The notes beneath the pieces were generated by a model. That model saw only the letters and a list, made by a program, of their open reading frames with translations, ran no database searches and had not been told where the DNA came from. From assembly GCF_038005985.1 (NCBI RefSeq), contig NZ_JBBOUI010000001.1, positions 701,501 through 765,500 on the forward strand: a DNA stretch of 64,000 nucleotides, given 5' to 3'. Shown in pieces: positions 1 to 64,000 of this stretch (position 1 is the stretch's first letter; each line of letters opens with the position of its first letter). The position numbers were made by a program, and so were the translations under genes. This DNA comes from Solibacillus sp. FSL R7-0682. GTDB taxonomy: Bacteria; Bacillota; Bacilli; Bacillales_A; Planococcaceae.

Positions 1-1075
1 TGATGTTGGACCAACAACTGCTCTTGACTATATTCGCGAAACAGAAAAGCAAATGGAAGAAATCGGCGTTGGTAAATTTGCAAGTATTCATGGTCGCTAT
101 TATGCGATGGATCGTGACCGTCGCTGGGAGCGTGTGCAATTAACTTATGATGCATTAGTAAACGGTACAGGATCTACGGCCGCTTCAGCTACAGCTGGTG
201 TTCGATCATCGTATGACCGTGATGTGGTCGATGAATTTGTAATCCCATTTGTCATTACCGAGGAAGGGAAGCCAGTTGCCACGGTTGATACGAATGATGC
301 AGTCATATTCTTCAACTTCCGTCCAGACCGTGCGATTCAACTTTCTACGGTATTTACAGGTGAGCCATTTGAAGGAATTACTTATTGCAAAAAGCACCCA
401 ACGAATTTGAAATTTGTTACGTTTACACATTATAGTGATGAAGTAAAGGCTCAAGTAGCATTCGAATCGGATAACCTTGTCAACACAGTTGGGGAAGTTA
501 TCGCAAAAAGCGGGAAAACTCAACTACGTATTGCCGAAACCGAAAAGTATCCGCACGTGACGTTTTTTATGAGCGGAGGGCGTGAGGAAAAATTCGCTGG
601 AGAAGAACGTATTTTAATCGCCTCTCCAAAAGTGGCAACCTATGATTTGAAGCCAGAAATGAGTGCATATGAAGTAACTGAGTCCCTGTTACAAGCAATT
701 GCTGCGGATAAGTATGATGCAATCATTTTAAACTTTGCTAACCCTGATATGGTTGGTCACTCAGGTATGCTAGAACCAACGATTAAAGCAATCGAAGCGG
801 TAGATGAATGTTTAGGAAAAGTGGTCGATGCGATTGTCGCTAAGGGCGGGCAAGCAATTATTACAGCCGATCACGGTAACTCAGATGAGGTTGTAACAAT
901 CGATGATCAGCCTATGACAGCACATACGACAAACCCAGTCCCAGTTATCGTAACAAAACGCGGAGTTATGCTACATGAAGATGGAATTTTAGCTGACTTA
1001 GCACCAACAATGCTAGATTTACTAGACATTGAACAGCCTGTAGAGATGACAGGAAAATCATTAATTAATCATTAA
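1..1075 (+). CDS. gpmI: 2,3-bisphosphoglycerate-independent phosphoglycerate mutase, 3' part
   Basis: The window opens inside this gene; the frame is open from base 2 and begins [11 protein letters not shown], a typical internal GpmI stretch. It interconverts 3- and 2-phosphoglycerate in glycolysis using two Mn ions, with no cofactor. Visible family motifs are [11 protein letters not shown], the metal-site stretches [12 protein letters not shown] and [10 protein letters not shown], and [10 protein letters not shown] near the C terminus. The first ATG inside the window is not the real start. The gene lies 96 bp upstream of eno in the same direction, the usual glycolytic operon end in Bacillales, so co-transcription is likely. 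About 358 codons of an expected 510 or so are present. Confidence 0.97.
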
Positions 1076-1111
1076 TTATGCCAAACGAAGAATAAGCCTT
1101 CGCACGGTTGA

Positions 1112-2464
<1,353 letters not shown>

Positions 2465-2497
2465 TTATGAATTTACTGTATATGTAAATTACATGCT

Positions 2498-2538
2498 AAA
2501 GCACATAAGAGAGAATACTCTTTCTTGTGTGCTTTTTT
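2498..2538 (+). terminator. Rho-independent terminator after eno
   Basis: A long stem (AAGCACATAAGAGA pairing with TCTTTCTTGTGTGCTT) is followed by a T run, 34 bp after the eno stop codon. Confidence 0.85.
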
Positions 2539-2744
2539 GTCTTGCCAGTTGTAGAGAAGCGGTGGGCTTCATGGATGTATGGACTTCAGAGAGTTTTTTA
2601 AGGAGCACTTTGAAATGGTGTTGATGAAAGATTGAGCTGAATCTGAACAAGCAGAAGCACTCAAGGTAAAGGGAGCTATCTTGAGTGCTTTATATGCCTG
2701 GTGGGGTTTGTGGAGGTAGTGTTAATGGTAGAGTTGCGGAGAAT

Positions 2745-3062
2745 CTAGTTGTGCTAGCAGAGCCAGGAAGTTAAAGGACAAAAGGCTAAAATGAAAGGAC
2801 AAATTGTGTGAGAAAATGGACAAAGAGGTCGAGATAATATCCAATTAATATTTGCGCTAGCAGAGCCGTGGAGTTAAAGGACAAAAGGCTTTAAAAAAAG
2901 GACAAATTGTGTGAGAAAATGGACAAAGAGGTCGAGATAATATCCAATTAATAGTTGTGCTAGCAGAGCCGTGGAGTTAAAGGACAAAAAGCCTAAAGAA
3001 AAGGACAAAAACAAGTGAAAAAGAGACAAAATCAGAAATAAAAAAGACAAAATCGTTCAGAA
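2745..3062. repeat. Tandem 103-bp repeat with GGACAAA motifs
   Basis: The landmark GCTAGCAGAGCC recurs at 2753, 2856 and 2959, exactly 103 bp apart. Copies one and two are nearly identical and the third decays after about 60 bp. Within each unit the heptamer GGACAAA or a close variant recurs several times (for example GTTAAAGGACAAAAGGC, AAAGGACAAATTG, ATGGACAAAGAGG). No open frame of note spans it. The remaining gene-free DNA from 2539 to 3234 is AT-rich and shows nothing else I can name. Confidence 0.85.
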
Positions 3063-3234
3063 AAAGGAACAACTAGTGCAATTAATAGACAATTCCCACC
3101 ACTTAAATTACAAAAAACTGTAAATAATATACAATTTTATATAATTATAAGCATACTAATAAAATCCTGCAACACTATATTTAAAATCACTTCAAATTTT
3201 CTAAATCACATAATTTTCATCGTGCCAAAACTCC

Positions 3235-4154
3235 TCACCTCTTTCTTTTTTCAAATATATCTTCTGGAATGACAAAATACGCGCCACGTTTCTTTCCTAT
3301 TTGTTGCATACCCGATCGTACCAAAACTTTTGAAGCAATGCCTTTATTATCAATGCCTACGAATTCTCGAAATGCTCGGTTATTGATATTCGGGCTAATT
3401 ATAATTCGATATTGATGTAGCGCGAGCTTTAATGCTTCTTTGCTCCGACACGGGCAAACGGGGCAAATCCAATATCCTTTAACATAATTCATTGCATAGG
3501 CAAAGCTGCATTTTTCACATAACACGCCTTTACGGATTCGGCTTCTATCGATTGATCGTCTTGGGGTAAGGGGGAATATAAATGCTCTAATTGTTTCTGT
3601 AAGAAGCCTAAGTTCACTGAGTTTTTAGGATACTTAACGTGCAATTTTTCCAACAAGCTTGGCATTCCGTTTACATGAAAAATGGGGAAGTTTTGGAGGG
3701 AGTTATCTAATTTAGCGCGGACGTTTGCGATGACTATGATATATAAAACTGGTAAGGAAATATTCCATAATTTTAATCGACTTTCTAAAAATAATTGATG
3801 CCGCAAAGCTTGGTCAAATGGATTTAAAAAATTTTCTTGTGCACCAGCCTCCGTTATGCGGAATGATTCATGCTGTTGCGGTTTATAACCGAGTGTTCCA
3901 GAAATTTGTTTGACTTCGACAACGAGCAAATAACCCGAGGTGCAAATTAACGCGTCCATTTGATGGGTATACCCATTGTCATTAATACACTCAAAATTAT
4001 AAAAAATGTTCGTATCTTCCTTGAACGAGTAGTCATTTGAAATTTGCCGTAATCTTCTTTCACCGGAAAGCCCGGCTTCCATGCGAGAAAATTCCTCTTG
4101 AACGGATTCAAATTCAAGATCTTCGTTGTGAAACCGGGTGATTAATGCTTCCAT
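3235..4154 (-). pseudogene. NERD-domain nuclease-related protein with C-terminal zinc ribbon, frameshifted
   Basis: Two overlapping frames read as one NERD family gene. The first (4154-3489, 221 aa) has the NERD core: FYNFECINDNGYTHQMDALI, then LLVVEVKQISGTLG, then LNPFDQALRHQLFLE. These are the PD-(D/E)XK-like residues of this presumed nuclease domain. The second (read through 3525-3235) carries the C-terminal part, IRKGVLCEKC, then a WICPVC zinc ribbon. In the -1 frame the reading is open across the C-rich stretch at about 3563-3578, so one indel there would rejoin a protein of roughly 300 aa. This is either a recent mutation, a sequencing error or, less likely, programmed slippage. The biological role of stand-alone NERD proteins is not settled. 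Confidence 0.75.
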
Positions 4155-4399
4155 AAAATAATAATTTAATGATTTTTGTATAATGTATCACCTCCAATAT
4201 TACTTTACAATACAGAAAATATTTGTACAAATAGCCCTAAAAACGCTTAAATGAATCAAAACATTAACCAAAATTACTCAATTAAATTTATTAATAATTA
4301 AAATGGCTAAATTAAATCTATTAATATTTAAAAATTTTCATTTCAAAACACTAAAAGTTTAATATACTTAGTAAAAGTAAAATTTTAGGAGGGGTTTGT

Positions 4400-4855
4400 A
4401 TGAGATTGGATTTGCCATTAACAGAAATTCAAAAGTATGAGCAGGAAGTAACAAAGGGAGGTCAAAAAGTAGTGGAACGTAAAAAGTATTCCAAAACGAA
4501 AAAAGCCCTTCGAAAATTGAAGAAAAGAGAAAATAAACTGCAAAAGAAAAGAACGATGCCATCTCCAACAGATATTCAATATATAGTGAATAAGGACAAT
4601 GACTCGATTGTCGTAAAGGGACGAATTGATCAAGAACAGACACTTGATACAAAAATATTTATTCGATTTAAGTTAAGTGGTCAAACTGATTTTTTACCGT
4701 TCGGATATCAAGCAAAAATTCCAATTTCCAAAAATAATCACTTTCAATTTGAAGTGCTTCAAGCAGCTTTGCTCGATGAAGATGAAATTGCCATTCAGGC
4801 ATTCAATGAAAAAGGACAAGCTTCCGAAATCATCACGTTTCAGTATAGAAAATAA
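4400..4855 (+). CDS. Conserved hypothetical protein, basic N terminus and beta-rich C terminus
   Basis: 151 residues, not recognised. The first 55 residues are strongly basic and helical (ERKKYSKTKKALRKLKKREN), while the second half is beta-rich (SIVVKGRIDQEQTLDTKIFI through EIITFQYRK), resembling a small Ig-like or carbohydrate-binding fold. No signal peptide or membrane segment is visible. The start is set by AGGAGGGG at 4388-4395, five bases before the ATG. It stands alone between the minus-strand NERD gene and a lipoprotein gene, with no clear operon partner. The function is unknown; the calling as a real gene rests on the ribosome site and normal codon use. Confidence 0.7.
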   Translation: MRLDLPLTEIQKYEQEVTKGGQKVVERKKYSKTKKALRKLKKRENKLQKKRTMPSPTDIQYIVNKDNDSIVVKGRIDQEQTLDTKIFIRFKLSGQTDFLPFGYQAKIPISKNNHFQFEVLQAALLDEDEIAIQAFNEKGQASEIITFQYRK

Positions 4856-5013
4856 TGTGTTATTACATTCACTTTCTATTAATTTTATCATATGTAGTTG
4901 AATAACAATCAGTTGCATTCAACCAAAAAAATATTAAAAATATTAATTTACATGTTTCATCACAGAAATTACGGGAAAACTTTAGCAAACAGTTAAAGGA
5001 GGCTTTACTTTTT

Positions 5014-5241
5014 ATGATGAAACAGCGAAATTACTTCATGCTATTCATGACACTATTATTATCATTTTCTCTAGTAGCTTGTAATGATAATAATGATGAT
5101 GATGTTAACGACAATGATAATGGTGTCTTGGATAACAACGACAACGACAATGACGATGGTATTTTGGATAACGACGATAACGACGATGATGATGGCGTTT
5201 TGGACAACGATGATAACAACAAAGATGACGATAACAAATAA
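5014..5241 (+). CDS. Asp/Asn-rich repeat lipoprotein
   Basis: 75 residues: a lipoprotein signal (MMKQRNYFMLFMTLLLSFSL) with lipobox LVAC, so after processing and lipidation the mature protein would start at the cysteine and be anchored outside the membrane. The rest is almost only Asp and Asn with three repeated blocks of the type GVLDNDDN or GILDNDDN spaced by DnDD runs. The composition resembles acidic calcium- or cation-binding repeats, but no EF-hand register is clear. AAAGGAGG lies at 4995-5002 upstream. The DNA repeat unit GATAACGAC is simple and likely to vary in number. The gene is monocistronic, with its own terminator immediately after the stop. Confidence 0.7.
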   Translation: MMKQRNYFMLFMTLLLSFSLVACNDNNDDDVNDNDNGVLDNNDNDNDDGILDNDDNDDDDGVLDNDDNNKDDDNK

Positions 5242-5280
5242 AAAAAAGCATGGCGCTCTCGTAGCTGCCATGCTTTTTTA
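5240..5280. terminator. Bidirectional terminator
   Basis: AAAAAAGCATGGC pairs with GCCATGCTTTTTT. A tracts on one side and T tracts on the other allow it to serve both the lipoprotein gene (+) and the minus-strand gene ending at 5288. Confidence 0.85.
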
Positions 5281-5287
5281 TCATAAA

Positions 5288-5899
5288 TTAAATTTCACCG
5301 AATGCTAGCCATGGTAAGAAGCCTTCTAAAAACATCTCCGTAGCTGGCATGAAGTAAGAGCCGAAGTGGAAGTCTGGATCTAGTGTTGTTACGATCCAAG
5401 TGCCTTTAGAGCTTACTTTGTCGACGTATAGTAATGAGCCGCCATCCTTCATATCGATTAACGATTGCATTCCTTCTTGTAAGTGGAATACACCGTGCTG
5501 GTGCCAAGTGCATGCTTCAATTGTTAAGTGACCATCACGGAATAGTGGGTAATCAGCGCCAACCATGCGTAAACCGCTATCTGCATTAGGTTCTAACCAC
5601 CACCAGAAGTTTGTCGGACGTGTTTCCCAGTTTTGATTTGGTATCCAGTTCCAAGGCTGAGGTCCGAATGCTACTACAACACCACCATTGTCCGCAAATC
5701 GACGAATGATTGGGGCAGCAGCTAATAAATATTTGTTGTGAAGCTGAGAAGGAACGACCAATACATCCATGTCTTCTAAATTTTGTTCTTCGAAATGTGG
5801 GAGATAAATAATTTTTTCTAAGTATTGATTGAATTTTGGTTCGTGGAATGTCACGTAATGTGGTGCGTGGCCACTGTATAAAACTGCGATCTTTCTCAT
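5288..5899 (-). CDS. ThuA/glutamine-amidotransferase-like hypothetical protein, iron locus
   Basis: 203 residues, soluble, no signal peptide. The N terminus MRKIAVLYSGHAPHYVTFHE, followed by MDVLVVPSQLHN and FADNGGVVVAFGPQPWNWIP, fits the class I glutamine-amidotransferase/ThuA-like fold, but no catalytic Cys-His pair is obvious. The protein is rich in Trp and His (ACTWHQHGVFHL). It overlaps the gene upstream by ATGA (5896-5899), so the two are translationally coupled and probably act together. The pair is divergent from a Fur-boxed siderophore transporter, which suggests a role tied to iron supply, for example handling of an imported chelate. That role is inferred only from position. Confidence 0.75.
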   Translation of the reverse strand: MRKIAVLYSGHAPHYVTFHEPKFNQYLEKIIYLPHFEEQNLEDMDVLVVPSQLHNKYLLAAAPIIRRFADNGGVVVAFGPQPWNWIPNQNWETRPTNFWWWLEPNADSGLRMVGADYPLFRDGHLTIEACTWHQHGVFHLQEGMQSLIDMKDGGSLLYVDKVSSKGTWIVTTLDPDFHFGSYFMPATEMFLEGFLPWLAFGEI

Positions 5900-6537
5900 G
5901 CTTGTGCTCCTTTTAAACGTAATAATTCTTCATCTAACCAGGCTAAAAATTGTGGTGCGATTAATTGCGTTGAATTTTCACCTGTTGCATATGTTAGGAA
6001 GTCGCGCGCAGCACTTGCAACTACTGTACCTTTTGTAGCGGTACGATCGATAAAGGCAATTGGTGTACCATCAGTAAAGCGTAAAACAACTTCTGATTCT
6101 TTATTGACGATTGGGTGTGAACCACGTGCATAAAACCCTGAAACGCCTTTACGGTACGTCAATTCTTGCATATCTACATTGCGGTAAAATGTGTTGTCAT
6201 GAGCAGGCTCCATGAAGTAGTCCGAATGCTTCGTAATTTTTTGAGGCATGAATAAACCAGCACCAGGTAACCATGGACGGAAAAGATGTGCGCATGAAAC
6301 AACGATTTTTCCCTCGTTTAAAAATTGCTCAATTACTTCTTTTTGTTCATATAAATACTCTTGATCGATAAAATCCGTTACAACTAAAACATTGAAATCA
6401 GATAAATCGGCGTTGCCAATTTCATATTGGTCAATAAATGTTACGTGGTCCATTGGCTCGTTTGAAACATTCATTGCACGGCCTTCTAAGCTAAACGCAT
6501 GTCCGCCATCCAGCTTGACAATCTTGTACTCCGCCAT
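5896..6537 (-). CDS. ThuA-like hypothetical protein, partner of the 5288 gene
   Basis: 213 residues, soluble. It shares its layout with the downstream partner: an N-terminal beta strand with GGHAFSLEGR, a Rossmann-like DFNVLVVTDFIDQEYLYEQ, then FLNEGKIVVSCAHLFRPWLPG and a C-terminal WLDEELLRLKG. The two genes may be ancient duplicates. The ATG at 6537 follows a good AAGGAGAAT ribosome site. The promoter region is shared with the transporter operon on the other strand and contains Fur boxes, so induction under low iron is expected. No catalytic motif is identified and I do not recognise a named family with certainty. Confidence 0.75.
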   Translation of the reverse strand: MAEYKIVKLDGGHAFSLEGRAMNVSNEPMDHVTFIDQYEIGNADLSDFNVLVVTDFIDQEYLYEQKEVIEQFLNEGKIVVSCAHLFRPWLPGAGLFMPQKITKHSDYFMEPAHDNTFYRNVDMQELTYRKGVSGFYARGSHPIVNKESEVVLRFTDGTPIAFIDRTATKGTVVASAARDFLTYATGENSTQLIAPQFLAWLDEELLRLKGAQA

Positions 6538-6570
6538 AAAAATTCTCCTTTAAACAACAAATTTATTATT

Positions 6571-6589
6571 ATTGAAACTCATTCTCACT
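6571..6589. promoter_or_regulatory. Probable second Fur box
   Basis: ATTGAAACTCATTCTCACT matches the Fur dyad pattern imperfectly. It lies 34 bp before the minus-strand start at 6537, suited to control the two ThuA-like genes. Confidence 0.55.
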
Positions 6590-6605
6590 AAAAAGAGAAA
6601 TGAAG

Positions 6606-6635
6606 TTGACATTGAAAATCATTTTCAATTATACT
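6606..6635 (+). promoter_or_regulatory. Promoter of the siderophore operon with embedded Fur box
   Basis: TTGACA (6606-6611) and TATACT (6630-6635) are 18 bp apart. Almost all of the spacer is a perfect 19-bp palindrome, ATTGAAAATCATTTTCAAT (6611-6629), which matches the Fur consensus half-site arrangement. Fur bound here would block RNA polymerase. On the opposite strand TTGAAA (6655-6650) and TATAAT (6633-6628) with a 16-bp gap form a possible divergent promoter overlapping the same box. Confidence 0.85.
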
Positions 6636-6752
6636 CATTCTTGTGATAATTTCAAATGATTTTTTATAGATAAGTGATTAATAGTGCAATATAAATGAAA
6701 AAAACTGATTAAATAGCATCAGGGATTTTCAGAAGATTAAGGAGAGTATTAA

Positions 6753-7889
6753 ATGTTCAAACGTAAATCATTAGTAGCAACACTTGCTTTATCAACAGCA
6801 GCACTTGTAGCTTGTTCAAATGATGAAGCAACAAATCCATCGTCTGACTCAGGTGCAGAGGTGCAAACAACTTTAGAGGAAAAAATTGTAGTTGACCAAG
6901 CAGGTACTGAAGTAACAATTCCTGGTGAAGTAAATCGTATCGTATCAGGCGGTATTTTACCGTACTTCCATACGTGGTATGTAGCGACAAACTCAACAAA
7001 AGAAATCGTGGGTATGCATCCAAACTCATACAATGCAGCTGAAAACTCTATGTTAGCGAAGCTTTCACCAGACGTTTTGAAAGCGGATACTTCATTTGTA
7101 CAAAACGGTGAAATGAACGTGGAAGAATTAATGAAAATTAATCCGGACGTATATTTTGAACTAGCAACAGATGAAAAATCTATTGAACTAGCACGAAAAG
7201 CGGGAATCAACACTGTAGCGATTAAAGCAATTGATGCTGCGGCAGCAGAGCCACTTGCAACATTCAATAGCTGGTTAGAATTAACGGGGCAAATCGCAAA
7301 TACAACAGAGCGAGCGGACAAGTTTTTGGAAGTTGGGACAGCTGTTCAAAACGAAATTTATGAAAAGATCGATGGCTTAACGAAAGAACAAAAGCCAAAC
7401 GCGTTAATGATGTATCAATTATCTGACCAAGCCATTACGGTAAGTGGTAAAAACTTCTTTGGTAATCAATGGTTAAATGCAACAGGGGCTAATGATGTTG
7501 CAGAAAATGATGTACAAGGTCGTAAAGATGTGAACATGGAGCAAATTTATCAATGGAATCCAGAAATCATTTTTTTAACAAACTTCACAGAAATCCAACC
7601 AGAGGATCTTTACAACAATACAATTGAAGGTCAAGACTGGAGTCAAGTAGAAGCCGTAAAAAACAAACAAGTGTACAAAATTCCATTAGGGATTTATCGC
7701 TGGTTCCCACCAAGTGGTGATGCACCGTTAATGTTAAAATGGTTAGCAAACATTAACCAACCAGAGCTATTCAATTACGATATGAATGCTGAAATTAAGA
7801 GCTACTATAAAGAATTTTATGAATATGACGTAACAGATGAAGAAGTGGAGCAAATTTTACACCCTTCTTCAGCTGCTGCGAAATATTAA
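6753..7889 (+). CDS. Iron-siderophore ABC transporter substrate-binding lipoprotein
   Basis: 378 residues. The signal peptide ends in lipobox LVAC with the lipid-modified Cys at residue 21, so the protein sits on the outer face of the membrane. The body is a two-lobe periplasmic-binding fold of the FepB/FhuD type: EVTIPGEVNRIVSGG at the start of the first lobe, a long helix linker near the middle, and PEIIFLTNFTE in the second lobe. It would capture a ferric siderophore or haem-like chelate and hand it to the permease downstream. The start has AAGGAGAG 7 bp upstream. First gene of a three-gene operon (gaps of 18 bp and -4 bp). Fur control is expected from the promoter. The exact ligand cannot be read from sequence. 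Confidence 0.9.
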   Translation: MFKRKSLVATLALSTAALVACSNDEATNPSSDSGAEVQTTLEEKIVVDQAGTEVTIPGEVNRIVSGGILPYFHTWYVATNSTKEIVGMHPNSYNAAENSMLAKLSPDVLKADTSFVQNGEMNVEELMKINPDVYFELATDEKSIELARKAGINTVAIKAIDAAAAEPLATFNSWLELTGQIANTTERADKFLEVGTAVQNEIYEKIDGLTKEQKPNALMMYQLSDQAITVSGKNFFGNQWLNATGANDVAENDVQGRKDVNMEQIYQWNPEIIFLTNFTEIQPEDLYNNTIEGQDWSQVEAVKNKQVYKIPLGIYRWFPPSGDAPLMLKWLANINQPELFNYDMNAEIKSYYKEFYEYDVTDEEVEQILHPSSAAAKY

Positions 7890-7907
7890 TGAAGTCGAGG
7901 ACAAATC

Positions 7908-8909
7908 ATGAAATTGTGGAAAAATATTTTACTGTGGGTGCTACCGCTTGCGCTAGCAATAGCTTCTCTAGGCATTGGCCGTTTTGAAGTAGATTTTGTG
8001 ACAGTGGTGAAAATCTTAAGTTCACATATTTTTCCGATAGATCAAACTTGGACGCAAATGGAATACAACGTAGTAATGACCGTTCGACTACCACGCATTA
8101 TCCTCGCACTATTAATTGGTGCGGGGCTTTCCATTTCAGGTGCGGCTTTCCAAGGAATGTTTGCGAATCCGCTTGTGAGTGCTGATATTCTTGGGGTAGC
8201 AGCAGGTGCAGGCTTTGGTGCATCTATCGGAATTTTATTATTTGGTAATGGCTATATTACACAGGGCCTTGCATTAATATTTGGTCTAGCAGCCATTGGG
8301 TTTACGTATATGATAGGTGGCGCAGGCAAAAATTTGCCGATCTTCATGCTTGTGTTAGCAGGTGTCGTTACGAGTGCACTATTTAATGCGTTAATTTCGT
8401 TAACAAAGTTCGTCGCCGATCCAGAGGAAAAGCTTCCGGCCATTACATATTGGCTAATGGGAAGCTTAGGTACAGCCTCATACCGTGATTTATATACAGC
8501 TGGCCCAATTATTTTAGTTGGGATGTTCATATTGTTAGTCCTTCGCTGGCGCATCAATTTATTAACATTACCAGATGATGAAGCAAAATCGCTTGGTATT
8601 AATGTAACGCGCTTAAAATGGTTTGTCATTGCTGGTGCGACCCTTTGTACAGCTGCAGCAGTAGCCGTTGCAGGTATTGTAGGCTGGGTTGGTTTAATCA
8701 TCCCACATATTGCCCGTATGTTTGTCGGGAGTAATAATGAGCGCGTCTTACCAATGTCTATTGCACTTGGTGGTGCGTATCTTTTATTAATTGATACACT
8801 CGCTCGTTCGGTGACGGCAGCAGAAATTCCATTATCAATTTTAACGGCAATTGTTGGGGCACCATTCTTCGCTTACTTATTACGAAGAACGGGAGGTAGT
8901 TGGTCATGA
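7908..8909 (+). CDS. Iron-siderophore ABC transporter permease, FecCD family
   Basis: 333 residues with about nine to ten hydrophobic segments, the usual FecCD/BtuC length. Family motifs include TVRLPRIILALLIGAGLSIS, GAAFQGMFANPLVSADILG, the cytoplasmic coupling region DDEAKSLGINV, and GWVGLIIPHIARM near the C terminus. It forms the membrane channel, probably as a homodimer because only one permease gene is present. The substrate-binding protein gene ends 18 bp upstream and the ATPase start overlaps its stop (ATGA at 8906-8909), so the three genes are co-translated. Confidence 0.93.
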   Translation: MKLWKNILLWVLPLALAIASLGIGRFEVDFVTVVKILSSHIFPIDQTWTQMEYNVVMTVRLPRIILALLIGAGLSISGAAFQGMFANPLVSADILGVAAGAGFGASIGILLFGNGYITQGLALIFGLAAIGFTYMIGGAGKNLPIFMLVLAGVVTSALFNALISLTKFVADPEEKLPAITYWLMGSLGTASYRDLYTAGPIILVGMFILLVLRWRINLLTLPDDEAKSLGINVTRLKWFVIAGATLCTAAAVAVAGIVGWVGLIIPHIARMFVGSNNERVLPMSIALGGAYLLLIDTLARSVTAAEIPLSILTAIVGAPFFAYLLRRTGGSWS

Positions 8910-9751
8910 AAATTGAAGTACGTGAAGGTAACTTCTTCTACGCAAAAAAGAAGGAAACGAAGCCCTTTATTTATGAATCTAATATTGATTTTGTATTAGA
9001 GCCGGGACAAATTATGGCAATTCTTGGACCAAATGGCGCTGGGAAAACAACGTTATTAAAATGTATTACAGGTTTAAATGATTGGCGTCAAGGGGAGACA
9101 TTGATCGATGATGTGCCACTTAAAAAAATAGCTGAAAAAGAGCTATGGAAGCGTATCGGCTACGTACCACAAGCGCATAAAATGGTGTTCGGCTTTTCAA
9201 TTGAGGACTTAGTCGTTATGGGACGTGCTCCATACATTAGCTCGCTTTCAAAGCCACGCAAAGAAGATTACGAAAAAGCGCATGAAGCATTAAATGAAGT
9301 TGGGATTTTACATTTAGCAAAAAAATCATGCAATGAAGTAAGTGGAGGCGAGTTACAGCTTGCCTTAATCGCACGAACGCTCGTATCGAATCCTGAAATT
9401 TTAATTTTAGATGAACCTGAATCCCATTTAGACGTTCAAAAGCAAGTTGTAATTTTAGAAACATTAAAGCGTCTTTCAAAAGAGCATCAAATTTCATGTA
9501 TTATTAATACACACTACCCTAACCACGCCTTTTATTTAGCGGATCAAGTACTAATGATTGCGAAGCAGAAAAAAGTAATGATTGGTCCTGTGCATGAAGT
9601 GATGACGGAATCTCGAATGAAAGAGTATTTTAATATAGATTTACGTAAATTGATTTTTGAAGAAGAGGATTTATTGTTTGAGACAATGGTGCCATTAGCT
9701 CTTGCCGCGAAGCGAGATATTAGTGCGTGTAAGTACCATCCATTTGATTAA
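8906..9751 (+). CDS. Iron-siderophore ABC transporter ATP-binding protein
   Basis: 281 residues, FepC/FhuC type. Visible are Walker A GPNGAGKTT, a Q-loop in YVPQAHK, the ABC signature VSGGELQLALIARTL, Walker B ILILDEPESHLDVQ and the switch His in INTHYPNHA. It powers import through the permease dimer. A TTG six bases upstream is possible, but the ATG at 8906 has GGGAGG nine bases before it and overlaps the permease stop, so it is preferred. The C terminus ends CKYHPFD, a short tail beyond the usual domain. No terminator is evident directly after the gene. Confidence 0.93.
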   Translation: MKIEVREGNFFYAKKKETKPFIYESNIDFVLEPGQIMAILGPNGAGKTTLLKCITGLNDWRQGETLIDDVPLKKIAEKELWKRIGYVPQAHKMVFGFSIEDLVVMGRAPYISSLSKPRKEDYEKAHEALNEVGILHLAKKSCNEVSGGELQLALIARTLVSNPEILILDEPESHLDVQKQVVILETLKRLSKEHQISCIINTHYPNHAFYLADQVLMIAKQKKVMIGPVHEVMTESRMKEYFNIDLRKLIFEEEDLLFETMVPLALAAKRDISACKYHPFD

Positions 9752-9780
9752 AAAAAATGGTGTTCATTGCCAAAGTAACA

Positions 9781-9809
9781 TTGTCATATTACATCCAGTT
9801 TGATATACT
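9781..9809 (+). promoter_or_regulatory. Promoter of secG
   Basis: TTGTCA (9781-9786), a 17-bp gap, then TATACT (9804-9809), 39 bp before the secG start. Confidence 0.65.
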
Positions 9810-9848
9810 AATTTGTATTGTGACGTCCATGTCTAGGAGGTGGAGCAA

Positions 9849-10076
9849 ATGCATACGTTATTAACAGTTTTACTTATTATCGTAGCTTTAGCCTTAATCG
9901 TTGTCGTTTTATTACAATCAGGTAAAAGCGCTGGTTTATCAGGTGCCATCTCTGGTGGAGCTGAACAACTATTCGGTAAACAGAAGGCTCGTGGGATGGA
10001 TTTAGTATTACACCGTGTTACGATCGTTTTATCTGTTGCATTCTTCGTGTTAGCTTTAGCTATTACAAAAATCTAA
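9849..10076 (+). CDS. secG: Preprotein translocase subunit SecG
   Basis: 75 residues with two membrane helices (about residues 2-20 and 54-74) and the SecG hallmark loop [20 protein letters not shown]. It is the small non-essential subunit of the SecYEG protein-export channel in the cytoplasmic membrane. A GTG nine bases upstream is in frame, but AGGAGG at 9835-9840 is placed correctly only for the ATG at 9849. The secG-est-rnr-smpB-ssrA order is the standard one in Bacillales. It has its own promoter upstream and a terminator downstream. Confidence 0.95.
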
Positions 10077-10090
10077 TCGAACGAAATCAA

Positions 10091-10130
10091 ACGCCTAACC
10101 GAGCATTTTGCAAGGTTAGGCTTTTTCTTT
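10091..10130 (+). terminator. Rho-independent terminator after secG
   Basis: GCCTAACC (10093-10100) pairs with GGTTAGGC (10114-10121), followed by TTTTTCTTTT. Confidence 0.85.
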
Positions 10131-10250
10131 TAGTGTGGAAGAAAAGGCAGTATAATAGAAGAAATGGAATTTTTGGCGATTCGAGGGTGTGCTCGAATCG
10201 TATTTTCAGTATAGGAAAATAATATCTTCATTTCGACAGGGGCGGTAACG

Positions 10251-10997
10251 ATGAAAAAGGCTTTGTCTTCACCGTTTTTCTTTGAGGCAGGACGACGGGC
10301 GGTTTTATTACTACATGGTTTTACAGGGAGCTCTGCGGATGTGCGCATGCTAGGTCGTTATTTAGAAAAGCATGGCTATACATCACTTGCCCCGCATTAT
10401 AAAGGACATGGTGTACCACCAGAGGAACTTATTGTCACGAATCCACATGATTGGTGGCAAGATGTGATAAATGGGTATAATCAATTAAAACAAGCAGGCT
10501 ATGAAGAAATTGCAGTGGCTGGCCTATCACTAGGCGGTGTTTTTTCATTAAAGCTTGCACTTGAACAGCCGGTGAAAGGTGTCGTCACAATGTGTTCACC
10601 TATGACAATGCGCACAACAGACACTATGTTTGAAGGTGTCATTGAATATGCTAAACAATACAAAAAACAACAAGGTAAAAGTGAACAGGAAATTGAATTA
10701 GAGATCAAAGCGATCAAACAGCAGGGAATGGCATCATTACCTGATTTGCAGCAGCTGATTCACGAAGTAAGACAGTCCATTGACTTACTTTATGCCCCGA
10801 TTTTAATTATCCAATCGCGTCATGATCAAGTCATTAACCCAGATTCTGCAAACATAATCTACAACAGCGTCGAATCTATTCAAAAAGAAATACGCTGGTT
10901 TGAACAATCCGGACATGTTATTACACTCGATAAAGAAAAAGATCAGCTTCATGAAGAAGTTCTCACGTTTTTAAATACGCTAGATTGGATAATCTAA
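10251..10997 (+). CDS. est: Carboxylesterase, Est30/YvaK family
   Basis: 248 residues, an alpha/beta hydrolase of the thermostable carboxylesterase Est30 type. The oxyanion loop is HGFTGSSAD (22-30). The catalytic triad is visible as Ser93 in GLSLGG, Asp192 in SRHDQV and His222 in GHVI, at nearly the same positions as the characterised family members. It hydrolyses short acyl esters; the physiological substrate is unknown. The gene sits 39 bp upstream of rnr in the same orientation, as in other Bacillales, and probably forms an operon with it. GGGGCGG precedes the ATG at a workable distance. Confidence 0.93.
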
Positions 10998-11036
10998 TGA
11001 AGTATATATTATTTTCTGTTCAAAGGAGGGAAAATT

Positions 11037-13448
11037 ATGACTCAAAACAATGATTTACAAAACCAAATCCTCGAATTTATGAGGGATGATGATTATAGAC
11101 CGATGACCGTATCTGAAATTGAAGGTGCGTTTGCATTAGAAGAAGCAGATGATTTCCGTGAACTTGTCAAAACGCTTGTTAAAATGGAAGCTCAAGGACA
11201 AATCGTGCGCTCACGTTCTAACCGTTATGGTTTACCAGAACGCATGAATTTATTACGTGGACGCTTTATCGGTAACGCAAAAGGCTTCGGCTTTGTAGCA
11301 CCGGAAGAAGAGGGCATGGACGATATTTTTATTCCATCTTACGAAACTAATGGCGCACTAAATGGCGATACCGTACTTGTTCGTATTTTAAAAGAATCTT
11401 CAGGTGACCGCCGTGAAGGTACGATTACAAAAATTGTGGAACGTAATAAAACAACTTTTGTCGGCACGTACCAAGCAAATCGCGGCTTTGGCTTCGTAGT
11501 TACCGATGACAAAAAGTTAAATATGGACATTTTCATAGCTAAGGATGATGCACTGGGAGCGGTAGATGGTCATAAAGTAGTAGCGGAAGTAACCCATTGG
11601 CCAGACGCATCAAAATCAGCGACAGGTGTCATTACAAAAATATTAGGGCACAAAAATGACCCAGGTGTGGACATTTTATCGATTCTTTATAAATACGATA
11701 TTCCACCAGAATTCCCACAAGAGGTTGTGCAAGCAGCAGCCGATGTACCAGATGAGATTGCAGAGGAAGATTTAGTTGGCCGCCGTGATTTACGTGATGA
11801 AGTAATCGTGACGATTGACGGCGCAGATGCCAAGGATTTAGATGACGCAGTTACAGTCGTGAAGTATGATGACGGTACTTACAAACTAGGTGTCCACATT
11901 GCAGATGTAAGTTATTATGTGACACAAGGTTCTGTATTAGATACGGAAGCTTATGAACGAGCGACATCTGTATATTTGACAGACCGTGTAATTCCAATGA
12001 TTCCACACCGTTTATCGAACGGGATTTGTTCATTAAATCCACAAGTAGATCGTCTAACATTGTCTTGTGAGATGATTATTGATGGTGCAGGGCACATCGT
12101 AAAGCATGAAATTTTCCAAAGTGTCATTAACACGACGGAGCGTATGACGTATACAGATGTGTATAAGATTTTAGAGCATCCTGACGAAAATCCAGAATTA
12201 ATGGAGCGCTACGAAAAGCTTGTGCCAATGTTCCAGAACATGGAGGAGCTTGCACAAATTTTACGTAATAAACGTATGGTGCGCGGGGCGATTGACTTTG
12301 ATTTTAAAGAATCCAAAGTGCTAGTTGATGAAGAAGGTTGGCCACAAGATATCGTCCTACGTGAACGTACAGTGGCAGAACGATTAATCGAGGAATTCAT
12401 GCTTGCAGCAAACGAAACAATCGCAGAGCATTTCCATTGGATGGAATTGCCGTTTTTATACCGTATTCACGAAGATCCAAAACCAGAGAAATTACAGCGT
12501 TTCTTCGAATTCGTTACGAATTTCGGGATTGTTATTAAAGGATCTGGCAACTCGGTTCATCCGAAGGCATTACAGGAAGTGATACAATCGATTGAGGGCT
12601 TACCAGAGGAGCCAGTTATTTCAACGATGTTATTACGTTCGATGCAGCAGGCAAAATATTACGCAGAGTCATTAGGACACTTCGGTTTATCGACGGAGTT
12701 TTATACACACTTCACATCACCAATTCGTCGTTACCCTGATTTAATTGTTCATCGATTAATTCGCACGTATTTAATTAATCAGGATACATCGAAGGAAACC
12801 GTTGTACAATGGGGCTCTGTGATGGATGAAATTGCAGATCATACATCTAACCGTGAACGTCGTGCAGTAGAAGCGGAGCGTGATACTGATGCACTGAAAA
12901 AAGCGCAGTATATGTCCGATAAAATTGGCGAAGAGTTTGTTGGCATTGTCTCATCGATTACGAACTTTGGTATTTTCGTTGAATTAGAAAATACAGTAGA
13001 AGGTCTAGTGCACATTTCGAATATGACCGATGATTACTACCGCTTTGAAGATCGTCATATGGTTATGATCGGCGAGCGTACAGGTCGTCAATTCCGTATC
13101 GGCGATGAGGTGAAAATCCGTGTCGCAAATGTTGTCATTGAAGAATCTTCTGTCGACTTCGAAATTGTCGATATGGTTTCAAATGCACGCCCATCGCGTC
13201 GCCAAACAGCAAAGGTAATCCATGCGGGACGTAAAGAAGGCCGTAGTGGGGACAAAGAGCGCATAGGTGAAAAACGTGACCGTAAAGCACGAGGCGGTAG
13301 CAAGGAGCGTCCAGCGAAGGAGAAAAAACGAAGCGGAAGCAGCGAGCGTGATCCCCGTGGACGTCGAAAAGACGGTAAAAAGAGCGACAAGCCGTTTTAT
13401 GAAGGCATCGCAAAAGGTAAAAAGAAAAAAAGCAAAAAGAAGAAATAA
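11037..13448 (+). CDS. rnr: Ribonuclease R
   Basis: 803 residues, a 3'-5' exoribonuclease able to degrade structured RNA and involved in tmRNA maturation and trans-translation quality control. Domain order: N-terminal winged helix (about 1-65), two cold-shock OB domains ([12 protein letters not shown], then [12 protein letters not shown]), the RNB catalytic domain with the metal-binding Asp cluster [30 protein letters not shown], an S1 domain ([21 protein letters not shown]), and a Lys/Arg-rich tail ending KKKKSKKKK. The tail is a long basic RNA-binding extension. AAAGGAGGG precedes the ATG. Neighbouring smpB and ssrA fit its role. Confidence 0.97.
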
Positions 13449-13589
13449 TGTGTGAAGCTGTAGTCCATCTGCAGCTTCCTTGGTGGATAAAAAGGTATAA
13501 GTTTTTCATGGAAATCCACATAAGAAAAGACATCATTTCGCGCTATTTTGACGCGAAAGGTGTTTTTCTAATAAATCGAGGTGTTGAAG

Positions 13590-14057
13590 ATGGCAAAAGG
13601 TACAGGTAAGGTTTTAGCGCAAAACAAAAAAGCAAACCATGATTACTTTATTGAAGAAACGATAGAAGCAGGGATGGTGCTTACAGGAACCGAGATTAAA
13701 TCGATCCGTGATGCACGTGTGCAGCTGAAGGAGTCCTATGTAAGCATTCGCGATGGCGAAGCGTGGATTCGCAACATGCATATTTCTCCCTTTGATCAAG
13801 GAAATCGATACAATCATGATCCATTACGTGAGCGCAAATTGCTATTACATAAAAAGCAAATTAGTGAATTAATAGGCTCGGTAAAACGTGACGGCTATAC
13901 GATTGTCCCATTAAAAATCTATATTAAAGATGGCTATGCAAAGCTGTTAATCGGTCTTGCAAAGGGGAAGAAAGATTACGATAAACGTAATGATATGAAG
14001 AAAAAAGAAGCAAAACGTGACATGGAGCGCGCCTTCAAGGATCGTCAAAATTCATAA
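13590..14057 (+). CDS. smpB: SsrA-binding protein SmpB
   Basis: 155 residues, standard length. It binds tmRNA and delivers it to stalled ribosomes. Motifs: [38 protein letters not shown], and the Lys-rich C-terminal tail that folds into the ribosomal mRNA channel ([12 protein letters not shown]). An in-frame GTG nine bases upstream is possible, but CGAGGTG at 13577-13583 and the conserved [12 protein letters not shown] start favour the ATG at 13590. It is 141 bp after rnr and 690 bp before ssrA. Confidence 0.96.
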
Positions 14058-14068
14058 GAAATGATGAG

Positions 14069-14100
14069 AACGAGTGTGTAATTGTGAACACTCGTTTTTG
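14069..14100 (+). terminator. Terminator after smpB
   Basis: AACGAGTGT pairs with ACACTCGTT, followed by TTTTG. Confidence 0.8.
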
Positions 14101-14214
14101 TTATTCAGGCAAAACTAACAAGATTTTTGTATTTTATACAATAAAAATGCAATAATGGGTGATTTTTCTAATTTCTTCGTGTAAAATTAAATGCGTGAAA
14201 GGGGTATATTGTTA

Positions 14215-14580
14215 ATGAACCATTTACGCCATTTGACAGTAGTAGATAAGATGGTGATTTTTATTGAAACAATATTACAAAACAATAATTGCTTAAAAGA
14301 GATAGAGGCGAATTTCTCGCATAATTACCCAAACTATGAGGTAATTTTTCACACATATATAGGACTAAGTGTTTCTGAATATATTAATCAGGCACGCATC
14401 ATGGAAGCAGAGAAATTGCTGGAGCATACAACCCTGGATTTCAAAGAAATTGCAACGAGAATAGGGATGAATGGCTACTTTGAATTTATGCAGCTATTTA
14501 AGCAGGTGAATGGCATTTCACCGAGCACGTATCGTAATCAATTGTTAAAGGATCTAAATCTAACTACAGAAGAGAAGTAA
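14215..14580 (+). CDS. Small AraC-type helix-turn-helix regulator
   Basis: 121 residues containing a single AraC/XylS DNA-binding domain with no sensor domain. The two helix-turn-helix units are seen as YEVIFHTYIGLSVSEYINQ plus ARIMEAEKLLEHTTLDFKEI, then ATRIGMNGYFEFMQLFKQVNGISPSTYRNQ, which is the family signature. It probably binds DNA constitutively or with a separate effector; targets are unknown. An upstream in-frame ATG at 14191 exists, but GAAAGGGG at 14197-14204 places the start at 14215. It lies alone between smpB and ssrA. Confidence 0.8.
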   Translation: MNHLRHLTVVDKMVIFIETILQNNNCLKEIEANFSHNYPNYEVIFHTYIGLSVSEYINQARIMEAEKLLEHTTLDFKEIATRIGMNGYFEFMQLFKQVNGISPSTYRNQLLKDLNLTTEEK

Positions 14581-14625
14581 GGAGATTTGGAGTAGCGCAT
14601 TTGTGTCATGATCTGAGTATATAAC

Positions 14626-14722
14626 TTGCGAGAATCACATTTTTATCATATACTTTAGTTATCAAGCCAGTGTATGCCTACTCATACGGTATACGTATAG
14701 AGCAAAGAAATTTGCTCTTTTC
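14626..14722 (+). promoter_or_regulatory. ssrA: Candidate ssrA promoter followed by a hairpin
   Basis: TTGCGA (14626-14631), 17 bp, TATACT (14649-14654) would start transcription near 14661, about 87 nt before mature tmRNA. Between them lies the hairpin AGAGCAAA-gaaa-TTTGCTCT followed by TTTT (14700-14722). It may end the upstream AraC-type gene, or be part of the leader that is trimmed off. Confidence 0.5.
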
Positions 14723-14747
14723 CGAACTTATCTCGGGTTTATAACTC

Positions 14748-15100
14748 GGGGACGTTACGGATTCGACAGGGGTGGTTCAAGCTCTGGTCGCGCGTCGGAG
14801 GTCTCGTCTTCGTCAACAACGGAAGTTATATAATAACTGGCAAACAACAAAACTTAGCTTTCGCAGCGTAAGCTCGTGAGCGCTCGGCCTCTGCATCGCC
14901 CATGTGCAGTACGTCGGGCCCAACTTTAGTGGGATACGATTGCTGGTACCACCTGAGTCAGCAATAAGAGATTTCCAGGTTAGCGATTCGGACGCCTGTT
15001 TGTCGGCATAAGAACTCGCGAATTGCAAGTAGACAAACTACACGCGTAGAAGCCGGCGTATTGGAGCTTCTGGACGTGGGTTCGACTCCCACCGTCTCCA
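14748..15100 (+). ncRNA. ssrA: Transfer-messenger RNA (tmRNA)
   Basis: 353 nt. The 5' end GGGGACGTTACGGATTCGAC and the 3' end (T-loop GGGTTCGACTCCC and CGTCTCC plus A) pair to form the tRNA-like acceptor; CCA is not encoded. The tag reading frame starts with GGC at 14839 and reads GKQQNLAFAA then TAA (14869-14871), so rescued proteins would get (A)GKQQNLAFAA, close to the known Bacillus-type tags. The tmRNA works with SmpB and RNase R encoded just upstream. Its 3' end is the attachment site of the islands that follow. This copy is the intact one, while those at 31532 and 46297 are only 3' fragments. Confidence 0.96.
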
Positions 15101-15102
15101 TA
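15071..15102 (+). repeat. attL of island E1: 32-bp ssrA 3' end
   Basis: A 32-bp stretch beginning TGGACGTGGGTTCG and ending GTCTCCATA is identical at 31532-31563. It covers the tmRNA T-loop and acceptor 3' side, the standard crossover region for tyrosine integrases that use ssrA. Confidence 0.9.
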
Positions 15103-15183
15103 CATACTTATCGTTATTTGTAGCGTTATATCAACGTTCAAATGGCGTACATAGCGTCTGACACAGTATAGTCGGACAACCAT

Positions 15184-15222
15184 CGACCTTCTTAACGAAT
15201 TAATCGTTAGGGAGGTTTTTTG
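15184..15222 (+). terminator. Terminator downstream of ssrA, overlapping the integrase ribosome site
   Basis: CCTTCTTAACGA pairs with TCGTTAGGGAGG (12 bp, two G-U), then TTTTTT. The GGGAGG in its 3' arm is also the only ribosome binding sequence for the integrase ATG at 15228. Confidence 0.75.
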
Positions 15223-15227
15223 CGTTT

Positions 15228-16199
15228 ATGAAAAGAACACGGAAACATGGCGCATTTGCTGTCGCTGAAAAATTCGATATTGAGATTAAAACGGTCGAGG
15301 ATAAACGCGATTCATTGACGTTACAGCAAGCGTTAAAGACGGTTTATCGTCAAATGGAAATCAGCGGCAATCGACCGAGAACAATCGAAAGCTATGCTTT
15401 TGCATGGAACGAATTTATTAAAGTTACTGGCGTTAAATACGTCGAGGATATTGATACGGATATGGTTTACGACTATTTGAACGAAATTGACGTATCAAAG
15501 GCGACTAAGCTCGTTCGCTTGAAATCGTTAAAGGCGATACTTAATCGTTTCTTTGATAATCGGTGGATTGAGATTCGCTTTTGGTCGAAGATTCAAATTA
15601 AAGTCGATAAGTCGATTAAAGGCGCTGCTAAAGAGAATGACGTTGAAGTCTTACTCTCGCTAATTGATCGCAGTACATTCGTTGGCTTTAGAGATACATG
15701 CGCAATTTTACTTATGTATCGGACAGGCATTCGTATTACAACGCTAGGCGAATTGAGAGAGCGGCATATCGACCTCGATAATAAAACGATTGATATGGAC
15801 GGAGCTGTTCTAAAGAATCGCGATACATTAAAATTGCCTATCGACGATCAGCTGGCGGATATGCTGCGAGTGTTAATCGAAAAGAACAAGCAAGTAAGGC
15901 GTAAATATAATACGCGCAATAGCTACGTCTTTTTATCGGCTAACGGTCAAGGCATTAATAATAGTCAATCGAGCAGCAACGCTATTTCGAAGTCATTAAC
16001 AAAGTATGCGAGAGAATTCGGATTAAAGAACGTCAATGCACACGCTTTACGCCGAGCCTTTGCCACTAATCTGTTAAATCAAGGCGCTAATGTCGCTTTA
16101 ATAAGTAAAGCACTCGGTCATAAATCGTTGGAGACTACGACAGTGTATCTCGATTTAGAAAAGGAATTTGTAGCGGAATCACTTCGCGAATATTTGTAA
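15228..16199 (+). CDS. Tyrosine recombinase (integrase) of island E1
   Basis: 323 residues, XerC/XerD-like. An N-terminal core-binding domain (LQQALKTVYRQMEISGNRPRT..YDYLNEI) is followed by the catalytic domain with Arg in RTGIRITTLGEL, the HxxR box HALRRAFATNLL, LGHKSLETT and the nucleophile Tyr in TVYLDL. It would recombine the ssrA end, next to which it lies. It lacks the arm-binding N-terminal domain seen in the integrases of E2 and E3, so E1 uses a different integrase lineage on the same site. Its SD (GGGAGG, 15210-15215) lies 12 bases upstream, inside the terminator hairpin. Confidence 0.9.
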   Translation: MKRTRKHGAFAVAEKFDIEIKTVEDKRDSLTLQQALKTVYRQMEISGNRPRTIESYAFAWNEFIKVTGVKYVEDIDTDMVYDYLNEIDVSKATKLVRLKSLKAILNRFFDNRWIEIRFWSKIQIKVDKSIKGAAKENDVEVLLSLIDRSTFVGFRDTCAILLMYRTGIRITTLGELRERHIDLDNKTIDMDGAVLKNRDTLKLPIDDQLADMLRVLIEKNKQVRRKYNTRNSYVFLSANGQGINNSQSSSNAISKSLTKYAREFGLKNVNAHALRRAFATNLLNQGANVALISKALGHKSLETTTVYLDLEKEFVAESLREYL

Positions 16200-16672
16200 A
16201 CGAAAAAAAGACGTTCCGGGTGCAACCGAAACGACTTCTTAAAACTTCATATCTACGCTAAAAATTGCCTAGCAGCATTTGCGTAACTCATAACTGAATA
16301 TGAGCGTTATATAGCCTTCATTTTACTCAAAAAAAAGTAAAGTGTCAAAGGTTAGCTTTGCTATTGTCTTTTTTAGCAAGCGCTCAAGACGAGCAGCCGT
16401 TAAGCGTCTTTAAAAAACACGTCAAGTTTGCCGAGCTAATGCAATAAATTCGGATATATCGCATATAAACGATTCCCTGTTATCGTAGCGACGAATAGCG
16501 AGCACGGCTTTATGGTGCGGTATGGTTTACTGGCTTACTACGGTAAGGGTAACTATGATCGAGCGCTTCATGCGCACATGCAGGACAGTAATTGCATGAG
16601 ATGATAGTGGAAGAAATTCCGATACGAACAGGGCAACGAGAAACCTCAAACGTCACATGACGCTAGAAATTG

Positions 16673-16733
16673 CGTATTTACCTTATGTCGCTTACTACGT
16701 TTATTTCGTGGTTTGCGACATAAGGTAAATACG
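16673..16733. repeat. Perfect 19-bp inverted repeat in a 760-bp gene-free stretch
   Basis: CGTATTTACCTTATGTCGC (16673-16691) and its exact complement (16715-16733) are separated by 23 bp. No T run follows, so it is not a simple terminator. It sits in the gene-free region 16200-16960 between the integrase and the DUF3102 gene; a replication origin, packaging site or structured RNA are possibilities. Elsewhere in this stretch a weaker hairpin (GACGTTCCGG with CCGAAACGAC, 16209-16238) follows the integrase, and I see nothing else. Confidence 0.85.
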
Positions 16734-16960
16734 TTTCAGCCGATTTCCTAAAGCGAGCGCCATTCTGCTAGATTGAGGGTGCGTTTGTCAAGCGAGAATC
16801 TACTAAAATACTAAATATATTTATATAAGTTGATTCGCAGTAACATCGTTTTACCTTACTAAACACGTCAAATTAGGCGCGTTACCATCGAAGTAGACGT
16901 ATTTATCATACGGACTTTAAAACGCCTCACAGGCGCTAATATAAAGGAGGATTGAACGGA

Positions 16961-18160
16961 ATGGAAAACGCAGTATCAACGCTATCTACCGATATACACG
17001 TAATCACCGCAGAAATAAACGCATATCAACGTGTAGCAGGCGAGGCGATATTCGAGATAGGTAAGCGTCTAAAGCACGTAAAGGAGAACGATTTGGCGCA
17101 CGGTGAGTTCGGAAAGTGGCTAGAGAGCGTTAATCTCCACGAAAGGCAAGCGCAACGGTTAATCCGAGTTGCAGAGGAGTTCGGTGTAAATACGACCACG
17201 TGGTCGGAATTGCCGTTTAGAACGCTATACGAAATCGCAACACTCCCAACAGAAGAACGCAATATCGAGCATGAACTAAAAAGTGGTGAAACGAAATTCC
17301 CAAAAGAGATGACGGTGAGGGAGTTGGCGGAAGTCAAAGCGGAACTCAAGCGAAAACAAGCAGAATTGGACGAGGCTAGACGAAGCGAACAAATCGCACT
17401 AACGCAGAACGAACGCTTATCGGACGAGTTAGCAACCGCAGTAAAGCCGGAAACAGTCGTAGTAGAAAAGGAAGTTGAGCGTAGCATCGAAGTAAACGGA
17501 ATTCGCGACGCCATCAAGTGCACGCCGGCCTTTACGGTAATTAGCGGACACCAGCGTCTACGTATCGCGAAGGATTTAGGATTATCGGAAGTACCGGTCG
17601 AAATTATCGATGTAGACGAGTGGGAGGCGGAGTATTTACTTATCGCTGAAAACGTAGAGCGACGAGGGCTAGCCGAGCAAGACCCGATTAAGAAAGGACG
17701 CATCGCTAAATTTATGGCGGAGTATTGGGATGTTAGGTTAGGGAGGGGTGGCGATAAGAAATCAACCGCCATTATGGCGAATGATAAAACCGTATCAGAT
17801 GTCGCTGAATTTATTGGGGAGTCAAAACGAGTTACAGAACGCCTCTTAAAACTAAACGAACTAATCCCGCAATTAAAACGCCTAGTATCGTCGGGAAAGC
17901 TAGGAACAACTAGCGCCGAGCAACTCGCCTATTTAACACCCGAAGTTCAAACGGCATTATACGATGCACTAGGCGAGGAAATCGGCGAGCGCACCGTAGC
18001 AGAGACGAAGCAATTGCGACAAGAAGCAGTCGGTAAGAGTGTAGACGATATTCAACGCATGCTCGACGCAGAAAAGAAAGCGAAGGAGCAGGCATTAGCA
18101 GAACGAGCAACAGCATTTCATAGAACAACCGCACACAATCCCGTCAACTGGCGAATCTAA
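16961..18160 (+). CDS. DUF3102/ParB-like DNA-binding protein, probably truncated by frameshift
   Basis: 399 residues. The N-terminal DUF3102-type domain ([40 protein letters not shown]) is followed by a charged coiled coil ([20 protein letters not shown]), then a ParB-like core ([40 protein letters not shown]) with a helix-turn-helix ([20 protein letters not shown]). It probably binds sites on the element for maintenance or regulation. The canonical N-terminal strand of ParB is missing. AAAGGAGG at 16943-16950 fits the ATG at 16961, not the TTG at 16952. The last dozen residues look frameshifted; the other frame continues past the stop. Confidence 0.7.
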
Positions 18161-18293
18161 AACAGTCGATGAAATGACTGTCCGAGAGTTACGAGAAGTC
18201 AAAGCAGAGTTAAAGAAGGCTACGGAAAAAGCGGAGCAAGCGGAATCCGCCCGACAATTAGCCTTATCGCCATTTATTAATGTAATCAACTAG
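18096..18293 (+). pseudogene. Out-of-frame C-terminal continuation of the DUF3102/ParB-like gene
   Basis: In the +1 frame the DNA reads on through [17 protein letters not shown] and [19 protein letters not shown] to a stop at 18291-18293. MTVRELxEVKAELK repeats a motif found inside the main protein (about residue 115), so this is coding-derived sequence cut off by an indel near 18095-18120, or a partial internal duplication. Confidence 0.55.
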
Positions 18294-18887
18294 CGTATCA
18301 TGCACCGGAGCGCTGCCGTTCTTTATTTCTTTGAAGATATACGAAAGCAATTCGAGCCAGGAAATTCGTTCATCATACGGATTATTGGAGTTGAGGAATC
18401 GTATAACCTTTTTCAATTCTTTCATGCGATTATCGTCGAGTGTATTTGCGAGGTGTTTTTCTAAATACGGATTTATGAAATCGTAATCCATTAAACTAGC
18501 TTCGAGAAGTAGAGCGGTTGCTCGAGATGGCGTTACGTTGAGCGCATAGGCAAGCGTACATATATTTTCATAGTCAAACGCTTTAAACCGTATGCCGATC
18601 CTTTCGGTGTGAGAAGAAGTGGACATGCGTTGTATTGGCGGATTGTCTAGGTGGCCGATGTAGCTTGTATTTTGAAAACGAACGTTTCTTTTGAAGTATT
18701 GGGACAACTCATTGAGTACACGTTTCGAGTTTAAGCCATGTAGGCAAGCATCTTCGCAAATGTCTTTTATCGGTCGCGAAATGATGTAATTGATTCTGTA
18801 AATCGTGTCTTTTAATTCTATTAGAATAGTTGGGTGTATATCTCTTTTCTTATCGCTGCGGGACTTGCGCACTTCCCTATTCGTCAA
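18264..18887 (-). CDS. Hypothetical protein of island E1, minus strand
   Basis: 207 residues, starting at a TTG with GGAGGAG seven bases upstream. The N terminus is basic ([20 protein letters not shown]), followed by [20 protein letters not shown], a ribbon-helix-helix-like pattern, and a helical C terminus. It is soluble and has no enzyme motif. It may be a DNA-binding regulator or replication accessory, but I do not recognise the family. It converges with the DUF3102 gene; the 3' ends overlap slightly. Confidence 0.6.
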
Positions 18888-19030
18888 TTTGTCTCCTCCA
18901 TCGTGATTTATGTTTATAACACTGTCATTCCGTTACTGCTTTAAGATACGACATCAGTGGGGGATATATGAATAGAATTTATAAAAATGGTTATGCTTTG
19001 TTTATAGCAATATAGCAAAGAGGTGTATTT

Positions 19031-19141
19031 GTGGAAAAGACGAAGAAAGAACGCGCTGCAGAAGAAGCACGTAAAATTATTGAGTATGCTCGAGAAAAAG
19101 GAATTCCGATGAAAAAGAAAAATCAAAAGAAAAAAGCGTAG
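19031..19141 (+). CDS. Small basic protein, 36 aa
   Basis: GTG start with AAAGAGG seven bases upstream. The sequence is all charged helix, with EERAAEEARKII-like spacing in the first half and a Lys-rich end (MKKKNQKKKA). Function unknown; possibly a nucleic-acid-binding peptide. It is followed directly by a terminator. Confidence 0.5.
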   Translation: MEKTKKERAAEEARKIIEYAREKGIPMKKKNQKKKA

Positions 19142-19168
19142 GGCTACGATGCCTTTACGCTTTTTTAC
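19131..19168. terminator. Bidirectional terminator between the small ORF and the XRE gene
   Basis: AAAAAAGCGTA pairs with TTACGCTTTTTT around a 14-nt loop, serving both converging genes. Confidence 0.75.
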
Positions 19169-19358
19169 TTTCTTTAAATTCTATAACTAATTCTAAGCCC
19201 AATTCTTCTGCAATCTTCTCCAAGTCCGCAACTGTATAACTCTCATTCTTCATCTTCTTAGACAAATTTGATTGAGTCGTCCCTATCTTATCGGCTAATT
19301 GTGTAGCTGTCATATCTCTTTCGACCAACAACATTTTAATCTTCTTTGTAATATTCAT
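19155..19358 (-). CDS. XRE-family helix-turn-helix repressor of island E1
   Basis: 67 residues forming a single Cro/C1-type domain (MTATQLADKIGTTQSNLSKK) with a short tail. AAAGGATG precedes the ATG. It faces the gene at 19495 across a promoter region full of palindromes that share the core TTCAT/ATGAA, the likely operators. It is the best candidate for the master repressor that keeps E1 silent; the small size and lack of a protease-sensitive domain suggest that relief comes from a helper or antirepressor and not from SOS cleavage (inference). Confidence 0.8.
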   Translation of the reverse strand: MNITKKIKMLLVERDMTATQLADKIGTTQSNLSKKMKNESYTVADLEKIAEELGLELVIEFKESKKA

Positions 19359-19394
19359 TTAAATCATCCTTTTTATGTAGTTGTTAATAATATA

Positions 19395-19458
19395 TCATAA
19401 TTTATGAATTTTATTCATTTTTTATGTTGACTTAGTTATAAATTTCATATAATATGAA
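19395..19458. promoter_or_regulatory. Operator cluster between divergent genes of E1
   Basis: Three dyads sit in 64 bp: TCATAATTTATGA (19395-19407), ATGAATTTTATTCAT (19404-19418) and TTCATATAATATGAA (19444-19458). The last contains a -10-like TATAAT (19448-19453), with TTGACT at 19427-19432 as a possible -35 at a short 15-bp spacing. The arrangement fits a repressor switch. Confidence 0.65.
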
Positions 19459-19494
19459 TTTAAGGAATAATTAATGAATGAGGAGGACTTACGA

Positions 19495-19746
19495 ATGGAT
19501 CAAAAAATTGAACACGTAGCACTTGATGAGGATTACGCAGTAACACTTGTAACAACGCAAATTATGGACGGTGTACAATTAATCGTATGTGAAGAGGAAC
19601 GTGAAGCAACGCTTATGATTAACGATCAAGACATTACATTAGTCTATACGGATGAACTGGCGTCTATTATTGGGAATTTAAGCGGCTTTACAGCGGAACA
19701 ACTCTTAATAGCTCTCGCACAGCAAGGCGATTTTAGAATTTCGTAG
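19495..19746 (+). CDS. Hypothetical early protein of island E1
   Basis: 83 residues, acidic, with no recognised family: MDQKIEHVALDEDYAVTLVT, then QLIVCEEEREATLMINDQD and a helical end. AGGAGG at 19480-19485 fits the ATG at 19495 better than the upstream ATG at 19474. It is the first gene to the right of the operator cluster, so it would be among the first expressed on derepression. A small antirepressor or inhibitor is possible, without direct support. Confidence 0.6.
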   Translation: MDQKIEHVALDEDYAVTLVTTQIMDGVQLIVCEEEREATLMINDQDITLVYTDELASIIGNLSGFTAEQLLIALAQQGDFRIS

Positions 19747-19794
19747 TAAAAATAGCGTGCTTTATTGGGGAACATGTAAAAGGAGGAATGAAAT

Positions 19795-20154
19795 ATGTGT
19801 CAATATCATTCGAAATTTAACGATTTTATAAGCGGATTAAATGAACAACGTGCATTATTAATTACACAAGTATCGCGATTGGATAAAAAGATTAGTAACT
19901 TATATCACGATTTAGAAGGCGTTGAGCCAACGGAAGAATTTGCGCTTAGTTTCGTTACACAATTACATGAAACACTAAGGAAGCGGCGCGTTATAAAAGA
20001 CGAAATGGCTCGATTAGATACGGTATTACGCCCTATTAGTAATATAGCTGGGGAAATTGAAATGTCGGTCAAGCAACGTAAAGTAGTAAGTAAACGATGG
20101 AAAAGAGATTTTAAAATGTCGCTAACATTAGAAGAAGTAATTTCGGAAAGATAA
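19795..20154 (+). CDS. Hypothetical coiled-coil protein
   Basis: 119 residues, mainly helical with heptad-like spacing (LITQVSRLDKKISNLYHDLE; LRKRRVIKDEMARLDTVLRP). No enzyme motif. AAAGGAGG sits 9 bases before the ATG. It is probably co-transcribed with the preceding gene (48-bp gap). It is followed by a short stretch with the motif GCGCCAAC three times (20176-20262). Confidence 0.55.
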   Translation: MCQYHSKFNDFISGLNEQRALLITQVSRLDKKISNLYHDLEGVEPTEEFALSFVTQLHETLRKRRVIKDEMARLDTVLRPISNIAGEIEMSVKQRKVVSKRWKRDFKMSLTLEEVISER

Positions 20155-20406
20155 TAGTTTAATAGCAAGGTGATCGCGCCAACGGTCATCTAATCGCCAA
20201 GACTGCGCCAACAGTTACGGCATAGACGTTTTGCTGAACGTCGAGCGAGTATGCGCCAACGTATTCGTAAAGGAAGGAACGTAGTTGCAGCTGCGTTCTT
20301 TTTTCCGTTAGTGTACATACATTTAACCCACAAGGTATTTTTGTATATACAGAAAATAGATATGTATTATAATGTAATACAAATAAGAACAGGGAGGTAT
20401 ATTCAC

Positions 20407-20916
20407 ATGACAAAAACAAAAGAATCGGAGGTATTACGTTTATTCTTAGGTGGTAGTAATATCGGTACAATATGCCGACAGCTATCCGTCACACAAGAAA
20501 CGGCATTCGATATTATCTTCGCTAATCCGGTAACAGGTGATTTACTACGGAGTTACATCGACATTAGCAAAGAAAGAGGCTATCATCCGTTCTTTTCTTC
20601 TCCTAAGCTTGGACGCGATAAACTACCGGAGCATAAGAAACGTAAGATTCGCCAAGTCCGCATATCGGACGAGGAAATGGAGGCGCTAGGCAATCCGAGT
20701 AGTTCGGAGATTAGACGTAATTTAATTAGGCTGCGTAAGATTGAACAGTTACTTAACCGCTTAGATGACGCAGGAATTGACGTTATACCTAGTGAATGGA
20801 TAGCCGAGGAATATCCGTCCGATGAAGCGTTTTGGATTCCGTTCCATAAGAGTCAATATTGGCGTTTATTAAAGTTATCAGAGCATGAGCGTTTGATACG
20901 GAAATTAACGGATTAA
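20407..20916 (+). CDS. Hypothetical protein with N-terminal helix-turn-helix
   Basis: 169 residues. The N terminus (SEVLRLFLGGSNIGTICRQL then SVTQETAFDIIFANP) looks like a recombinase- or sigma-like helix-turn-helix; the remainder is charged and helical (RKIRQVRISDEEMEAL, EIRRNLIRLRKIEQLLNRL). Family not recognised. The open frame extends 156 bp upstream, but GGGAGG at 20393-20398 supports the ATG at 20407. Confidence 0.6.
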   Translation: MTKTKESEVLRLFLGGSNIGTICRQLSVTQETAFDIIFANPVTGDLLRSYIDISKERGYHPFFSSPKLGRDKLPEHKKRKIRQVRISDEEMEALGNPSSSEIRRNLIRLRKIEQLLNRLDDAGIDVIPSEWIAEEYPSDEAFWIPFHKSQYWRLLKLSEHERLIRKLTD

Positions 20917-21400
20917 AGCGGTTATATACGAGGCTAACGCCTCTATGATCCGCTGGCGCGTCTCATTGCATTATTATTGTAATTCTTTTATCGTACGATA
21001 TAAACGGTATAATAACTGCCCTCGGATTTATTTTGCGTTCTTTGCAAAATGAATACGAGAAGTGTTTAGGAAGTTGTACCAACTTCACGGAACAAAGGCG
21101 GATAACTTCGTTATTTATTGGCGGATTACTTACTCGCTATATATTATTGATGGTCTTTTAGTATACGGAGAGTATAAGATAAAGATGAGTAAGACGATTT
21201 CTGTAACTGCTGAATATACAAGGTATATGTATTTTCTAGCTAAAATAGTACATTAAGTACAATATATTGTGTTATTATGTAAAAGTCAAGTGGTACGTAA
21301 AAGCGGTATAAATTGCCGTATTCGGTACGTAAAAGCAAGTTATTTTTAGTAACCTACTTACTTTATTTGTAAATACATAAACCAATCGGAGGGAAATACT
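20917..21400. other. Gene-free stretch with direct repeats upstream of the 21401 gene
   Basis: GGTACGTAAAAGC occurs at 21292-21304 and 21324-21336, 32 bp apart, about 65-110 bp before the next start. A promoter-like GGTATAATAACT lies near 21006. A 64-codon open frame at 21062 has no ribosome site and is not called. The repeats could bind the protein encoded downstream. Confidence 0.6.
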
Positions 21401-22372
21401 ATGACAAACGACTTCAAAGCACGCATCGAGAACTACCAAAAGAACGGCGACCGACTAATAATTGATGAAATTTTGTACGGATTGACATTCGATTTTTTGA
21501 ACGATCCAACTCGCAAGCATATCGACGATGGCGTGAAGCTCCACGTTCGCATAAATTTACCACGACACGAGTATTACGTGTCCTATCGTATCAAAGTTTT
21601 ACGCGAATTTGCACTAAAAGAATACAACGGAGTACCTCGCGGAGCAGAATACGAGGATTTTTGCTACTATTTGACCGTTTTAAAGTACCAATACGGAATG
21701 GATTTCGGAGCAGAGGTCTTAAAATACAACGAGGAAACCGAATATTTTAAACTAACGGCAGCATTATTCGAAAAAATAGACGCCAGTCGCGACGATATAC
21801 TCGAAAATGTGTACGACCACGACCTACAAGGACTGTACCGAGGCTTTCACCGTTTCCGAGATAGCGTAACCGAGCTAGAGAAGGCGTGTGTCGTCGTTAC
21901 GAAACAAGTCGATGCAAACATCGTCCAAGCGCTAGAACGCGCTCTAAGCTACGTAGACGCCTCAAAATCAGAGCGTGAAATCGTCCGTTATATCAATTCG
22001 GCATTTTCGACTAAATTCGGAGAGCTGGAGTTGGAACGTAAGGGCATGAAACGTATATACCGAGTGAACAACCAAGCGCGTACGGCTAAATTATTCGTGA
22101 AACAATACTTCCCCGACGATAGTTATAGCGTCATTTTGCCGGAATTAACCGAGGATCATCTATCGGAATTAACAAAACAGCAAGTGGAGTTCGTGAAACA
22201 GGCGTTAGAAATCGTCGAATTTGACCGAGGTATGCAAGATTTAACTAATTACAGTTGCCGAGCGAACGGAGCAGCGGTCATAAAAAGAGACTATTTGGCG
22301 GAAAAACTAGGGAAAAGTGATGAAAGTGTAAGAAAAGTTTTATCAAGAATCAAAAAAACGGTCACAAAATGA
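21401..22372 (+). CDS. Hypothetical protein with sigma-region-4-like C terminus
   Basis: 323 residues, soluble. The C-terminal 65 residues (LTKQQVEFVKQALEIVEFD ... DYLAEKLGKSDESVRKVL) resemble the helix-turn-helix of sigma factor region 4 or related regulators; the N-terminal half (RINLPRHEYYVSYRIKVLRE) is unrecognised. No region-2 motif is clear, so calling it a sigma factor would be too strong. CGGAGGG precedes the ATG well. It could activate later genes of E1, several of which carry a shared promoter-like motif; this is inference. Confidence 0.55.
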   Translation: MTNDFKARIENYQKNGDRLIIDEILYGLTFDFLNDPTRKHIDDGVKLHVRINLPRHEYYVSYRIKVLREFALKEYNGVPRGAEYEDFCYYLTVLKYQYGMDFGAEVLKYNEETEYFKLTAALFEKIDASRDDILENVYDHDLQGLYRGFHRFRDSVTELEKACVVVTKQVDANIVQALERALSYVDASKSEREIVRYINSAFSTKFGELELERKGMKRIYRVNNQARTAKLFVKQYFPDDSYSVILPELTEDHLSELTKQQVEFVKQALEIVEFDRGMQDLTNYSCRANGAAVIKRDYLAEKLGKSDESVRKVLSRIKKTVTK

Positions 22373-22440
22373 CGTATTAATATAAAATAGGGAAAGAGAA
22401 AAAGTCAATAGTTTTATTTAACATACGATATGTTAAGCGT

Positions 22441-22586
22441 TTAGTTGGCTATATAGGTGAGGAAAGATATTTAACACAAAAGGTTGTATTATAACCGTTC
22501 AGTTACTTAGAGGGTTGCAGGGAAAAGGAGTATTTTTGTTTGAATGGTCACTTTTAACCGATTAGCTGTCTATATAGGTGAGGAAA
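22441..22586 (+). repeat. Direct repeats in a gene-free stretch (22373-22846)
   Basis: TTAGTTGGCTATATAGGTGA at 22441 and TTAGCTGTCTATATAGGTGA at 22562, each followed by GGAAA, lie 121 bp apart. Near the end a hairpin GGCAGTCC-aaaac-GGGCGGC with a T run (22766-22793) looks like a terminator before the next gene. Nothing else is recognised in this stretch. Confidence 0.6.
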
Positions 22587-22846
22587 TAAAAAATCATACT
22601 TTAGTCGCACCTATATTTTACGCTAAATGTATGTCTTAAAAAGTAGAGAAAAGTTTTTTCAATAAGCACCATTTTTTAAGTGTTTAGCTTGCTTATCTTT
22701 ATGAGCCATAGAGGCAACACCATAATTAAATCATTTCGTCATTATATATTTTGAGAAGTCAAAGGCAGTCCAAAACGGGCGGCTTTTTTTATTTTGTCTG
22801 TTAGTGACCAAATGTACACAAATTTAAAAGATTAGGGGGACGTCAA

Positions 22847-23089
22847 ATGTTTTTATCACCGACGGATTTAAAAGACTACCGAGCATTTTACGGCTTATCA
22901 CAACGAGCATTGGCGCAATTTCTCGGCGTCTCAAAGACATATGTAGCAATGTTTGAAAGTGGTGAGCGGAGTATACCCGACTATATTGTCGATCGGTTAG
23001 AAGTTACCACCGAGCAAATGCAAAACATTCGCATGGTGAAGGCGGAGCGCCTGGCGTTATATCCGCAGTACCACAATAAAAAGGATTAA
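22847..23089 (+). CDS. XRE-family helix-turn-helix protein
   Basis: 80 residues, one Cro/C1-type domain: LKDYRAFYGLSQRALAQFLG then VSKTYVAMFESGERSIPDYI. AGGGGGAC precedes the ATG. It lies 13 bp upstream of the RepL-like gene, probably in one operon, so it may control replication of the element. Confidence 0.75.
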   Translation: MFLSPTDLKDYRAFYGLSQRALAQFLGVSKTYVAMFESGERSIPDYIVDRLEVTTEQMQNIRMVKAERLALYPQYHNKKD

Positions 23090-23102
23090 GGGGAGATTTA
23101 CA

Positions 23103-24038
23103 ATGACAAACGCATTAACAGGGAAAGAATACAACGGATTACATCGCAAAGTAAGACGCCAAGCAATCGCACAAAAGCACAATTTCGTAGTAGTAGACGA
23201 TAAGCCGTACGATTTGGAGGGCGAGTATTTAGGCGATAAATTCCGCCATGAGCTAGTTCCAATCCGAACAGAGGCGCAACAACGTTTCATCGAATCCAAG
23301 AAAGTATTAGGCGATCACGAGGCGGAGAATGGCGGCTTTGTATTTACGTTCTTTAAACAGTCTCGGACGATTAATGAGCGATTCCCTTCACTAGTTGCTG
23401 CGGATATTGCGCGATTAATGTATTTAGCGACTTTCTCAGCGTGGAAAACGGGGCGCGTACAGTATGACAATGGACGAGTAATCGACCGTAAAGCCGTTGA
23501 GGAAATGTTTAAGCTAAGCGAGAGACGCGCACGTCAGCTATTTGAGCGCTTTATCAGCGAAGGTATTTTATCGGAGCAAGACGGAGCAGTATACGTCAAT
23601 CAATCCGTATTTTACCGAGGCAGTATCAGCGACGCACCGAAAGAAGTAACCGACTTAAAATATACGCGCATGTTTAAAGATACAGTGCGCGATTTATATG
23701 AGAAATCCGAAGGCAAAACGATTGCACAGCTTGCGCTTGTATATTCGATTATGCCTTTTTTACATTTCGGCAGTAACGCAGTTTGTCACAATCCTGACGA
23801 AGTTATTGACGAGCAAATAGAGTTAATGACATTGGACGAGCTGGCGGTATTACTGGAATACAAAGACGCAGCTAAGTTAAAAACAGCAATGAACAAAGTG
23901 AAAATCGGCGGCAAGCCAGTATTCGGTTTCTTTGAAAATCCGAACGACCGCCGTACAAAGCGAATTGTTGTAAATCCACGCGCAGTCTATGCCGGTGACG
24001 GTAAACAACTCGCAGCGATTAAAATTTTATTTAACTAA
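23103..24038 (+). CDS. RepL-like winged-helix replication initiator candidate
   Basis: 311 residues. The central part reads like the winged-helix replication proteins of the Firmicutes RepL type: ARLMYLATFSAWKTGRVQYD, then a recognition-helix region MFKLSERRARQLFERFISEG and the tail GAVYVNQSVFYRGSISDAP. The C-terminal part has AQLALVYSIMPFLHFGSNAV. No ATPase or primase motifs. It would bind an origin and start replication of excised E1 DNA. GGGGAG precedes the ATG. The family assignment is from pattern only and another DNA-binding role is possible. Confidence 0.55.
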   Translation: MTNALTGKEYNGLHRKVRRQAIAQKHNFVVVDDKPYDLEGEYLGDKFRHELVPIRTEAQQRFIESKKVLGDHEAENGGFVFTFFKQSRTINERFPSLVAADIARLMYLATFSAWKTGRVQYDNGRVIDRKAVEEMFKLSERRARQLFERFISEGILSEQDGAVYVNQSVFYRGSISDAPKEVTDLKYTRMFKDTVRDLYEKSEGKTIAQLALVYSIMPFLHFGSNAVCHNPDEVIDEQIELMTLDELAVLLEYKDAAKLKTAMNKVKIGGKPVFGFFENPNDRRTKRIVVNPRAVYAGDGKQLAAIKILFN

Positions 24039-24050
24039 GGAGAATGAGAG

Positions 24051-24374
24051 ATGGAAAAACGAGAGATTGAATTTAAGATTTTAGCTAAGCGAGTAGCTTA
24101 TCGCGAGTATGACGTACATGCCTTTGTGGACGGTGAGGAATACCTGACATTTGAGTATAACGATTGTAACAGCGCCTTTGCTGCTCATACGATGCTACGT
24201 AGGCTCATTCACGACCATCCTAACGCGTTAATCACGTTAAAAACGAATGTGAATGCGATATTAAGCGACCTGAGAATGCTTTACGATAACGACCGTACGC
24301 TTACTCGATATTTACGCGAAACATTAGGCGATAGCGAATCGGAAATCATTAAGGCGGAATATACCGCTTTTTAA
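24051..24374 (+). CDS. Hypothetical protein
   Basis: 107 residues, no recognised family. A beta-rich N-terminal half (FKILAKRVAYREYDVHAFVD) and a helical C-terminal half. AAGGAGAAT precedes the ATG; 12 bp after the RepL-like gene, so co-transcribed. Confidence 0.6.
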   Translation: MEKREIEFKILAKRVAYREYDVHAFVDGEEYLTFEYNDCNSAFAAHTMLRRLIHDHPNALITLKTNVNAILSDLRMLYDNDRTLTRYLRETLGDSESEIIKAEYTAF

Positions 24375-24406
24375 TAAAAATAAACAGGTAAAAGGAGAAT
24401 GGGAAA

Positions 24407-24508
24407 ATGTTAATTATCAGTCTTGCAATGTTCACAACAGCAGGTATTATCGCGCAACAGACGAAGAAACAACTGGCTAAAATCGAAGGCGGTGAGCATA
24501 ATGCTTAA
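24407..24508 (+). CDS. Small membrane-segment peptide, 33 aa
   Basis: ATG with AAAGGAG 9 bases upstream. A hydrophobic start (MLIISLAMFTTAGIIAQQ) and a charged end. Its stop overlaps the start of the HNH gene by eight bases (ATGCTTAA), which suggests translational coupling. Function unknown. Confidence 0.5.
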   Translation: MLIISLAMFTTAGIIAQQTKKQLAKIEGGEHNA

Positions 24509-25079
24509 ATGCCAAAAATGCGGCCAAGAAAAGCCATTAAATGAGATGCGTAAGAAAAGTAGTAGTAAAACAGGCTATTTAACGATGTGCAAGGTGTGCC
24601 AAGCAAAACAGCGCGTTGAAAATGGTGAATATCGTCGAGAAATTGTACGTCGATTCGCGAAAGCATCCGACCAAAAAGTTCCGTTAGTAACAGAAAAGGA
24701 TTTAATCGCAATTGCGGAAGAATATCCGAATTGTGCTTATTGTGACGTAAAACTGACGCAAGATAATCGCTCATACGACCATGTATATCCTACGAGTGTA
24801 GAGTATGGCGGTGCAAATATTCCTGACAACCTAGTTTGTGCATGTAGATATTGCAATTCTCAAAAGAGAAATAGAAGTGTACACGAGTTCTTTTTATCGA
24901 GTAAGAAATTTACACCGGCTTTATATCGAAAATTCGTTAAAAAGTTCACAAGTCGATTGATTCGACGAGAAATTACGGATTTTGAAGTGGAGCAAATGCT
25001 TGAGATTTTTAAAGCAGAGGCAGAAATCCATAAACGAGATCGTAACACAGAGTCGAAGCAGGTGAAGAAAATTGTCTAA
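24501..25079 (+). CDS. HNH endonuclease
   Basis: 192 residues. An N-terminal zinc finger (MLKCQKCGQEKPLNEMRKKS .. MCKVCQAKQ) is followed by the HNH box: CAYCDVKL, DHVYPTSVEYGG, DNLVCACRYCNSQKRNR, with paired CxxC motifs and the catalytic His of DHVYP. In phages and satellites such enzymes act in packaging, DNA processing or homing. The open frame extends 78 bp further upstream, but the ATG at 24501 overlaps the preceding small gene and follows GGCGGTGAG. There is no large terminase beside it. Confidence 0.8.
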   Translation: MLKCQKCGQEKPLNEMRKKSSSKTGYLTMCKVCQAKQRVENGEYRREIVRRFAKASDQKVPLVTEKDLIAIAEEYPNCAYCDVKLTQDNRSYDHVYPTSVEYGGANIPDNLVCACRYCNSQKRNRSVHEFFLSSKKFTPALYRKFVKKFTSRLIRREITDFEVEQMLEIFKAEAEIHKRDRNTESKQVKKIV

Positions 25080-25097
25080 TACAAATAATCGCGATTT

Positions 25098-25128
25098 TGA
25101 AGCCTGGACGATTCCTGGCTTTTTTATT
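25098..25128 (+). terminator. Hairpin terminator after the HNH gene
   Basis: AGCCTGG pairs with CCTGGCT (one T-T mismatch), then TTTTTTATTTTG. Confidence 0.6.
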
Positions 25129-25194
25129 TTGTACGTAGGAGCCGGTCATAACATAGCAATCAGTAAGATTAAACAACGTAAAGACTTTGACGTC

Positions 25195-25317
25195 ATGGCT
25201 ACCTACACAACACGTAAAGGACAGCTCGACGCAGTACAATTCAAGATTCCAGCTCGCTTGCATCGAGGCGTTAAGTCAGTATTGCAGAAATTGGAATCGG
25301 GCGAGTATGAAAAGTAG
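25195..25317 (+). CDS. Small hypothetical protein, 40 aa
   Basis: The C-terminal part, IPARLHRGVKSVLQKLESGE, looks like a protein and is basic. The frame is open back to a TTG at 25072, but that stretch crosses the hairpin above, so the ATG at 25195 is given. No good ribosome site is seen, so the start is uncertain. Confidence 0.35.
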   Translation: MATYTTRKGQLDAVQFKIPARLHRGVKSVLQKLESGEYEK

Positions 25318-25465
25318 GGTAACAAATTCGCCTATTTTATTCGATTTAAGCGTTTTAAAGTCATAGACGATAAATTGGTCTAGTGTCGAGATTAATGCAC
25401 CAAATATCGAAAGAAACAGCGGTTTTTATTACTCTACGGCTAGGAATCACAGGAGGCACGGAAAG

Positions 25466-25603
25466 TTGGCAAAGAAAACGAATAAAACGATCAATCTTAG
25501 CAAAATGACAGGTTGGCAGAAGAAAAAAGCAAGTAGGAAAAAGCGCAGTATCGAGTTTAACGAGCGCAAAGCATTTTTACAACGACTAAAGGAGAATGAT
25601 TAA
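25466..25603 (+). CDS. Small basic protein, 45 aa
   Basis: TTG start with AGGAGG 10 bases upstream. Lys/Arg-rich (KMTGWQKKKASRKKRSIEFN) with a helical end LQRLKEND. Two bases separate it from the next small gene. Function unknown. Confidence 0.5.
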   Translation: MAKKTNKTINLSKMTGWQKKKASRKKRSIEFNERKAFLQRLKEND

Positions 25604-25605
25604 AG

Positions 25606-25743
25606 ATGGAACAAAAGAAAAAATACTCGTCAGAATTTAAAAGACCAGGGAAGAAACGACCTCCTCGAAAGCTAAATAAGAACGGTATTCCAGCGGACAA
25701 TGACCGACCGCCTTATTATGCAAACAAAAGGGATAAGGAGTAG
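25606..25743 (+). CDS. Small basic protein, 45 aa
   Basis: ATG preceded by AAAGGAG within the previous gene. Composition KKYSSEFKRPGKKRPPRKLN, then a Pro/Tyr-rich end. Resembles small phage DNA-associated peptides only in charge; no family recognised. Confidence 0.5.
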   Translation: MEQKKKYSSEFKRPGKKRPPRKLNKNGIPADNDRPPYYANKRDKE

Positions 25744-25749
25744 TGATTT

Positions 25750-26163
25750 ATGCGATTCGCGCTAGTTTCAATCGTTAAAATTTATGACGTCGATTTTACG
25801 TCGATGATCCTATACGAATCAGACGAGCAAGGAATTTGGAATTGTATCGCAGAAATCGCAAAGCCTTTCGAAATTGACGATATGCTCGACGATTTAGCGG
25901 AGTATAAAGTATCGGAAATACAGACTGATAGCCAAACGATATACCGTGAGCTAGTAAGCGCAAAAATTCCGGTTATATATCGCAAGGAAGTTACCGATAC
26001 GCGTGAACTAATTGGACGTAGCGAGGAAATGTTAATCGAATTATTTGAGTTAAATTTAGAGCCTGCCGTCGTTTTACCTCGATGGAGGCTTTTTATTATC
26101 ACTAAATTAGAGAAACTCATTCAAATTTTAAAAACGAGAGGATTAAAACACAATGACAATTAA
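25750..26163 (+). CDS. Hypothetical protein of island E1
   Basis: 137 residues, acidic N-terminal two thirds (MILYESDEQGIWNCIAEIAK, MLDDLAEYKVSEIQTDSQTI) and a basic end. No family recognised. An imperfect hairpin with GGCTTTTTATT (about 26060-26095) lies within its 3' part, so the last 30 residues may not be original coding sequence. AAGGAG precedes the ATG. Confidence 0.5.
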   Translation: MRFALVSIVKIYDVDFTSMILYESDEQGIWNCIAEIAKPFEIDDMLDDLAEYKVSEIQTDSQTIYRELVSAKIPVIYRKEVTDTRELIGRSEEMLIELFELNLEPAVVLPRWRLFIITKLEKLIQILKTRGLKHNDN

Positions 26164-26845
26164 AATTCAAGATTACAAATTATTAGAGGATTTCAAAGCA
26201 GAGCAACACGAGCGAGCAGAAAAGTTTGCACAATATTCATTAGATGCACAGGCAGCACGCTCTCGATTAACTGAGTTACAGACTCAGTACGAAATCACGT
26301 TCACACGGTCGGTAAAAGAAGGAACAGACGTTACGGCGGAACTCCTTAAAATTGACCAGGACATAGAGGTTCAGCGGGAGGTAGTCGCACGACGCGAGCG
26401 AGATTTACGATTAGCACACCAAGCAATGCCCGAAACAAAGATTTCATCAGTTGACGTTGTAGCACGATATAAGCCTGATTTTGCGGACGGTGTACGTACG
26501 GAATTTGAGGAGCTAGTCAATCCGAAGTTACAACTTGCTCGCGATTTGATTTTAAGCGCAATCGTAGACGGAAAAGAATACTCAGCGGCATATCAGCCAA
26601 TTCACGAGGAAATTGCCGAGCATGTGAAGGGTAACCACAAACGAGGATTAACGCCACACATCATGTTACAGAATCATCCGACTGATAATGCGAGGATTCA
26701 TAACGCAGTAGGCGTCGTAGCTGGCGTTCGAAAGGTATTAGAGGAAGTGTCGCAGTTCACACACGGACAAAAACCTCACGACTATACGTATATTGACGTA
26801 GCGCCAACGGTAAAAACAAAAACAACAGCAAAGGACGGGAAATAA
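26153..26845 (+). CDS. Phage-type coiled-coil protein, function unknown
   Basis: 230 residues. A helical N-terminal half with long charged heptads (AQAARSRLTELQTQYEITFT; VQREVVARRERDLRLAHQAM) and a compact C-terminal half. GAGAGG precedes the ATG; it overlaps the previous gene by 11 bp. It lies with the next three genes in an order that resembles a structural module, but no capsid or tail motif can be named. Confidence 0.55.
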   Translation: MTIKIQDYKLLEDFKAEQHERAEKFAQYSLDAQAARSRLTELQTQYEITFTRSVKEGTDVTAELLKIDQDIEVQREVVARRERDLRLAHQAMPETKISSVDVVARYKPDFADGVRTEFEELVNPKLQLARDLILSAIVDGKEYSAAYQPIHEEIAEHVKGNHKRGLTPHIMLQNHPTDNARIHNAVGVVAGVRKVLEEVSQFTHGQKPHDYTYIDVAPTVKTKTTAKDGK

Positions 26846-26846
26846 T

Positions 26847-27125
26847 ATGAGCAGATATAACGAGCAATTAGACGTATACAACGCAACAAAAGCAGCACAC
26901 GGAGGCAAGACGGTTAATTACCGAGTCCTCGAAAACGGACTAAGACAACGCCTTGCAAACGGTGAGATCACGAAAGACGACGTAGCCGTAGCTTTTGATG
27001 TAGCTAAACGATTGCAAACGGATCAAGCGCGAGTTATGTATGCCAGCGTCAAGCGAGCAGCAGAGAGCATCGTCGAGGAAACACCGGACGACACGCCCGA
27101 TAATGAAGAACAACCAACGGAATAA
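26847..27125 (+). CDS. Phage-type hypothetical protein, 92 aa
   Basis: Begins one base after the preceding stop, so the two are coupled. Helical (YNATKAAHGGKTVNYRVLEN; LQTDQARVMYASVKRAAESI) with an acidic, Pro/Thr-rich tail. No family recognised. Followed by a terminator. Confidence 0.55.
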   Translation: MSRYNEQLDVYNATKAAHGGKTVNYRVLENGLRQRLANGEITKDDVAVAFDVAKRLQTDQARVMYASVKRAAESIVEETPDDTPDNEEQPTE

Positions 27126-27135
27126 ACGGAGTTAC

Positions 27136-27160
27136 GGCAGCCATTGTGCTGCCTCTTTTA
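27136..27160 (+). terminator. Rho-independent terminator
   Basis: GGCAGC (27136-27141) pairs with GCTGCC (27148-27153), then TCTTTTA. Confidence 0.75.
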
Positions 27161-27193
27161 ATAAAAAACACATACGAATGGAGACGATTATTA

Positions 27194-27493
27194 ATGTTAC
27201 AAATTATCAATCACGAAAACGGTACTATCATCAGCGGAGACGAGGCTTTATTACAACGATTACCCGAAGGATTTGACCCTACAACGGTCGATTTAACAGA
27301 CTTCCGTATTGACGCACATAATTTAGCGATTGTTTATGATTACGCCACGTACAAAGGCTTAGAGGCGATTAAATTTTATAGCGGACTAAAAGCGGCTTAC
27401 ATCAAGCAGCAAGAGTTGGCGCTAGCATCGCGTAGGCCGGTATTAGTCGAAGAAGAAGTAGAAGAAACGGAAGAAGAAACGGAAGAAGTTTAA
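27194..27493 (+). CDS. Phage-type hypothetical protein with acidic tail
   Basis: 99 residues. Starts MLQIINHENGTIISGDEALL; the last 17 residues are nearly all Glu/Thr (EEEVEETEEETEEV). Position just before the tape-measure gene and size recall tail-assembly chaperones, but this is weak. GGAGA at 27179-27183 supports the ATG at 27194 over the upstream start. Confidence 0.5.
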   Translation: MLQIINHENGTIISGDEALLQRLPEGFDPTTVDLTDFRIDAHNLAIVYDYATYKGLEAIKFYSGLKAAYIKQQELALASRRPVLVEEEVEETEEETEEV

Positions 27494-27498
27494 TTCCA

Positions 27499-27537
27499 AG
27501 CGCTACGCTCGTTTAATTACGACTAGCGCTTTTTATA
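27499..27537 (+). terminator. Rho-independent terminator
   Basis: AAGCGCTA pairs with TAGCGCTT around a 20-nt loop, then TTTATA. Confidence 0.7.
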
Positions 27538-27632
27538 TTATGCGGAGAAATCCGCACCAACGATTAATTTTGGTATGTCGACGTAGTAAAATTCCCCCAT
27601 TGTTGTTGTACGTGTGGAAAGCGTATAACTAA

Positions 27633-27672
27633 CCGCCATTGCGCAAGCGGTCTATAAAATTGCGCTTTTTTA
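27633..27672 (+). promoter_or_regulatory. Attenuator-like pair of exclusive hairpins before the tape-measure gene
   Basis: GCGCAA (27641-27646) can pair with TTGCGC (27660-27665), which is followed by TTTTTT and forms a terminator. Alternatively CCGC (27633-27636) pairs with GCGG (27647-27650), enclosing GCGCAA and opening the terminator. Confidence 0.5.
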
Positions 27673-27698
27673 TTTATAAAACGAAAGGAATGAACGAG

Positions 27699-28775
27699 AT
27701 GAATACATTAGAAAACGATTTAAACATTATCGGGACGCTATCGTTACTTGCAAATCCGTTAGCGTTAATTACTGCCGGTATTGCCGGAGCTGCCGTTGGC
27801 CTCAAAGCCTTATACGACAACAGCGAATCGTTTAGAGGAGTAATCGACGGAATTAAATCGAAGGCTATGGAGCTATGGAGCGCCTTTAAGACCGGAGGAG
27901 CCGGTGGATTGTTAGATTCGCTATTCGGAGGCGGTACTGCGGAAAAGGTAGCCGGTATTGTCGATAAAGTAAAAGCTAAATTCAGCGAGTTACAAGGCGG
28001 ATTCTCAATCGTGAAAACGGCGCTTGCTAATGGTTGGACCGTTATTTCTGACGTATTCTCCAACTCCTGGACGCTTATACAGCCGATCTTTTCGGGATTA
28101 TGGTCGATGTTAAAAGTTGTCGGTGAGTACGCTCAAATTGCATTTAATAACATCATCGCGCCAGCTCTTAGCTTCGTAATGCAATTATTCTCGACTTTAT
28201 GGGCAATCGCTAAGCCGATTTTAACGATGATTGGCGGTCTATTCGAGGTTTTAGGCGCAGTCGTTACGGTAGTATGGAAGAATATTCTAGCTCCGTTAAT
28301 GGAGTTCGTTACTACTGCATTCTCGAACGCGTTTAACAACCTTAGCGGAGTGCTAGAAATCGTTGCCGGATGGTTCGAGAAAGTCGGGGGCTGGGCAAAT
28401 ACCGCTAAGGATTATCTGAGCAAATTCGCAGACGTTATTGCCGGAATTAAGTTGCCGGATTGGGTAACGAGTGGAATTAGTACGGTTGTAACTACGGTAG
28501 GGAAAGCTATTGGTGCCGGTACAGTAGATGGCTCGCATTATCACGGCCTTGATTACGTAAATAAGGATAATTATATTGCTAGACTTCATAAGGGAGAACG
28601 AATATTAACGGCACAGGAAAACAAAGAGTATTCCGGTAAAGGCGGAGCTAGCGGACTAGGCGGAGGTATTACAGTCAATATGCACGGAACTGTAGTCCGA
28701 GAGAACGCTGACATCGATAAAATCGCGATGGCACTTGCGAAAGCAATCGAGAGTGAGCGGTTGCAACGTGGTTAA
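27699..28775 (+). CDS. Shortened phage tail tape-measure protein
   Basis: 358 residues, against 700-1500 or more for typical siphophage tape measures. Hallmarks are alternating hydrophobic and amphipathic segments (LALITAGIAGAAVGLKALYD; FSNSWTLIQPIFSGLWSMLK; WKNILAPLMEFVTTAFSNAF), Trp/Phe-rich repeats, and a C-terminal end with KGERILTAQENKEYSGKGG plus ITVNMHGTVVRENAD, typical of the family. The N-terminal several hundred residues are missing, yet the frame is intact with a good ribosome site (GAAAGGA, 27683-27689), so it looks like an expressed short version. It could compete with a helper phage's tape measure or be a deletion remnant. Confidence 0.7.
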   Translation: MNTLENDLNIIGTLSLLANPLALITAGIAGAAVGLKALYDNSESFRGVIDGIKSKAMELWSAFKTGGAGGLLDSLFGGGTAEKVAGIVDKVKAKFSELQGGFSIVKTALANGWTVISDVFSNSWTLIQPIFSGLWSMLKVVGEYAQIAFNNIIAPALSFVMQLFSTLWAIAKPILTMIGGLFEVLGAVVTVVWKNILAPLMEFVTTAFSNAFNNLSGVLEIVAGWFEKVGGWANTAKDYLSKFADVIAGIKLPDWVTSGISTVVTTVGKAIGAGTVDGSHYHGLDYVNKDNYIARLHKGERILTAQENKEYSGKGGASGLGGGITVNMHGTVVRENADIDKIAMALAKAIESERLQRG

Positions 28776-28789
28776 GGAATAACGAAAAG

Positions 28790-28823
28790 GCAGGCGCTCA
28801 TTAACCGAGTGCTTGCTTTTTAT
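28790..28823 (+). terminator. Rho-independent terminator
   Basis: GCAGGCGCTC pairs with GAGTGCTTGC (two G-U), then TTTTTAT. Confidence 0.7.
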
Positions 28824-28846
28824 ATTGACGAAGGGAAGGCGATTAA

Positions 28847-29362
28847 ATGAAACGATCACCAACGATTGAGGAGTTAAAGGCGGATATTGAGCGATTGGAC
28901 ATCGAGATTGATGCCGCGAATATGGAGCGAGGCTATTGTCAGTTGCCATTTCCGCCAGTGAGTGACGTATGGGGCGAGCAAGCCTATATGTCTGTATTAC
29001 CGGACATTCAACGCTATTTGACCGACTATGCAGCGCTAGTATTAACAGCTAAGGACGTTGTAGCGATTGGGGAATCCGATAAAGTTAACGGATGGATCGC
29101 ATTATTAAACGTTGCAGCAGAGGCAAAAGACGTCGTATTATCGGCTACTTGCACCGGTTTGGTGTCATTACTACGAATCACTCAAACGGGTAACAGCCGT
29201 ATGTATTATACGAATTTAGCGGATATGTTTTTAGGAATTGCGTCAGAAGTTCCGTATAAAGTCTACGATAAAGAACGATATACCGGCGACTATGACGGCA
29301 ACTTTGATGATTATTACCAACAAAAAAGAACGGAGATGGAACTATGGTACAACGTAAACTAG
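28847..29362 (+). CDS. Hypothetical phage-type protein
   Basis: 171 residues. Starts with a charged helix (IEELKADIERLDIEIDAANM), then YMSVLPDIQRYLTDYAALVL and WIALLNVAAEAKDVVLSATC. No named family. It overlaps the TerS-like gene by 19 bp, which suggests coupling. AAGGGAAGG precedes the ATG. Confidence 0.55.
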   Translation: MKRSPTIEELKADIERLDIEIDAANMERGYCQLPFPPVSDVWGEQAYMSVLPDIQRYLTDYAALVLTAKDVVAIGESDKVNGWIALLNVAAEAKDVVLSATCTGLVSLLRITQTGNSRMYYTNLADMFLGIASEVPYKVYDKERYTGDYDGNFDDYYQQKRTEMELWYNVN

Positions 29363-29754
29363 ACGATATTTTAAAGGATTTAACACCACAACAGGCGCAA
29401 GCAGCGGAGCTTATGTATGAGAACGATTTATTACCGCCTTCCAAGCGTAAGAGTATGCTTGATATTGCGAATGAATTAGAGGTAACTGACCGCACTTTAC
29501 GCAACTGGCGCAAGCTACCGGCTATGCTCGAATACAAAGCAGCAGTAACTACGCAGTTATTAGCGGAAAATCGTACGCGAGTAATGGCGGCTTTATTGAA
29601 GGAATGTGAGGCGGGTAATGCTTCGATGATGAAACTTTATATGCAAGCGGAAGGTATGCTCGTAGATAAAGCGGAAATCGAAGTTAAGAGCGAGAAAGTC
29701 GATGAATCAGCGGTTGCTGCGAAGTTGGCAGCGTTGCAACAACGATTTAAATAG
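29344..29754 (+). CDS. Small terminase subunit-like helix-turn-helix protein
   Basis: 136 residues. The N-terminal helix-turn-helix (LTPQQAQAAELMYENDLL; MLDIANELEVTDRTLRNWRK) is followed by an alpha-helical oligomerisation region (LLAENRTRVMAALLKECEAG) and a C-terminal AAKLAALQQRF. This is the layout of the phBC6A51-type terminase small subunits. In satellites a private TerS redirects the helper phage's packaging motor to satellite DNA. No large subunit gene is present in E1, which is consistent with that role. The start at 29344 follows ACGGAGATGG and overlaps the preceding gene. Confidence 0.7.
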   Translation: MVQRKLDDILKDLTPQQAQAAELMYENDLLPPSKRKSMLDIANELEVTDRTLRNWRKLPAMLEYKAAVTTQLLAENRTRVMAALLKECEAGNASMMKLYMQAEGMLVDKAEIEVKSEKVDESAVAAKLAALQQRFK

Positions 29755-29767
29755 TCGATACTTTATC

Positions 29768-29833
29768 GTACTAAAGCGCTATAAATGGCGGTAATTCAAC
29801 GATTTAGCGTACTAAAGTGTTATAATGGCGGTG
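29768..29833 (+). repeat. Duplicated promoter-like element
   Basis: GTACTAAAGCGCTATAAATG (29768) and GTACTAAAGTGTTATAATGG (29809) are near-copies 41 bp apart, each ending in a -10-like TATAAA/TATAAT followed by GGCGGT. The second runs into a terminator hairpin. Confidence 0.6.
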
Positions 29834-29862
29834 GTGACTTCGGTTGCTGCCGCTCTTTTTTT
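29828..29862 (+). terminator. Rho-independent terminator
   Basis: GCGGTGG pairs with CTGCCGC (two G-U), then TCTTTTTTTA. Confidence 0.65.
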
Positions 29863-30139
29863 ATGCGCATTTATAGGCGATGGGTGAGCGATTGAGATTC
29901 CGTATATTTCCGAGAATTGACGTAAAACATCGGCTGCACGGTGCTGGCGCGTGTCTACCTCCGAAAACAAATCGAAGTCTGACAATTTACATATACGGAT
30001 TATAGCGGAGGTCAGACGTCTATATGTACGATATTGTATCTTTTCATACATTCAAACCGTTGACAATAGCGCATCCTTACGATAAACTAACGTTATAATA
30101 CATCAAATGTACGATAACGTATGAAAAGGAGCGGTATTT

Positions 30140-30694
30140 ATGACGAATGAAAAGAATGTACAGCCGTTAAGATCGGCAGAAGAAATCGCGGATATGCGTT
30201 GGGCTTTATCGAGATATGCAACGGCTAGAGACGTATTTATGTTTAACTTCGGAATAAATACCGGCTTACGAGTAAGCGATATTGTACCGCTTCAAGTATC
30301 GGATATTAGAGGTAAGACGCATCTAACGATTAAGGAACAGAAAACAGCGAAGTCAAAGCGCTTTGCTATTCCGAAGGCTTTGCGCCAGGAGATAGAGGAG
30401 TATACACGCGGTATGGATAGCGGTGAGTATCTGTTTGCTAGTCGTAAGGGAAACGGCTATATATCGACTACACAGGCGTATAGAGCGCTACAAAAGGCTG
30501 CTGACGCTTTAGGACGTAATGATATTGGAACGCACACAATGCGGAAAACATTCGGTTATCATCATTACAAGCGGAATAAAGACGTGGCGATGCTGCAGCA
30601 GCTGTTCAATCATGCGGCTCCGTCTATTACGTTAAGGTATATCGGTATTACTAACGATGAAATAGACGCAACGTTAGAAGATTTCAGCTTATAA
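30140..30694 (+). CDS. Small tyrosine recombinase (catalytic domain only)
   Basis: 184 residues, lacking the N-terminal core-binding domain. Catalytic residues are present: Arg in NTGLRVSDIVPLQ, HTMRKTFGYHHYK (HxxR), FNHAAPSITL and Tyr in RYIGI. Such short XerD-like enzymes occur in Bacillus phages; this one may act in multimer resolution or assist excision at the right end of E1, opposite the full-length integrase. AAAGGAGCG precedes the ATG, and a promoter-like TTATAATAC lies about 40 bp upstream. Confidence 0.8.
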   Translation: MTNEKNVQPLRSAEEIADMRWALSRYATARDVFMFNFGINTGLRVSDIVPLQVSDIRGKTHLTIKEQKTAKSKRFAIPKALRQEIEEYTRGMDSGEYLFASRKGNGYISTTQAYRALQKAADALGRNDIGTHTMRKTFGYHHYKRNKDVAMLQQLFNHAAPSITLRYIGITNDEIDATLEDFSL

Positions 30695-30708
30695 CTAAAC
30701 GAAGTAAA

Positions 30709-30740
30709 GCGATCAGCTATCGGAGTTGGTCGCCTTTTTT
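30709..30740 (+). terminator. Rho-independent terminator
   Basis: GCGATCAGC pairs with GTTGGTCGC (G-U pairs included), then TTTTTTG. Confidence 0.65.
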
Positions 30741-31123
30741 GTGCTCAAATCCGCTGACTCCCAAGCGCCATATTCTGTACGGTCGCATCTGCTGTCCGAG
30801 AATCGTAAGCACCAAATTGAAAACACGCCGATTTTCTAACGTTTACCCAGGACGTACCCTTAACGTAGAACTATCGCAACCTCTAAAAAATTCCGCTATA
30901 ATTTTTCGAAACTAGCCGGATAACCTTCGCAGATTCGACCTCAGACGCATCGAGAATCGGATAAGCGGGTAGTTGGTCGATTGGATTCGTTTAAACTGCG
31001 TTAATTTTACGTTGGGACAATTGAACGTTTTTCGCATAATAACGCGTTGAGTCACTGTAAAAAGTCGGATGGTATAAACGGAGTTGAGGCGTTATACTTT
31101 GTCCGTAAAGGAGTGTTATAACG
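30741..31123. other. Gene-free stretch near the right end of E1
   Basis: 383 bp with no gene. It contains a CGCTATAATTTTTC promoter-like motif (30893-30907) and, near its end, a ribosome site for the next small gene. Nothing else is recognised. Confidence 0.5.
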
Positions 31124-31372
31124 ATGCACACACGTAATTTAACTAGCAACCAAGTCCGGAAAGAATTAGGATTAAACGGAAATAGAAGCGGAGTAATTTT
31201 CGATATTTCAAACATGTTATCCGATAGAATCGGGAGTTATGGCGGCTGCAATGGCTTATATTATTCGCAAAAGGAGGTAGCGGAATTGAGTTACGCTTTT
31301 TGGCGAATGAAGAACGAATATGAGATGGCGGCGGTAGTTAACGAAATTTATGATATGTGGTATGCGGATTAG
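31124..31372 (+). CDS. Small hypothetical protein at the right end of E1
   Basis: 82 residues, starting MHTRNLTSNQVRKELGLNGN with Gly/Tyr-rich middle (IGSYGGCNGLYYSQKEVAEL) and an aromatic C terminus. AAAGGAGTG precedes the ATG. A directionality factor would suit the position beside attR, but no excisionase motif is evident. Confidence 0.5.
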   Translation: MHTRNLTSNQVRKELGLNGNRSGVIFDISNMLSDRIGSYGGCNGLYYSQKEVAELSYAFWRMKNEYEMAAVVNEIYDMWYAD

Positions 31373-31531
31373 TCTTTACAACCGTTTCCATTTAACGTAT
31401 GATGGAGCGTAAGAAGGTCGACTATGCAATGTACGACTATTGAACGGAGCTTGTCCGGTAGTACGCTTATATCATCGTCTCAAATGACGCTACATAGAGC
31501 GATACAACCATACGCTATAATAACGATTGTA

Positions 31532-31563
31532 TGGACGTGGGTTCGACTCCCACCGTCTCCATA
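31532..31563 (+). repeat. attR of E1 / attL of E2: ssrA 3' end fragment
   Basis: Identical over 32 bp to 15071-15102. A 24-bp part (31539-31562) recurs at 46297-46320. No upstream tmRNA body is present here. Confidence 0.9.
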
Positions 31564-31593
31564 TTTTAATTTCATTGAGTTTCAATGAGCATC

Positions 31594-31622
31594 AAAACCC
31601 TTGGATTCAAGGGTTTTTTATT
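31594..31622. terminator. Terminator next to the att site
   Basis: AAAACCCTTG-gatt-CAAGGGTTTT with further Ts. A near-copy lies at the same place beside the third att site (46353). It probably serves as the terminator for transcripts from ssrA when E2 or E3 is next to it. Confidence 0.75.
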
Positions 31623-31657
31623 TTGCACTATTTCATTAAATCGCAAGTAATTTCAAC

Positions 31658-31681
31658 AAACCGATGCTAAAACCGATGTTA
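31658..31681 (+). repeat. Arm-type integrase site, left end of E2
   Basis: Two direct copies of ACCGATGYTA in 24 bp. The same 24 bp with one change lies at 46209-46232 near the right end of E2, in the same orientation. Confidence 0.65.
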
Positions 31682-31692
31682 AAGATTCGCTT

Positions 31693-32862
31693 TTAAATAC
31701 TCATGAAGCTATCGAATTTATTGATGGCTTCTTCTTTTGCTTTTTTGGAAACGTGCGCATAAATGTTCATCGTTGTTTGGATATCCGAATGACCTAAGCG
31801 ATCTTGGACTTCCTTTATGTTTACTCCCGCCTCTAATAAAAGCGAACAATGAGTATGACGAAAGCCGTGCGTCGTAATTTTAGGTAAATCATATTTTTTC
31901 AGAATTTGCTCTAGCCATGTTCTCGTCTTTGTAGGCTGCATTAAGTCATTATTCTCATTACTAAAAACTAGTTGCTTCGGTTGCGTGGTATTTACCCCTA
32001 ACGCAAAGTATTCTTTCTTTTGTAGCTTTTTCCACTCAGATAGGATATTCATCGTTCGGGTATCCATTTTAATAAAACGAGAATCACCAGTCTTAGTATC
32101 CTTTACATAGCGCTTATTGTCTTTTCCGCGTGAAAGCGCCTTATTGATGTGAATCTCATTTGTTTTAAAATTAATGTCTTTCCAGGTGAGGGCCAGTGCT
32201 TCTCCTTTACGCATGCCACTATATGCAAGGAGTTGGAACAGAGCAAAGGCCTTATAATTGTTTTCTTGCTCCATGCATTTCAAGAACTTAATGAGTTGCT
32301 CCCGCGTATAAAAATTCTCGATTTTATCTTCCTTGTCGGCTCGCGACTTTTTGCTACCTTTAGGCATATCTATTAAAGTGAAGGGGTTGGTCTGAATGTA
32401 GCCACGCTTGATGGCAAAATCCATAACCTTTGCAGCATAAGACTTCACCATACGAAAATTGACTAGTTTTTTAGCCCAAGCATCTACATGATGTTGACAA
32501 ATATCCACGTTCATTTTGTCAATTTTATACTGACCTAATGCGGGTAATAAATGATTTTTGAAGATACCAATTGTTTTCACAAACGTACTTTCTTCAACTG
32601 TATTTTCATAATGCTTAACCCATAAATCATAAATATCCTGATAGGTCTCGACTTGCATTTTTCGAAACGTGCCTTTTCCGATTTCAAGTTTGATGCGTGC
32701 AAGTTCTAATTCTGCTTCTTTCTTAGTTTTAAAACCGCTCCGTGTCGTTCGTTGTTCTTTTCCAGTTAAAGGATCTAAGCCGACATAGAACTTAAAGCGA
32801 TATAGTTTCTGTCCATCTTTCCGTGTATAACTTTCAATTGTAGTTGATTTTTGTTTAGCCAT
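31693..32862 (-). CDS. Tyrosine recombinase (integrase) of island E2
   Basis: 389 residues, phage/Tn916-type integrase with three parts: an N-terminal arm-binding domain (YTRKDGQKLYRFKFYVGLDP, FKTKKEAELELARIKLEIGK), a core-binding domain (YQDIYDLWVKHYENTVEEST) and the catalytic domain with SGMRKGEALALTW, THGFRHTHCSLLLEAG, LGHSDIQTTMNIYAHV. The start is set at 32862 by GGAGGG 7 bases upstream; the open frame continues 114 bp further but without a ribosome site. It lies 130 bp from the att core and shares many stretches with the E3 integrase. Confidence 0.93.
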   Translation of the reverse strand: MAKQKSTTIESYTRKDGQKLYRFKFYVGLDPLTGKEQRTTRSGFKTKKEAELELARIKLEIGKGTFRKMQVETYQDIYDLWVKHYENTVEESTFVKTIGIFKNHLLPALGQYKIDKMNVDICQHHVDAWAKKLVNFRMVKSYAAKVMDFAIKRGYIQTNPFTLIDMPKGSKKSRADKEDKIENFYTREQLIKFLKCMEQENNYKAFALFQLLAYSGMRKGEALALTWKDINFKTNEIHINKALSRGKDNKRYVKDTKTGDSRFIKMDTRTMNILSEWKKLQKKEYFALGVNTTQPKQLVFSNENNDLMQPTKTRTWLEQILKKYDLPKITTHGFRHTHCSLLLEAGVNIKEVQDRLGHSDIQTTMNIYAHVSKKAKEEAINKFDSFMSI

Positions 32863-33034
32863 GATAATTCCCTCCATTCCCTTTTCGGAGGCAAGAATAT
32901 GAGGGTTAAATCTACTTTGCCAATAGTCTGTAAACCTTGACATTTCATATATATCACATTGAAATTTGGATATCAACAGAATGTAGATTTAAACCTTACA
33001 AATCTTGCACAGTTATTTTTTATAGATAAAATTC

Positions 33035-33304
33035 TTAATAACTGTTACGGGTTAGGAAGTTATCAATTTCAGCTTTTGATACACGCTTAACACTATCTAT
33101 CTCGCATACTTTTAAGCCCAACATACGGTACTTCTTAAACGTATTAAAAGAAACACCTGCATAGTCGGCACCTTCTTTAATGCTCATCCATTCCTTTGCT
33201 GTCGTTTGTCCTACAAATGTATTGAAAGCATCCTTAACAGTATCTAAAACAATATTTCTTAATTGTTCTTCTAATCCTTCAGGCATTTCCAATTCGATTC
33301 TCAT
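33035..33304 (-). CDS. Excisionase-like helix-turn-helix protein of E2
   Basis: 89 residues with a MerR/Xis-type winged helix: WMSIKEGADYAGVSFNTFKK and GLKVCEIDSVKRVSKAEIDN, preceded by an amphipathic helix. It lies directly upstream of the integrase on the same strand, the normal xis-int order for this class. GGAG ten bases before the ATG at 33304 decides the start. Confidence 0.75.
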   Translation of the reverse strand: MRIELEMPEGLEEQLRNIVLDTVKDAFNTFVGQTTAKEWMSIKEGADYAGVSFNTFKKYRMLGLKVCEIDSVKRVSKAEIDNFLTRNSY

Positions 33305-33805
33305 CTGATCTATTCTCCTATACATTCTCCTTTAATTTCTTGTCGTTCAGTGAATTAAAAAAGCAACCAAAAATAAGAACATAAGGAAGCAGTTTTTCTG
33401 CTACATGAATGAACGATAGATGATATAGAGTTCTATCGCTGACTCATAATTCTCTTATGCGCATATCTTTGGTTGCGCGATTATCGTAAGTGTGGAGACA
33501 ATTTCAGGTTGTCTATATTAATAGTAAAATGGTTATTGATCTATGTCAACATATCTTAAATAGGGGATAGTGAAATTTAGTTGCTAAATCAAAATGACTT
33601 GTTATATCATAAAAGTACACAAAAGGTAGCTTAGATTGTTACCAGAAGATAAAAATTTTCATAAAGCCACTATCAGATAAGCGCGTTGCTAGCGCAAAGA
33701 ATTGAAGATGAATGACCCGCTTTAAGTAAAAGGGGTTATTCTGTCAATTTTAGCTAGCAGTGGGCTATTTTTTTGTTCAAAAATTCGAAGAAGGTGGTAA
33801 TAGAC
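33305..33805. other. Regulatory gap between divergent genes of E2
   Basis: 500 bp without a gene. It holds a hairpin (AATGACCC at 33711 with GGGGTTATT at 33732) and AT-rich promoter-like DNA for both directions. No clear operator dyad is resolved. Confidence 0.5.
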
Positions 33806-34186
33806 ATGAAGCAAGTAAACAAAGTAAAAGAAGAAAAGTGGAGAATTGAGGGGGCTAGACTGAAGAAGCTACGTGAAGAGCATCAAATGAGTAGGGCAGA
33901 ACTTGCACGTCAGATGAAAACAAGCGAATCACGACTAGCAAGATTGGAAAATGGTCAAGGTGTAAGAGATGCTCATACATTAATGCATTACTATGAACTC
34001 ATCATGAAGCATCATGAGCTAGTTGAGGAATTGGAAGCATGGAAAAACGTAAGCCAGAAATTAGCGCAAGATTTTCAGATTAGTAAGTCGTCAGGAAGTG
34101 TGAAAAACGAGCAATCAAAAGATAAAATCTATGAGCAAAAAACAAAAAATACTAGGTTGAACGGTCGGAAAATTGTATATATATAA
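33806..34186 (+). CDS. XRE-family helix-turn-helix protein
   Basis: 126 residues. The helix-turn-helix is LKKLREEHQMSRAELARQMK then TSESRLARLENGQGVRDAHT; the C-terminal tail is charged and probably flexible. GAAGAAGGTGG before the ATG at 33806 decides the start over the TTG at 33773. Divergent from the int/xis pair, so a likely regulator of excision and replication. Confidence 0.75.
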   Translation: MKQVNKVKEEKWRIEGARLKKLREEHQMSRAELARQMKTSESRLARLENGQGVRDAHTLMHYYELIMKHHELVEELEAWKNVSQKLAQDFQISKSSGSVKNEQSKDKIYEQKTKNTRLNGRKIVYI

Positions 34187-34437
34187 AAACGGCGAAAACG
34201 TTGTAAATTCAAGGTTTTGATATTTACTGCAAACCCCCATTAGATTGCTGCCCCATGGCAACTAGCTTCATCCTATAGTTGCATATAATATTTGTACTTT
34301 ATGTAGAGAAAGCATGAATTGCTAGGTAATTTAATAGTTTGGCAAAAATTTTGTGAAAAGTATAGTGAACTGTTGTGAATATACAAAGTATCCGGCGTAA
34401 TAAGAATCTGAAGAACTTTTTAACTGGAGGTCATATT

Positions 34438-34767
34438 ATGCAGTTCAATCATGGCAAACTAAAGTCTGCTCGTTGCTTAAAAGGTTACAGTGTAGAGGAA
34501 ATGGCAAGGCGTACAGGAATTGACTCGCATGCCTATTGGCGTATTGAGAGTGGTAAAACTCAGCTGAAGGTCAAGAACTTTCTTAAGATTGCTATGGTTT
34601 TGGAGCAGCCGCTTACTTACTTTGTGGAAGAGAATGCACTGCCTACAGAGGTTTTAGATCGTGTATCTGAACTTTACGTATTATTGAACCGGTTGGATGA
34701 GGATGGAAAATCGCAATATTCATCATTACTTAAATCGTTAGATTCATTTTGTATAACGGAGTGTTAA
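34438..34767 (+). CDS. XRE-family helix-turn-helix protein
   Basis: 109 residues: helix-turn-helix ARCLKGYSVEEMARRTGIDS then HAYWRIESGKTQLKVKNFLK, with a helical C terminus. ACTGGAGG precedes the ATG at 34438 at the right distance. It lies upstream of rep in the same direction. A C-rich patch with the small dyad TTGC..GCAA (about 34236-34262) lies in the gap before it. Confidence 0.75.
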   Translation: MQFNHGKLKSARCLKGYSVEEMARRTGIDSHAYWRIESGKTQLKVKNFLKIAMVLEQPLTYFVEENALPTEVLDRVSELYVLLNRLDEDGKSQYSSLLKSLDSFCITEC

Positions 34768-34871
34768 AAAGTGCAAGAAAACTTTGCAATAATTGTTTAT
34801 ATACGACTTATCAATAAGTAACTTTAAAAGAAGGGCGAAATACAGCGGGAAACTAGAGGGAGGGGGAAGTT

Positions 34872-35909
34872 ATGATTGATACATTTGAGATTAGATTAAC
34901 AACTGCTTATTCAGTTGTTGACTTATTGAGCAGGGAGCTAGGAAAGGAAATACAGTTTAGGAATAACTTCTGTAAGCTCACTAATCCACTTGAACAACCT
35001 GGAGTGAGGGCAATCAACATCACAAGGCAGAAGAACAGTAATAAATACAGCATAGCTATTGAGATTAATCCTACTGAACTGTTAAAAGGGGTTCCAAGTA
35101 TTGAGCTATTCCACTGTAGTAAGGAGAATGTAGAGGATCTAAAGCAGGCATTGAATGAAGTGCTTCTGTCAATCCATCCATACTTCTCAATCAAGAGTCG
35201 AAAATGGAATCTATCTCGTGTTGATTATGCAAGACAGTTCTATACTTCACATGTGGAACTGTATACAGTACTTGAAAGCAAAGGACCAGTTCCATATCGG
35301 TTTAAAAGTCTACAGAAGCAAGGAAGTACCTACAATGAGTGTAAGAGCTCACGAATTAATGCCTATAATAAAGGTGATCAGCTGACAAAAACGAATAGTT
35401 CTGAAGCATTAAAACAAGACGCAAGTGGGTTGTATCGATTTGAGTACCAATGCTTAGACACAAGATACTTATGTAATAAGTACGAAATTGCGCCGAGTGA
35501 ATTGTTTGGCCTGTTTAAAGAGGATATTGCACTTGAAGTGTTAAAAGCGCAGCATGCACGTCACATTAAGGTAGGTGATTATTACACTTATGATGAGGCC
35601 GCGAAGCGGATTAATGGTATAGAAGGTAAACGACAACAAACGAAAGACCAAGCACTTGAAGTCCTTACATTTATAGAATCTGCTGGCTCTCTTCCTAATG
35701 CATTACAGTTAATCCGAAATGATTCTGAGAGCGTACCAGAACGATTCAGAGGAGCATATAGCGAGCGGAGCTATGAAATTCTTAAGGATAGATTCAACGA
35801 GTTTATAAGGGAGCATCTGTGTAAAGAAGGAATCAATCCTGTGTTATTGCCAAGGAAATCTGATATTAAATTATTGCCTAATACTTCGTCTAGGCTATTT
35901 ACAGCCTAG
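34872..35909 (+). CDS. Rolling-circle-type replication initiator (Rep) of E2
   Basis: 345 residues. Resembles RstA/G2P-type and related Rep proteins: IDTFEIRLTT at the N terminus, a central WNLSRVDYARQFYTSHVELY with candidate nucleophile Tyr, YRFEYQCLDTRYL, and a helical C terminus (YDEAAKRINGIEGKRQQ). It would nick a double-strand origin and prime replication of the excised circle; a relaxase-like role in mobilisation by a helper is also possible. The HUH-type His pair is not obvious, so the exact family is uncertain. GAGGGAGGGGG precedes the ATG; a terminator follows. Confidence 0.65.
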   Translation: MIDTFEIRLTTAYSVVDLLSRELGKEIQFRNNFCKLTNPLEQPGVRAINITRQKNSNKYSIAIEINPTELLKGVPSIELFHCSKENVEDLKQALNEVLLSIHPYFSIKSRKWNLSRVDYARQFYTSHVELYTVLESKGPVPYRFKSLQKQGSTYNECKSSRINAYNKGDQLTKTNSSEALKQDASGLYRFEYQCLDTRYLCNKYEIAPSELFGLFKEDIALEVLKAQHARHIKVGDYYTYDEAAKRINGIEGKRQQTKDQALEVLTFIESAGSLPNALQLIRNDSESVPERFRGAYSERSYEILKDRFNEFIREHLCKEGINPVLLPRKSDIKLLPNTSSRLFTA

Positions 35910-35918
35910 TTTCATATA

Positions 35919-35965
35919 AAAAAGCCCAGAGGTAGCGAAATGACTACACTGGGCTACTTTTTCGA
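35919..35965 (+). terminator. Terminator after rep
   Basis: AGCCCAG (35923-35929) pairs with CTGGGCT (35949-35955), then ACTTTTT. Confidence 0.7.
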
Positions 35966-36052
35966 TTTTTAACATAAATTAATAAACCAGGTAGCGCGGA
36001 AAAATTTAATAGACTTTTTTTTAATTGGAATCTTATTGGATCAGTAAGGCTT

Positions 36053-36586
36053 TTAGCTATCCATAACAAAGGATTCCATAAATTTAGGAAAGAATTCTTT
36101 ACATAAAGATTCCCTAATTAAAGCATTACCACCAATTTTAATAAAAGTACTGACATCTTTATCGGTATTAATTATTAAAGGTGGTCCGTACAACTTTTTG
36201 CATAGTTCGAATGCTTTCTCTGGAATTATTGGTCGGGGTACTCTTTTCTCTTTTCCGTCAGCTGTAAAACCGTCCCAACGGGTATGAGCGTCAAAACTCT
36301 TACCGCCTTCTATAATCCAAAAATAATCTTCATCATAAAAAGTAGCAGACTGATTGCTGAAGATATCAGCTCCACTACGTCTTTGACTACTTTTCCCGAG
36401 CAAATAGTCTGTCGAGACTTCAAAAAAATCGGAAGTTTTTATTAATGTATGTGTATCCATTTGGCTTTGGTTATTTTCATATCGATAGATAGATTGTTTG
36501 GTACATTCTAGCCTTATTGCTAGTTCGTCTTGTGTGAGATTTTTTTCTTTTCGTAGAGCTTGAATCCTTTCACCAGATGAAAGCAT
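36053..36586 (-). CDS. XRE-family repressor with C-terminal domain
   Basis: 177 residues. N-terminal Cro/C1 domain (IQALRKEKNLTQDELAIRLE; CTKQSIYRYENNQSQMDTHT; FFEVSTDYLLGKS) followed by a C-terminal region rich in aromatic residues (DEDYFWIIEGGKSFDAHTRW) of unknown role. AAAGGAGTG precedes the ATG. It lies between rep and the RM operon; it could regulate either side or be the element's lysogeny-type repressor. Confidence 0.8.
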   Translation of the reverse strand: MLSSGERIQALRKEKNLTQDELAIRLECTKQSIYRYENNQSQMDTHTLIKTSDFFEVSTDYLLGKSSQRRSGADIFSNQSATFYDEDYFWIIEGGKSFDAHTRWDGFTADGKEKRVPRPIIPEKAFELCKKLYGPPLIINTDKDVSTFIKIGGNALIRESLCKEFFPKFMESFVMDS

Positions 36587-36809
36587 ACTTATTCACTCCT
36601 TTATACTATGTTAAAATCTTTCTTATGTTTCGATTAAAGATAAAGTTGTTTCTTTATATCATAGGAAAAATTATATGAATAAGAAAGTAACAATTATGTT
36701 TATTGACATTTACCAAAAAAATAGGATTGAAATTTGCTTTCTAATCCACTTATTGCTACAATTTTAAATGCAATAATTTCTGAGGTTGTTCGTTCATTTC
36801 TTTAAACAT

Positions 36810-36893
36810 GAGGCTGGGACAAAAAATGTTAGACCATTTACAAGTTTGGTCTAACATTTTTTTTGTTATAAGGAAGCATTTCATCCCAGCTTC
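36810..36893. repeat. Nested inverted repeat in a 1.3-kb gene-free stretch
   Basis: Outer arms GAGGCTGGGA (36810) and TCCCAGCTTC (36884), inner arms AAAAAATGTTAGACCA (36821) and TGGTCTAACATTTTTT (36847). This resembles the dispersed GAGGCTGGGACA-type repeats known in Firmicutes. In the rest of 36587-37925 there is a short open fragment, DYALAHLAQIYDLRIERANK (about 36985-37050), that looks like a gene remnant, and the RM promoter at its right end; otherwise nothing is recognised. Confidence 0.7.
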
Positions 36894-37828
36894 CTATAAT
36901 CGCTCTGTTACTTGAATGTCTTCAGGACTGGTGCTGTGTGAACGGAGGGATGATTGTGACATACGATTGAAACTTGCACAGCTGTGTTTGATTACGCTCT
37001 TGCACACCTCGCGCAGATTTACGATTTAAGAATCGAGAGAGCCAATAAACATGGTTACACGGAATAGGATTTGATTTTTATGTTCACCCCTAATACGACA
37101 AAGTGTTCTTGTGTTAGATACTCTGCATGACTCTCAAGCAATGATATGTATCTTGTGGTGAACGGACTGGAATGCTCTTCAATTGGAGATGGTTTAATAC
37201 GGTAAGTTTCAGAGCCGCTGAAAATTTCATTTACGACAAAGCTAACTTCTTACTCGTGGAATGTAGTTGCTAGTAATAGTTTGATAGTTAATTTATCGAG
37301 AGTGTTGATAGTTAAATTCCTCCGATGGTTGCTTTTTATTTGAATGTAACAAGGAATTGCAAGAATGCTACTCTGGAATAATAGTGTCAATTGCTTGTTA
37401 ATAGATTGGGATTAATTTGAAGGGCCTATCTAGATTAATTTGAGGTAAGATTTACCTGGAACATAGATTACTAGATATATAATTTGAAGGCTATTGCTTG
37501 TGGTAAACGTAATGATTGTAAAACTTAGGCTAATTTTAAATGGCTACCCCGGGGCTCTTTTTCTGAGATAATAGAACAAAAATAATACTGGGTACCCCTA
37601 GAAATTTTTTATAGTTTTGCTATCCTATTACTTTTTCATATTGTAAAAAAACATGATTACATATCGTTTAAGAAGGGAATCTGTATAGATTAAACTTGAG
37701 CGCTTAAATATTTTAAGAAAGCTTCATTGTAAGGGATTATGGGGAACTTTCGAACATAACGATCACTTGTCTATTTTAGAAAGAATAACTTCTTATTCTA
37801 TTAATAGTTGTATAAATGTTAAAATTTT

Positions 37829-37863
37829 ATAATTGGCGTCAAGTTATTGACGCCAATTATAAT
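37829..37863 (+). promoter_or_regulatory. Palindromic promoter/operator of the RM operon with two GACGC sites
   Basis: A perfect 14-bp inverted repeat (ATAATTGGCGTCAA, 4-bp loop, its complement at 37847-37860) overlaps a -10 TATAAT (37858-37863), with TTGGCG (37833-37838) as possible -35 at 19 bp. Each arm contains GACGC, one on each strand (849-853 plus, 840-836 minus in the last three digits). GACGC is the known LlaJI target, and in that system promoter methylation controls expression. Confidence 0.7.
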
Positions 37864-37925
37864 GATATAGTATTATTAATATAAATATAAGCTATTATGT
37901 ATGTGCGTAAAAGAAGGATGATACT

Positions 37926-39335
37926 ATGAACTTAAATTTAGATAGATATAGAATTTGGTTGACTAACAATAAGAATTATTCTAAAGCCACTATAAGCAAT
38001 ACAGTCTCGAGGATGAAAAGGGCAGATAAAATCCTGCCTTGGTTTAATGATATTGTTTATCAGTTTAAATTGGAACAAGAACCGGCATATCAAGAGCTTT
38101 CTTGTTCTGTACGATCACAGATAAAAAAGGCTGTGAAGCTTTATTTCGAATTTATAGAACAAGATTCCGTTATGTTATCAGTAACCCATAAAAAGAATAA
38201 TAAATTAAAAGTATTATCATTATTTTCTAATATTGGTGTAGCGGAAGCATATTTTAAAGACATGGACATAGAGGTTCCCGTTGCCAATGAACTTATAGAA
38301 CGAAGGGCTGAACTATATTCACAAATATATCCTGATACTCACATGATTTGTGGGGATATAACTCATAAAAATGTCTTCGATGATATAGTGAAAGAAAGTA
38401 TAAAAACTGGTGTAAATATCATAATGGCGACACCTCCATGTCAAGGTATGAGTACCGCTGGACCGCAAGAAGATGATGATGAGCGAAACAAGCTTATAAT
38501 TCCTGTGATTGAGGCTGTTAAAGAGATTAAACCCAAATATGTGTTCTTAGAAAATGTCCCCATGTTTTTAAATACCTCTATAGAAGTAAATGGAGAGCAA
38601 GTTTTAATTCCTAATTTACTAAAAAAAGAGTTAGAATCTGAATACAAGATTTCCCAATATATTATCGACACAAAAGATTACTCTGTTCCACAGACACGAG
38701 AACGAGCAATCTTTTTAATGACGCGTAGAACTGAAAACCTAAAAGAGTGGAAGCTCCCAAATAAGGATTCGAAAATTTTGACTATGCAAGATGCAATTGG
38801 GAATTTACCGAAATTAGATCCCTATATAAAGGACATCTCAGAAGAGGAATTGTTAGAAATCTTTCCTCATTTTTATGAGCGCCAGGAAATTGCCGCTAAT
38901 ATTTCAAAATGGCATATTCCTCCCCATCATATAAAGAGGCAGGTTGTAGCGATGCAACATACTCCTACTGGATGTACCGCATTTGATAATAAGGTATTTT
39001 ACCCTAAAAAGGCTAATGGGGAAGCTGTAAAGGGTTTTCGTAACACGTACAAAAGACAAAATTGGAACACCGCTGCTTATACCATAACCATGGATAACCG
39101 AAAAATTTCATCACAAAACAATGTTCATCCAGGAAAGATAGAATATGTAGATGATAATGGCGAGGAAATCTATTCTGATGCAAGGGTTTTGACACTATAT
39201 GAATTAATGATTGTCATGAGTTTGCCAGAAAGTTGGCCAATACCTGAAAACACATCGGAAGCCTTTTTGCGGAGAATTATTGGCGAAGGAATACCACCAC
39301 TATTTGTAAAAAAAGTATTCGATAATATAGACTAG
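37926..39335 (+). CDS. DNA (cytosine-5) methyltransferase 1 of LlaJI-like RM system
   Basis: 469 residues. Residues 1-95 form an extra helical domain (YRIWLTNNKNYSKATISNTV) absent from the second enzyme and possibly DNA-binding. The catalytic part has a variant motif I (LSLFSNIGVAEAYF instead of the FxGxG form), the Cys nucleophile in TPPCQGMS (about 168-175), LENVPMF (motif VI) and the QTRERAIFLM motif VIII. It transfers a methyl group from S-adenosylmethionine to C5 of cytosine. Two such enzymes are expected for an asymmetric target, one per strand. The ATG follows AGAAGGATG. First gene of a four-gene operon; the helical N terminus is a candidate for operator binding. Confidence 0.88.
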   Translation: MNLNLDRYRIWLTNNKNYSKATISNTVSRMKRADKILPWFNDIVYQFKLEQEPAYQELSCSVRSQIKKAVKLYFEFIEQDSVMLSVTHKKNNKLKVLSLFSNIGVAEAYFKDMDIEVPVANELIERRAELYSQIYPDTHMICGDITHKNVFDDIVKESIKTGVNIIMATPPCQGMSTAGPQEDDDERNKLIIPVIEAVKEIKPKYVFLENVPMFLNTSIEVNGEQVLIPNLLKKELESEYKISQYIIDTKDYSVPQTRERAIFLMTRRTENLKEWKLPNKDSKILTMQDAIGNLPKLDPYIKDISEEELLEIFPHFYERQEIAANISKWHIPPHHIKRQVVAMQHTPTGCTAFDNKVFYPKKANGEAVKGFRNTYKRQNWNTAAYTITMDNRKISSQNNVHPGKIEYVDDNGEEIYSDARVLTLYELMIVMSLPESWPIPENTSEAFLRRIIGEGIPPLFVKKVFDNID

Positions 39336-39347
39336 GAGAATTAAGAG

Positions 39348-40487
39348 ATGGGAAAGTTAAATGGTATTTCACTGTTTTCCAATGTTGGAATTGCAGAAGC
39401 TTATATGAATGAACTTGATATTGAAATAAAAATTGCTAATGAGATAGATCAAGATAGAGCTAGATTCTATCAAAATGTATATAAAGATACACATATGATT
39501 TGTGGTGACATTACGGACGATAACATCCGGAGTTCTCTTGTTGAAGAAGCTATTGAAAGAAATGTGGACTTCTTAATAGCCACACCACCATGTCAAGGAA
39601 TGAGTGAGGCTGGATTAAGATTAGAATTCGATCCACGTAATCAGCTTATTTCGTATGCAATTGATGTAATCAAAAGGGTTAAACCCAAGTTTGTATTATT
39701 AGAAAATGTTCCTAAACAATTGACTACTCGTATTAAATACGGCGATGAAATTATTTTGATTCCTGAATATATAAAAAGGGAACTTGGCGACAGTTATCGG
39801 TTTAATAAGAACCCTCTTGTTATGGCAAAGGATTATGGTGTACCTCAATTAAGAGAAAGGAATATATTCTTGCTTGTCAGAAACGACTTGCCATATACTT
39901 GGGAGTTTCCAGAAAAACAGCAAGAAATTACTCTTTATGAAGCTATCGGAGATTTACCGTCTCTTGATCCTAAGCTACGAGATGGAATGGAACTTACTTT
40001 GCAGAAGTTTCCAGATTATGAGAAGAAGCGTAAAGAAGGTCTTGAGGTATCAAAATGGCATTATCCTCCAACTCATTCTTGGAAACAAGTGCAATGGATG
40101 ATGCATACACCTACAGGAAAATCAGCTATATACAATGAAGTTTATTATCCTCAAAAGGCAGATGGCATTCCTGTTAAAGCCCACCATAATCATTATCGTA
40201 GATTGAAATGGGATATGCCATGTAGAACTATCACACAGAATAATGGTGTTATCTCATCTTTAGCTTGCGTTCATCCAGGACGATTGTACAGGAGTGAATC
40301 AGGTGAGGAATTATACTCTGATGCCAGAGTCTTATCTATATATGAGTTGTTGATTGTTATGTCATTGCCACTTGATTGGCAAATTCCAGATTGGGCTAGT
40401 GAAACTTTTATTCGAAAAGCGATTGGTGAGGGTATACCTTCAAAATTAATCAAAGAAATCATGACTGCATTAATTCAGCAATTATAA
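39348..40487 (+). CDS. DNA (cytosine-5) methyltransferase 2 of LlaJI-like RM system
   Basis: 379 residues, clearly paralogous to the first: SLFSNVGIAEAYMNELDIEI, TPPCQGMSEAG with the catalytic Cys near residue 81, VLLENVPKQL, PQLRERNIFLL, and a matching C terminus (DARVLSIYELLIVMSLPLDW). It lacks the N-terminal extension. The target recognition region differs, consistent with the partner strand of an asymmetric site. It starts 12 bp after methyltransferase 1, with CTAGGAG before the ATG. Confidence 0.88.
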   Translation: MGKLNGISLFSNVGIAEAYMNELDIEIKIANEIDQDRARFYQNVYKDTHMICGDITDDNIRSSLVEEAIERNVDFLIATPPCQGMSEAGLRLEFDPRNQLISYAIDVIKRVKPKFVLLENVPKQLTTRIKYGDEIILIPEYIKRELGDSYRFNKNPLVMAKDYGVPQLRERNIFLLVRNDLPYTWEFPEKQQEITLYEAIGDLPSLDPKLRDGMELTLQKFPDYEKKRKEGLEVSKWHYPPTHSWKQVQWMMHTPTGKSAIYNEVYYPQKADGIPVKAHHNHYRRLKWDMPCRTITQNNGVISSLACVHPGRLYRSESGEELYSDARVLSIYELLIVMSLPLDWQIPDWASETFIRKAIGEGIPSKLIKEIMTALIQQL

Positions 40488-40499
40488 GGAGGATATGGG

Positions 40500-42551
40500 A
40501 TGGGGAAGATAGTGATGCCCAAAAATAGTGCACTGTTGAACGAAATTGAATCTGTTTTGCACATATACTATGAAGCTAACGATTGGTTGACAAATACCTT
40601 ATATAAAGAACGTTTAAAGGAAATGATTGGCCCTGATCAATACCAATCTTCTTATACTAAAAAGGCACAGATTACATCTTACTTTGGCTTCACAGTTTGG
40701 GAAGATATTAATAACGCACAGTCAAGAAGAAGGATCACTGAATCCGGTAAAAAAATGTATGAAGCAATTACAGAAAAAAGTACTGATAAAATACAGGATG
40801 TATTAATGAATGCATTAGAAACTGTGAAGTTTGGTCGACACAACTATGGCTGTCCGGAAAGTGACTCTGATGTGGAACCCCCTGCACTGTATATTAGAGC
40901 TATTTTAGATTTGGGTTATTTGACATATAAAGAATTTGCATTTTTACTTTGGAAACTTGAAGATGTGGGTGGTAACTATACAGACACTTTGGATGAATTA
41001 AGACAACTAAGAAATCAAGGTCCTATAACATTGAGTGAAGAAGCTAATAAATATTCAGATTGTAAGCCAATTATGATACTGATGCGTTGGGGATTCTTGG
41101 ATGAAGACGATGACACATCGGGTGGTAAACATATAATTATTAAACCGGAAGTACTTCGCAAGTACGGGAATCGCCTGAAAAATTTAAAAATATACAATAT
41201 CGATATGGACGTTGCTGAACCTATTGTCGGCGATGACTTGTTTGTGCACCCAGTGGAAAGTATTTACAAGACAAGTATTAAATCAGATTTCCAACATAAT
41301 AGAATTATCTTTGGTGCCCCAGGAACAGGTAAAAGTTATGAACTAAATCGAGATAAGGATACCTTGCTTAAAAATGGTGGTGAGTATGAGCGTGTGACTT
41401 TCCATCCCGACTATTCGTATGCAAACTTTGTTGGAACTTACAAGCCTACGATGTTGGATCCTGTAAATGATCATATTGTAAGCGAAGATGAGAAGGGGGT
41501 TTTATCTATTCTATTGGATGATAAGACGGCCCAAGAAAAATATGACTTGCTATATGACAAGTTTAAAGAGGGTGATTTAACTCGCCTACCACTTTTACTG
41601 GGATTATATAATGATGACAAGTTTAAAACTAAGAAAAAAGATGGCTCTAATGCTAGTGGTGATAATAGCGTTGAACGAAATCATGGTCGAGCGATTAGGC
41701 CATATGTAAATCTGATATCAAATAAAAAGTCTGCTAGTGAAATTGTATATGAATATGTCCCTGGCCCATTTATGAGGACATATGTTAAAGCACTTAAAAA
41801 TGCTCAGACAGATAATCCTAAGCCATATTTATTAATTGTTGAAGAAATCAACAGAGCAAATGTTGCAGCCGTATTTGGTGATGTATTCCAGTTGTTAGAC
41901 CGTGATGACGATAATGTTAGTGAATATGCTATCCAAACATCTGAGGATATTAAAAAGTACCTTGCTAAGGAATTAGGTGGTAAGCCTCAAGAGTATTCTG
42001 AAATCAAAATTCCAAATAATATGTTTATATGGGCAACTATGAATAGTGCTGACCAAGGTGTATACCCTATGGATACTGCGTTCAAACGTAGATGGAATTT
42101 TGACTATCTTAGTATAAATCATAATGAGAATGACATTAAGGGGAACTTTGTTACTATGGGTAGCGAGGTCTATCTTCGTGAGATAGAATGGAATGAACTG
42201 CGTAAGGCAATCAATAATACACTTTCTTCTTATAAAATTAATGAGGATAAGCTATTAGGACCTTATTTCCTTTCAAGAAAAGTCGTAGTTCCAAGAGCGG
42301 GGAATAAAATTAACGCTGATATCTTTATTTCTGCCTTCAAGAGTAAAGTTCTAATGTATTTATTTGATGATGCTGCAAAACAGAAAAGAGCATCTTTATT
42401 TGATGGATGTAAGGACACAACGAAATATTCCTCCATTTGCGAAGAATTTGATAAGCGTGGTGTAGAAATTTTCTGTAAGGAGATTAGGGAGAAGTTTCCA
42501 AGGGCTACGGCTATAGCAGGAGTTGCTGAATCTGTAGAGGAGTATAAATAA
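40500..42551 (+). CDS. McrB-like AAA+ NTPase subunit of LlaJI-like restriction enzyme
   Basis: 683 residues. N-terminal region (about 1-265) of unknown fold, presumably DNA recognition, then a McrB-type AAA+ module: Walker A GAPGTGKS (about 272), Walker B LLIVEEINRANVAAVFGDVF (about 444) and the McrB-specific sensor ATMNSADQGVYPMDTAFKRR (about 511). It would use GTP or ATP to translocate on DNA and activate the nuclease partner. It begins 12 bp after the methyltransferase with AGGAGG 7 bases upstream, and its last base is shared with the next start. Confidence 0.88.
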   Translation: MGKIVMPKNSALLNEIESVLHIYYEANDWLTNTLYKERLKEMIGPDQYQSSYTKKAQITSYFGFTVWEDINNAQSRRRITESGKKMYEAITEKSTDKIQDVLMNALETVKFGRHNYGCPESDSDVEPPALYIRAILDLGYLTYKEFAFLLWKLEDVGGNYTDTLDELRQLRNQGPITLSEEANKYSDCKPIMILMRWGFLDEDDDTSGGKHIIIKPEVLRKYGNRLKNLKIYNIDMDVAEPIVGDDLFVHPVESIYKTSIKSDFQHNRIIFGAPGTGKSYELNRDKDTLLKNGGEYERVTFHPDYSYANFVGTYKPTMLDPVNDHIVSEDEKGVLSILLDDKTAQEKYDLLYDKFKEGDLTRLPLLLGLYNDDKFKTKKKDGSNASGDNSVERNHGRAIRPYVNLISNKKSASEIVYEYVPGPFMRTYVKALKNAQTDNPKPYLLIVEEINRANVAAVFGDVFQLLDRDDDNVSEYAIQTSEDIKKYLAKELGGKPQEYSEIKIPNNMFIWATMNSADQGVYPMDTAFKRRWNFDYLSINHNENDIKGNFVTMGSEVYLREIEWNELRKAINNTLSSYKINEDKLLGPYFLSRKVVVPRAGNKINADIFISAFKSKVLMYLFDDAAKQKRASLFDGCKDTTKYSSICEEFDKRGVEIFCKEIREKFPRATAIAGVAESVEEYK

Positions 42552-44008
42552 TGAAATCCAAGTTTGTACGTGAACAGAAACGATATACACAGGAAAACCT
42601 ACGAAACATTTTTGATTGTACAGCTGAAAAGACCGTTACTATCATAAAAAAACTGAAGGAATACGGTGTCTTGAAAGCTGTAAAAGCAACTGATGTGCAG
42701 AAGGATATGTCTGACCTAATCGATAAAGATATTGAAGTAATCGATGTTGAAGTTGGAGAAAAGGAGCTTCTTTATGTTTTTACATTTGTGGGTGTCATTA
42801 CGGTTTCAGATTGCATCTTAAAATGCTATCCGAAATATATAAGTAACGTTGCTCCTAAAACAGAATTAAAGCAAATCATAAAAGTTCTGGAAAGATATAA
42901 TTCCAAGGAACAAATTATTCGAATGTATAATGATAGCGAAGAAGGTAATTCATTTAACCTACTCTCAGTGATGATTTATCTATTAAATGACTACCATGAA
43001 AATGGCGCTTACACGAATACACAAGATATAATTGAAACTAATGGTTCGGGTGAAATACTGTGGGACAAGACGATAAATGAGACCTTTACTTATATCAGCA
43101 ATAATCGCCCATATTACATAGAAATGTTTACACAAAAACGTATTAATGATGATTTTGATTACTTTAAAAGGCTCCACGAATCAATTATCTCTATTTGTTC
43201 AAGAGAACTTCAAGATGCTGATTTATTGGATTTGTTTGACATACTACCGGTTGAAGTGTCTGATGAAGAACTAGATGATTTTGAAGAAATAGATTATATA
43301 CTTTACCGTATACAGAATGAATTGAATTTGCAGTTTAATACAAGAAAGCAGCTATTACTGAAGACGATATATGCCTATATTGCGCATAGTAGCGGTCTTG
43401 CAGATATTGATTGTTTCACTATGTTTGGTACAAACAGTTTTAATTTGGTATGGGAAAAAGTGTGTGCGGAAGTTCTGGACAATCAATTGCAGACCCCACT
43501 TGGCTCACTCCCTATTTCTTTAGCAGATGGATACAATCCTAGTGACTTGCTCATTTCACTAATAGATAAACCAAAGTGGAATGGCTATAAGCATGATGAT
43601 TCTGAGTTTCAAAAAATCGCTAAGGAAACCCTCGTTCCAGACCATGTGTCAATCACTAAGAGGAATAACTTATATCAGTTCATTATATTTGATGCCAAAT
43701 ATTATAATATTCAACTTGAGCAAGGAAAAAAACTACGAGGACAACCAGGAATTGGCGATATTACAAAGCAGTACCTCTATCAGTTGTCTTATAAAAAATT
43801 TGTTAATGACCACGGAATTCAAGATATTAAGAACTGTTTTTTGATGCCAACCGAACAACAAAATATTATTGTCAAGGGATATGTCAATATTGAAATGTTA
43901 GATGCTCTCGGGTTAGAGAACATACAAATACGACAATTACCTGCAGGAATGGTTTACTCACACTATTTAGCTAATGAAAAACTGGATATAGAGCTTCTTC
44001 ATTTATAA
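42551..44008 (+). CDS. LlaJI/McrC-like restriction endonuclease subunit
   Basis: 485 residues. Pattern of the LlaJI R2 family: winged-helix-like N terminus (YTQENLRNIFDCTAEKTVTI), helical middle (LLKTIYAYIAHSSGLADIDC, NLVWEKVCAEVLD) and a PD-(D/E)XK nuclease core in the last third with NLYQFIIFDAKYYNIQLEQG (D-x-K at about 380) and LRGQPGIGDITKQYLYQLSY. It cuts unmethylated target DNA together with the McrB-like partner. Start ATG overlaps the preceding stop (TAATGA). The whole four-gene set is intact, so the system is probably active. Confidence 0.85.
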   Translation: MKSKFVREQKRYTQENLRNIFDCTAEKTVTIIKKLKEYGVLKAVKATDVQKDMSDLIDKDIEVIDVEVGEKELLYVFTFVGVITVSDCILKCYPKYISNVAPKTELKQIIKVLERYNSKEQIIRMYNDSEEGNSFNLLSVMIYLLNDYHENGAYTNTQDIIETNGSGEILWDKTINETFTYISNNRPYYIEMFTQKRINDDFDYFKRLHESIISICSRELQDADLLDLFDILPVEVSDEELDDFEEIDYILYRIQNELNLQFNTRKQLLLKTIYAYIAHSSGLADIDCFTMFGTNSFNLVWEKVCAEVLDNQLQTPLGSLPISLADGYNPSDLLISLIDKPKWNGYKHDDSEFQKIAKETLVPDHVSITKRNNLYQFIIFDAKYYNIQLEQGKKLRGQPGIGDITKQYLYQLSYKKFVNDHGIQDIKNCFLMPTEQQNIIVKGYVNIEMLDALGLENIQIRQLPAGMVYSHYLANEKLDIELLHL

Positions 44009-44164
44009 AGGAAAAACACCCATCTTACTATTAGATGACGGTATCTGATTTAGATACTACAGACAACTGATCAAATATCTCATCCTACTTAAAATAAAAT
44101 TGATAAGGTTGAGAAGAGAAACAGAAAAAAAGCATCTGCACTTTATGTGTAGGTGCTTATAAAT

Positions 44165-44370
44165 GTGTGCCAGGTATGAAACTAGTTAGGAGGTGAAAGT
44201 CCACTTTGGGGATACATTCGACCCATTACTTAGGAAGCGTAAAATTAAGTCTTCTCAGCTCGACTAACAAAAATATAACACCCAGAGTTTATCAACCATA
44301 GGCTTACCTTACGAGTGGAAATCAAAATGTTGAGAAATGTTCAAATTGGGAATAGGATAGTTAGCTATAT
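44165..44370 (+). mobile_element. Fragment resembling the 5' part of a group II intron
   Basis: Starts GTGTGCCAGGTATGAA and continues AGGAGGTGAAAGTCC, both typical of the 5' end and domain I of bacterial group II introns. Further bulge and stem-like sequence (TCTTCTCAGCTCGACTAAC) follows. No reverse transcriptase, domain V or 3' end is seen, so it is at best a remnant. Before it, from 44009, there is a short stretch after the RM operon with no gene. Confidence 0.4.
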
Positions 44371-44384
44371 AAGGGGGATTAATA

Positions 44385-44615
44385 GTGAGTCAATATAATG
44401 AACTTAAGAAGCTAATCGAAGAGCAACAAAAGGAAATCGATAAGTTATAAGCAGATAAGGCAGATGCCAAAGGAGATAATGTTGCTTCTTCACATCAAGA
44501 TGCATGGAAGTGGGCAAAAGAAAAGGGCTTATTTGATGGGAGTAATCCAGTAGGTGCATTTACTCGTCAACAAGCAGCTACTGTTTTTCAGCGATTCATT
44601 TTTCTAAAGTGCTGA
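44385..44615 (+). pseudogene. Short gene with in-frame stop, SLH-like tail
   Basis: GTG start with AAGGGGG upstream reads MSQYNELKKLIEEQQKEIDK, then TAA at 44448-44450, and the same frame continues QDAWKWAKEKGLFDGSNPVG and FTRQQAATVFQRF to TGA at 44613. The second part is like the S-layer-homology-type module found at the end of some phage and cell-wall proteins. With the stop it cannot make the full 76-residue product. Confidence 0.55.
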
Positions 44616-44680
44616 TTGGGACAAGATAAGTAGTTTGAGGAACGCTTTACCTCGAACTGTATTAATCCTTAGAATAAAAA

Positions 44681-44795
44681 AGTAATCACCCCTAGCTATG
44701 ACCGGCTGACTGAGTGATTACTTTACACAATATAATGCTTGCCGCTCTTCATACGGGTGATTAGAAGGTGTAGGTGTTACAGCACCTGCGCCTTC
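44681..44795. other. Two hairpins in the gap 44616-44979
   Basis: AGTAATCAC (44681) pairs with GTGATTACT (44714), and GAAGGTGTAGGTG (44764) with CACCTGCGCCTTC (44783) followed by TCTTT. The first, with CCCCTAG inside, resembles the hairpin at the end of small holin-like type I toxin loci, but no toxin frame is open here. The rest of the gap is gene-free and AT-rich. Confidence 0.45.
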
Positions 44796-44979
44796 TCTTT
44801 ATCTTATAATAAAGAATTACTGAAATCAACTGTTGGACTGAGTGCTAAATTGAAACTGGAACTGTTTATGATGTTACTACTCAAAAGTTATCTTAAAGAA
44901 TTTGTGGAGAGAATATTTGAGTAAAATTACATAATTTTGTAATATTAATATATTAATAATATAAAAGGTTGTGTTAATA

Positions 44980-45738
44980 GTGTTTGCAGGGTTCAATTTA
45001 TCATCTAATGAGAGTTTTAGTAGTTATCAAAGATTGGGAGAAGAAATCTATAATAAAAGTAAAATTGTGGTGCGAAATAGTTTAGATAAATATTTTGATA
45101 CTAATGGTAGTATAAATGGAACTAATTTACAAGAACACTGGTTCCCTCAAATAGATGCGGACATTTTTATTTCACACTCTCATAAAGATGAAAAAATGGC
45201 AAAAGGTTTAGCTGGCTGGCTTTACAGCAATTTCGGATTAACAGTATTTATAGATTCATGCGTTTGGGGGTATTCTTTAGATCTACAAAAAGAAATTGAT
45301 TATAATTTCTGTCGACTTGATGGGAAGGAATCAACATATAGTTACGAAAAGGTTATGTACTCGACCAGTCATGTGCATATGATGCTTTCAACTGCTCTTA
45401 CTAAGATGCTAGATAAAAGCGAGTGTGTTATTTTTCTCAATACTCCTAATTCACTTAATACAAAAGACACTATTAATAATACTGAGTCGCCTTGGATATA
45501 TCATGAAATTGCGATGACTAAATTAATAAATAAAAGGAAATTATCTGAGTACAGAAAAGGTATAATAAAAGAAGGTATGTTTAATGAAAATAGAGATTTG
45601 AACATTAAGTATGATATTGATTTAGACCATTTGGAAGACATAAATATTAATGATCTTAGTAATTGGGCTAAAATTAATCAAACTACGATTGCCGAATACC
45701 CTTTGGATATTTTATATCGAAATAAAAATATACTCTAG
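44980..45738 (+). CDS. TIR-domain protein, probable anti-phage effector or signal enzyme
   Basis: 252 residues. A 55-residue leader is followed by a TIR-like domain: IDADIFISHSHKDEKMAKGL (58-77), WLYSNFGLTVFIDSCVWGYS, and SPWIYHEIAMTKL, whose Glu176 matches the catalytic Glu of NAD-cleaving TIR enzymes. Bacterial TIR proteins degrade NAD or make cyclic ADP-ribose-type signals upon infection. The gene starts at a GTG with AAAAGG 10 bases upstream; an earlier GTG at 44971 has poor spacing. It is 13 bp from a small membrane-protein gene, the likely partner, at the cargo end of E2 after an RM system. Confidence 0.8.
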   Translation: MFAGFNLSSNESFSSYQRLGEEIYNKSKIVVRNSLDKYFDTNGSINGTNLQEHWFPQIDADIFISHSHKDEKMAKGLAGWLYSNFGLTVFIDSCVWGYSLDLQKEIDYNFCRLDGKESTYSYEKVMYSTSHVHMMLSTALTKMLDKSECVIFLNTPNSLNTKDTINNTESPWIYHEIAMTKLINKRKLSEYRKGIIKEGMFNENRDLNIKYDIDLDHLEDININDLSNWAKINQTTIAEYPLDILYRNKNIL

Positions 45739-45751
45739 TCGGAGGAGCATT

Positions 45752-46156
45752 ATGGAAGAAAATAAAATTCAATATCTTCAATTGATTCAAAATGTTATTA
45801 CGCGTATGGCATCAAATTCATTTATGTTAAAAGGTTGGACAGTCACTTTAGTAGTTGGTCTATTAGCGTTTGCTAATGTTTCAGAAATGGAATCAAAATA
45901 TATAATTCTAGCTTTAGTTCCAGCTATAATGTTTTGGGTATTGGATGGCTTTTTTATTTATCAAGAGAAATTATATAGAGATTTATATAACAATGCTATT
46001 AAGCTTAAAAACGATGAGATTGATTTTTCGTTAAATCCGATACCATTCAAAAAGCTAAATAAAAGAAGTTGGTTTAAAGGTATTTTCTCTAAAACACTTT
46101 GGATATTTTATTTGCCCATTATTGTAGTTATTATTTGTGCTTTAATATTATTCTAG
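45752..46156 (+). CDS. Small three-helix membrane protein paired with TIR protein
   Basis: 134 residues with three hydrophobic segments at about 27-42, 50-69 and 115-134, separated by a charged loop of about 45 residues that would lie on one face of the membrane. The motif TRMASNSFMLKGWTVTLVVG near the N terminus looks conserved in type, and I have an impression of similar proteins beside TIR genes, but cannot verify it here. The layout recalls SLATT-type effector proteins, which are thought to form pores or sense signals. GGAGGAG precedes the ATG at 45752, 13 bp after the TIR stop. Confidence 0.7.
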   Translation: MEENKIQYLQLIQNVITRMASNSFMLKGWTVTLVVGLLAFANVSEMESKYIILALVPAIMFWVLDGFFIYQEKLYRDLYNNAIKLKNDEIDFSLNPIPFKKLNKRSWFKGIFSKTLWIFYLPIIVVIICALILF

Positions 46157-46208
46157 ATAATAAAAATACGGCTTTGTTTAGGTCCTTGCCTCCGAATAGT
46201 GTTTTTTT

Positions 46209-46232
46209 AAACCGATGTTAAAACCGATGTTA
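46209..46232 (+). repeat. Arm-type integrase site, right end of E2
   Basis: Same tandem ACCGATG pair as at 31658-31681 with one base changed. Confidence 0.65.
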
Positions 46233-46296
46233 GTAATTTGTAAAATACCTAAAAAAGCTGTGTAGACACTGACATCAAGCCATTATTGGAAAAAGC

Positions 46297-46320
46297 GGGT
46301 TCGACTCCCACCGTCTCCAT
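46297..46320 (+). repeat. attR of E2 / attL of E3: third ssrA 3' end fragment
   Basis: 24 bp starting GGGTTCGACTCCCACC, identical to 31539-31562. It is shorter than the E1 copies because the bases before it differ. Confidence 0.88.
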
Positions 46321-46352
46321 TCATGAATTTTCTAGAGTTGTCTAGAGTTGTC

Positions 46353-46390
46353 AAAACCCTTGTAAATCAAGGGTTTTTTCTTTTTTTGTT
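46353..46390. terminator. Terminator next to the third att site
   Basis: AAAACCCTTG pairs with CAAGGGTTTT, followed by TTCTTTTTTT, near-identical to the one at 31594. Confidence 0.75.
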
Positions 46391-46448
46391 GTATTGAGTT
46401 TTCTGGGATTTTTTTCTGAATCTGGCTAAAAATCTGGCTACTTTTTGG

Positions 46449-47591
46449 TCAAGATTCTGAGTTTAAATACGTCACAAATTTATTAATTGTATCGTTTTTT
46501 GCACGCTTTGATAGGTGCGTATAAATGTTGAGCGTTGTTTGCACATCTGTGTGACCTAATCGTTCTTGTACTTCTTTGACACTTGCACCGGCTTCGAAAA
46601 GTAAAGAGCAATGCACATGACGAAATGAGTGAACATGTGTATAGGGCAAGCTGTAATTATCGATGATTTTCATGAGCCACTTTCTAGGAACTGTTTGCTG
46701 CAACAAGCCATTTTGTTCGTTTGTAAAAATTAATTGGCTTTTGTCACTCGCATTTGGAAATTTGCCTTGCTGAATCTTTTTCCATTCTGATAAGATGCTG
46801 CATGTTTCATCATCGATTAAAAGCTGGCGTGAAGTATCGGTTTTCGTTGATTTAATATAAAGCTTGTTATTTTTACCTCTCGAAAGAGCTTTTGAAATGA
46901 ACAATTCGTTTGTATCAAAATTTAAATCCGCCCAGGTTAATGCAAGTGCCTCACCTTTACGGATACCTGAAAATGCAAGCAGATAGAAAAATGCGGTGAT
47001 TTGAGCGTTACCATATTGCTTTAAACACTGTAGAAAGTAAATTAGCTGCTCCTTTGAATAGTAGTTAACCTCAGTATCTAATACAGTAGAAGCTTTGGTT
47101 TTTGGAAGATCCACTAGCTTGAAGGGATTAGAACTGATGTACTCACGCTTAATTGCAAAATCTATCACTTTAGATGCATATGTTTTAACCATTCGAAACC
47201 TTTTTAGTTTCAAGGAACAGTCATCAACAAAGCTTTGGCAGATTGCTACACTCAGCTTCTCTATTCGGTAGTGACCTATTGCAGGTAAAATGTGATGCTT
47301 GAAAATGCCAAGGGTTTTGACAAAGGTACTTTCTTCAACAGTTCTTTCGTAGTGCTGAATCCAGACATTATATATATCCTCGTATGTTTCAGTTTTAGGC
47401 TTCTTATATTCCCCATTCTTAACTTCAACTCTTAATTGAGCTAATGCTAGGGTAGCTTCTTTTTTCGTTAGAAAACCACGTCTAGTAACGTGAATTTGTT
47501 TGCCTGTTTCGCTATCCATTCCTAAATAAAGTTTAAACATATAGTAGGTTTTGCCATCTTTTTTTGTATACGATTTAATATTGTCTTTCAT
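46449..47591 (-). CDS. Tyrosine recombinase (integrase) of island E3
   Basis: 380 residues, close relative of the E2 integrase: arm-binding domain (YTKKDGKTYYMFKLYLGMDS), core-binding region (YEDIYNVWIQHYERTVEEST), catalytic Arg in SGIRKGEALALTW, HSFRHVHCSLLFEAG, LGHTDVQTTLNIYTHL. Same distance and direction relative to its att core as in E2. GGAGG before the ATG at 47591 decides the start. Just outside, a tandem TCTGGCTA pair (46424-46442) replaces the ACCGATG pair of E2, so the two integrases probably have separate arm sites. No excisionase gene follows it, unlike E2. Confidence 0.92.
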   Translation of the reverse strand: MKDNIKSYTKKDGKTYYMFKLYLGMDSETGKQIHVTRRGFLTKKEATLALAQLRVEVKNGEYKKPKTETYEDIYNVWIQHYERTVEESTFVKTLGIFKHHILPAIGHYRIEKLSVAICQSFVDDCSLKLKRFRMVKTYASKVIDFAIKREYISSNPFKLVDLPKTKASTVLDTEVNYYSKEQLIYFLQCLKQYGNAQITAFFYLLAFSGIRKGEALALTWADLNFDTNELFISKALSRGKNNKLYIKSTKTDTSRQLLIDDETCSILSEWKKIQQGKFPNASDKSQLIFTNEQNGLLQQTVPRKWLMKIIDNYSLPYTHVHSFRHVHCSLLFEAGASVKEVQERLGHTDVQTTLNIYTHLSKRAKNDTINKFVTYLNSES

Positions 47592-47720
47592 TGAAATGCC
47601 TCCTAGAACCATACAGGGAAACTAGGGTACAGTTAATTTTGCTATTAACTATATTGTTAGTATAGCTGATAAAAAACCTTTTCCCAATAAATAAACTTTC
47701 TTTATTTTGGTAGCATTTAA

Positions 47721-47936
47721 AGAAGAAATAGACAGGCTAGACGTGTTAAAGAACAGAAAGGGCAATTTATTGGATCAACTCCTCGTATCACTATGGTTAT
47801 TATTAGAGATATTAAAAGAAGTTTTAAGGATATGCTTTATGAATCTATTTATATTCCTAAGAATAAACCCGATAAAGGAATTTTTAATAGAGAATATGTA
47901 CTAACTAAATTATCTGATATAATTAATGCATCTTGA
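47721..47936 (+). pseudogene. C-terminal gene remnant
   Basis: The frame opens after a stop at 47718 and reads STPRITMVIIRDIKRSFKDM, then YESIYIPKNKPDKGIFNREY to a stop at 47934. It looks like the end of a real protein without its beginning; ATG 47793 could start only 47 residues. The family is not recognised. Confidence 0.45.
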
Positions 47937-47952
47937 AATAAGGGGGCAAACC

Positions 47953-48930
47953 TTGAACGAACTATTACCTAATTTTTCACGATATACAAGTTCATGTACT
48001 GAGGAAGAAAAGGCTGAAATAATGTCAGTAATTGACACGCTTTTTAATGATAATGATTTGCTTAAAATTATAAAAGAGTTGGCAACAGTTACTGATGATT
48101 CTGAAGAGCCGCTACAAACACGAACAGATTCTTTAGATCGTATATTTCGATTTATTAAAGCTATTAATAACCCAAATCGAGTTAATGTCGTCAACAGCGA
48201 AAGGAATTTCCTGCCAATAATCAAAAAGTTCCAATTAGTTTTATTTGACTTACCAGGAGTTGGAGGAGAATTAAACAAAGCACACTACGGAATTGTTTGG
48301 GACTTAAAATTAACGCGAGATGAACTTCTTGTTATTATGACAAATAGCTATAAAGACTACAAACATATTGAAACATCTACACGATTCAATATTGGCCCTG
48401 TAGGTAACCAATCCTTAAGTACTTTTGTAATACTTGACCAAATTCAAACAATTAGTAGAAAGAAAATTATAGCTACTGTTTTCGATGGCCAAGAATTAAT
48501 TCTAAATGAAGCACAACAAAAACGTATCGATCGTTCAATTTCTTTATTAAGTACCAAAGAAATTCCACTTAGTGAATTTTTAATGAATAAAAAACGTAAG
48601 TTAATTCCAATTTTTGATGATTTTGAGGTGCAAATAGAACATCTTAATATGCCATTTAAAATTATTAGTCAAAGTAAATTTCATCTTTCCTATATGCTAT
48701 TTTTTGAAGATGATAGTACTAAGATTTTTAACATTAATTTTGAATTATCAACATTCGCTAATGCCAGTGAACATAGAAATGCAATACGTAGACTATTAAG
48801 AGCATTACCTACATATAGTGCAGCAGATTCTCCAGTTTTAATTGAATCATTAAAAGACGCACGTTTACGTATCTACAATGAAATCCTTTCTAAAAAAGTT
48901 TTATCTGAAAGTGAAATATCTACAAAATAA
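47953..48930 (+). CDS. Protein with MazF/PemK-like toxin domain
   Basis: 325 residues. The middle section (FQLVLFDLPGVGGELNKAHY, GIVWDLKLTRDELLVIM, then TFVILDQIQTISRKKII) follows the strand order of MazF/PemK-type RNA-cleaving toxins. Flanking this are an N-terminal helical region with SVIDTLFNDNDLLKIIKELA and a C-terminal beta region of unknown fold. It is much larger than a simple MazF and has no antitoxin gene directly beside it, so the domain may be a regulated effector. AGGGGG at 47941 favours the TTG at 47953 over the ATG at 47926. Confidence 0.55.
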   Translation: MNELLPNFSRYTSSCTEEEKAEIMSVIDTLFNDNDLLKIIKELATVTDDSEEPLQTRTDSLDRIFRFIKAINNPNRVNVVNSERNFLPIIKKFQLVLFDLPGVGGELNKAHYGIVWDLKLTRDELLVIMTNSYKDYKHIETSTRFNIGPVGNQSLSTFVILDQIQTISRKKIIATVFDGQELILNEAQQKRIDRSISLLSTKEIPLSEFLMNKKRKLIPIFDDFEVQIEHLNMPFKIISQSKFHLSYMLFFEDDSTKIFNINFELSTFANASEHRNAIRRLLRALPTYSAADSPVLIESLKDARLRIYNEILSKKVLSESEISTK

Positions 48931-49306
48931 AATTTATTTTATTTTTATTTAAATTTTATTGACAGATTTAAACCCTACTGTTATATTTAAATTAACAACT
49001 GTGCCTGTTGTGGGCAAAGAGTTATATTTTTTATAAGCCTGTTGTGGGCTAACAAAAACCTTCTTACATTAAGAGTAAGAAGGTTTTTTGTTTTCCAGAA
49101 AATTAAGTAGATCTCTCTATAAATTGTATTTTAATTAACTCCAATCTTTTTCGGTTATACAAGCAGTTAACGACATAAGATTCCGGCATTAAACTTATCT
49201 AGGAATGCTATGATGGATTAGTTTAATAAGTGGATGTAATGTCAACTCTTCATGGGGAGTGGAAAAGTGCGAAAGAAACAAACTGTGCATCAAGGATGTG
49301 ATTATT
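48931..49306. other. Gap with direct repeats and a terminator
   Basis: GCCTGTTGTGGGC occurs at 49003 and 49037, 34 bp apart. AAAAACCTTCTTAC pairs with GTAAGAAGGTTTTTT (49054-49090), a strong terminator. No gene is seen. Confidence 0.65.
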
Positions 49307-49669
49307 TTGGATACACAAAAGATAAATCTTTATGTGGATGATTTAAGAGATTGTCCGAATGGTTTTGTCGTTGCAAGAACGTTTCAAGAAGCAATTCACT
49401 TACTTGAAATTTACCAAGTAGACATACTTTCTCTTGACCATGATTTAGGAGAGGATCTACAAGGTAACCTATTGCCAACAGGTTATGACTTAGTAAAGTA
49501 TATTTGTGAAAAAGGGTTACGGGCAAACAAAATATATATTCATACGGACAACCCTGTTGGTAGAGAGAATATGTATCAAACGTTGCATGGGGCAAAACGA
49601 AGAGGTTTCATTGATTCAAATATTGAAATTTATCATTATCCGATTGCTAAAAATAAGTACTCTGGTTAG
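49307..49669 (+). CDS. Cyclic-phosphate-type receiver-domain protein
   Basis: 120 residues, a receiver-like fold: INLYVDDLRDCPNGFVVART at the N terminus with an acidic pair, then VDILSLDHDLGEDLQGNLLP with the central Asp cluster, GYDLVKYICEKGL and IYIHTDNPVGRENMYQTL. This matches the pattern of stand-alone receiver-like domains predicted to process cyclic nucleotide phosphates, which occur in phage-conflict loci. No histidine kinase or output domain is present. A TTG at 49307 with AAGGA 10 bases upstream gives the family-like N terminus; earlier starts are possible. Confidence 0.6.
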   Translation: MDTQKINLYVDDLRDCPNGFVVARTFQEAIHLLEIYQVDILSLDHDLGEDLQGNLLPTGYDLVKYICEKGLRANKIYIHTDNPVGRENMYQTLHGAKRRGFIDSNIEIYHYPIAKNKYSG

Positions 49670-49782
49670 TTATTTGCAAAGCATATGCTGCACATTCCAT
49701 CAAAACTATAGAGTGCTCAATAGAATCAAATAACTCTGTAAACTCTTCTCTATATCATAAATCCTCATTATTGAAGCAGCTC

Positions 49783-49834
49783 TTCAACTAACAAAGGCGA
49801 CTGCTCTATTGTGCAATCGCCTTTGTTAGTTGAA
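49783..49834. terminator. Long bidirectional hairpin
   Basis: TTCAACTAACAAAGGCGA (49783-49800) and its exact complement (49817-49834). It lies between converging genes, so it probably ends both transcripts. Confidence 0.7.
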
Positions 49835-49916
49835 GTATATTAAAATAAGAAAATGGCATATAATATAGCAGGTTTTTAAATCGGGATTGGCGTTATTTCA
49901 CAGGACATAAATATTT

Positions 49917-50315
49917 CTAATTGTCTTTCTTCATTGAATTCCTAAGATTTTCTACAAAAAAATACGGTGAGTTAGCAGTACCAAAATACGGATTAAAAGT
50001 AATTATCGGCTTTCCAGCCGAATCCAATTCAATTTTCGCAATAGCGGTTTGTTTCCCCGAACTAGACTTAAACCAATACTCCAATACGTTATCAACAATT
50101 ACCGCTTTAAAACCTCTGGCAGTGTTTTTGGCTATCTCATTTAATTCACTTTCCTTGAATCCAGCAAAAGTCTTTTCTGGATTAATTGCAGAATCAGAGA
50201 CAGTTTGGGCTATATCAGAAACCACGCTAGATGATATTTTCCCCTTTAGTACAGCATAACCAAGAAGTGCAGCTACCGGTATTACTAGCGGCTTAATCAT
50301 TTTTGACATTTTCAT
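49917..50315 (-). CDS. Hypothetical membrane-anchored protein
   Basis: 132 residues. A hydrophobic N-terminal segment (MIKPLVIPVAALLGYAVLKG) could be an anchor; the remainder is a small soluble domain (AIAKIELDSAGKPIITFNPY). No family recognised. GGGGGAAAG 8 bases before the ATG sets the start at 50315. Confidence 0.55.
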   Translation of the reverse strand: MKMSKMIKPLVIPVAALLGYAVLKGKISSSVVSDIAQTVSDSAINPEKTFAGFKESELNEIAKNTARGFKAVIVDNVLEYWFKSSSGKQTAIAKIELDSAGKPIITFNPYFGTANSPYFFVENLRNSMKKDN

Positions 50316-50571
50316 ATCGACACTTTCCCCCAGTTCTAATTTAATCAAGATTCCGTTTCATAAGAATATTTACTTCAGCGTAATCCGAATATTAAAAAAT
50401 GTCACTAAATTAATGACAGTTATATCAAATAATCAATTCATTGTTTACTAAAATTGCCCAAATAATATTTATACGAGCTTCATATCCTTATTTATAAAAT
50501 CATTTAGTTCTTCAACAAAAAAAGCCTTCGTTAGTTTGAATGCTCTCTTTCCAAAAATCTCGAGTTGCGTA

Positions 50572-50811
50572 TTAATAATCTGAACTGACTATGCTATTTC
50601 CACATTTGCATCTAATTGATATAGTGCTTTCTTTATTTGCATCTAATGTGTCACCGTTAGAGACTTCTATATCCAAGCCTTTTGAAAATCCATCCCTTAA
50701 TTCAATGACACAGTCGCATTTAGAACATTTAATAGTAAAAGGATAATCCCTATTTTCGTCTAAAATTATTGATACGATCCCAAGTAAAGCTGCTTTAATA
50801 AATGAATTCAT
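50572..50811 (-). CDS. Small zinc-ribbon protein
   Basis: 79 residues. After a short hydrophobic start (MNSFIKAALLGIVSIILDEN) there are paired CxxC motifs, IKCSKCDCVIEL and SIRCKCGNSIV, that would bind one zinc ion. Upstream GGGGGAAAAGTG is very like the leader of the gene at 50315, so both may share regulation. Function unknown. Confidence 0.55.
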   Translation of the reverse strand: MNSFIKAALLGIVSIILDENRDYPFTIKCSKCDCVIELRDGFSKGLDIEVSNGDTLDANKESTISIRCKCGNSIVSSDY

Positions 50812-51961
50812 CACTTTTCCCCCATAGTTTTGCGTACAATACGTATTATAATTTTCTTCAACTAATCTGCCCAATAGTAGAACAACCCAAGATTTAACAA
50901 CTCACTTAAACTTACGATGTTTCCATAAATATTCCTACAAAGATATTTAATCTTGGAACTTCGAATACATACTTTATCTATTTTTTATCCTTTTAACAGG
51001 GAAGTTAGTACTCTAATTAGCACTCATTTGTTGACTAACAATGTAAATTGTCATCATGTTAATTCACATGCTAATATGACTGTTAAAAATGTGGTGAGTA
51101 TATTAAATAGTTCTACATATCAATAAAAAAGGGCTGGTGAAAAGTATGCTTATCAGCAACCCAATTGTGTGTTTAATTTTCTTTTTGTACCAGACAAGTG
51201 GACGGGTTAGCAAATTTGGCATCTCTTTTTGGGATCAAAATGGGTAAGGGAGATTTAATACATGAAAAAGTACGAAGGGTGTATGCTGCTGTTTAAGCTA
51301 TAGTATAAAGTTACATTCTAAACAATTAAAAACATGTCTGATGGTGTATTAAAGAATATCGCAGTATACCACTTTTATAATATAAATATAGTAGATATTA
51401 TTGTTATCTGTTTTTACTAAAAAAATAAACCGCCCTCGCCCGCAAAGCTGAGAAGTGGTTTACTTTTTTACTTTTTACTCGCTAATCGCCTTTGAATCGA
51501 TTCTGCTTATTGCTAAGATTGCTTGGTGTACCACCACTAAACAGTCTTATTAATAATCAATTCATACCAAATTATAGCATGGTTTTTGGATTTTCTCTAA
51601 ACGATTTTAATTGAATTATTAATTTTGATGTTCTCAAGTATGTGTGATTTATCCCTAGTGAAATGTATGTTAAGTAACACTTTTACTACGCCTTTTAAAC
51701 GTGAATTATGCCCGCAAAGAATCCGTGGAAAACCTACCAGTAAACTTGATGTTTCAATAATCTTATCTCCCAGAAAAATCTAGTATTTCGATTGCGATAT
51801 GGCTCACCCTTTAATTACGAAATAAATGTTTATAAAACCATCGTTTAGTAGACATTTTGAAGAAGGAGCATAAATTAACGTTTACGCTCTGTTTTTTTAT
51901 TGCATTTGTCTATAAACTCGTCTATTATTAATTGTATATAAAACGTATAAGTTTGTAGAAA
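50812..51961. other. 1.1-kb gene-free stretch
   Basis: AT-rich. It contains a hairpin with GCTGGTGA/TTATCAGC arms (51135-51165) and a bidirectional terminator-like stem TAAACC..GGTTTA with A and T runs (51419-51475). No open frame with a ribosome site is seen. Confidence 0.5.
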
Positions 51962-52540
51962 GTGGTGTCGAAATTGGAACGAGTAATAGGATATTGTCGT
52001 GTTAGTACGGAAGATCAAAATTTAGATATGCAGGAGCAAGTAATTCAAAAATATGCAGATGAAAAAGGACTGGAGCTTATTATGTATGTAGAAAAGATAT
52101 CTAGCCGTAAAGTCGAAAGGCAAGAACTTGAACATGCGATGAAAGCTGCAACTAATGGAGATTTGTTTGTTGTGTATAAATTAGACCGTTTAGCTAGAAG
52201 TACAAAAGAACTTTTTACACTAACAGAACAACTAAAGGAAAAGGGAGTTGAATTTGTTTCAATAAACGATTCATTTGATACTACGACACCTACAGGTAAA
52301 GCTATGTTTGGTATGTTAGCTGTATTTGCTGAGTTTGAAAGGGATATTATTCAACAGAGAACAAAAGCAGGATTAGAAGCTGCGAAAAGGCGAGGACGTA
52401 TTGGTGGACGACCAGCTATTGATGAGAAGAAAAAGAAACAGGTAAGAGCCTTATTTGAAGCTGGTGAAAGTGCTAATGATATTGCTAAAGAATATGGAAT
52501 TGGTAGGGCTACGGTATATAAAATAGTAAATATAAAATAA
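51962..52540 (+). CDS. Serine recombinase (resolvase/invertase)
   Basis: 192 residues, the size of small resolvases/invertases. RVIGYCRVSTEDQNLDMQEQ has the nucleophile Ser, followed by YKLDRLARSTKELFTLTEQL, GKAMFGMLAVFAEFERDIIQ and QRTKAGLEAAKRRGRIGGRP, ending in a Hin-type helix-turn-helix (SANDIAKEYGIGRATVYKIV). It could invert or resolve nearby DNA; no flanking inverted repeat pair is identified. The start is uncertain between GTG 51962 and the in-frame TTG at 51974. Confidence 0.88.
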   Translation: MVSKLERVIGYCRVSTEDQNLDMQEQVIQKYADEKGLELIMYVEKISSRKVERQELEHAMKAATNGDLFVVYKLDRLARSTKELFTLTEQLKEKGVEFVSINDSFDTTTPTGKAMFGMLAVFAEFERDIIQQRTKAGLEAAKRRGRIGGRPAIDEKKKKQVRALFEAGESANDIAKEYGIGRATVYKIVNIK

Positions 52541-52779
52541 ACTAATTTGTATGCTTTTATTTTAAATAATTATTTCATAATATTGTAAGAGGATAATAAG
52601 AAGTATTCTGAAATTGTGAAGTACTTTTTGGAAAATATTAGCTAAGTAGTTAATTATAACGAAAAAGTGAATATATATCTTAAATATATTATTTACTTAA
52701 ATGCCAAATATAGTATAGAATTGAAATGAATAGTATGCCAAGATATTCCTGCGTTAAATTGTTGAAGTAAATTCAACGG

Positions 52780-53000
52780 TATAGTATTGACTCCCCACTA
52801 CATTGATGCGGCATTAACGCCATTCCTAATATCGCAACGCATGTTTGCATGTATACGAAGATGGCACTATTATCATCAATAAGTAGGTGCAGGGGGTAAT
52901 GGCTATTATTAGCCAGTTATGAAGAGTAGGAATAACTTGTAAGGGAGATTTCGACTTCTAAAATTCCGAGATTATGTGCAGGGGGAGGCGTAAGCCTTTA
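52780..53000 (+). ncRNA. Candidate retron msr-msd RNA
   Basis: Directly upstream of the membrane-protein/RT operon. It contains a chain of small hairpins (GGCATTAACGCC 52810-52821, TGGCTATTATTAGCCA 52900-52915) and the repeated motif GTGCAGGGGG (52887 and 52976). GACTCCCCAC (52789) could pair with the second copy (GTGCAGGGGGAG) as the a1/a2 stem that closes retron RNAs. Boundaries and branch point are not proven. The stretch 52541-52779 before it is AT-rich, without a gene. Confidence 0.5.
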
Positions 53001-53025
53001 ATAAATCATCGGAGGTACTGTTATA

Positions 53026-53289
53026 ATGAAGAAATTCTTTAAACGGAAAGCTATTCAGTCGGAGTCGTGTGAAAATGGAGGAGATTTAGCGAAGAAAAAA
53101 GGTGCTTTAGGGCAATTATTTAATCAGGGCACTTCTCTTTATGGGAAATGGTGCTTTGCAATTTTTGTCTTAGATATGTTTGTGCAACTTTTGAAAAAGC
53201 TATATATTGTGTTACCTTCAATAATACACTTCCTAGAATCCCTTGTTTCTACTCTTTCTTATCTTTATAAGAAGGAGTTTTTTTTATGA
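53026..53289 (+). CDS. Small membrane protein, probable retron partner/effector
   Basis: 87 residues. A basic N terminus (MKKFFKRKAIQSESCENGGD), then a hydrophobic region about 41-80 (WCFAIFVLDMFVQLLKKLYI, VLPSIIHFLESLVSTLSYLY) that could form two membrane helices. CGGAGG precedes the ATG. The stop overlaps the start of the reverse transcriptase (ATGA), so the two are translated together. Retrons encode toxic effectors next to the RT, some of them small two-helix membrane proteins; that role is inferred here. Confidence 0.6.
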   Translation: MKKFFKRKAIQSESCENGGDLAKKKGALGQLFNQGTSLYGKWCFAIFVLDMFVQLLKKLYIVLPSIIHFLESLVSTLSYLYKKEFFL

Positions 53290-54302
53290 ATTTTTCACAA
53301 AGTAAACTATATGGTTTATCTAACAAAAAGTATTTAGCTGAATTATTGTGGATCGATAAAGATAAATTAAGAAATATTGATGTAGAGTTTACGCCAATTA
53401 AATTCACATCACAAGTTAATGGGAAAAATAGAGTCCTGTACGATCAAAATCCTGAGTATAAGAAAGTTTTAAAGAAAATTGTAAACTTGCTATCTAAAGT
53501 AGAACTTCCCAAATATGCTTTTGGAGGAATAAAGGGGAGAAATTATATAGGTAATGCAGATGTACATAAAGGAAATAAGTTCCTATTGTTGTTAGATATA
53601 AGAGATTTTTTTCCTTCTACTAGAGATTCTTATATTTATAGTTTGTTTTATCACAAACTCAAAATGCCACAAGATATAGCTAAGATTTTTACGGATTTGG
53701 TATCAGTTCCTTTAGAGAGTGGTGGAGGTAGATATTTACCACAGGGATTTCCTACAAGCCCAATAATTAGTTTGTTTGCATACATAGATATGTATGAAGA
53801 AATTGCTGACTTAGCAAATAAGAATGATATGGATTTCAGTTGTTATTACGATGATTTAACTTTATCCTCAAATAAATTTATTCCAAAGAGTATGAAGAAA
53901 AATATATCAAGGATTATACAAAAATACGGATTCAAGGTACATCCTAATAAATCAAAACTAGTAATTCAAAAATTCACAAAAGTTACAGGAGTAATTTTAG
54001 ATAAAGATGATTTAAAAGTTCCTAAATCGCTATTTAAAAAATTACATGAAGCTTTCAATTTATTACATATTATGAATAGATCAAGTGGGGATTATAGGGC
54101 AGATGAATTTGTAGACATTTGTAACAAAGTACAAGGCTTAATAGCTGCAATCAAGAGTATAGAGCCGAATAGAAATTTAGAAATGTATAGTAATATGCTT
54201 AAATATATGAGAAAGAAATATGATATTCCGTATAGAAGAATTTCTATTTCTTCTAGTTTTAAGACTCCTGAAGCTAGTTTAATAAGAACTAATAAAACTT
54301 AA
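53286..54302 (+). CDS. Retron-type reverse transcriptase
   Basis: 338 residues, no maturase or endonuclease domain. RT motifs in order: FGGIKGRNYIGNADVH (79-94), LLLDIRDFFPS (101-111, first catalytic Asp), GRYLPQGFPTSPIIS (148-162), YYDD (187-190), GFKVHPNKSK (215-224) and VTG (233-235), the last typical of retron RTs. It would extend the 2'-OH of the msr RNA to make msDNA. A ribosome site AAGGAG lies in the loop-proximal arm of a small hairpin (TTCTTAT/ATAAGAA). Partner genes are the membrane protein before it and perhaps the EVE-HNH enzyme after it. Confidence 0.85.
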   Translation: MNFSQSKLYGLSNKKYLAELLWIDKDKLRNIDVEFTPIKFTSQVNGKNRVLYDQNPEYKKVLKKIVNLLSKVELPKYAFGGIKGRNYIGNADVHKGNKFLLLLDIRDFFPSTRDSYIYSLFYHKLKMPQDIAKIFTDLVSVPLESGGGRYLPQGFPTSPIISLFAYIDMYEEIADLANKNDMDFSCYYDDLTLSSNKFIPKSMKKNISRIIQKYGFKVHPNKSKLVIQKFTKVTGVILDKDDLKVPKSLFKKLHEAFNLLHIMNRSSGDYRADEFVDICNKVQGLIAAIKSIEPNRNLEMYSNMLKYMRKKYDIPYRRISISSSFKTPEASLIRTNKT

Positions 54303-54385
54303 GGTGTTTGTGTCGTTTTTATTATAGCTATCAAACTTAAATGTATAAATTTTATGGTTTGTAAATAAGTGGCAGAGGTGAACTT

Positions 54386-55987
54386 ATGAGTACGTGGATA
54401 TTTCAAGGAAATCCTGAAAGATTTAATGTAAATGATTATTTGTTAGATAATGATGAAATTTGGTGGTCTATTAGACAAAAACATTTAGCAGAAAAAATTA
54501 CAATTGGTGATGAAGTATTTATTTGGCGTTCTGATGGTGGAGAACGAGGTAGTGGTGGTATTGTTGCGAGAACTATAGCTCTTACGACTCCTGAACAGTA
54601 TGTGAATGATGGAGAAGCAGCAAACTATTGGTATGAAGATGTAAGTAATGATTCGTATTTAGCAGTTAAATTACAAGTAATTGAAGTGGATGTCATAGAA
54701 GGTCTAAATAGATTAGAGTTAGCGAAGCATCCAAAATTGCAAAATTTAATGATATTACGATTAAAACAAAATACCAATTACTTAATTGACGATGGACTAG
54801 CAAGTTATTTGAGACAACTTTGGTACGGAAAGTATCTGCCACTTGATAAAGATTTTGAGATAGACAAAGGGATTGTAAAGACTAGATTTAAAGTAGTAAC
54901 AGAGTTAAATCAAGTAAAGAATAATATTAAGCAATTTAATGAGGATTTGTCTGAATATGAAGAATTACGTAAACAACTAAAACAATTTCAGCAATGGTAC
55001 TATGTATTAGAAATGAATCTCTTCGCTCCAAGTAAGTTTATTGGATACCAAGAGATGAAAGGGCATATGTACACAGATAAAGAAGCTATTATAGGTTTAG
55101 ATGGGCGAGAAACTGTAAATGTATTGAAAGAGTATTTTATTCCGATTGATAATGAAGGCTTAAGGAAGCATCTTCAAAATCTGTTTCAAGGTGAACTAAG
55201 AAAAACCTATGAGATAAATGTCTTGAAAAGTGAAAAGCAAGTAATAGAGCTGCAATTTTCTAAAGAATATAAGGAAATAGATAAAAATCAGTTAATCAAA
55301 GATTTCCATAGAGCAATGTTAAGAATCTACGATAAATCTAAGGCTATTGGTTATACTCCATCTAAATTTAGACAAATGGTTGCTAATGAAGGTGGATTAC
55401 AAACAGCTAAAAAGCTTATAGGTAGTAAACAGTTATCAGATGGGTTTGCAGAGTTAGCTCAACTAGGGAGGCTAGATTTAACTGTAGAGGCATTAGTTTT
55501 AAAGATAGAAAATACAGTACTTTTCACAGAATCAGAATTAGAAACTGCTAGAGAAAGGCTAACTCAATTAGGCTTCTTTTTAGAAATTGAAGATGATGAA
55601 CATGATGACTTACTTTTGATTGTTGAAGATGACCTAGAAGCTTTGAGGATTGAAGAAGGTAACGGGATAGAAGGAGCAAAGAAAGCCTATCTTGTAAACA
55701 AATATGAGCGTAATTCAAAAAATCGTAAGAAGGCAATTAAAACGCATGGTTTAAATTGTTATGCCTGTGGATTTAATTTTGAAGAAGTGTATGGTGAACG
55801 AGGCAAAGAGTTTATAGAAATACATCATATTAAGCCGCTAAGCACTCTTGAAGAAGCTATAGAGATTAATCCCGAAACAGATTTATTTCCTTTATGTGCG
55901 AACTGTCATCGAATGGTACATAGGAGAAAAGATAATTATTTGAGTATTGAAGAACTCAAGGAGCTTATTCAAGAGCACAAGAGCTAA
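54386..55987 (+). CDS. EVE-domain HNH endonuclease (type IV restriction-like)
   Basis: 533 residues. N terminus STWIFQGNPERFNVNDYL .. GDEVFIWRSDGG is an EVE (PUA-like) domain that recognises modified bases in DNA. The middle (200-430) is mostly helical and not recognised. The C terminus is an HNH nuclease: AIKTHGLNCYACGFNF, FIEIHHIKPL with the catalytic His, LFPLCANCHRMVHRRK. Such EVE-HNH enzymes cut phage DNA carrying modified cytosines. The gene starts 83 bp after the RT stop with AGAGGTG upstream; it may belong to the retron operon or be an independent neighbour. Confidence 0.85.
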   Translation: MSTWIFQGNPERFNVNDYLLDNDEIWWSIRQKHLAEKITIGDEVFIWRSDGGERGSGGIVARTIALTTPEQYVNDGEAANYWYEDVSNDSYLAVKLQVIEVDVIEGLNRLELAKHPKLQNLMILRLKQNTNYLIDDGLASYLRQLWYGKYLPLDKDFEIDKGIVKTRFKVVTELNQVKNNIKQFNEDLSEYEELRKQLKQFQQWYYVLEMNLFAPSKFIGYQEMKGHMYTDKEAIIGLDGRETVNVLKEYFIPIDNEGLRKHLQNLFQGELRKTYEINVLKSEKQVIELQFSKEYKEIDKNQLIKDFHRAMLRIYDKSKAIGYTPSKFRQMVANEGGLQTAKKLIGSKQLSDGFAELAQLGRLDLTVEALVLKIENTVLFTESELETARERLTQLGFFLEIEDDEHDDLLLIVEDDLEALRIEEGNGIEGAKKAYLVNKYERNSKNRKKAIKTHGLNCYACGFNFEEVYGERGKEFIEIHHIKPLSTLEEAIEINPETDLFPLCANCHRMVHRRKDNYLSIEELKELIQEHKS

Positions 55988-56151
55988 TTCTAAAAGTGTT
56001 ATGATGGCGATGCTTATTCGATAATCAGTAAAACTGTTGCTAAAACTAATTTTTTCCTGTCAAATAACATCACTTAGAATAGTAAATGGAACGGGGGAGC
56101 CAAGTGCCTATCTCGATTTTCTTGTGTATATAGGTAATGTAAGGTTATTAA

Positions 56152-56198
56152 GGGAGTGGTCTATATTAGTGCTCTATGTATTAATATAGATCACTCCC
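56152..56198. repeat. 17-bp inverted repeat in the gap 55988-56479
   Basis: GGGAGTGGTCTATATTA and TAATATAGATCACTCCC with a 13-bp loop and one G-T pair. No T run follows. No gene lies in this gap. Confidence 0.65.
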
Positions 56199-56295
56199 GA
56201 TATACGCATGGAAATTGACATTGAGAGAGCGTACTGATGACACCACTTCTTAGCCATCAGCAACTTTCGAGTGGGGATATTAATAAAAATGTAAA

Positions 56296-56344
56296 AAGCC
56301 TGGTAGTGCCTTATCTAATAAGGTATCTGCCAAGCTTTTTTTTG
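56296..56344. terminator. Long terminator hairpin
   Basis: AAGCCTGGTAG..CCTTAT pairs with ATAAGG..CTGCCAAGCTT, followed by a run of Ts. It lies between the EVE-HNH gene and the converging int gene. Confidence 0.75.
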
Positions 56345-56479
56345 ATTAATGTATAAATAAAAGGGGGTAGTTTTAACGATTGCATTACTTATTGTGAAAA
56401 TCTGTTTAAAGATAGAGAAAGAAAAAGTGCCAAAATACAAATGTACTTTGGCACGAATCGAGATTCAATTAACGTTCTT

Positions 56480-57649
56480 TTATGCAGCTCGTTTAAATGG
56501 CTTTACTAATATACCCCCTAATTCGGGAATGCAATGAATATACGTATCTACTGTTGTTGTTATGTCTGTGTGACCTAAGAAATGTTGAATGAATTTTACA
56601 TCATTCGTTCGATAATAGATGCGGGTAGCACAAGAGTGACGTAAGCCATGAATTGATACAAGTTTTAATCCGTGTTGAGTTTGGAACTTTTTTAACCAGG
56701 TATTTAACTTGCTATTATTGTAAAAAGTATTTTTATTGTTTGGGAAGATAAATTGCTTATCGCCTTGATGCTCAAGACTTTGCCACTTTAATTGCTCTTC
56801 CTGAAGTTCCTTCCATTTTAATAAAGCTTGGAAAGTTTCTTCATCAATATCAAGTGTTCTTTCATACGAGTTTTTTGTGCTTTTAATATAAGGCTTATTC
56901 GATTCGTCCGTACCAATAGCTTGATGAATGCGGATTTTTTTGTTTGGAAAATCAATATCTTGCCATTGCAGTGCAAGTAGTTCCCCTTTGCGTAAGCCTA
57001 AATTTACAAACACTAGAAAAATTGCGATTTTTGATATATCATCTGTTGTTTTCAGTTTTTCAATAAATAAATCTATTTCATCAGATGTATAGAACAGTTT
57101 ATTACCTTGTGCATTATCTCTCTTTCTTCCTTCTTTTTTTTCCCATACTCGTAAATCTTTGATTTTAACGGGATTTTTTATAATGAAATCGTCATAGACA
57201 GCTTGTTCTAAGCATTTTTTTAGTTCGATTGCTACCTTTGATGGTTTTTGTAATTTTTCTTTCCATACTTCAAAAGATCGCAATGTAACTTGGTGAGAAA
57301 TATTTTTAAGCTTTAAATCTCCGTAAAAAGGTAGGATGTGGTTTTTGAAAATACCTTTAATTTTCCCTAAAGTACTTTTTTCGAGTGAACAATTTTGAAG
57401 ATATCTTTCATAGTAAGAATGATAGAATTGCTCAAATGTAAGGTTTGGATTGTCAGTATCATTTCGTTGTAGCATTTCTGCTTGCTTTTGAGCATAAAAA
57501 GCTTTTGCTTCTGTTTTTGTTTTAAAACCACGCTTTGTAATGTCGATTTGCTTTTTCGTATAAGGATCGATACCCCCATACATTTTCACCATATAATGAG
57601 GAACGCCTCTTTTCATATATTCTTTAACTGCTTTGTCCATTGTTGTCAT
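56480..57649 (-). CDS. Tyrosine recombinase (fourth integrase)
   Basis: 389 residues, same three-domain class as the E2/E3 integrases but more distant: YMVKMYGGIDPYTKKQIDIT, FEQFYHSYYERYLQNCSLEK, LGLRKGELLALQWQD, IHGLRHSCATRIYYR, LGHTDITTTVDTYIHC. AAGGAGA before the ATG at 57649 decides the start. Its own att site is not recognised: the ssrA core is absent nearby. It may mark a separate element inserted in or after E3. Confidence 0.9.
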   Translation of the reverse strand: MTTMDKAVKEYMKRGVPHYMVKMYGGIDPYTKKQIDITKRGFKTKTEAKAFYAQKQAEMLQRNDTDNPNLTFEQFYHSYYERYLQNCSLEKSTLGKIKGIFKNHILPFYGDLKLKNISHQVTLRSFEVWKEKLQKPSKVAIELKKCLEQAVYDDFIIKNPVKIKDLRVWEKKEGRKRDNAQGNKLFYTSDEIDLFIEKLKTTDDISKIAIFLVFVNLGLRKGELLALQWQDIDFPNKKIRIHQAIGTDESNKPYIKSTKNSYERTLDIDEETFQALLKWKELQEEQLKWQSLEHQGDKQFIFPNNKNTFYNNSKLNTWLKKFQTQHGLKLVSIHGLRHSCATRIYYRTNDVKFIQHFLGHTDITTTVDTYIHCIPELGGILVKPFKRAA

Positions 57650-57694
57650 TAGAATGATCTCCTTTTGTGTTTTTTTTGTGTTTTCCATTATTTT

Positions 57695-58051
57695 TTATGC
57701 TTGTACATTTTTTAAAAAGTGATTTATTTCCGTTTTGGAAAATCGCTTGCTTCGACCAATTGAATTAAATTTAAGCCCTTCATCAATAAGCTTTTGTAAG
57801 CTTTTGTAGGAAATTCCTATATAGTCGCAAGATTCCTGAACGTTTAGCCACTCTTTAGCTGTAAACTCATTATGCTGTGCAAATGTTTCATCAAGGTTTT
57901 TATCAGGAGAAAATCCAAGCTTTTTTCCAAGGTAAGAATCAAGCTTTGTATCAAGGATCGATTCAATGTTTTTTTCAAGGATTTTTTCAAGGCTTTGAGT
58001 AATTAAGCTTTCAATTTTTTCTTCGATTGATTTTTCAATAGTTAGTTCCAT
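57695..58051 (-). CDS. Excisionase-like protein with long helical N terminus
   Basis: 118 residues. The C-terminal half is a MerR/Xis-type winged helix (EWLNVQESCDYIGISYKSLQ, GLKFNSIGRSKRFSKTEINH); the first 60 residues are an extended amphipathic helix (LITQSLEKILEKNIESILDT) suggesting oligomerisation. ACGGAGG precedes the ATG. Same xis-int order and spacing as in E2. Confidence 0.75.
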   Translation of the reverse strand: MELTIEKSIEEKIESLITQSLEKILEKNIESILDTKLDSYLGKKLGFSPDKNLDETFAQHNEFTAKEWLNVQESCDYIGISYKSLQKLIDEGLKFNSIGRSKRFSKTEINHFLKNVQA

Positions 58052-58115
58052 TTGTTAGTTCCTCCGTAATAGGTAGTAGTGTTATTAAGCAATGAATGTT
58101 GCTAAAGTGTTAATA

Positions 58116-58480
58116 CGACATTCTATACACTTGCAGAAAAGATGATTCAAAAAAAAGTGTCGTACACATCCAATCGGCAGTTATAAAAAATGACGCTTGT
58201 TAAATTATTACTGCGACACTCTATACACTTGCAGAAAGGATAATTCCAAAAAAAAACGTCGTACACATCCAATCGGCAGTTTTAAATAATGAAGCTTGCT
58301 GAAGCATTACTACAACACTCTATACACTTGCAGAAAAGATAATTCCAAAAAAAGTGTTGTACACATCCAATTGGCAGTTACAAAGAATGAAGCTTGCTTG
58401 CATTACTACGACACTCTATACACTTGCAGGAAAGATGATTCACAAAAAAGTGTCGTATACATGGAATTAGCTATTGATTA
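58116..58480. repeat. Tandem repeat family A, four units of about 98 bp
   Basis: Units start at 58116, 58214, 58313 and 58409 with CGACACTCTATACACTTGCA or close variants. Each has internal complementary arms CGACACT and AGTGTCG about 45 bp apart, so each unit can form a hairpin, and ends GTACACATCCAATCGGCAGT. Changes on one arm are partly matched on the other (unit three has CAACACT and AGTGTTG), which suggests the pairing is selected. Confidence 0.85.
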
Positions 58481-58750
58481 GAATTCTAAGTAGGGTAGAA
58501 ACTAGAATTAAGATAATTAAATTGTTTACTTCTAAACATTTATATTAGGTAGCTATGGTGTTTGATTGGAAATTTAAGATTCGAGGAGAAGGATTACAGG
58601 GAGATGTTCATTTTGTAATTTAGGGTTGGAACCGACACAAAATGTCATGTTAAGTATAAGAAAGTTGATGCTAAAGCATCCGAAGTAAAGAAAGTAATTC
58701 TTAGGGCGAACTACTTACATCTATTGAGGTCTACATACCAATTTCTTTTA

Positions 58751-60115
58751 ATTAACAGTGTTTTTATATTCCATGATACGTGCTAATAAACGTAATGGTA
58801 TTAGCGAGCTTGGAGCTAATGTAATCTTTAAAGGTCGCTTGTAGTGATTCTACAATAAGTAGGCTTAGGCACGCATGAATGTACAGAGATATACCTGCTC
58901 CTAGTTCGAAAAAGGAAACGAGTGAGTGCACACATATAGGAATTTTTGTATAAAGTTTTCATATTTTAGACGCAATTGTGGCATTCCTGCTGCAAAGCCA
59001 ACTAAATTCTAAGCCAATAAATTCAAACAAATAGGGGATATAAGAGCATTCAGATCAGCTGATACATTTGAGGTCTGAGTGCCTTTTTCTTTTTAATTAA
59101 TAGTGTTTGGTTTTTCCATAATACGTGCCATTAAACGAAATGGTATAAGCGTGCTCGGAGTAAGAGTAATCCTTAAAGTATGCTTGTAGTAGTACGATAA
59201 CAGGTAGGTTTAAGCACGGACGTATATACAGCAAAACCTGCCTCTAGTTCGAAGGGAAAAGCGAGTGTGTACACACATATAGGAATTTGTTGTACAAAGT
59301 TGTCACAATTTGGACACAATCGAAACGTGTCAGCCGTTACGTAAAGCCAACTAAACACTAGGCAAATAATTTTCAACAAATAGGGGCTATAAGGGGATTT
59401 AGGTCAGCAGCTAAATTTGAGGTCTAAATGACTTTTTCTTTTTAATTAATAGTGTTTTGATATTCCGTAGTACGTGCTAGTAAACGAAATGGTATAAGTG
59501 GGCTTGGGGCAAAACTAATTCGTAAAGCCCGCTTGTAGTAGTACGATAACAAGTAGGCTTACACACGGACGAATGTACGTCAATACCTGCACCTAGTTCG
59601 AAGGGAGAAACATCTGTGTACACACATATAGGAATTTGTTGTACAAAGTTGTCACAATTCAGACACAAATGTAATGTACCTGAAGAAAGATCAACTAAAT
59701 TAAAAGCTGCAAACCAATAGGGGCTATAAGAGTATTCGGATCAGCAGATATATTTGAGGTCTAAATGACTTTTTCTTTTTAATTAACAGTGTTTTAATAT
59801 TCCGTGGTACGTGATAGTAAACAAAATGGCATAAGCGTGATTGGAGTGAGAGCAACTCGTAAAGCTCGCTTGTAGTGATCCACCAACAAGTAGGTTTACG
59901 CACGTACGAATGTACAGCAATACCTGCCTCTAGTTCAAAGGAGGAAACAAGTGCGTTCACACATATAGGAATTTGTTGTACACAGTTGTCACATTTTAGA
60001 CACAAATGAAATGTACCAACCGTTACGGAATGCCAATAATTGCAAACAAATAGTGGCTATAAAAACTTTCGCCCCAGCAGCCACATTAGAGGTTTAAATA
60101 CCAATTTATCTTTAA
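58751..60115. repeat. Tandem repeat family B, four units of about 340 bp
   Basis: ATTAA(C/T)AGTGTTT marks unit starts at 58751, 59096, 59445, 59782 and a final partial at 60115 (periods 345, 349, 337, 333). Shared landmarks are ACACATATAGGAATTTGTTG, CTAGTTCGAAGG and AATAGGGGCTATAAG. Three units keep a minus-strand open frame with similar sequence, but with a TTG or no clear start and no ribosome site. Confidence 0.85.
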
Positions 60116-60180
60116 TTAATAGTGTTTTGATTTTATACTGCCAAATAGTTATATAACATATATTCAACTTATATCGAAAA

Positions 60181-60560
60181 GTCATAGGGTGCTTCTTGGA
60201 TATTAGTGCCACAATTATATGGGAAATGATAAAAGTTATACATTTATACCACATATATATAACTTATATCGAAAAAGTCATAGGGTGCTTCTTGGATATT
60301 AGTGCCGCATTTATATGGAAAAGGATATAAGTTAAACAACAAATATATAACATTTATACAACAAATATATAACTTATACCAAAAGTCATAGGGTGCTTCT
60401 CGGATATTAATGTCATATTTATATGGAAAAGGATATAAGTTATACAATATTTATATAACATATATATAACTTATATCGAAAAAGTCATAGGGTGCTTCTT
60501 GGATATTAATGCCGCATTTATATGAAAAAGGACATAAGTTATATAACATTTAAACAACAC
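60181..60560. repeat. Tandem repeat family C, four units of about 100 bp
   Basis: GTCATAGGGTGCTTCT marks units at 60181, 60277, 60385 and 60484. Between them are runs of TTATATAACTTATA. Degenerate copies continue to about 60780 (GCCATAGAGGTTTCTTG). Confidence 0.85.
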
Positions 60561-61330
60561 TTATATAACTTCTATACAACTGTTATATAAGTTTAAAGTA
60601 AATTCAATAGGAAGAGAATGACCGAAAAAACTACAATTACATTCTTCCAATGAAAAAGTTCATACATAGTAAAATAATGTAAAAAAGTTATATAACACTT
60701 ATATAACTTATGCCAAAAACAATATAAGTTACTTAACATTTATACAACTTATATAAAAAAGCCATAGAGGTTTCTTGAATTCAAGCTACATTTATAAAAA
60801 AAGAGGGATTATTGCTGGAAGGAAATTACAGGGGAAACTATTAAATAATTATTCCAGTAAAAATGGGGTTAAATAGCTATGGAAGGATTCGACTAAAAAA
60901 ACTATTATTTTATTCCTCCAAGGATTTTAGCGAAAAAAAGAGAAAAAAACTCGGAAAAAATTTTTAAAATTTTTTCTCAAGAATACTTTAGTACCAAGGG
61001 TTGAGTAGCATTTTTGCTTCGGCAATATCCCCCTAACCAATCGCTTACACGTAAGGGATTGCTTACTGTATGAAGTTTTTTACATGACTTTACACTCTTT
61101 CGATAATAATTAAAAATTATATTAGTCCATATTAGTTAATAATTCTTAATTCATGATTCTTAGCTAAATTTTTCAATGTGATATTTCTAATAATTCCCTG
61201 TTAAATTACAATGTAATTAGGAGCCATATGAACGATTAAATGTTATGAATCACAATTACCGCGAATCCTGAAATAGGAAACAATTTAAACTAAATTTTAA
61301 CGGTAAAAAAATCTGTAAGGAGTGTTTAAA
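60561..61330. other. AT-rich leader region before the SNF2 helicase gene
   Basis: 770 bp without a gene: long A/T tracts, scattered TTATATAACTT copies from the repeat family before, and an AT-rich hairpin (AAAAAATTTTTAAAATTTTTT, near 60955-60975). The promoter of the helicase gene must be here but I cannot fix it. Confidence 0.5.
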
Positions 61331-64000
61331 GTGACAACACCGTATCATGCAAAATATTTTGCACATGAATTAACACGTATTACATCTGGGGAGGGGATAG
61401 AGAAGCTTTCTCAATCATTATTTGATGCAAATGTAGATTTAAATCCACATCAAATAGAAGCAGCATTATTTGCATTTAAATCACCTTTATCAAAAGGGGT
61501 ACTTCTGGCTGATGAAGTGGGTCTTGGAAAAACAATAGAAGCAGGATTAGTACTCTGTCAGTATTGGGCTGAGCGAAAAAGAAAATTGATTATTATTTGT
61601 CCTGCATCATTAAGAAAACAGTGGAGTAATGAATTAGAAGAAAAATTTAATTTACCAACACTAATTTTAGAATCGTCATCTTTTAATCGATTTGTAAAAG
61701 AAGGAATGAGTAATCCATTTAATCAAAATAAAATCATTATTACTTCTTTTCAATTTGCAAACCGCAAAAAAGAGCAAATACGTTTAACTAATTTCGATTT
61801 GGTTGTGATAGATGAGGCTCATAAATTACGAAATGTGTATCAAACAAAAAATAAACTTGGAAAGGGAATAAAATGGGCTATCGAAGATTCAAAAAAAATA
61901 CTGTTAACTGCAACCCCTCTTCAAAACTCACTTATGGAACTTTACGGTTTATCAACATTGATAGATGATCATTTATTTGGAGACGTTACTTCATTCCGTA
62001 ATCAATATGTAAAAGGAGAACAAGATCTAAATGAACTAAGGGGTAGATTAAAAGACTTTACAAATAGAACGTTAAGATCTCAAGTGCAAGAATATATTCG
62101 TTATACGGAAAGAAAGACGATAACTGTTCCCTTTACGCCAGCTGACAATGAATATGAACTTTACCAATTAATTTCTGAATTTTTATTAAGAGAAGATACA
62201 TATGCAATACCTAAACGACAAAGAGTATTAACCACACTGATATTGAGAAAGTTACTAGCATCATCATCATATGCAATTGCAAATACATTAAAAACAATTA
62301 AGGAACGTCTCTTATTACAATACAATAATCAAGAGTATCAAGATTTAACAAATCTAAGTTCTGAAATTATTTTCGATGATGAGATGGAATATGACATTTT
62401 AGAAGAACTAGAAGATGAAACAGAAGATGAAGAAATCATTGAAGATGAACCAAGTCTATCAATGGAAAAACTCAAAAAGGAAATTGAAGAATTAGAGGAT
62501 TTAGAACAACGTGCCAGAATAATACAAGTGGATAGTAAAAGTAAAGCGTTACTTACAGCTATAGAAACAGGTTTTAAGGAAATGGCATCTATGAATGCTA
62601 AAAGAAAAGTACTAATTTTCACTGAGTCAAAAAGAACTCAACAATACTTGAAAGATTTTTTAGAATCAAATGGCTACGCAAACAAGGTTGTTTTATTCAA
62701 TGGTACAAATACGGATGTAGAATCAAAACAAATTTACGAAAAATGGCTGATTAATGATGAAAATGCACAAAATATAAGTGGCTCTAAAACAGCTGATAAA
62801 AGACAAGCGTTAATTGACCATTTTAAAAATTATGCAGAAATTATGATTGCAACAGAGTCTGCAGCAGAAGGTGTAAACCTTCAATTCTGTTCTTTAATTA
62901 TTAACTATGATTTACCTTGGAATCCACAGCGTATTGAACAACGAATTGGGCGTTGTCATCGCTATGGTCAAAAACATGATGTAGTAGTTATTAACTTCCT
63001 TAATAAAAGAAACGAAGCAGATATAAGAGTATTGGAGCTTCTACAAGATAAGTTTAATTTATTTGCAGGAGTATTAGGGGCATCAGATGAAGTATTGGGT
63101 ACAATTGAATCTGGTGTAGATTTTGAAAAACGTATTTTATCAATATATCAACAGTGTAGAACGCCAGAAGAAATTAATTTAGCGTTTAAACAATTACAAG
63201 ATGAATTAGAAGATCAAATAAAAAATAAGTTAGACGACACGCATCGAAGCTTACTTGAACATTTTGATGAAGATGTACATCAACGTCTAAAGATGCATGT
63301 ATCGGAAACTGTGCTACATTTAGACCGTTTCAGTCAAATGTTTTGGAATGTAACATCATATATGTTGAAGCCCTATGCAACTTTTGATGAAAAGACGTAC
63401 TCGTTTGAAGTGATAAAGCCTATACCATCTATTGAAAATAGTAATGGTAATTATCAATTGAAAATGAAAGAAAGATCTTTACAAAAGAAAACACATCAAG
63501 TGTATAGGCTGTCCCATCCAATTGGGGAAACTGTCCTTGAAATGAGTAAACTATTAAATACAGAATGTTATGAAGTTATTTTTAATATTTCAAATCATCC
63601 AACTAAAATTTCAGTAATTGAAAATTTAAAAGGTCAACGGGGGTATTTGATACTAAAAAAGCTAATAATTGTTTCTTATCAACGAGAAGAATATTTGCTG
63701 TTTAATGGATTTACTTTAGATGGTCAAACCGTTGAACCAGATATTTTTGAAAAAATGTTTAATTGTAATGCTGTTGTAAATGAGGATGTGAAGGTAAATC
63801 ATGAATTGATGCATCGATTGAAGCAGGATAGTAAACAACATGTATCTGCAACAGTTAATAAATCGCTTGAGAACAATCACCGCTTTTTCAATGAGGAGCG
63901 AGAAAGACTAGAAAAATGGGCAGATGACATGATGTATAGCGTGGAAAAAGAGTTACAGGATCTTAAGGTGAAAATTAAAGAAGTTAAAAGAAAATCCAGA
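61331..64000 (+). CDS. SNF2-family DEAH helicase, 5' part (runs off the window)
   Basis: 890 codons visible, no stop before the window ends. GTG start with AAGGAG nine bases upstream. Motifs: LLADEVGLGKTIEAGLVL (Walker A, about 58-75), VVIDEAHKLRN (DEAH at 161-164), LLTATPLQNS, ATESAAEGVNLQFCS, NPQRIEQRIGRCHRYGQ (motif VI, about 530-546). An acidic insert (about 350-390) divides the two motor lobes. The C-terminal part has long charged coils. It is of the RapA/SNF2 type seen as first gene in anti-phage loci such as DISARM and related helicase-methyltransferase systems; the partners lie outside the window, so the system cannot be named. Confidence 0.85.
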   Translation, partial: MTTPYHAKYFAHELTRITSGEGIEKLSQSLFDANVDLNPHQIEAALFAFKSPLSKGVLLADEVGLGKTIEAGLVLCQYWAERKRKLIIICPASLRKQWSNELEEKFNLPTLILESSSFNRFVKEGMSNPFNQNKIIITSFQFANRKKEQIRLTNFDLVVIDEAHKLRNVYQTKNKLGKGIKWAIEDSKKILLTATPLQNSLMELYGLSTLIDDHLFGDVTSFRNQYVKGEQDLNELRGRLKDFTNRTLRSQVQEYIRYTERKTITVPFTPADNEYELYQLISEFLLREDTYAIPKRQRVLTTLILRKLLASSSYAIANTLKTIKERLLLQYNNQEYQDLTNLSSEIIFDDEMEYDILEELEDETEDEEIIEDEPSLSMEKLKKEIEELEDLEQRARIIQVDSKSKALLTAIETGFKEMASMNAKRKVLIFTESKRTQQYLKDFLESNGYANKVVLFNGTNTDVESKQIYEKWLINDENAQNISGSKTADKRQALIDHFKNYAEIMIATESAAEGVNLQFCSLIINYDLPWNPQRIEQRIGRCHRYGQKHDVVVINFLNKRNEADIRVLELLQDKFNLFAGVLGASDEVLGTIESGVDFEKRILSIYQQCRTPEEINLAFKQLQDELEDQIKNKLDDTHRSLLEHFDEDVHQRLKMHVSETVLHLDRFSQMFWNVTSYMLKPYATFDEKTYSFEVIKPIPSIENSNGNYQLKMKERSLQKKTHQVYRLSHPIGETVLEMSKLLNTECYEVIFNISNHPTKISVIENLKGQRGYLILKKLIIVSYQREEYLLFNGFTLDGQTVEPDIFEKMFNCNAVVNEDVKVNHELMHRLKQDSKQHVSATVNKSLENNHRFFNEERERLEKWADDMMYSVEKELQDLKVKIKEVKRKSR

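Follow-up and report, generated by a model that had tools for sequence, protein, structure and literature searches.

The window analysed here, a stretch of 64,000 nucleotides from Solibacillus sp. FSL R7-0682, contains two adjacent genes encoding a TIR protein and a small membrane protein. The TIR gene (44980..45738, + strand) encodes a 252-residue protein of the ThsB type and begins with GTG. Its open reading frame opens with another GTG, at 44971, of which GTG 44980 is codon 4, and we chose the latter as the start because the codon aligned with it is Met in all 33 of the other proteins in a 34-member TIR alignment that includes the window TIR. The membrane protein gene (45752..46156, + strand) encodes 134 residues and belongs to the PDC-M50A family; we refer to the protein and its relatives as M50A. 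The two genes are separated by 13 bp (45739-45751), and within this gap, just 5' of the ATG at 45752, lies GGAGGAG (45741..45747, + strand), read from the sequence as a likely ribosome-binding site. This layout agrees with a first-pass annotation of the DNA, which had described a TIR protein with an apparent catalytic Glu followed 13 bp later by a 134-residue, three-helix membrane protein with a charged loop.

The codons of an S-P-W-I-Y-H-E motif, which runs from Ser170 to the catalytic Glu176 of the TIR protein, lie at 45487..45507 (+ strand). Ser170, Trp172 and Glu176 were invariant among 23 aligned TIRs, and Glu176 was kept in 34 of 34 TIRs in a separate alignment. The PADLOC ThsB models matched the protein far beyond chance, the best being PDLC00430 (7.6e-76), and the protein has the features of a Thoeris ThsB, a TIR with a catalytic Glu. 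A PHROG family of unknown function also matched (1.6e-61), and Pfam and NCBIfam gave nothing above cut-off. The structural model had a pLDDT of 80. Sequence searches found no convincing solved relative and the fold search gave no match at E<=0.001; its best rows were chains of RAD51 complexes with probabilities of 0.1 or less, and TIR structures appeared as weak rows: EcThsB2 (E 0.24, probability 0.77), TLR6, TLR1, SARM1 and BcThsB. A TIR_2 search of the host genome was insensitive: it failed to detect the window TIR and picked up a single weak TIR at another place. Within a phylum sample of 398 genomes, the host was the only one in which a TIR of the window type was found.

The AlphaFold2 model of M50A was predicted with high confidence (mean pLDDT 95) and has three main helices (residues 3-41, 48-84 and 114-133), which we interpret as membrane passes, and shorter ones in the loop. 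Nine K/R and five D/E residues fall within 71-113, the charged loop of the earlier description. By the positive-inside rule basic loops face the cytoplasm, which puts the 71-113 loop and the N terminus on that side. The match to the PADLOC PDC-M50A model (PDLC04686, 7.3e-46) is far beyond chance, and a PHROG family of unknown function matched at 1.8e-38. Pfam and NCBIfam gave nothing above cut-off, no recognisable ligand-binding domain was seen, sequence searches found no solved homologue and the fold search gave no match at E<=0.001. Comparison with a viral structure library gave weak rows only, including a DUF2270 protein (TMq 0.69, E 1.2).

A possible kinship is with the octameric 8xMP family (PF24838), which matched 8 of 90 M50A proteins weakly (best 8e-4) and the window protein not at all. 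An hhalign comparison of M50A with 8xMP gave E 9e-4 over residues 45-127 with a probability of only 22. As other membrane families match more M50A members with similar strength (DUF3278 in 37/90, best 0.0021; DUF2270 in 15/90, best 0.0029), we regard this kinship as a lead only. Elsewhere among the loci collected, an 8xMP-family gene is directly followed by a gene for a 128-residue TIR (L146:1417-2312), which repeats the layout with a different family of membrane protein. Kinship to the two-helix SLATT effectors was also considered and rejected: hhalign against six proteins of SLATT_5 (PF18160), the SLATT family compared, aligned four columns with a probability of 0.7.

The two genes come last in the cargo of an element, E2, bounded by copies of a repeat of the tmRNA 3' end. 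The left copy (31537..31561, + strand) was found by repeat search and the right copy lies at 46295..46319 (+ strand; 0 expected in 100 shuffles), 138 bp beyond the end of the M50A gene. Near the left end lies an open reading frame named by eye as an integrase-like gene (31693..32976, - strand). Upstream of the pair within E2 is a restriction-modification cluster (37926..44008, + strand) of two m5C methyltransferase genes and two restriction-enzyme genes with PADLOC MTase_II and REase_II matches, which may be BsuMI-like with McrBC-type subunits. The assignment of the pair to the cargo end of E2, after a restriction-modification system, thus stood. A decayed gene end with a stop (44400-44615), lysin- or surface-layer-repeat-like by eye, separates the restriction genes from the TIR gene. 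Another stretch bounded by tmRNA repeats (15101-31561) precedes E2, so that two elements stand one after the other at the tmRNA gene (window 14748-15100, 31537-31561 and 46295-46319), and E2 is followed on its right by one more integrase-like gene (46449-47612). No fourth copy of the repeat was found elsewhere in the window or in 60 kb downstream when up to three mismatches were allowed.

The host genome was also searched for known Thoeris effectors. STALD (PF18185), which marks the SIR2-SLOG ThsA of type I, was not found in it, with the control record W01 scoring 6.9e-65, nor was ThsA_Macro (PF20016), which marks the TM-macro ThsA of type II, with the control record W02 scoring 8.3e-59. The statement that the pair lacks a SIR2 or macro partner was therefore borne out. 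From the restriction genes to the next integrase, the ORF list of the window has no other ORF of appreciable size, which bears on the caspase-like effector of type IV. Among 16 genomes of the genus, M50A was found in one, the host itself; with the ten of 398 genomes in the phylum sample (see below), this is a patchy spread that suits mobile defence cargo.

M50A relatives were examined in three sets: the best 80 of 354 relatives that carry one search pattern in a species-genome collection, 22 opened loci from the 136 plasmid and three phage records with an M50A match, and 12 loci from viral contigs. By phmmer, a TIR lay somewhere in the locus in 66/80 genome, 20/22 plasmid or phage and 12/12 viral cases, and a same-strand TIR lay within 150 nt of M50A in 62/80, 18/22 and 11/12, respectively. 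The corresponding value for other ORFs of at least 250 residues was 20/224, a rate that is inflated because these ORFs were drawn from the same M50A loci. One locus (L093) was not scored as adjacent by the script owing to a nearer opposite-strand TIR ORF, and has a same-strand TIR 16 nt away. The first-pass annotation had named co-occurrence of the two families as its check and rarity of the pairing in other genomes, joined to no effect on phage growth, as one outcome that would count against it. In these sets the pairing was frequent, both as counted above from M50A and as counted below from the TIR.

Of the 14 genome loci lacking a phmmer TIR, five had a TIR-type neighbour by Pfam: L033 (CAP12-PCTIR), L073, L098, L075 (LRR-Roc-TIR) and L095 (below cut-off). 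The M50A partners in L034 and L036 were judged TIR-like from their closeness to that of L033. In the remaining seven no TIR was found by phmmer, Pfam scan or inspection (L053, L062, L083 and L102, together with L080, L086 and L099, whose neighbours were read only). The M50A neighbour in L053 is a DUF4062 protein, and in L080 the contig ends after M50A. The L075 partner is a protein of 1171 residues with an NLR-like LRR-Roc-TIR layout, encoded directly after the M50A gene (L075:4407-7922).

The pairing is widespread. M50A hosts include archaea (L011, L017) and Patescibacteria (L061, L089), and Bacillaceae relatives such as L026-L028 and L030 have the same TIR-M50A arrangement; among relatives generally the two genes occur in either order. 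Pairs are carried by a Vibrio phage, by plasmids and by IMG/VR contigs, and two pairs from E. coli plasmids had close copies in 10 and 23 of 5426 E. coli genomes. In the 14-kb Vibrio phage record PQ189363.1 (order Vinavirales) the pair lies at 1347-2635, beside an integrase gene; the record annotation carries a ThsB note on the TIR and none on its M50A partner. Over 30 loci, the distances among TIR proteins are correlated with those among M50A proteins (Mantel r 0.64, with 0/2000 permutations as high). The TIR partners of M50A also fall into widely differing classes, contrary to what would be expected if M50A answered to one dedicated ligand.

Searching from the other side, with the TIR alignment alone as query, gave 14 viral loci, three of which (L186-L188) were already in the M50A set. 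M50A lay in the same gene cluster as a window-type TIR in 11 of the 14, including two (L182, L183) in which a short TIR intervenes. One of the others (L185) is a lone TIR with M50A absent, and the other two (L189, L190) are cut off by the contig end, which falls within the TIR or less than 170 nt from it. Single-sequence searches of the viral contigs found nothing. In the phage collection the TIR and M50A each matched the same three Vibrio records and no others. The TIR subfamily was present in 121 plasmid records. From 60 listed rows we opened seven plasmid loci, picked for having no M50A match among those listed, and four of these proved to have a divergent M50A (L175, L177, L178 with broken frames, and L179).

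The other three opened plasmid loci, each a 7.7-kb stretch, had the same TIR subfamily and no M50A. In L174 a ThsA_Macro gene (TM-macro ThsA, 286 residues) lies on the opposite strand between TIR genes, and L176 has a SIR2-STALD ThsA and a second TIR. L180, from the Klebsiella plasmid NZ_PP376100.1, has a SLOG-patatin protein and three further TIRs. This protein (L180:1785-3401), encoded among the four TIR genes, carries a CBASS phospholipase annotation, the 7.7-kb stretch has no annotated cyclase, and the protein has the look of one more effector occupying the ThsA position. As the TIR subfamily found beside M50A elsewhere adjoins known Thoeris effectors without M50A, M50A appears, from gene neighbourhoods, to fill the ThsA slot.

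The family is wider than the pairing. In the phylum sample 11 of the 398 genomes matched M50A, one of them falsely (L172, a 308-residue transporter-like protein, which was dropped), leaving ten real cases with the host included. At the ten M50A loci of this sample outside the host, a TIR was next door in four (L163, L170, L171 and L173) and no TIR was found in six (L164-L169) within flanks of about 1.5 kb on each side, less in some. This ruled out a constant association of M50A with TIR, and given these six loci M50A extends beyond TIR systems. The six proteins form one subgroup by eye. In L164 a DUF499 gene lies one small ORF away from M50A, and a gene judged methylase-like by eye is also a neighbour. 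Hence, the high pairing rates apply to the branch of M50A that is similar to the window protein and has the search pattern.

A further variant involves HIT domains, which bind nucleotides. The M50A of L019:3042-4064, which has a short TIR beside it, carries a HIT domain fused to its front end, and a separate HIT protein neighbours M50A, again with a short TIR, in L012:4100-4546 and L017:4000-4434. PADLOC calls the HIT protein ThsC2. A HIT domain near M50A was seen in only these three scanned loci, all plasmids, and in 0/80 genome and 0/12 viral loci. Given the nucleotide binding of HIT domains, the HIT-M50A combination parallels TM-macro ThsA, and the L019 fusion suggests a nucleotide input to M50A.

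How the pair relates to named systems can now be stated. The composition of PDC-M50 (M50A plus M50B) was taken from the PADLOC model names. The window pair resembles it in having M50A as the membrane half (7.3e-46) and a TIR as the partner, but M50B is a short TIR (PDLC04688, 162 model positions) whereas the window TIR is the 252-residue ThsB type, and the M50B model gave no match to it at E<=1. The short TIRs of L006, L012, L017 and L019 do match M50B. PDC systems are described in passages of one paper as unpublished candidates of Payne et al. (PMC11811056), and in passages of another as products of a guilt-by-embedding approach, with validation pending for most in the core set (PMC12988326).

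The pair resembles type II Thoeris in combining a ThsB-type TIR with a membrane-acting partner, and the same TIR subfamily stands beside ThsA_Macro in L174. It differs in that M50A lacks a macro domain, has 134 residues rather than the 286 of the L174 protein, and has three predicted helices in place of the two-helix TM domain given for type II ThsA in passages of PMC11204291. With type I it shares the TIR subfamily, which adjoins a SIR2-STALD ThsA in L176, but the host genome has no STALD match. Types I, II and IV are covered in the Thoeris passages available, and from this numbering there is presumably a type III as well. Neither 'type III Thoeris' nor 'PDC-M50' was found in the literature searched, the scope of which left out most subscription papers and all preprints. 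If the type III effector is M50A, the system already has a name, and this is the main risk to novelty.

The pair is thus none of Thoeris types I, II and IV and not exactly PDC-M50, and both halves are named in PADLOC. The first-pass statement that no named system could be matched with certainty needs amending to this extent: the halves are a PDC-M50A and a ThsB-type TIR, and what is absent is the exact PDC-M50 pairing with M50B. Judged from sequence, the pair is a variant of a listed, unvalidated PADLOC candidate and a relative of Thoeris.

Passages of PMC12847820 list three signals that Thoeris TIRs make from NAD+: 3'cADPR for the SIR2-SLOG ThsA, His-ADPR for the TM-macro ThsA and N7-cADPR for the caspase-like effector. 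For TM-macro ThsA, membrane damage following nucleotide-induced oligomerisation has been proposed (passages of PMC11204291). We consider it probable, with appreciable room for doubt, that the window genes form a Thoeris-like abortive-infection pair in which the TIR provides the signal and M50A is the membrane effector. By its slot and by the expected chemistry, the simplest reading of M50A is as the membrane-acting effector of a Thoeris-like pair that lacks ThsA. The TIR would sense phage infection and would convert NAD+ to an ADP-ribose-type signal. That signal, or perhaps the activated TIR itself, would trigger M50A, which would probably oligomerise and then breach or depolarise the membrane. 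This would stop phage growth with death of the infected cell. The two-component system of TIR and membrane executor proposed in the first-pass annotation is in part supported: the association of the genes seen from both directions and the exchange of partners in the ThsA slot point to it. Against the effector reading count the lack in M50A of a recognisable ligand-binding domain with which to sense a signal, the variety of its TIR partners, the six phylum-sample loci with no TIR within about 1.5 kb, the finding of a window-type TIR in the host alone among 398 genomes, and the limitation of HIT neighbours to three plasmid loci.

A different division of labour has M50A as a membrane anchor or sensor that clusters the TIR, with the TIR killing by direct depletion of NAD+, as some bacterial TIRs do according to passages of PMC12847820. 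The absence of a recognisable ligand-binding domain from M50A and its several TIR classes as partners would suit generic docking. However, known effector types replace M50A beside the same TIR subfamily in L174 and L176, some M50A relatives have no TIR nearby, and the HIT-M50A fusion of L019 suggests a nucleotide input. We think this division of labour unlikely, while giving the idea some weight. Much less plausible is a toxin-antitoxin-like arrangement in which M50A restrains the TIR and keeps it inactive. That the genes are short, separated by 13 bp and found in both orders among relatives would fit this, but the window-type TIR lacks M50A in L174, L176 and L180 and stands alone in L185, and M50A in turn occurs without a nearby TIR. 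It seems very improbable that the two genes are cargo with no present function, either decayed or carried as passengers, for although the DNA just upstream has a broken remnant judged lysin-like by eye and M50A was found in 0/15 other genus genomes searched, both frames are intact, the catalytic residues are conserved, the ribosome-binding site is good and the arrangement is kept in the Bacillaceae relatives (L026-L028, L030).

The preferred reading of M50A as effector can be extended beyond this host, and we do so only tentatively, as a conjecture that may well be wrong. M50A may be an all-purpose minimal effector acting on membranes in prokaryotic TIR immunity, a protein of about 130 residues and three helices, possibly an oligomeric gated pore, that occupies the ThsA slot with several TIR classes, a receptor-like LRR-Roc-TIR protein included, in bacteria and archaea, and so represents a further Thoeris type, one lacking ThsA. 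If this is true, one small membrane protein would be the executioner of many TIR systems now annotated as lone ThsB. The pair would also serve as a minimal model of TIR-signal action at a membrane, and its compactness would help in the search for new NAD-derived signals.
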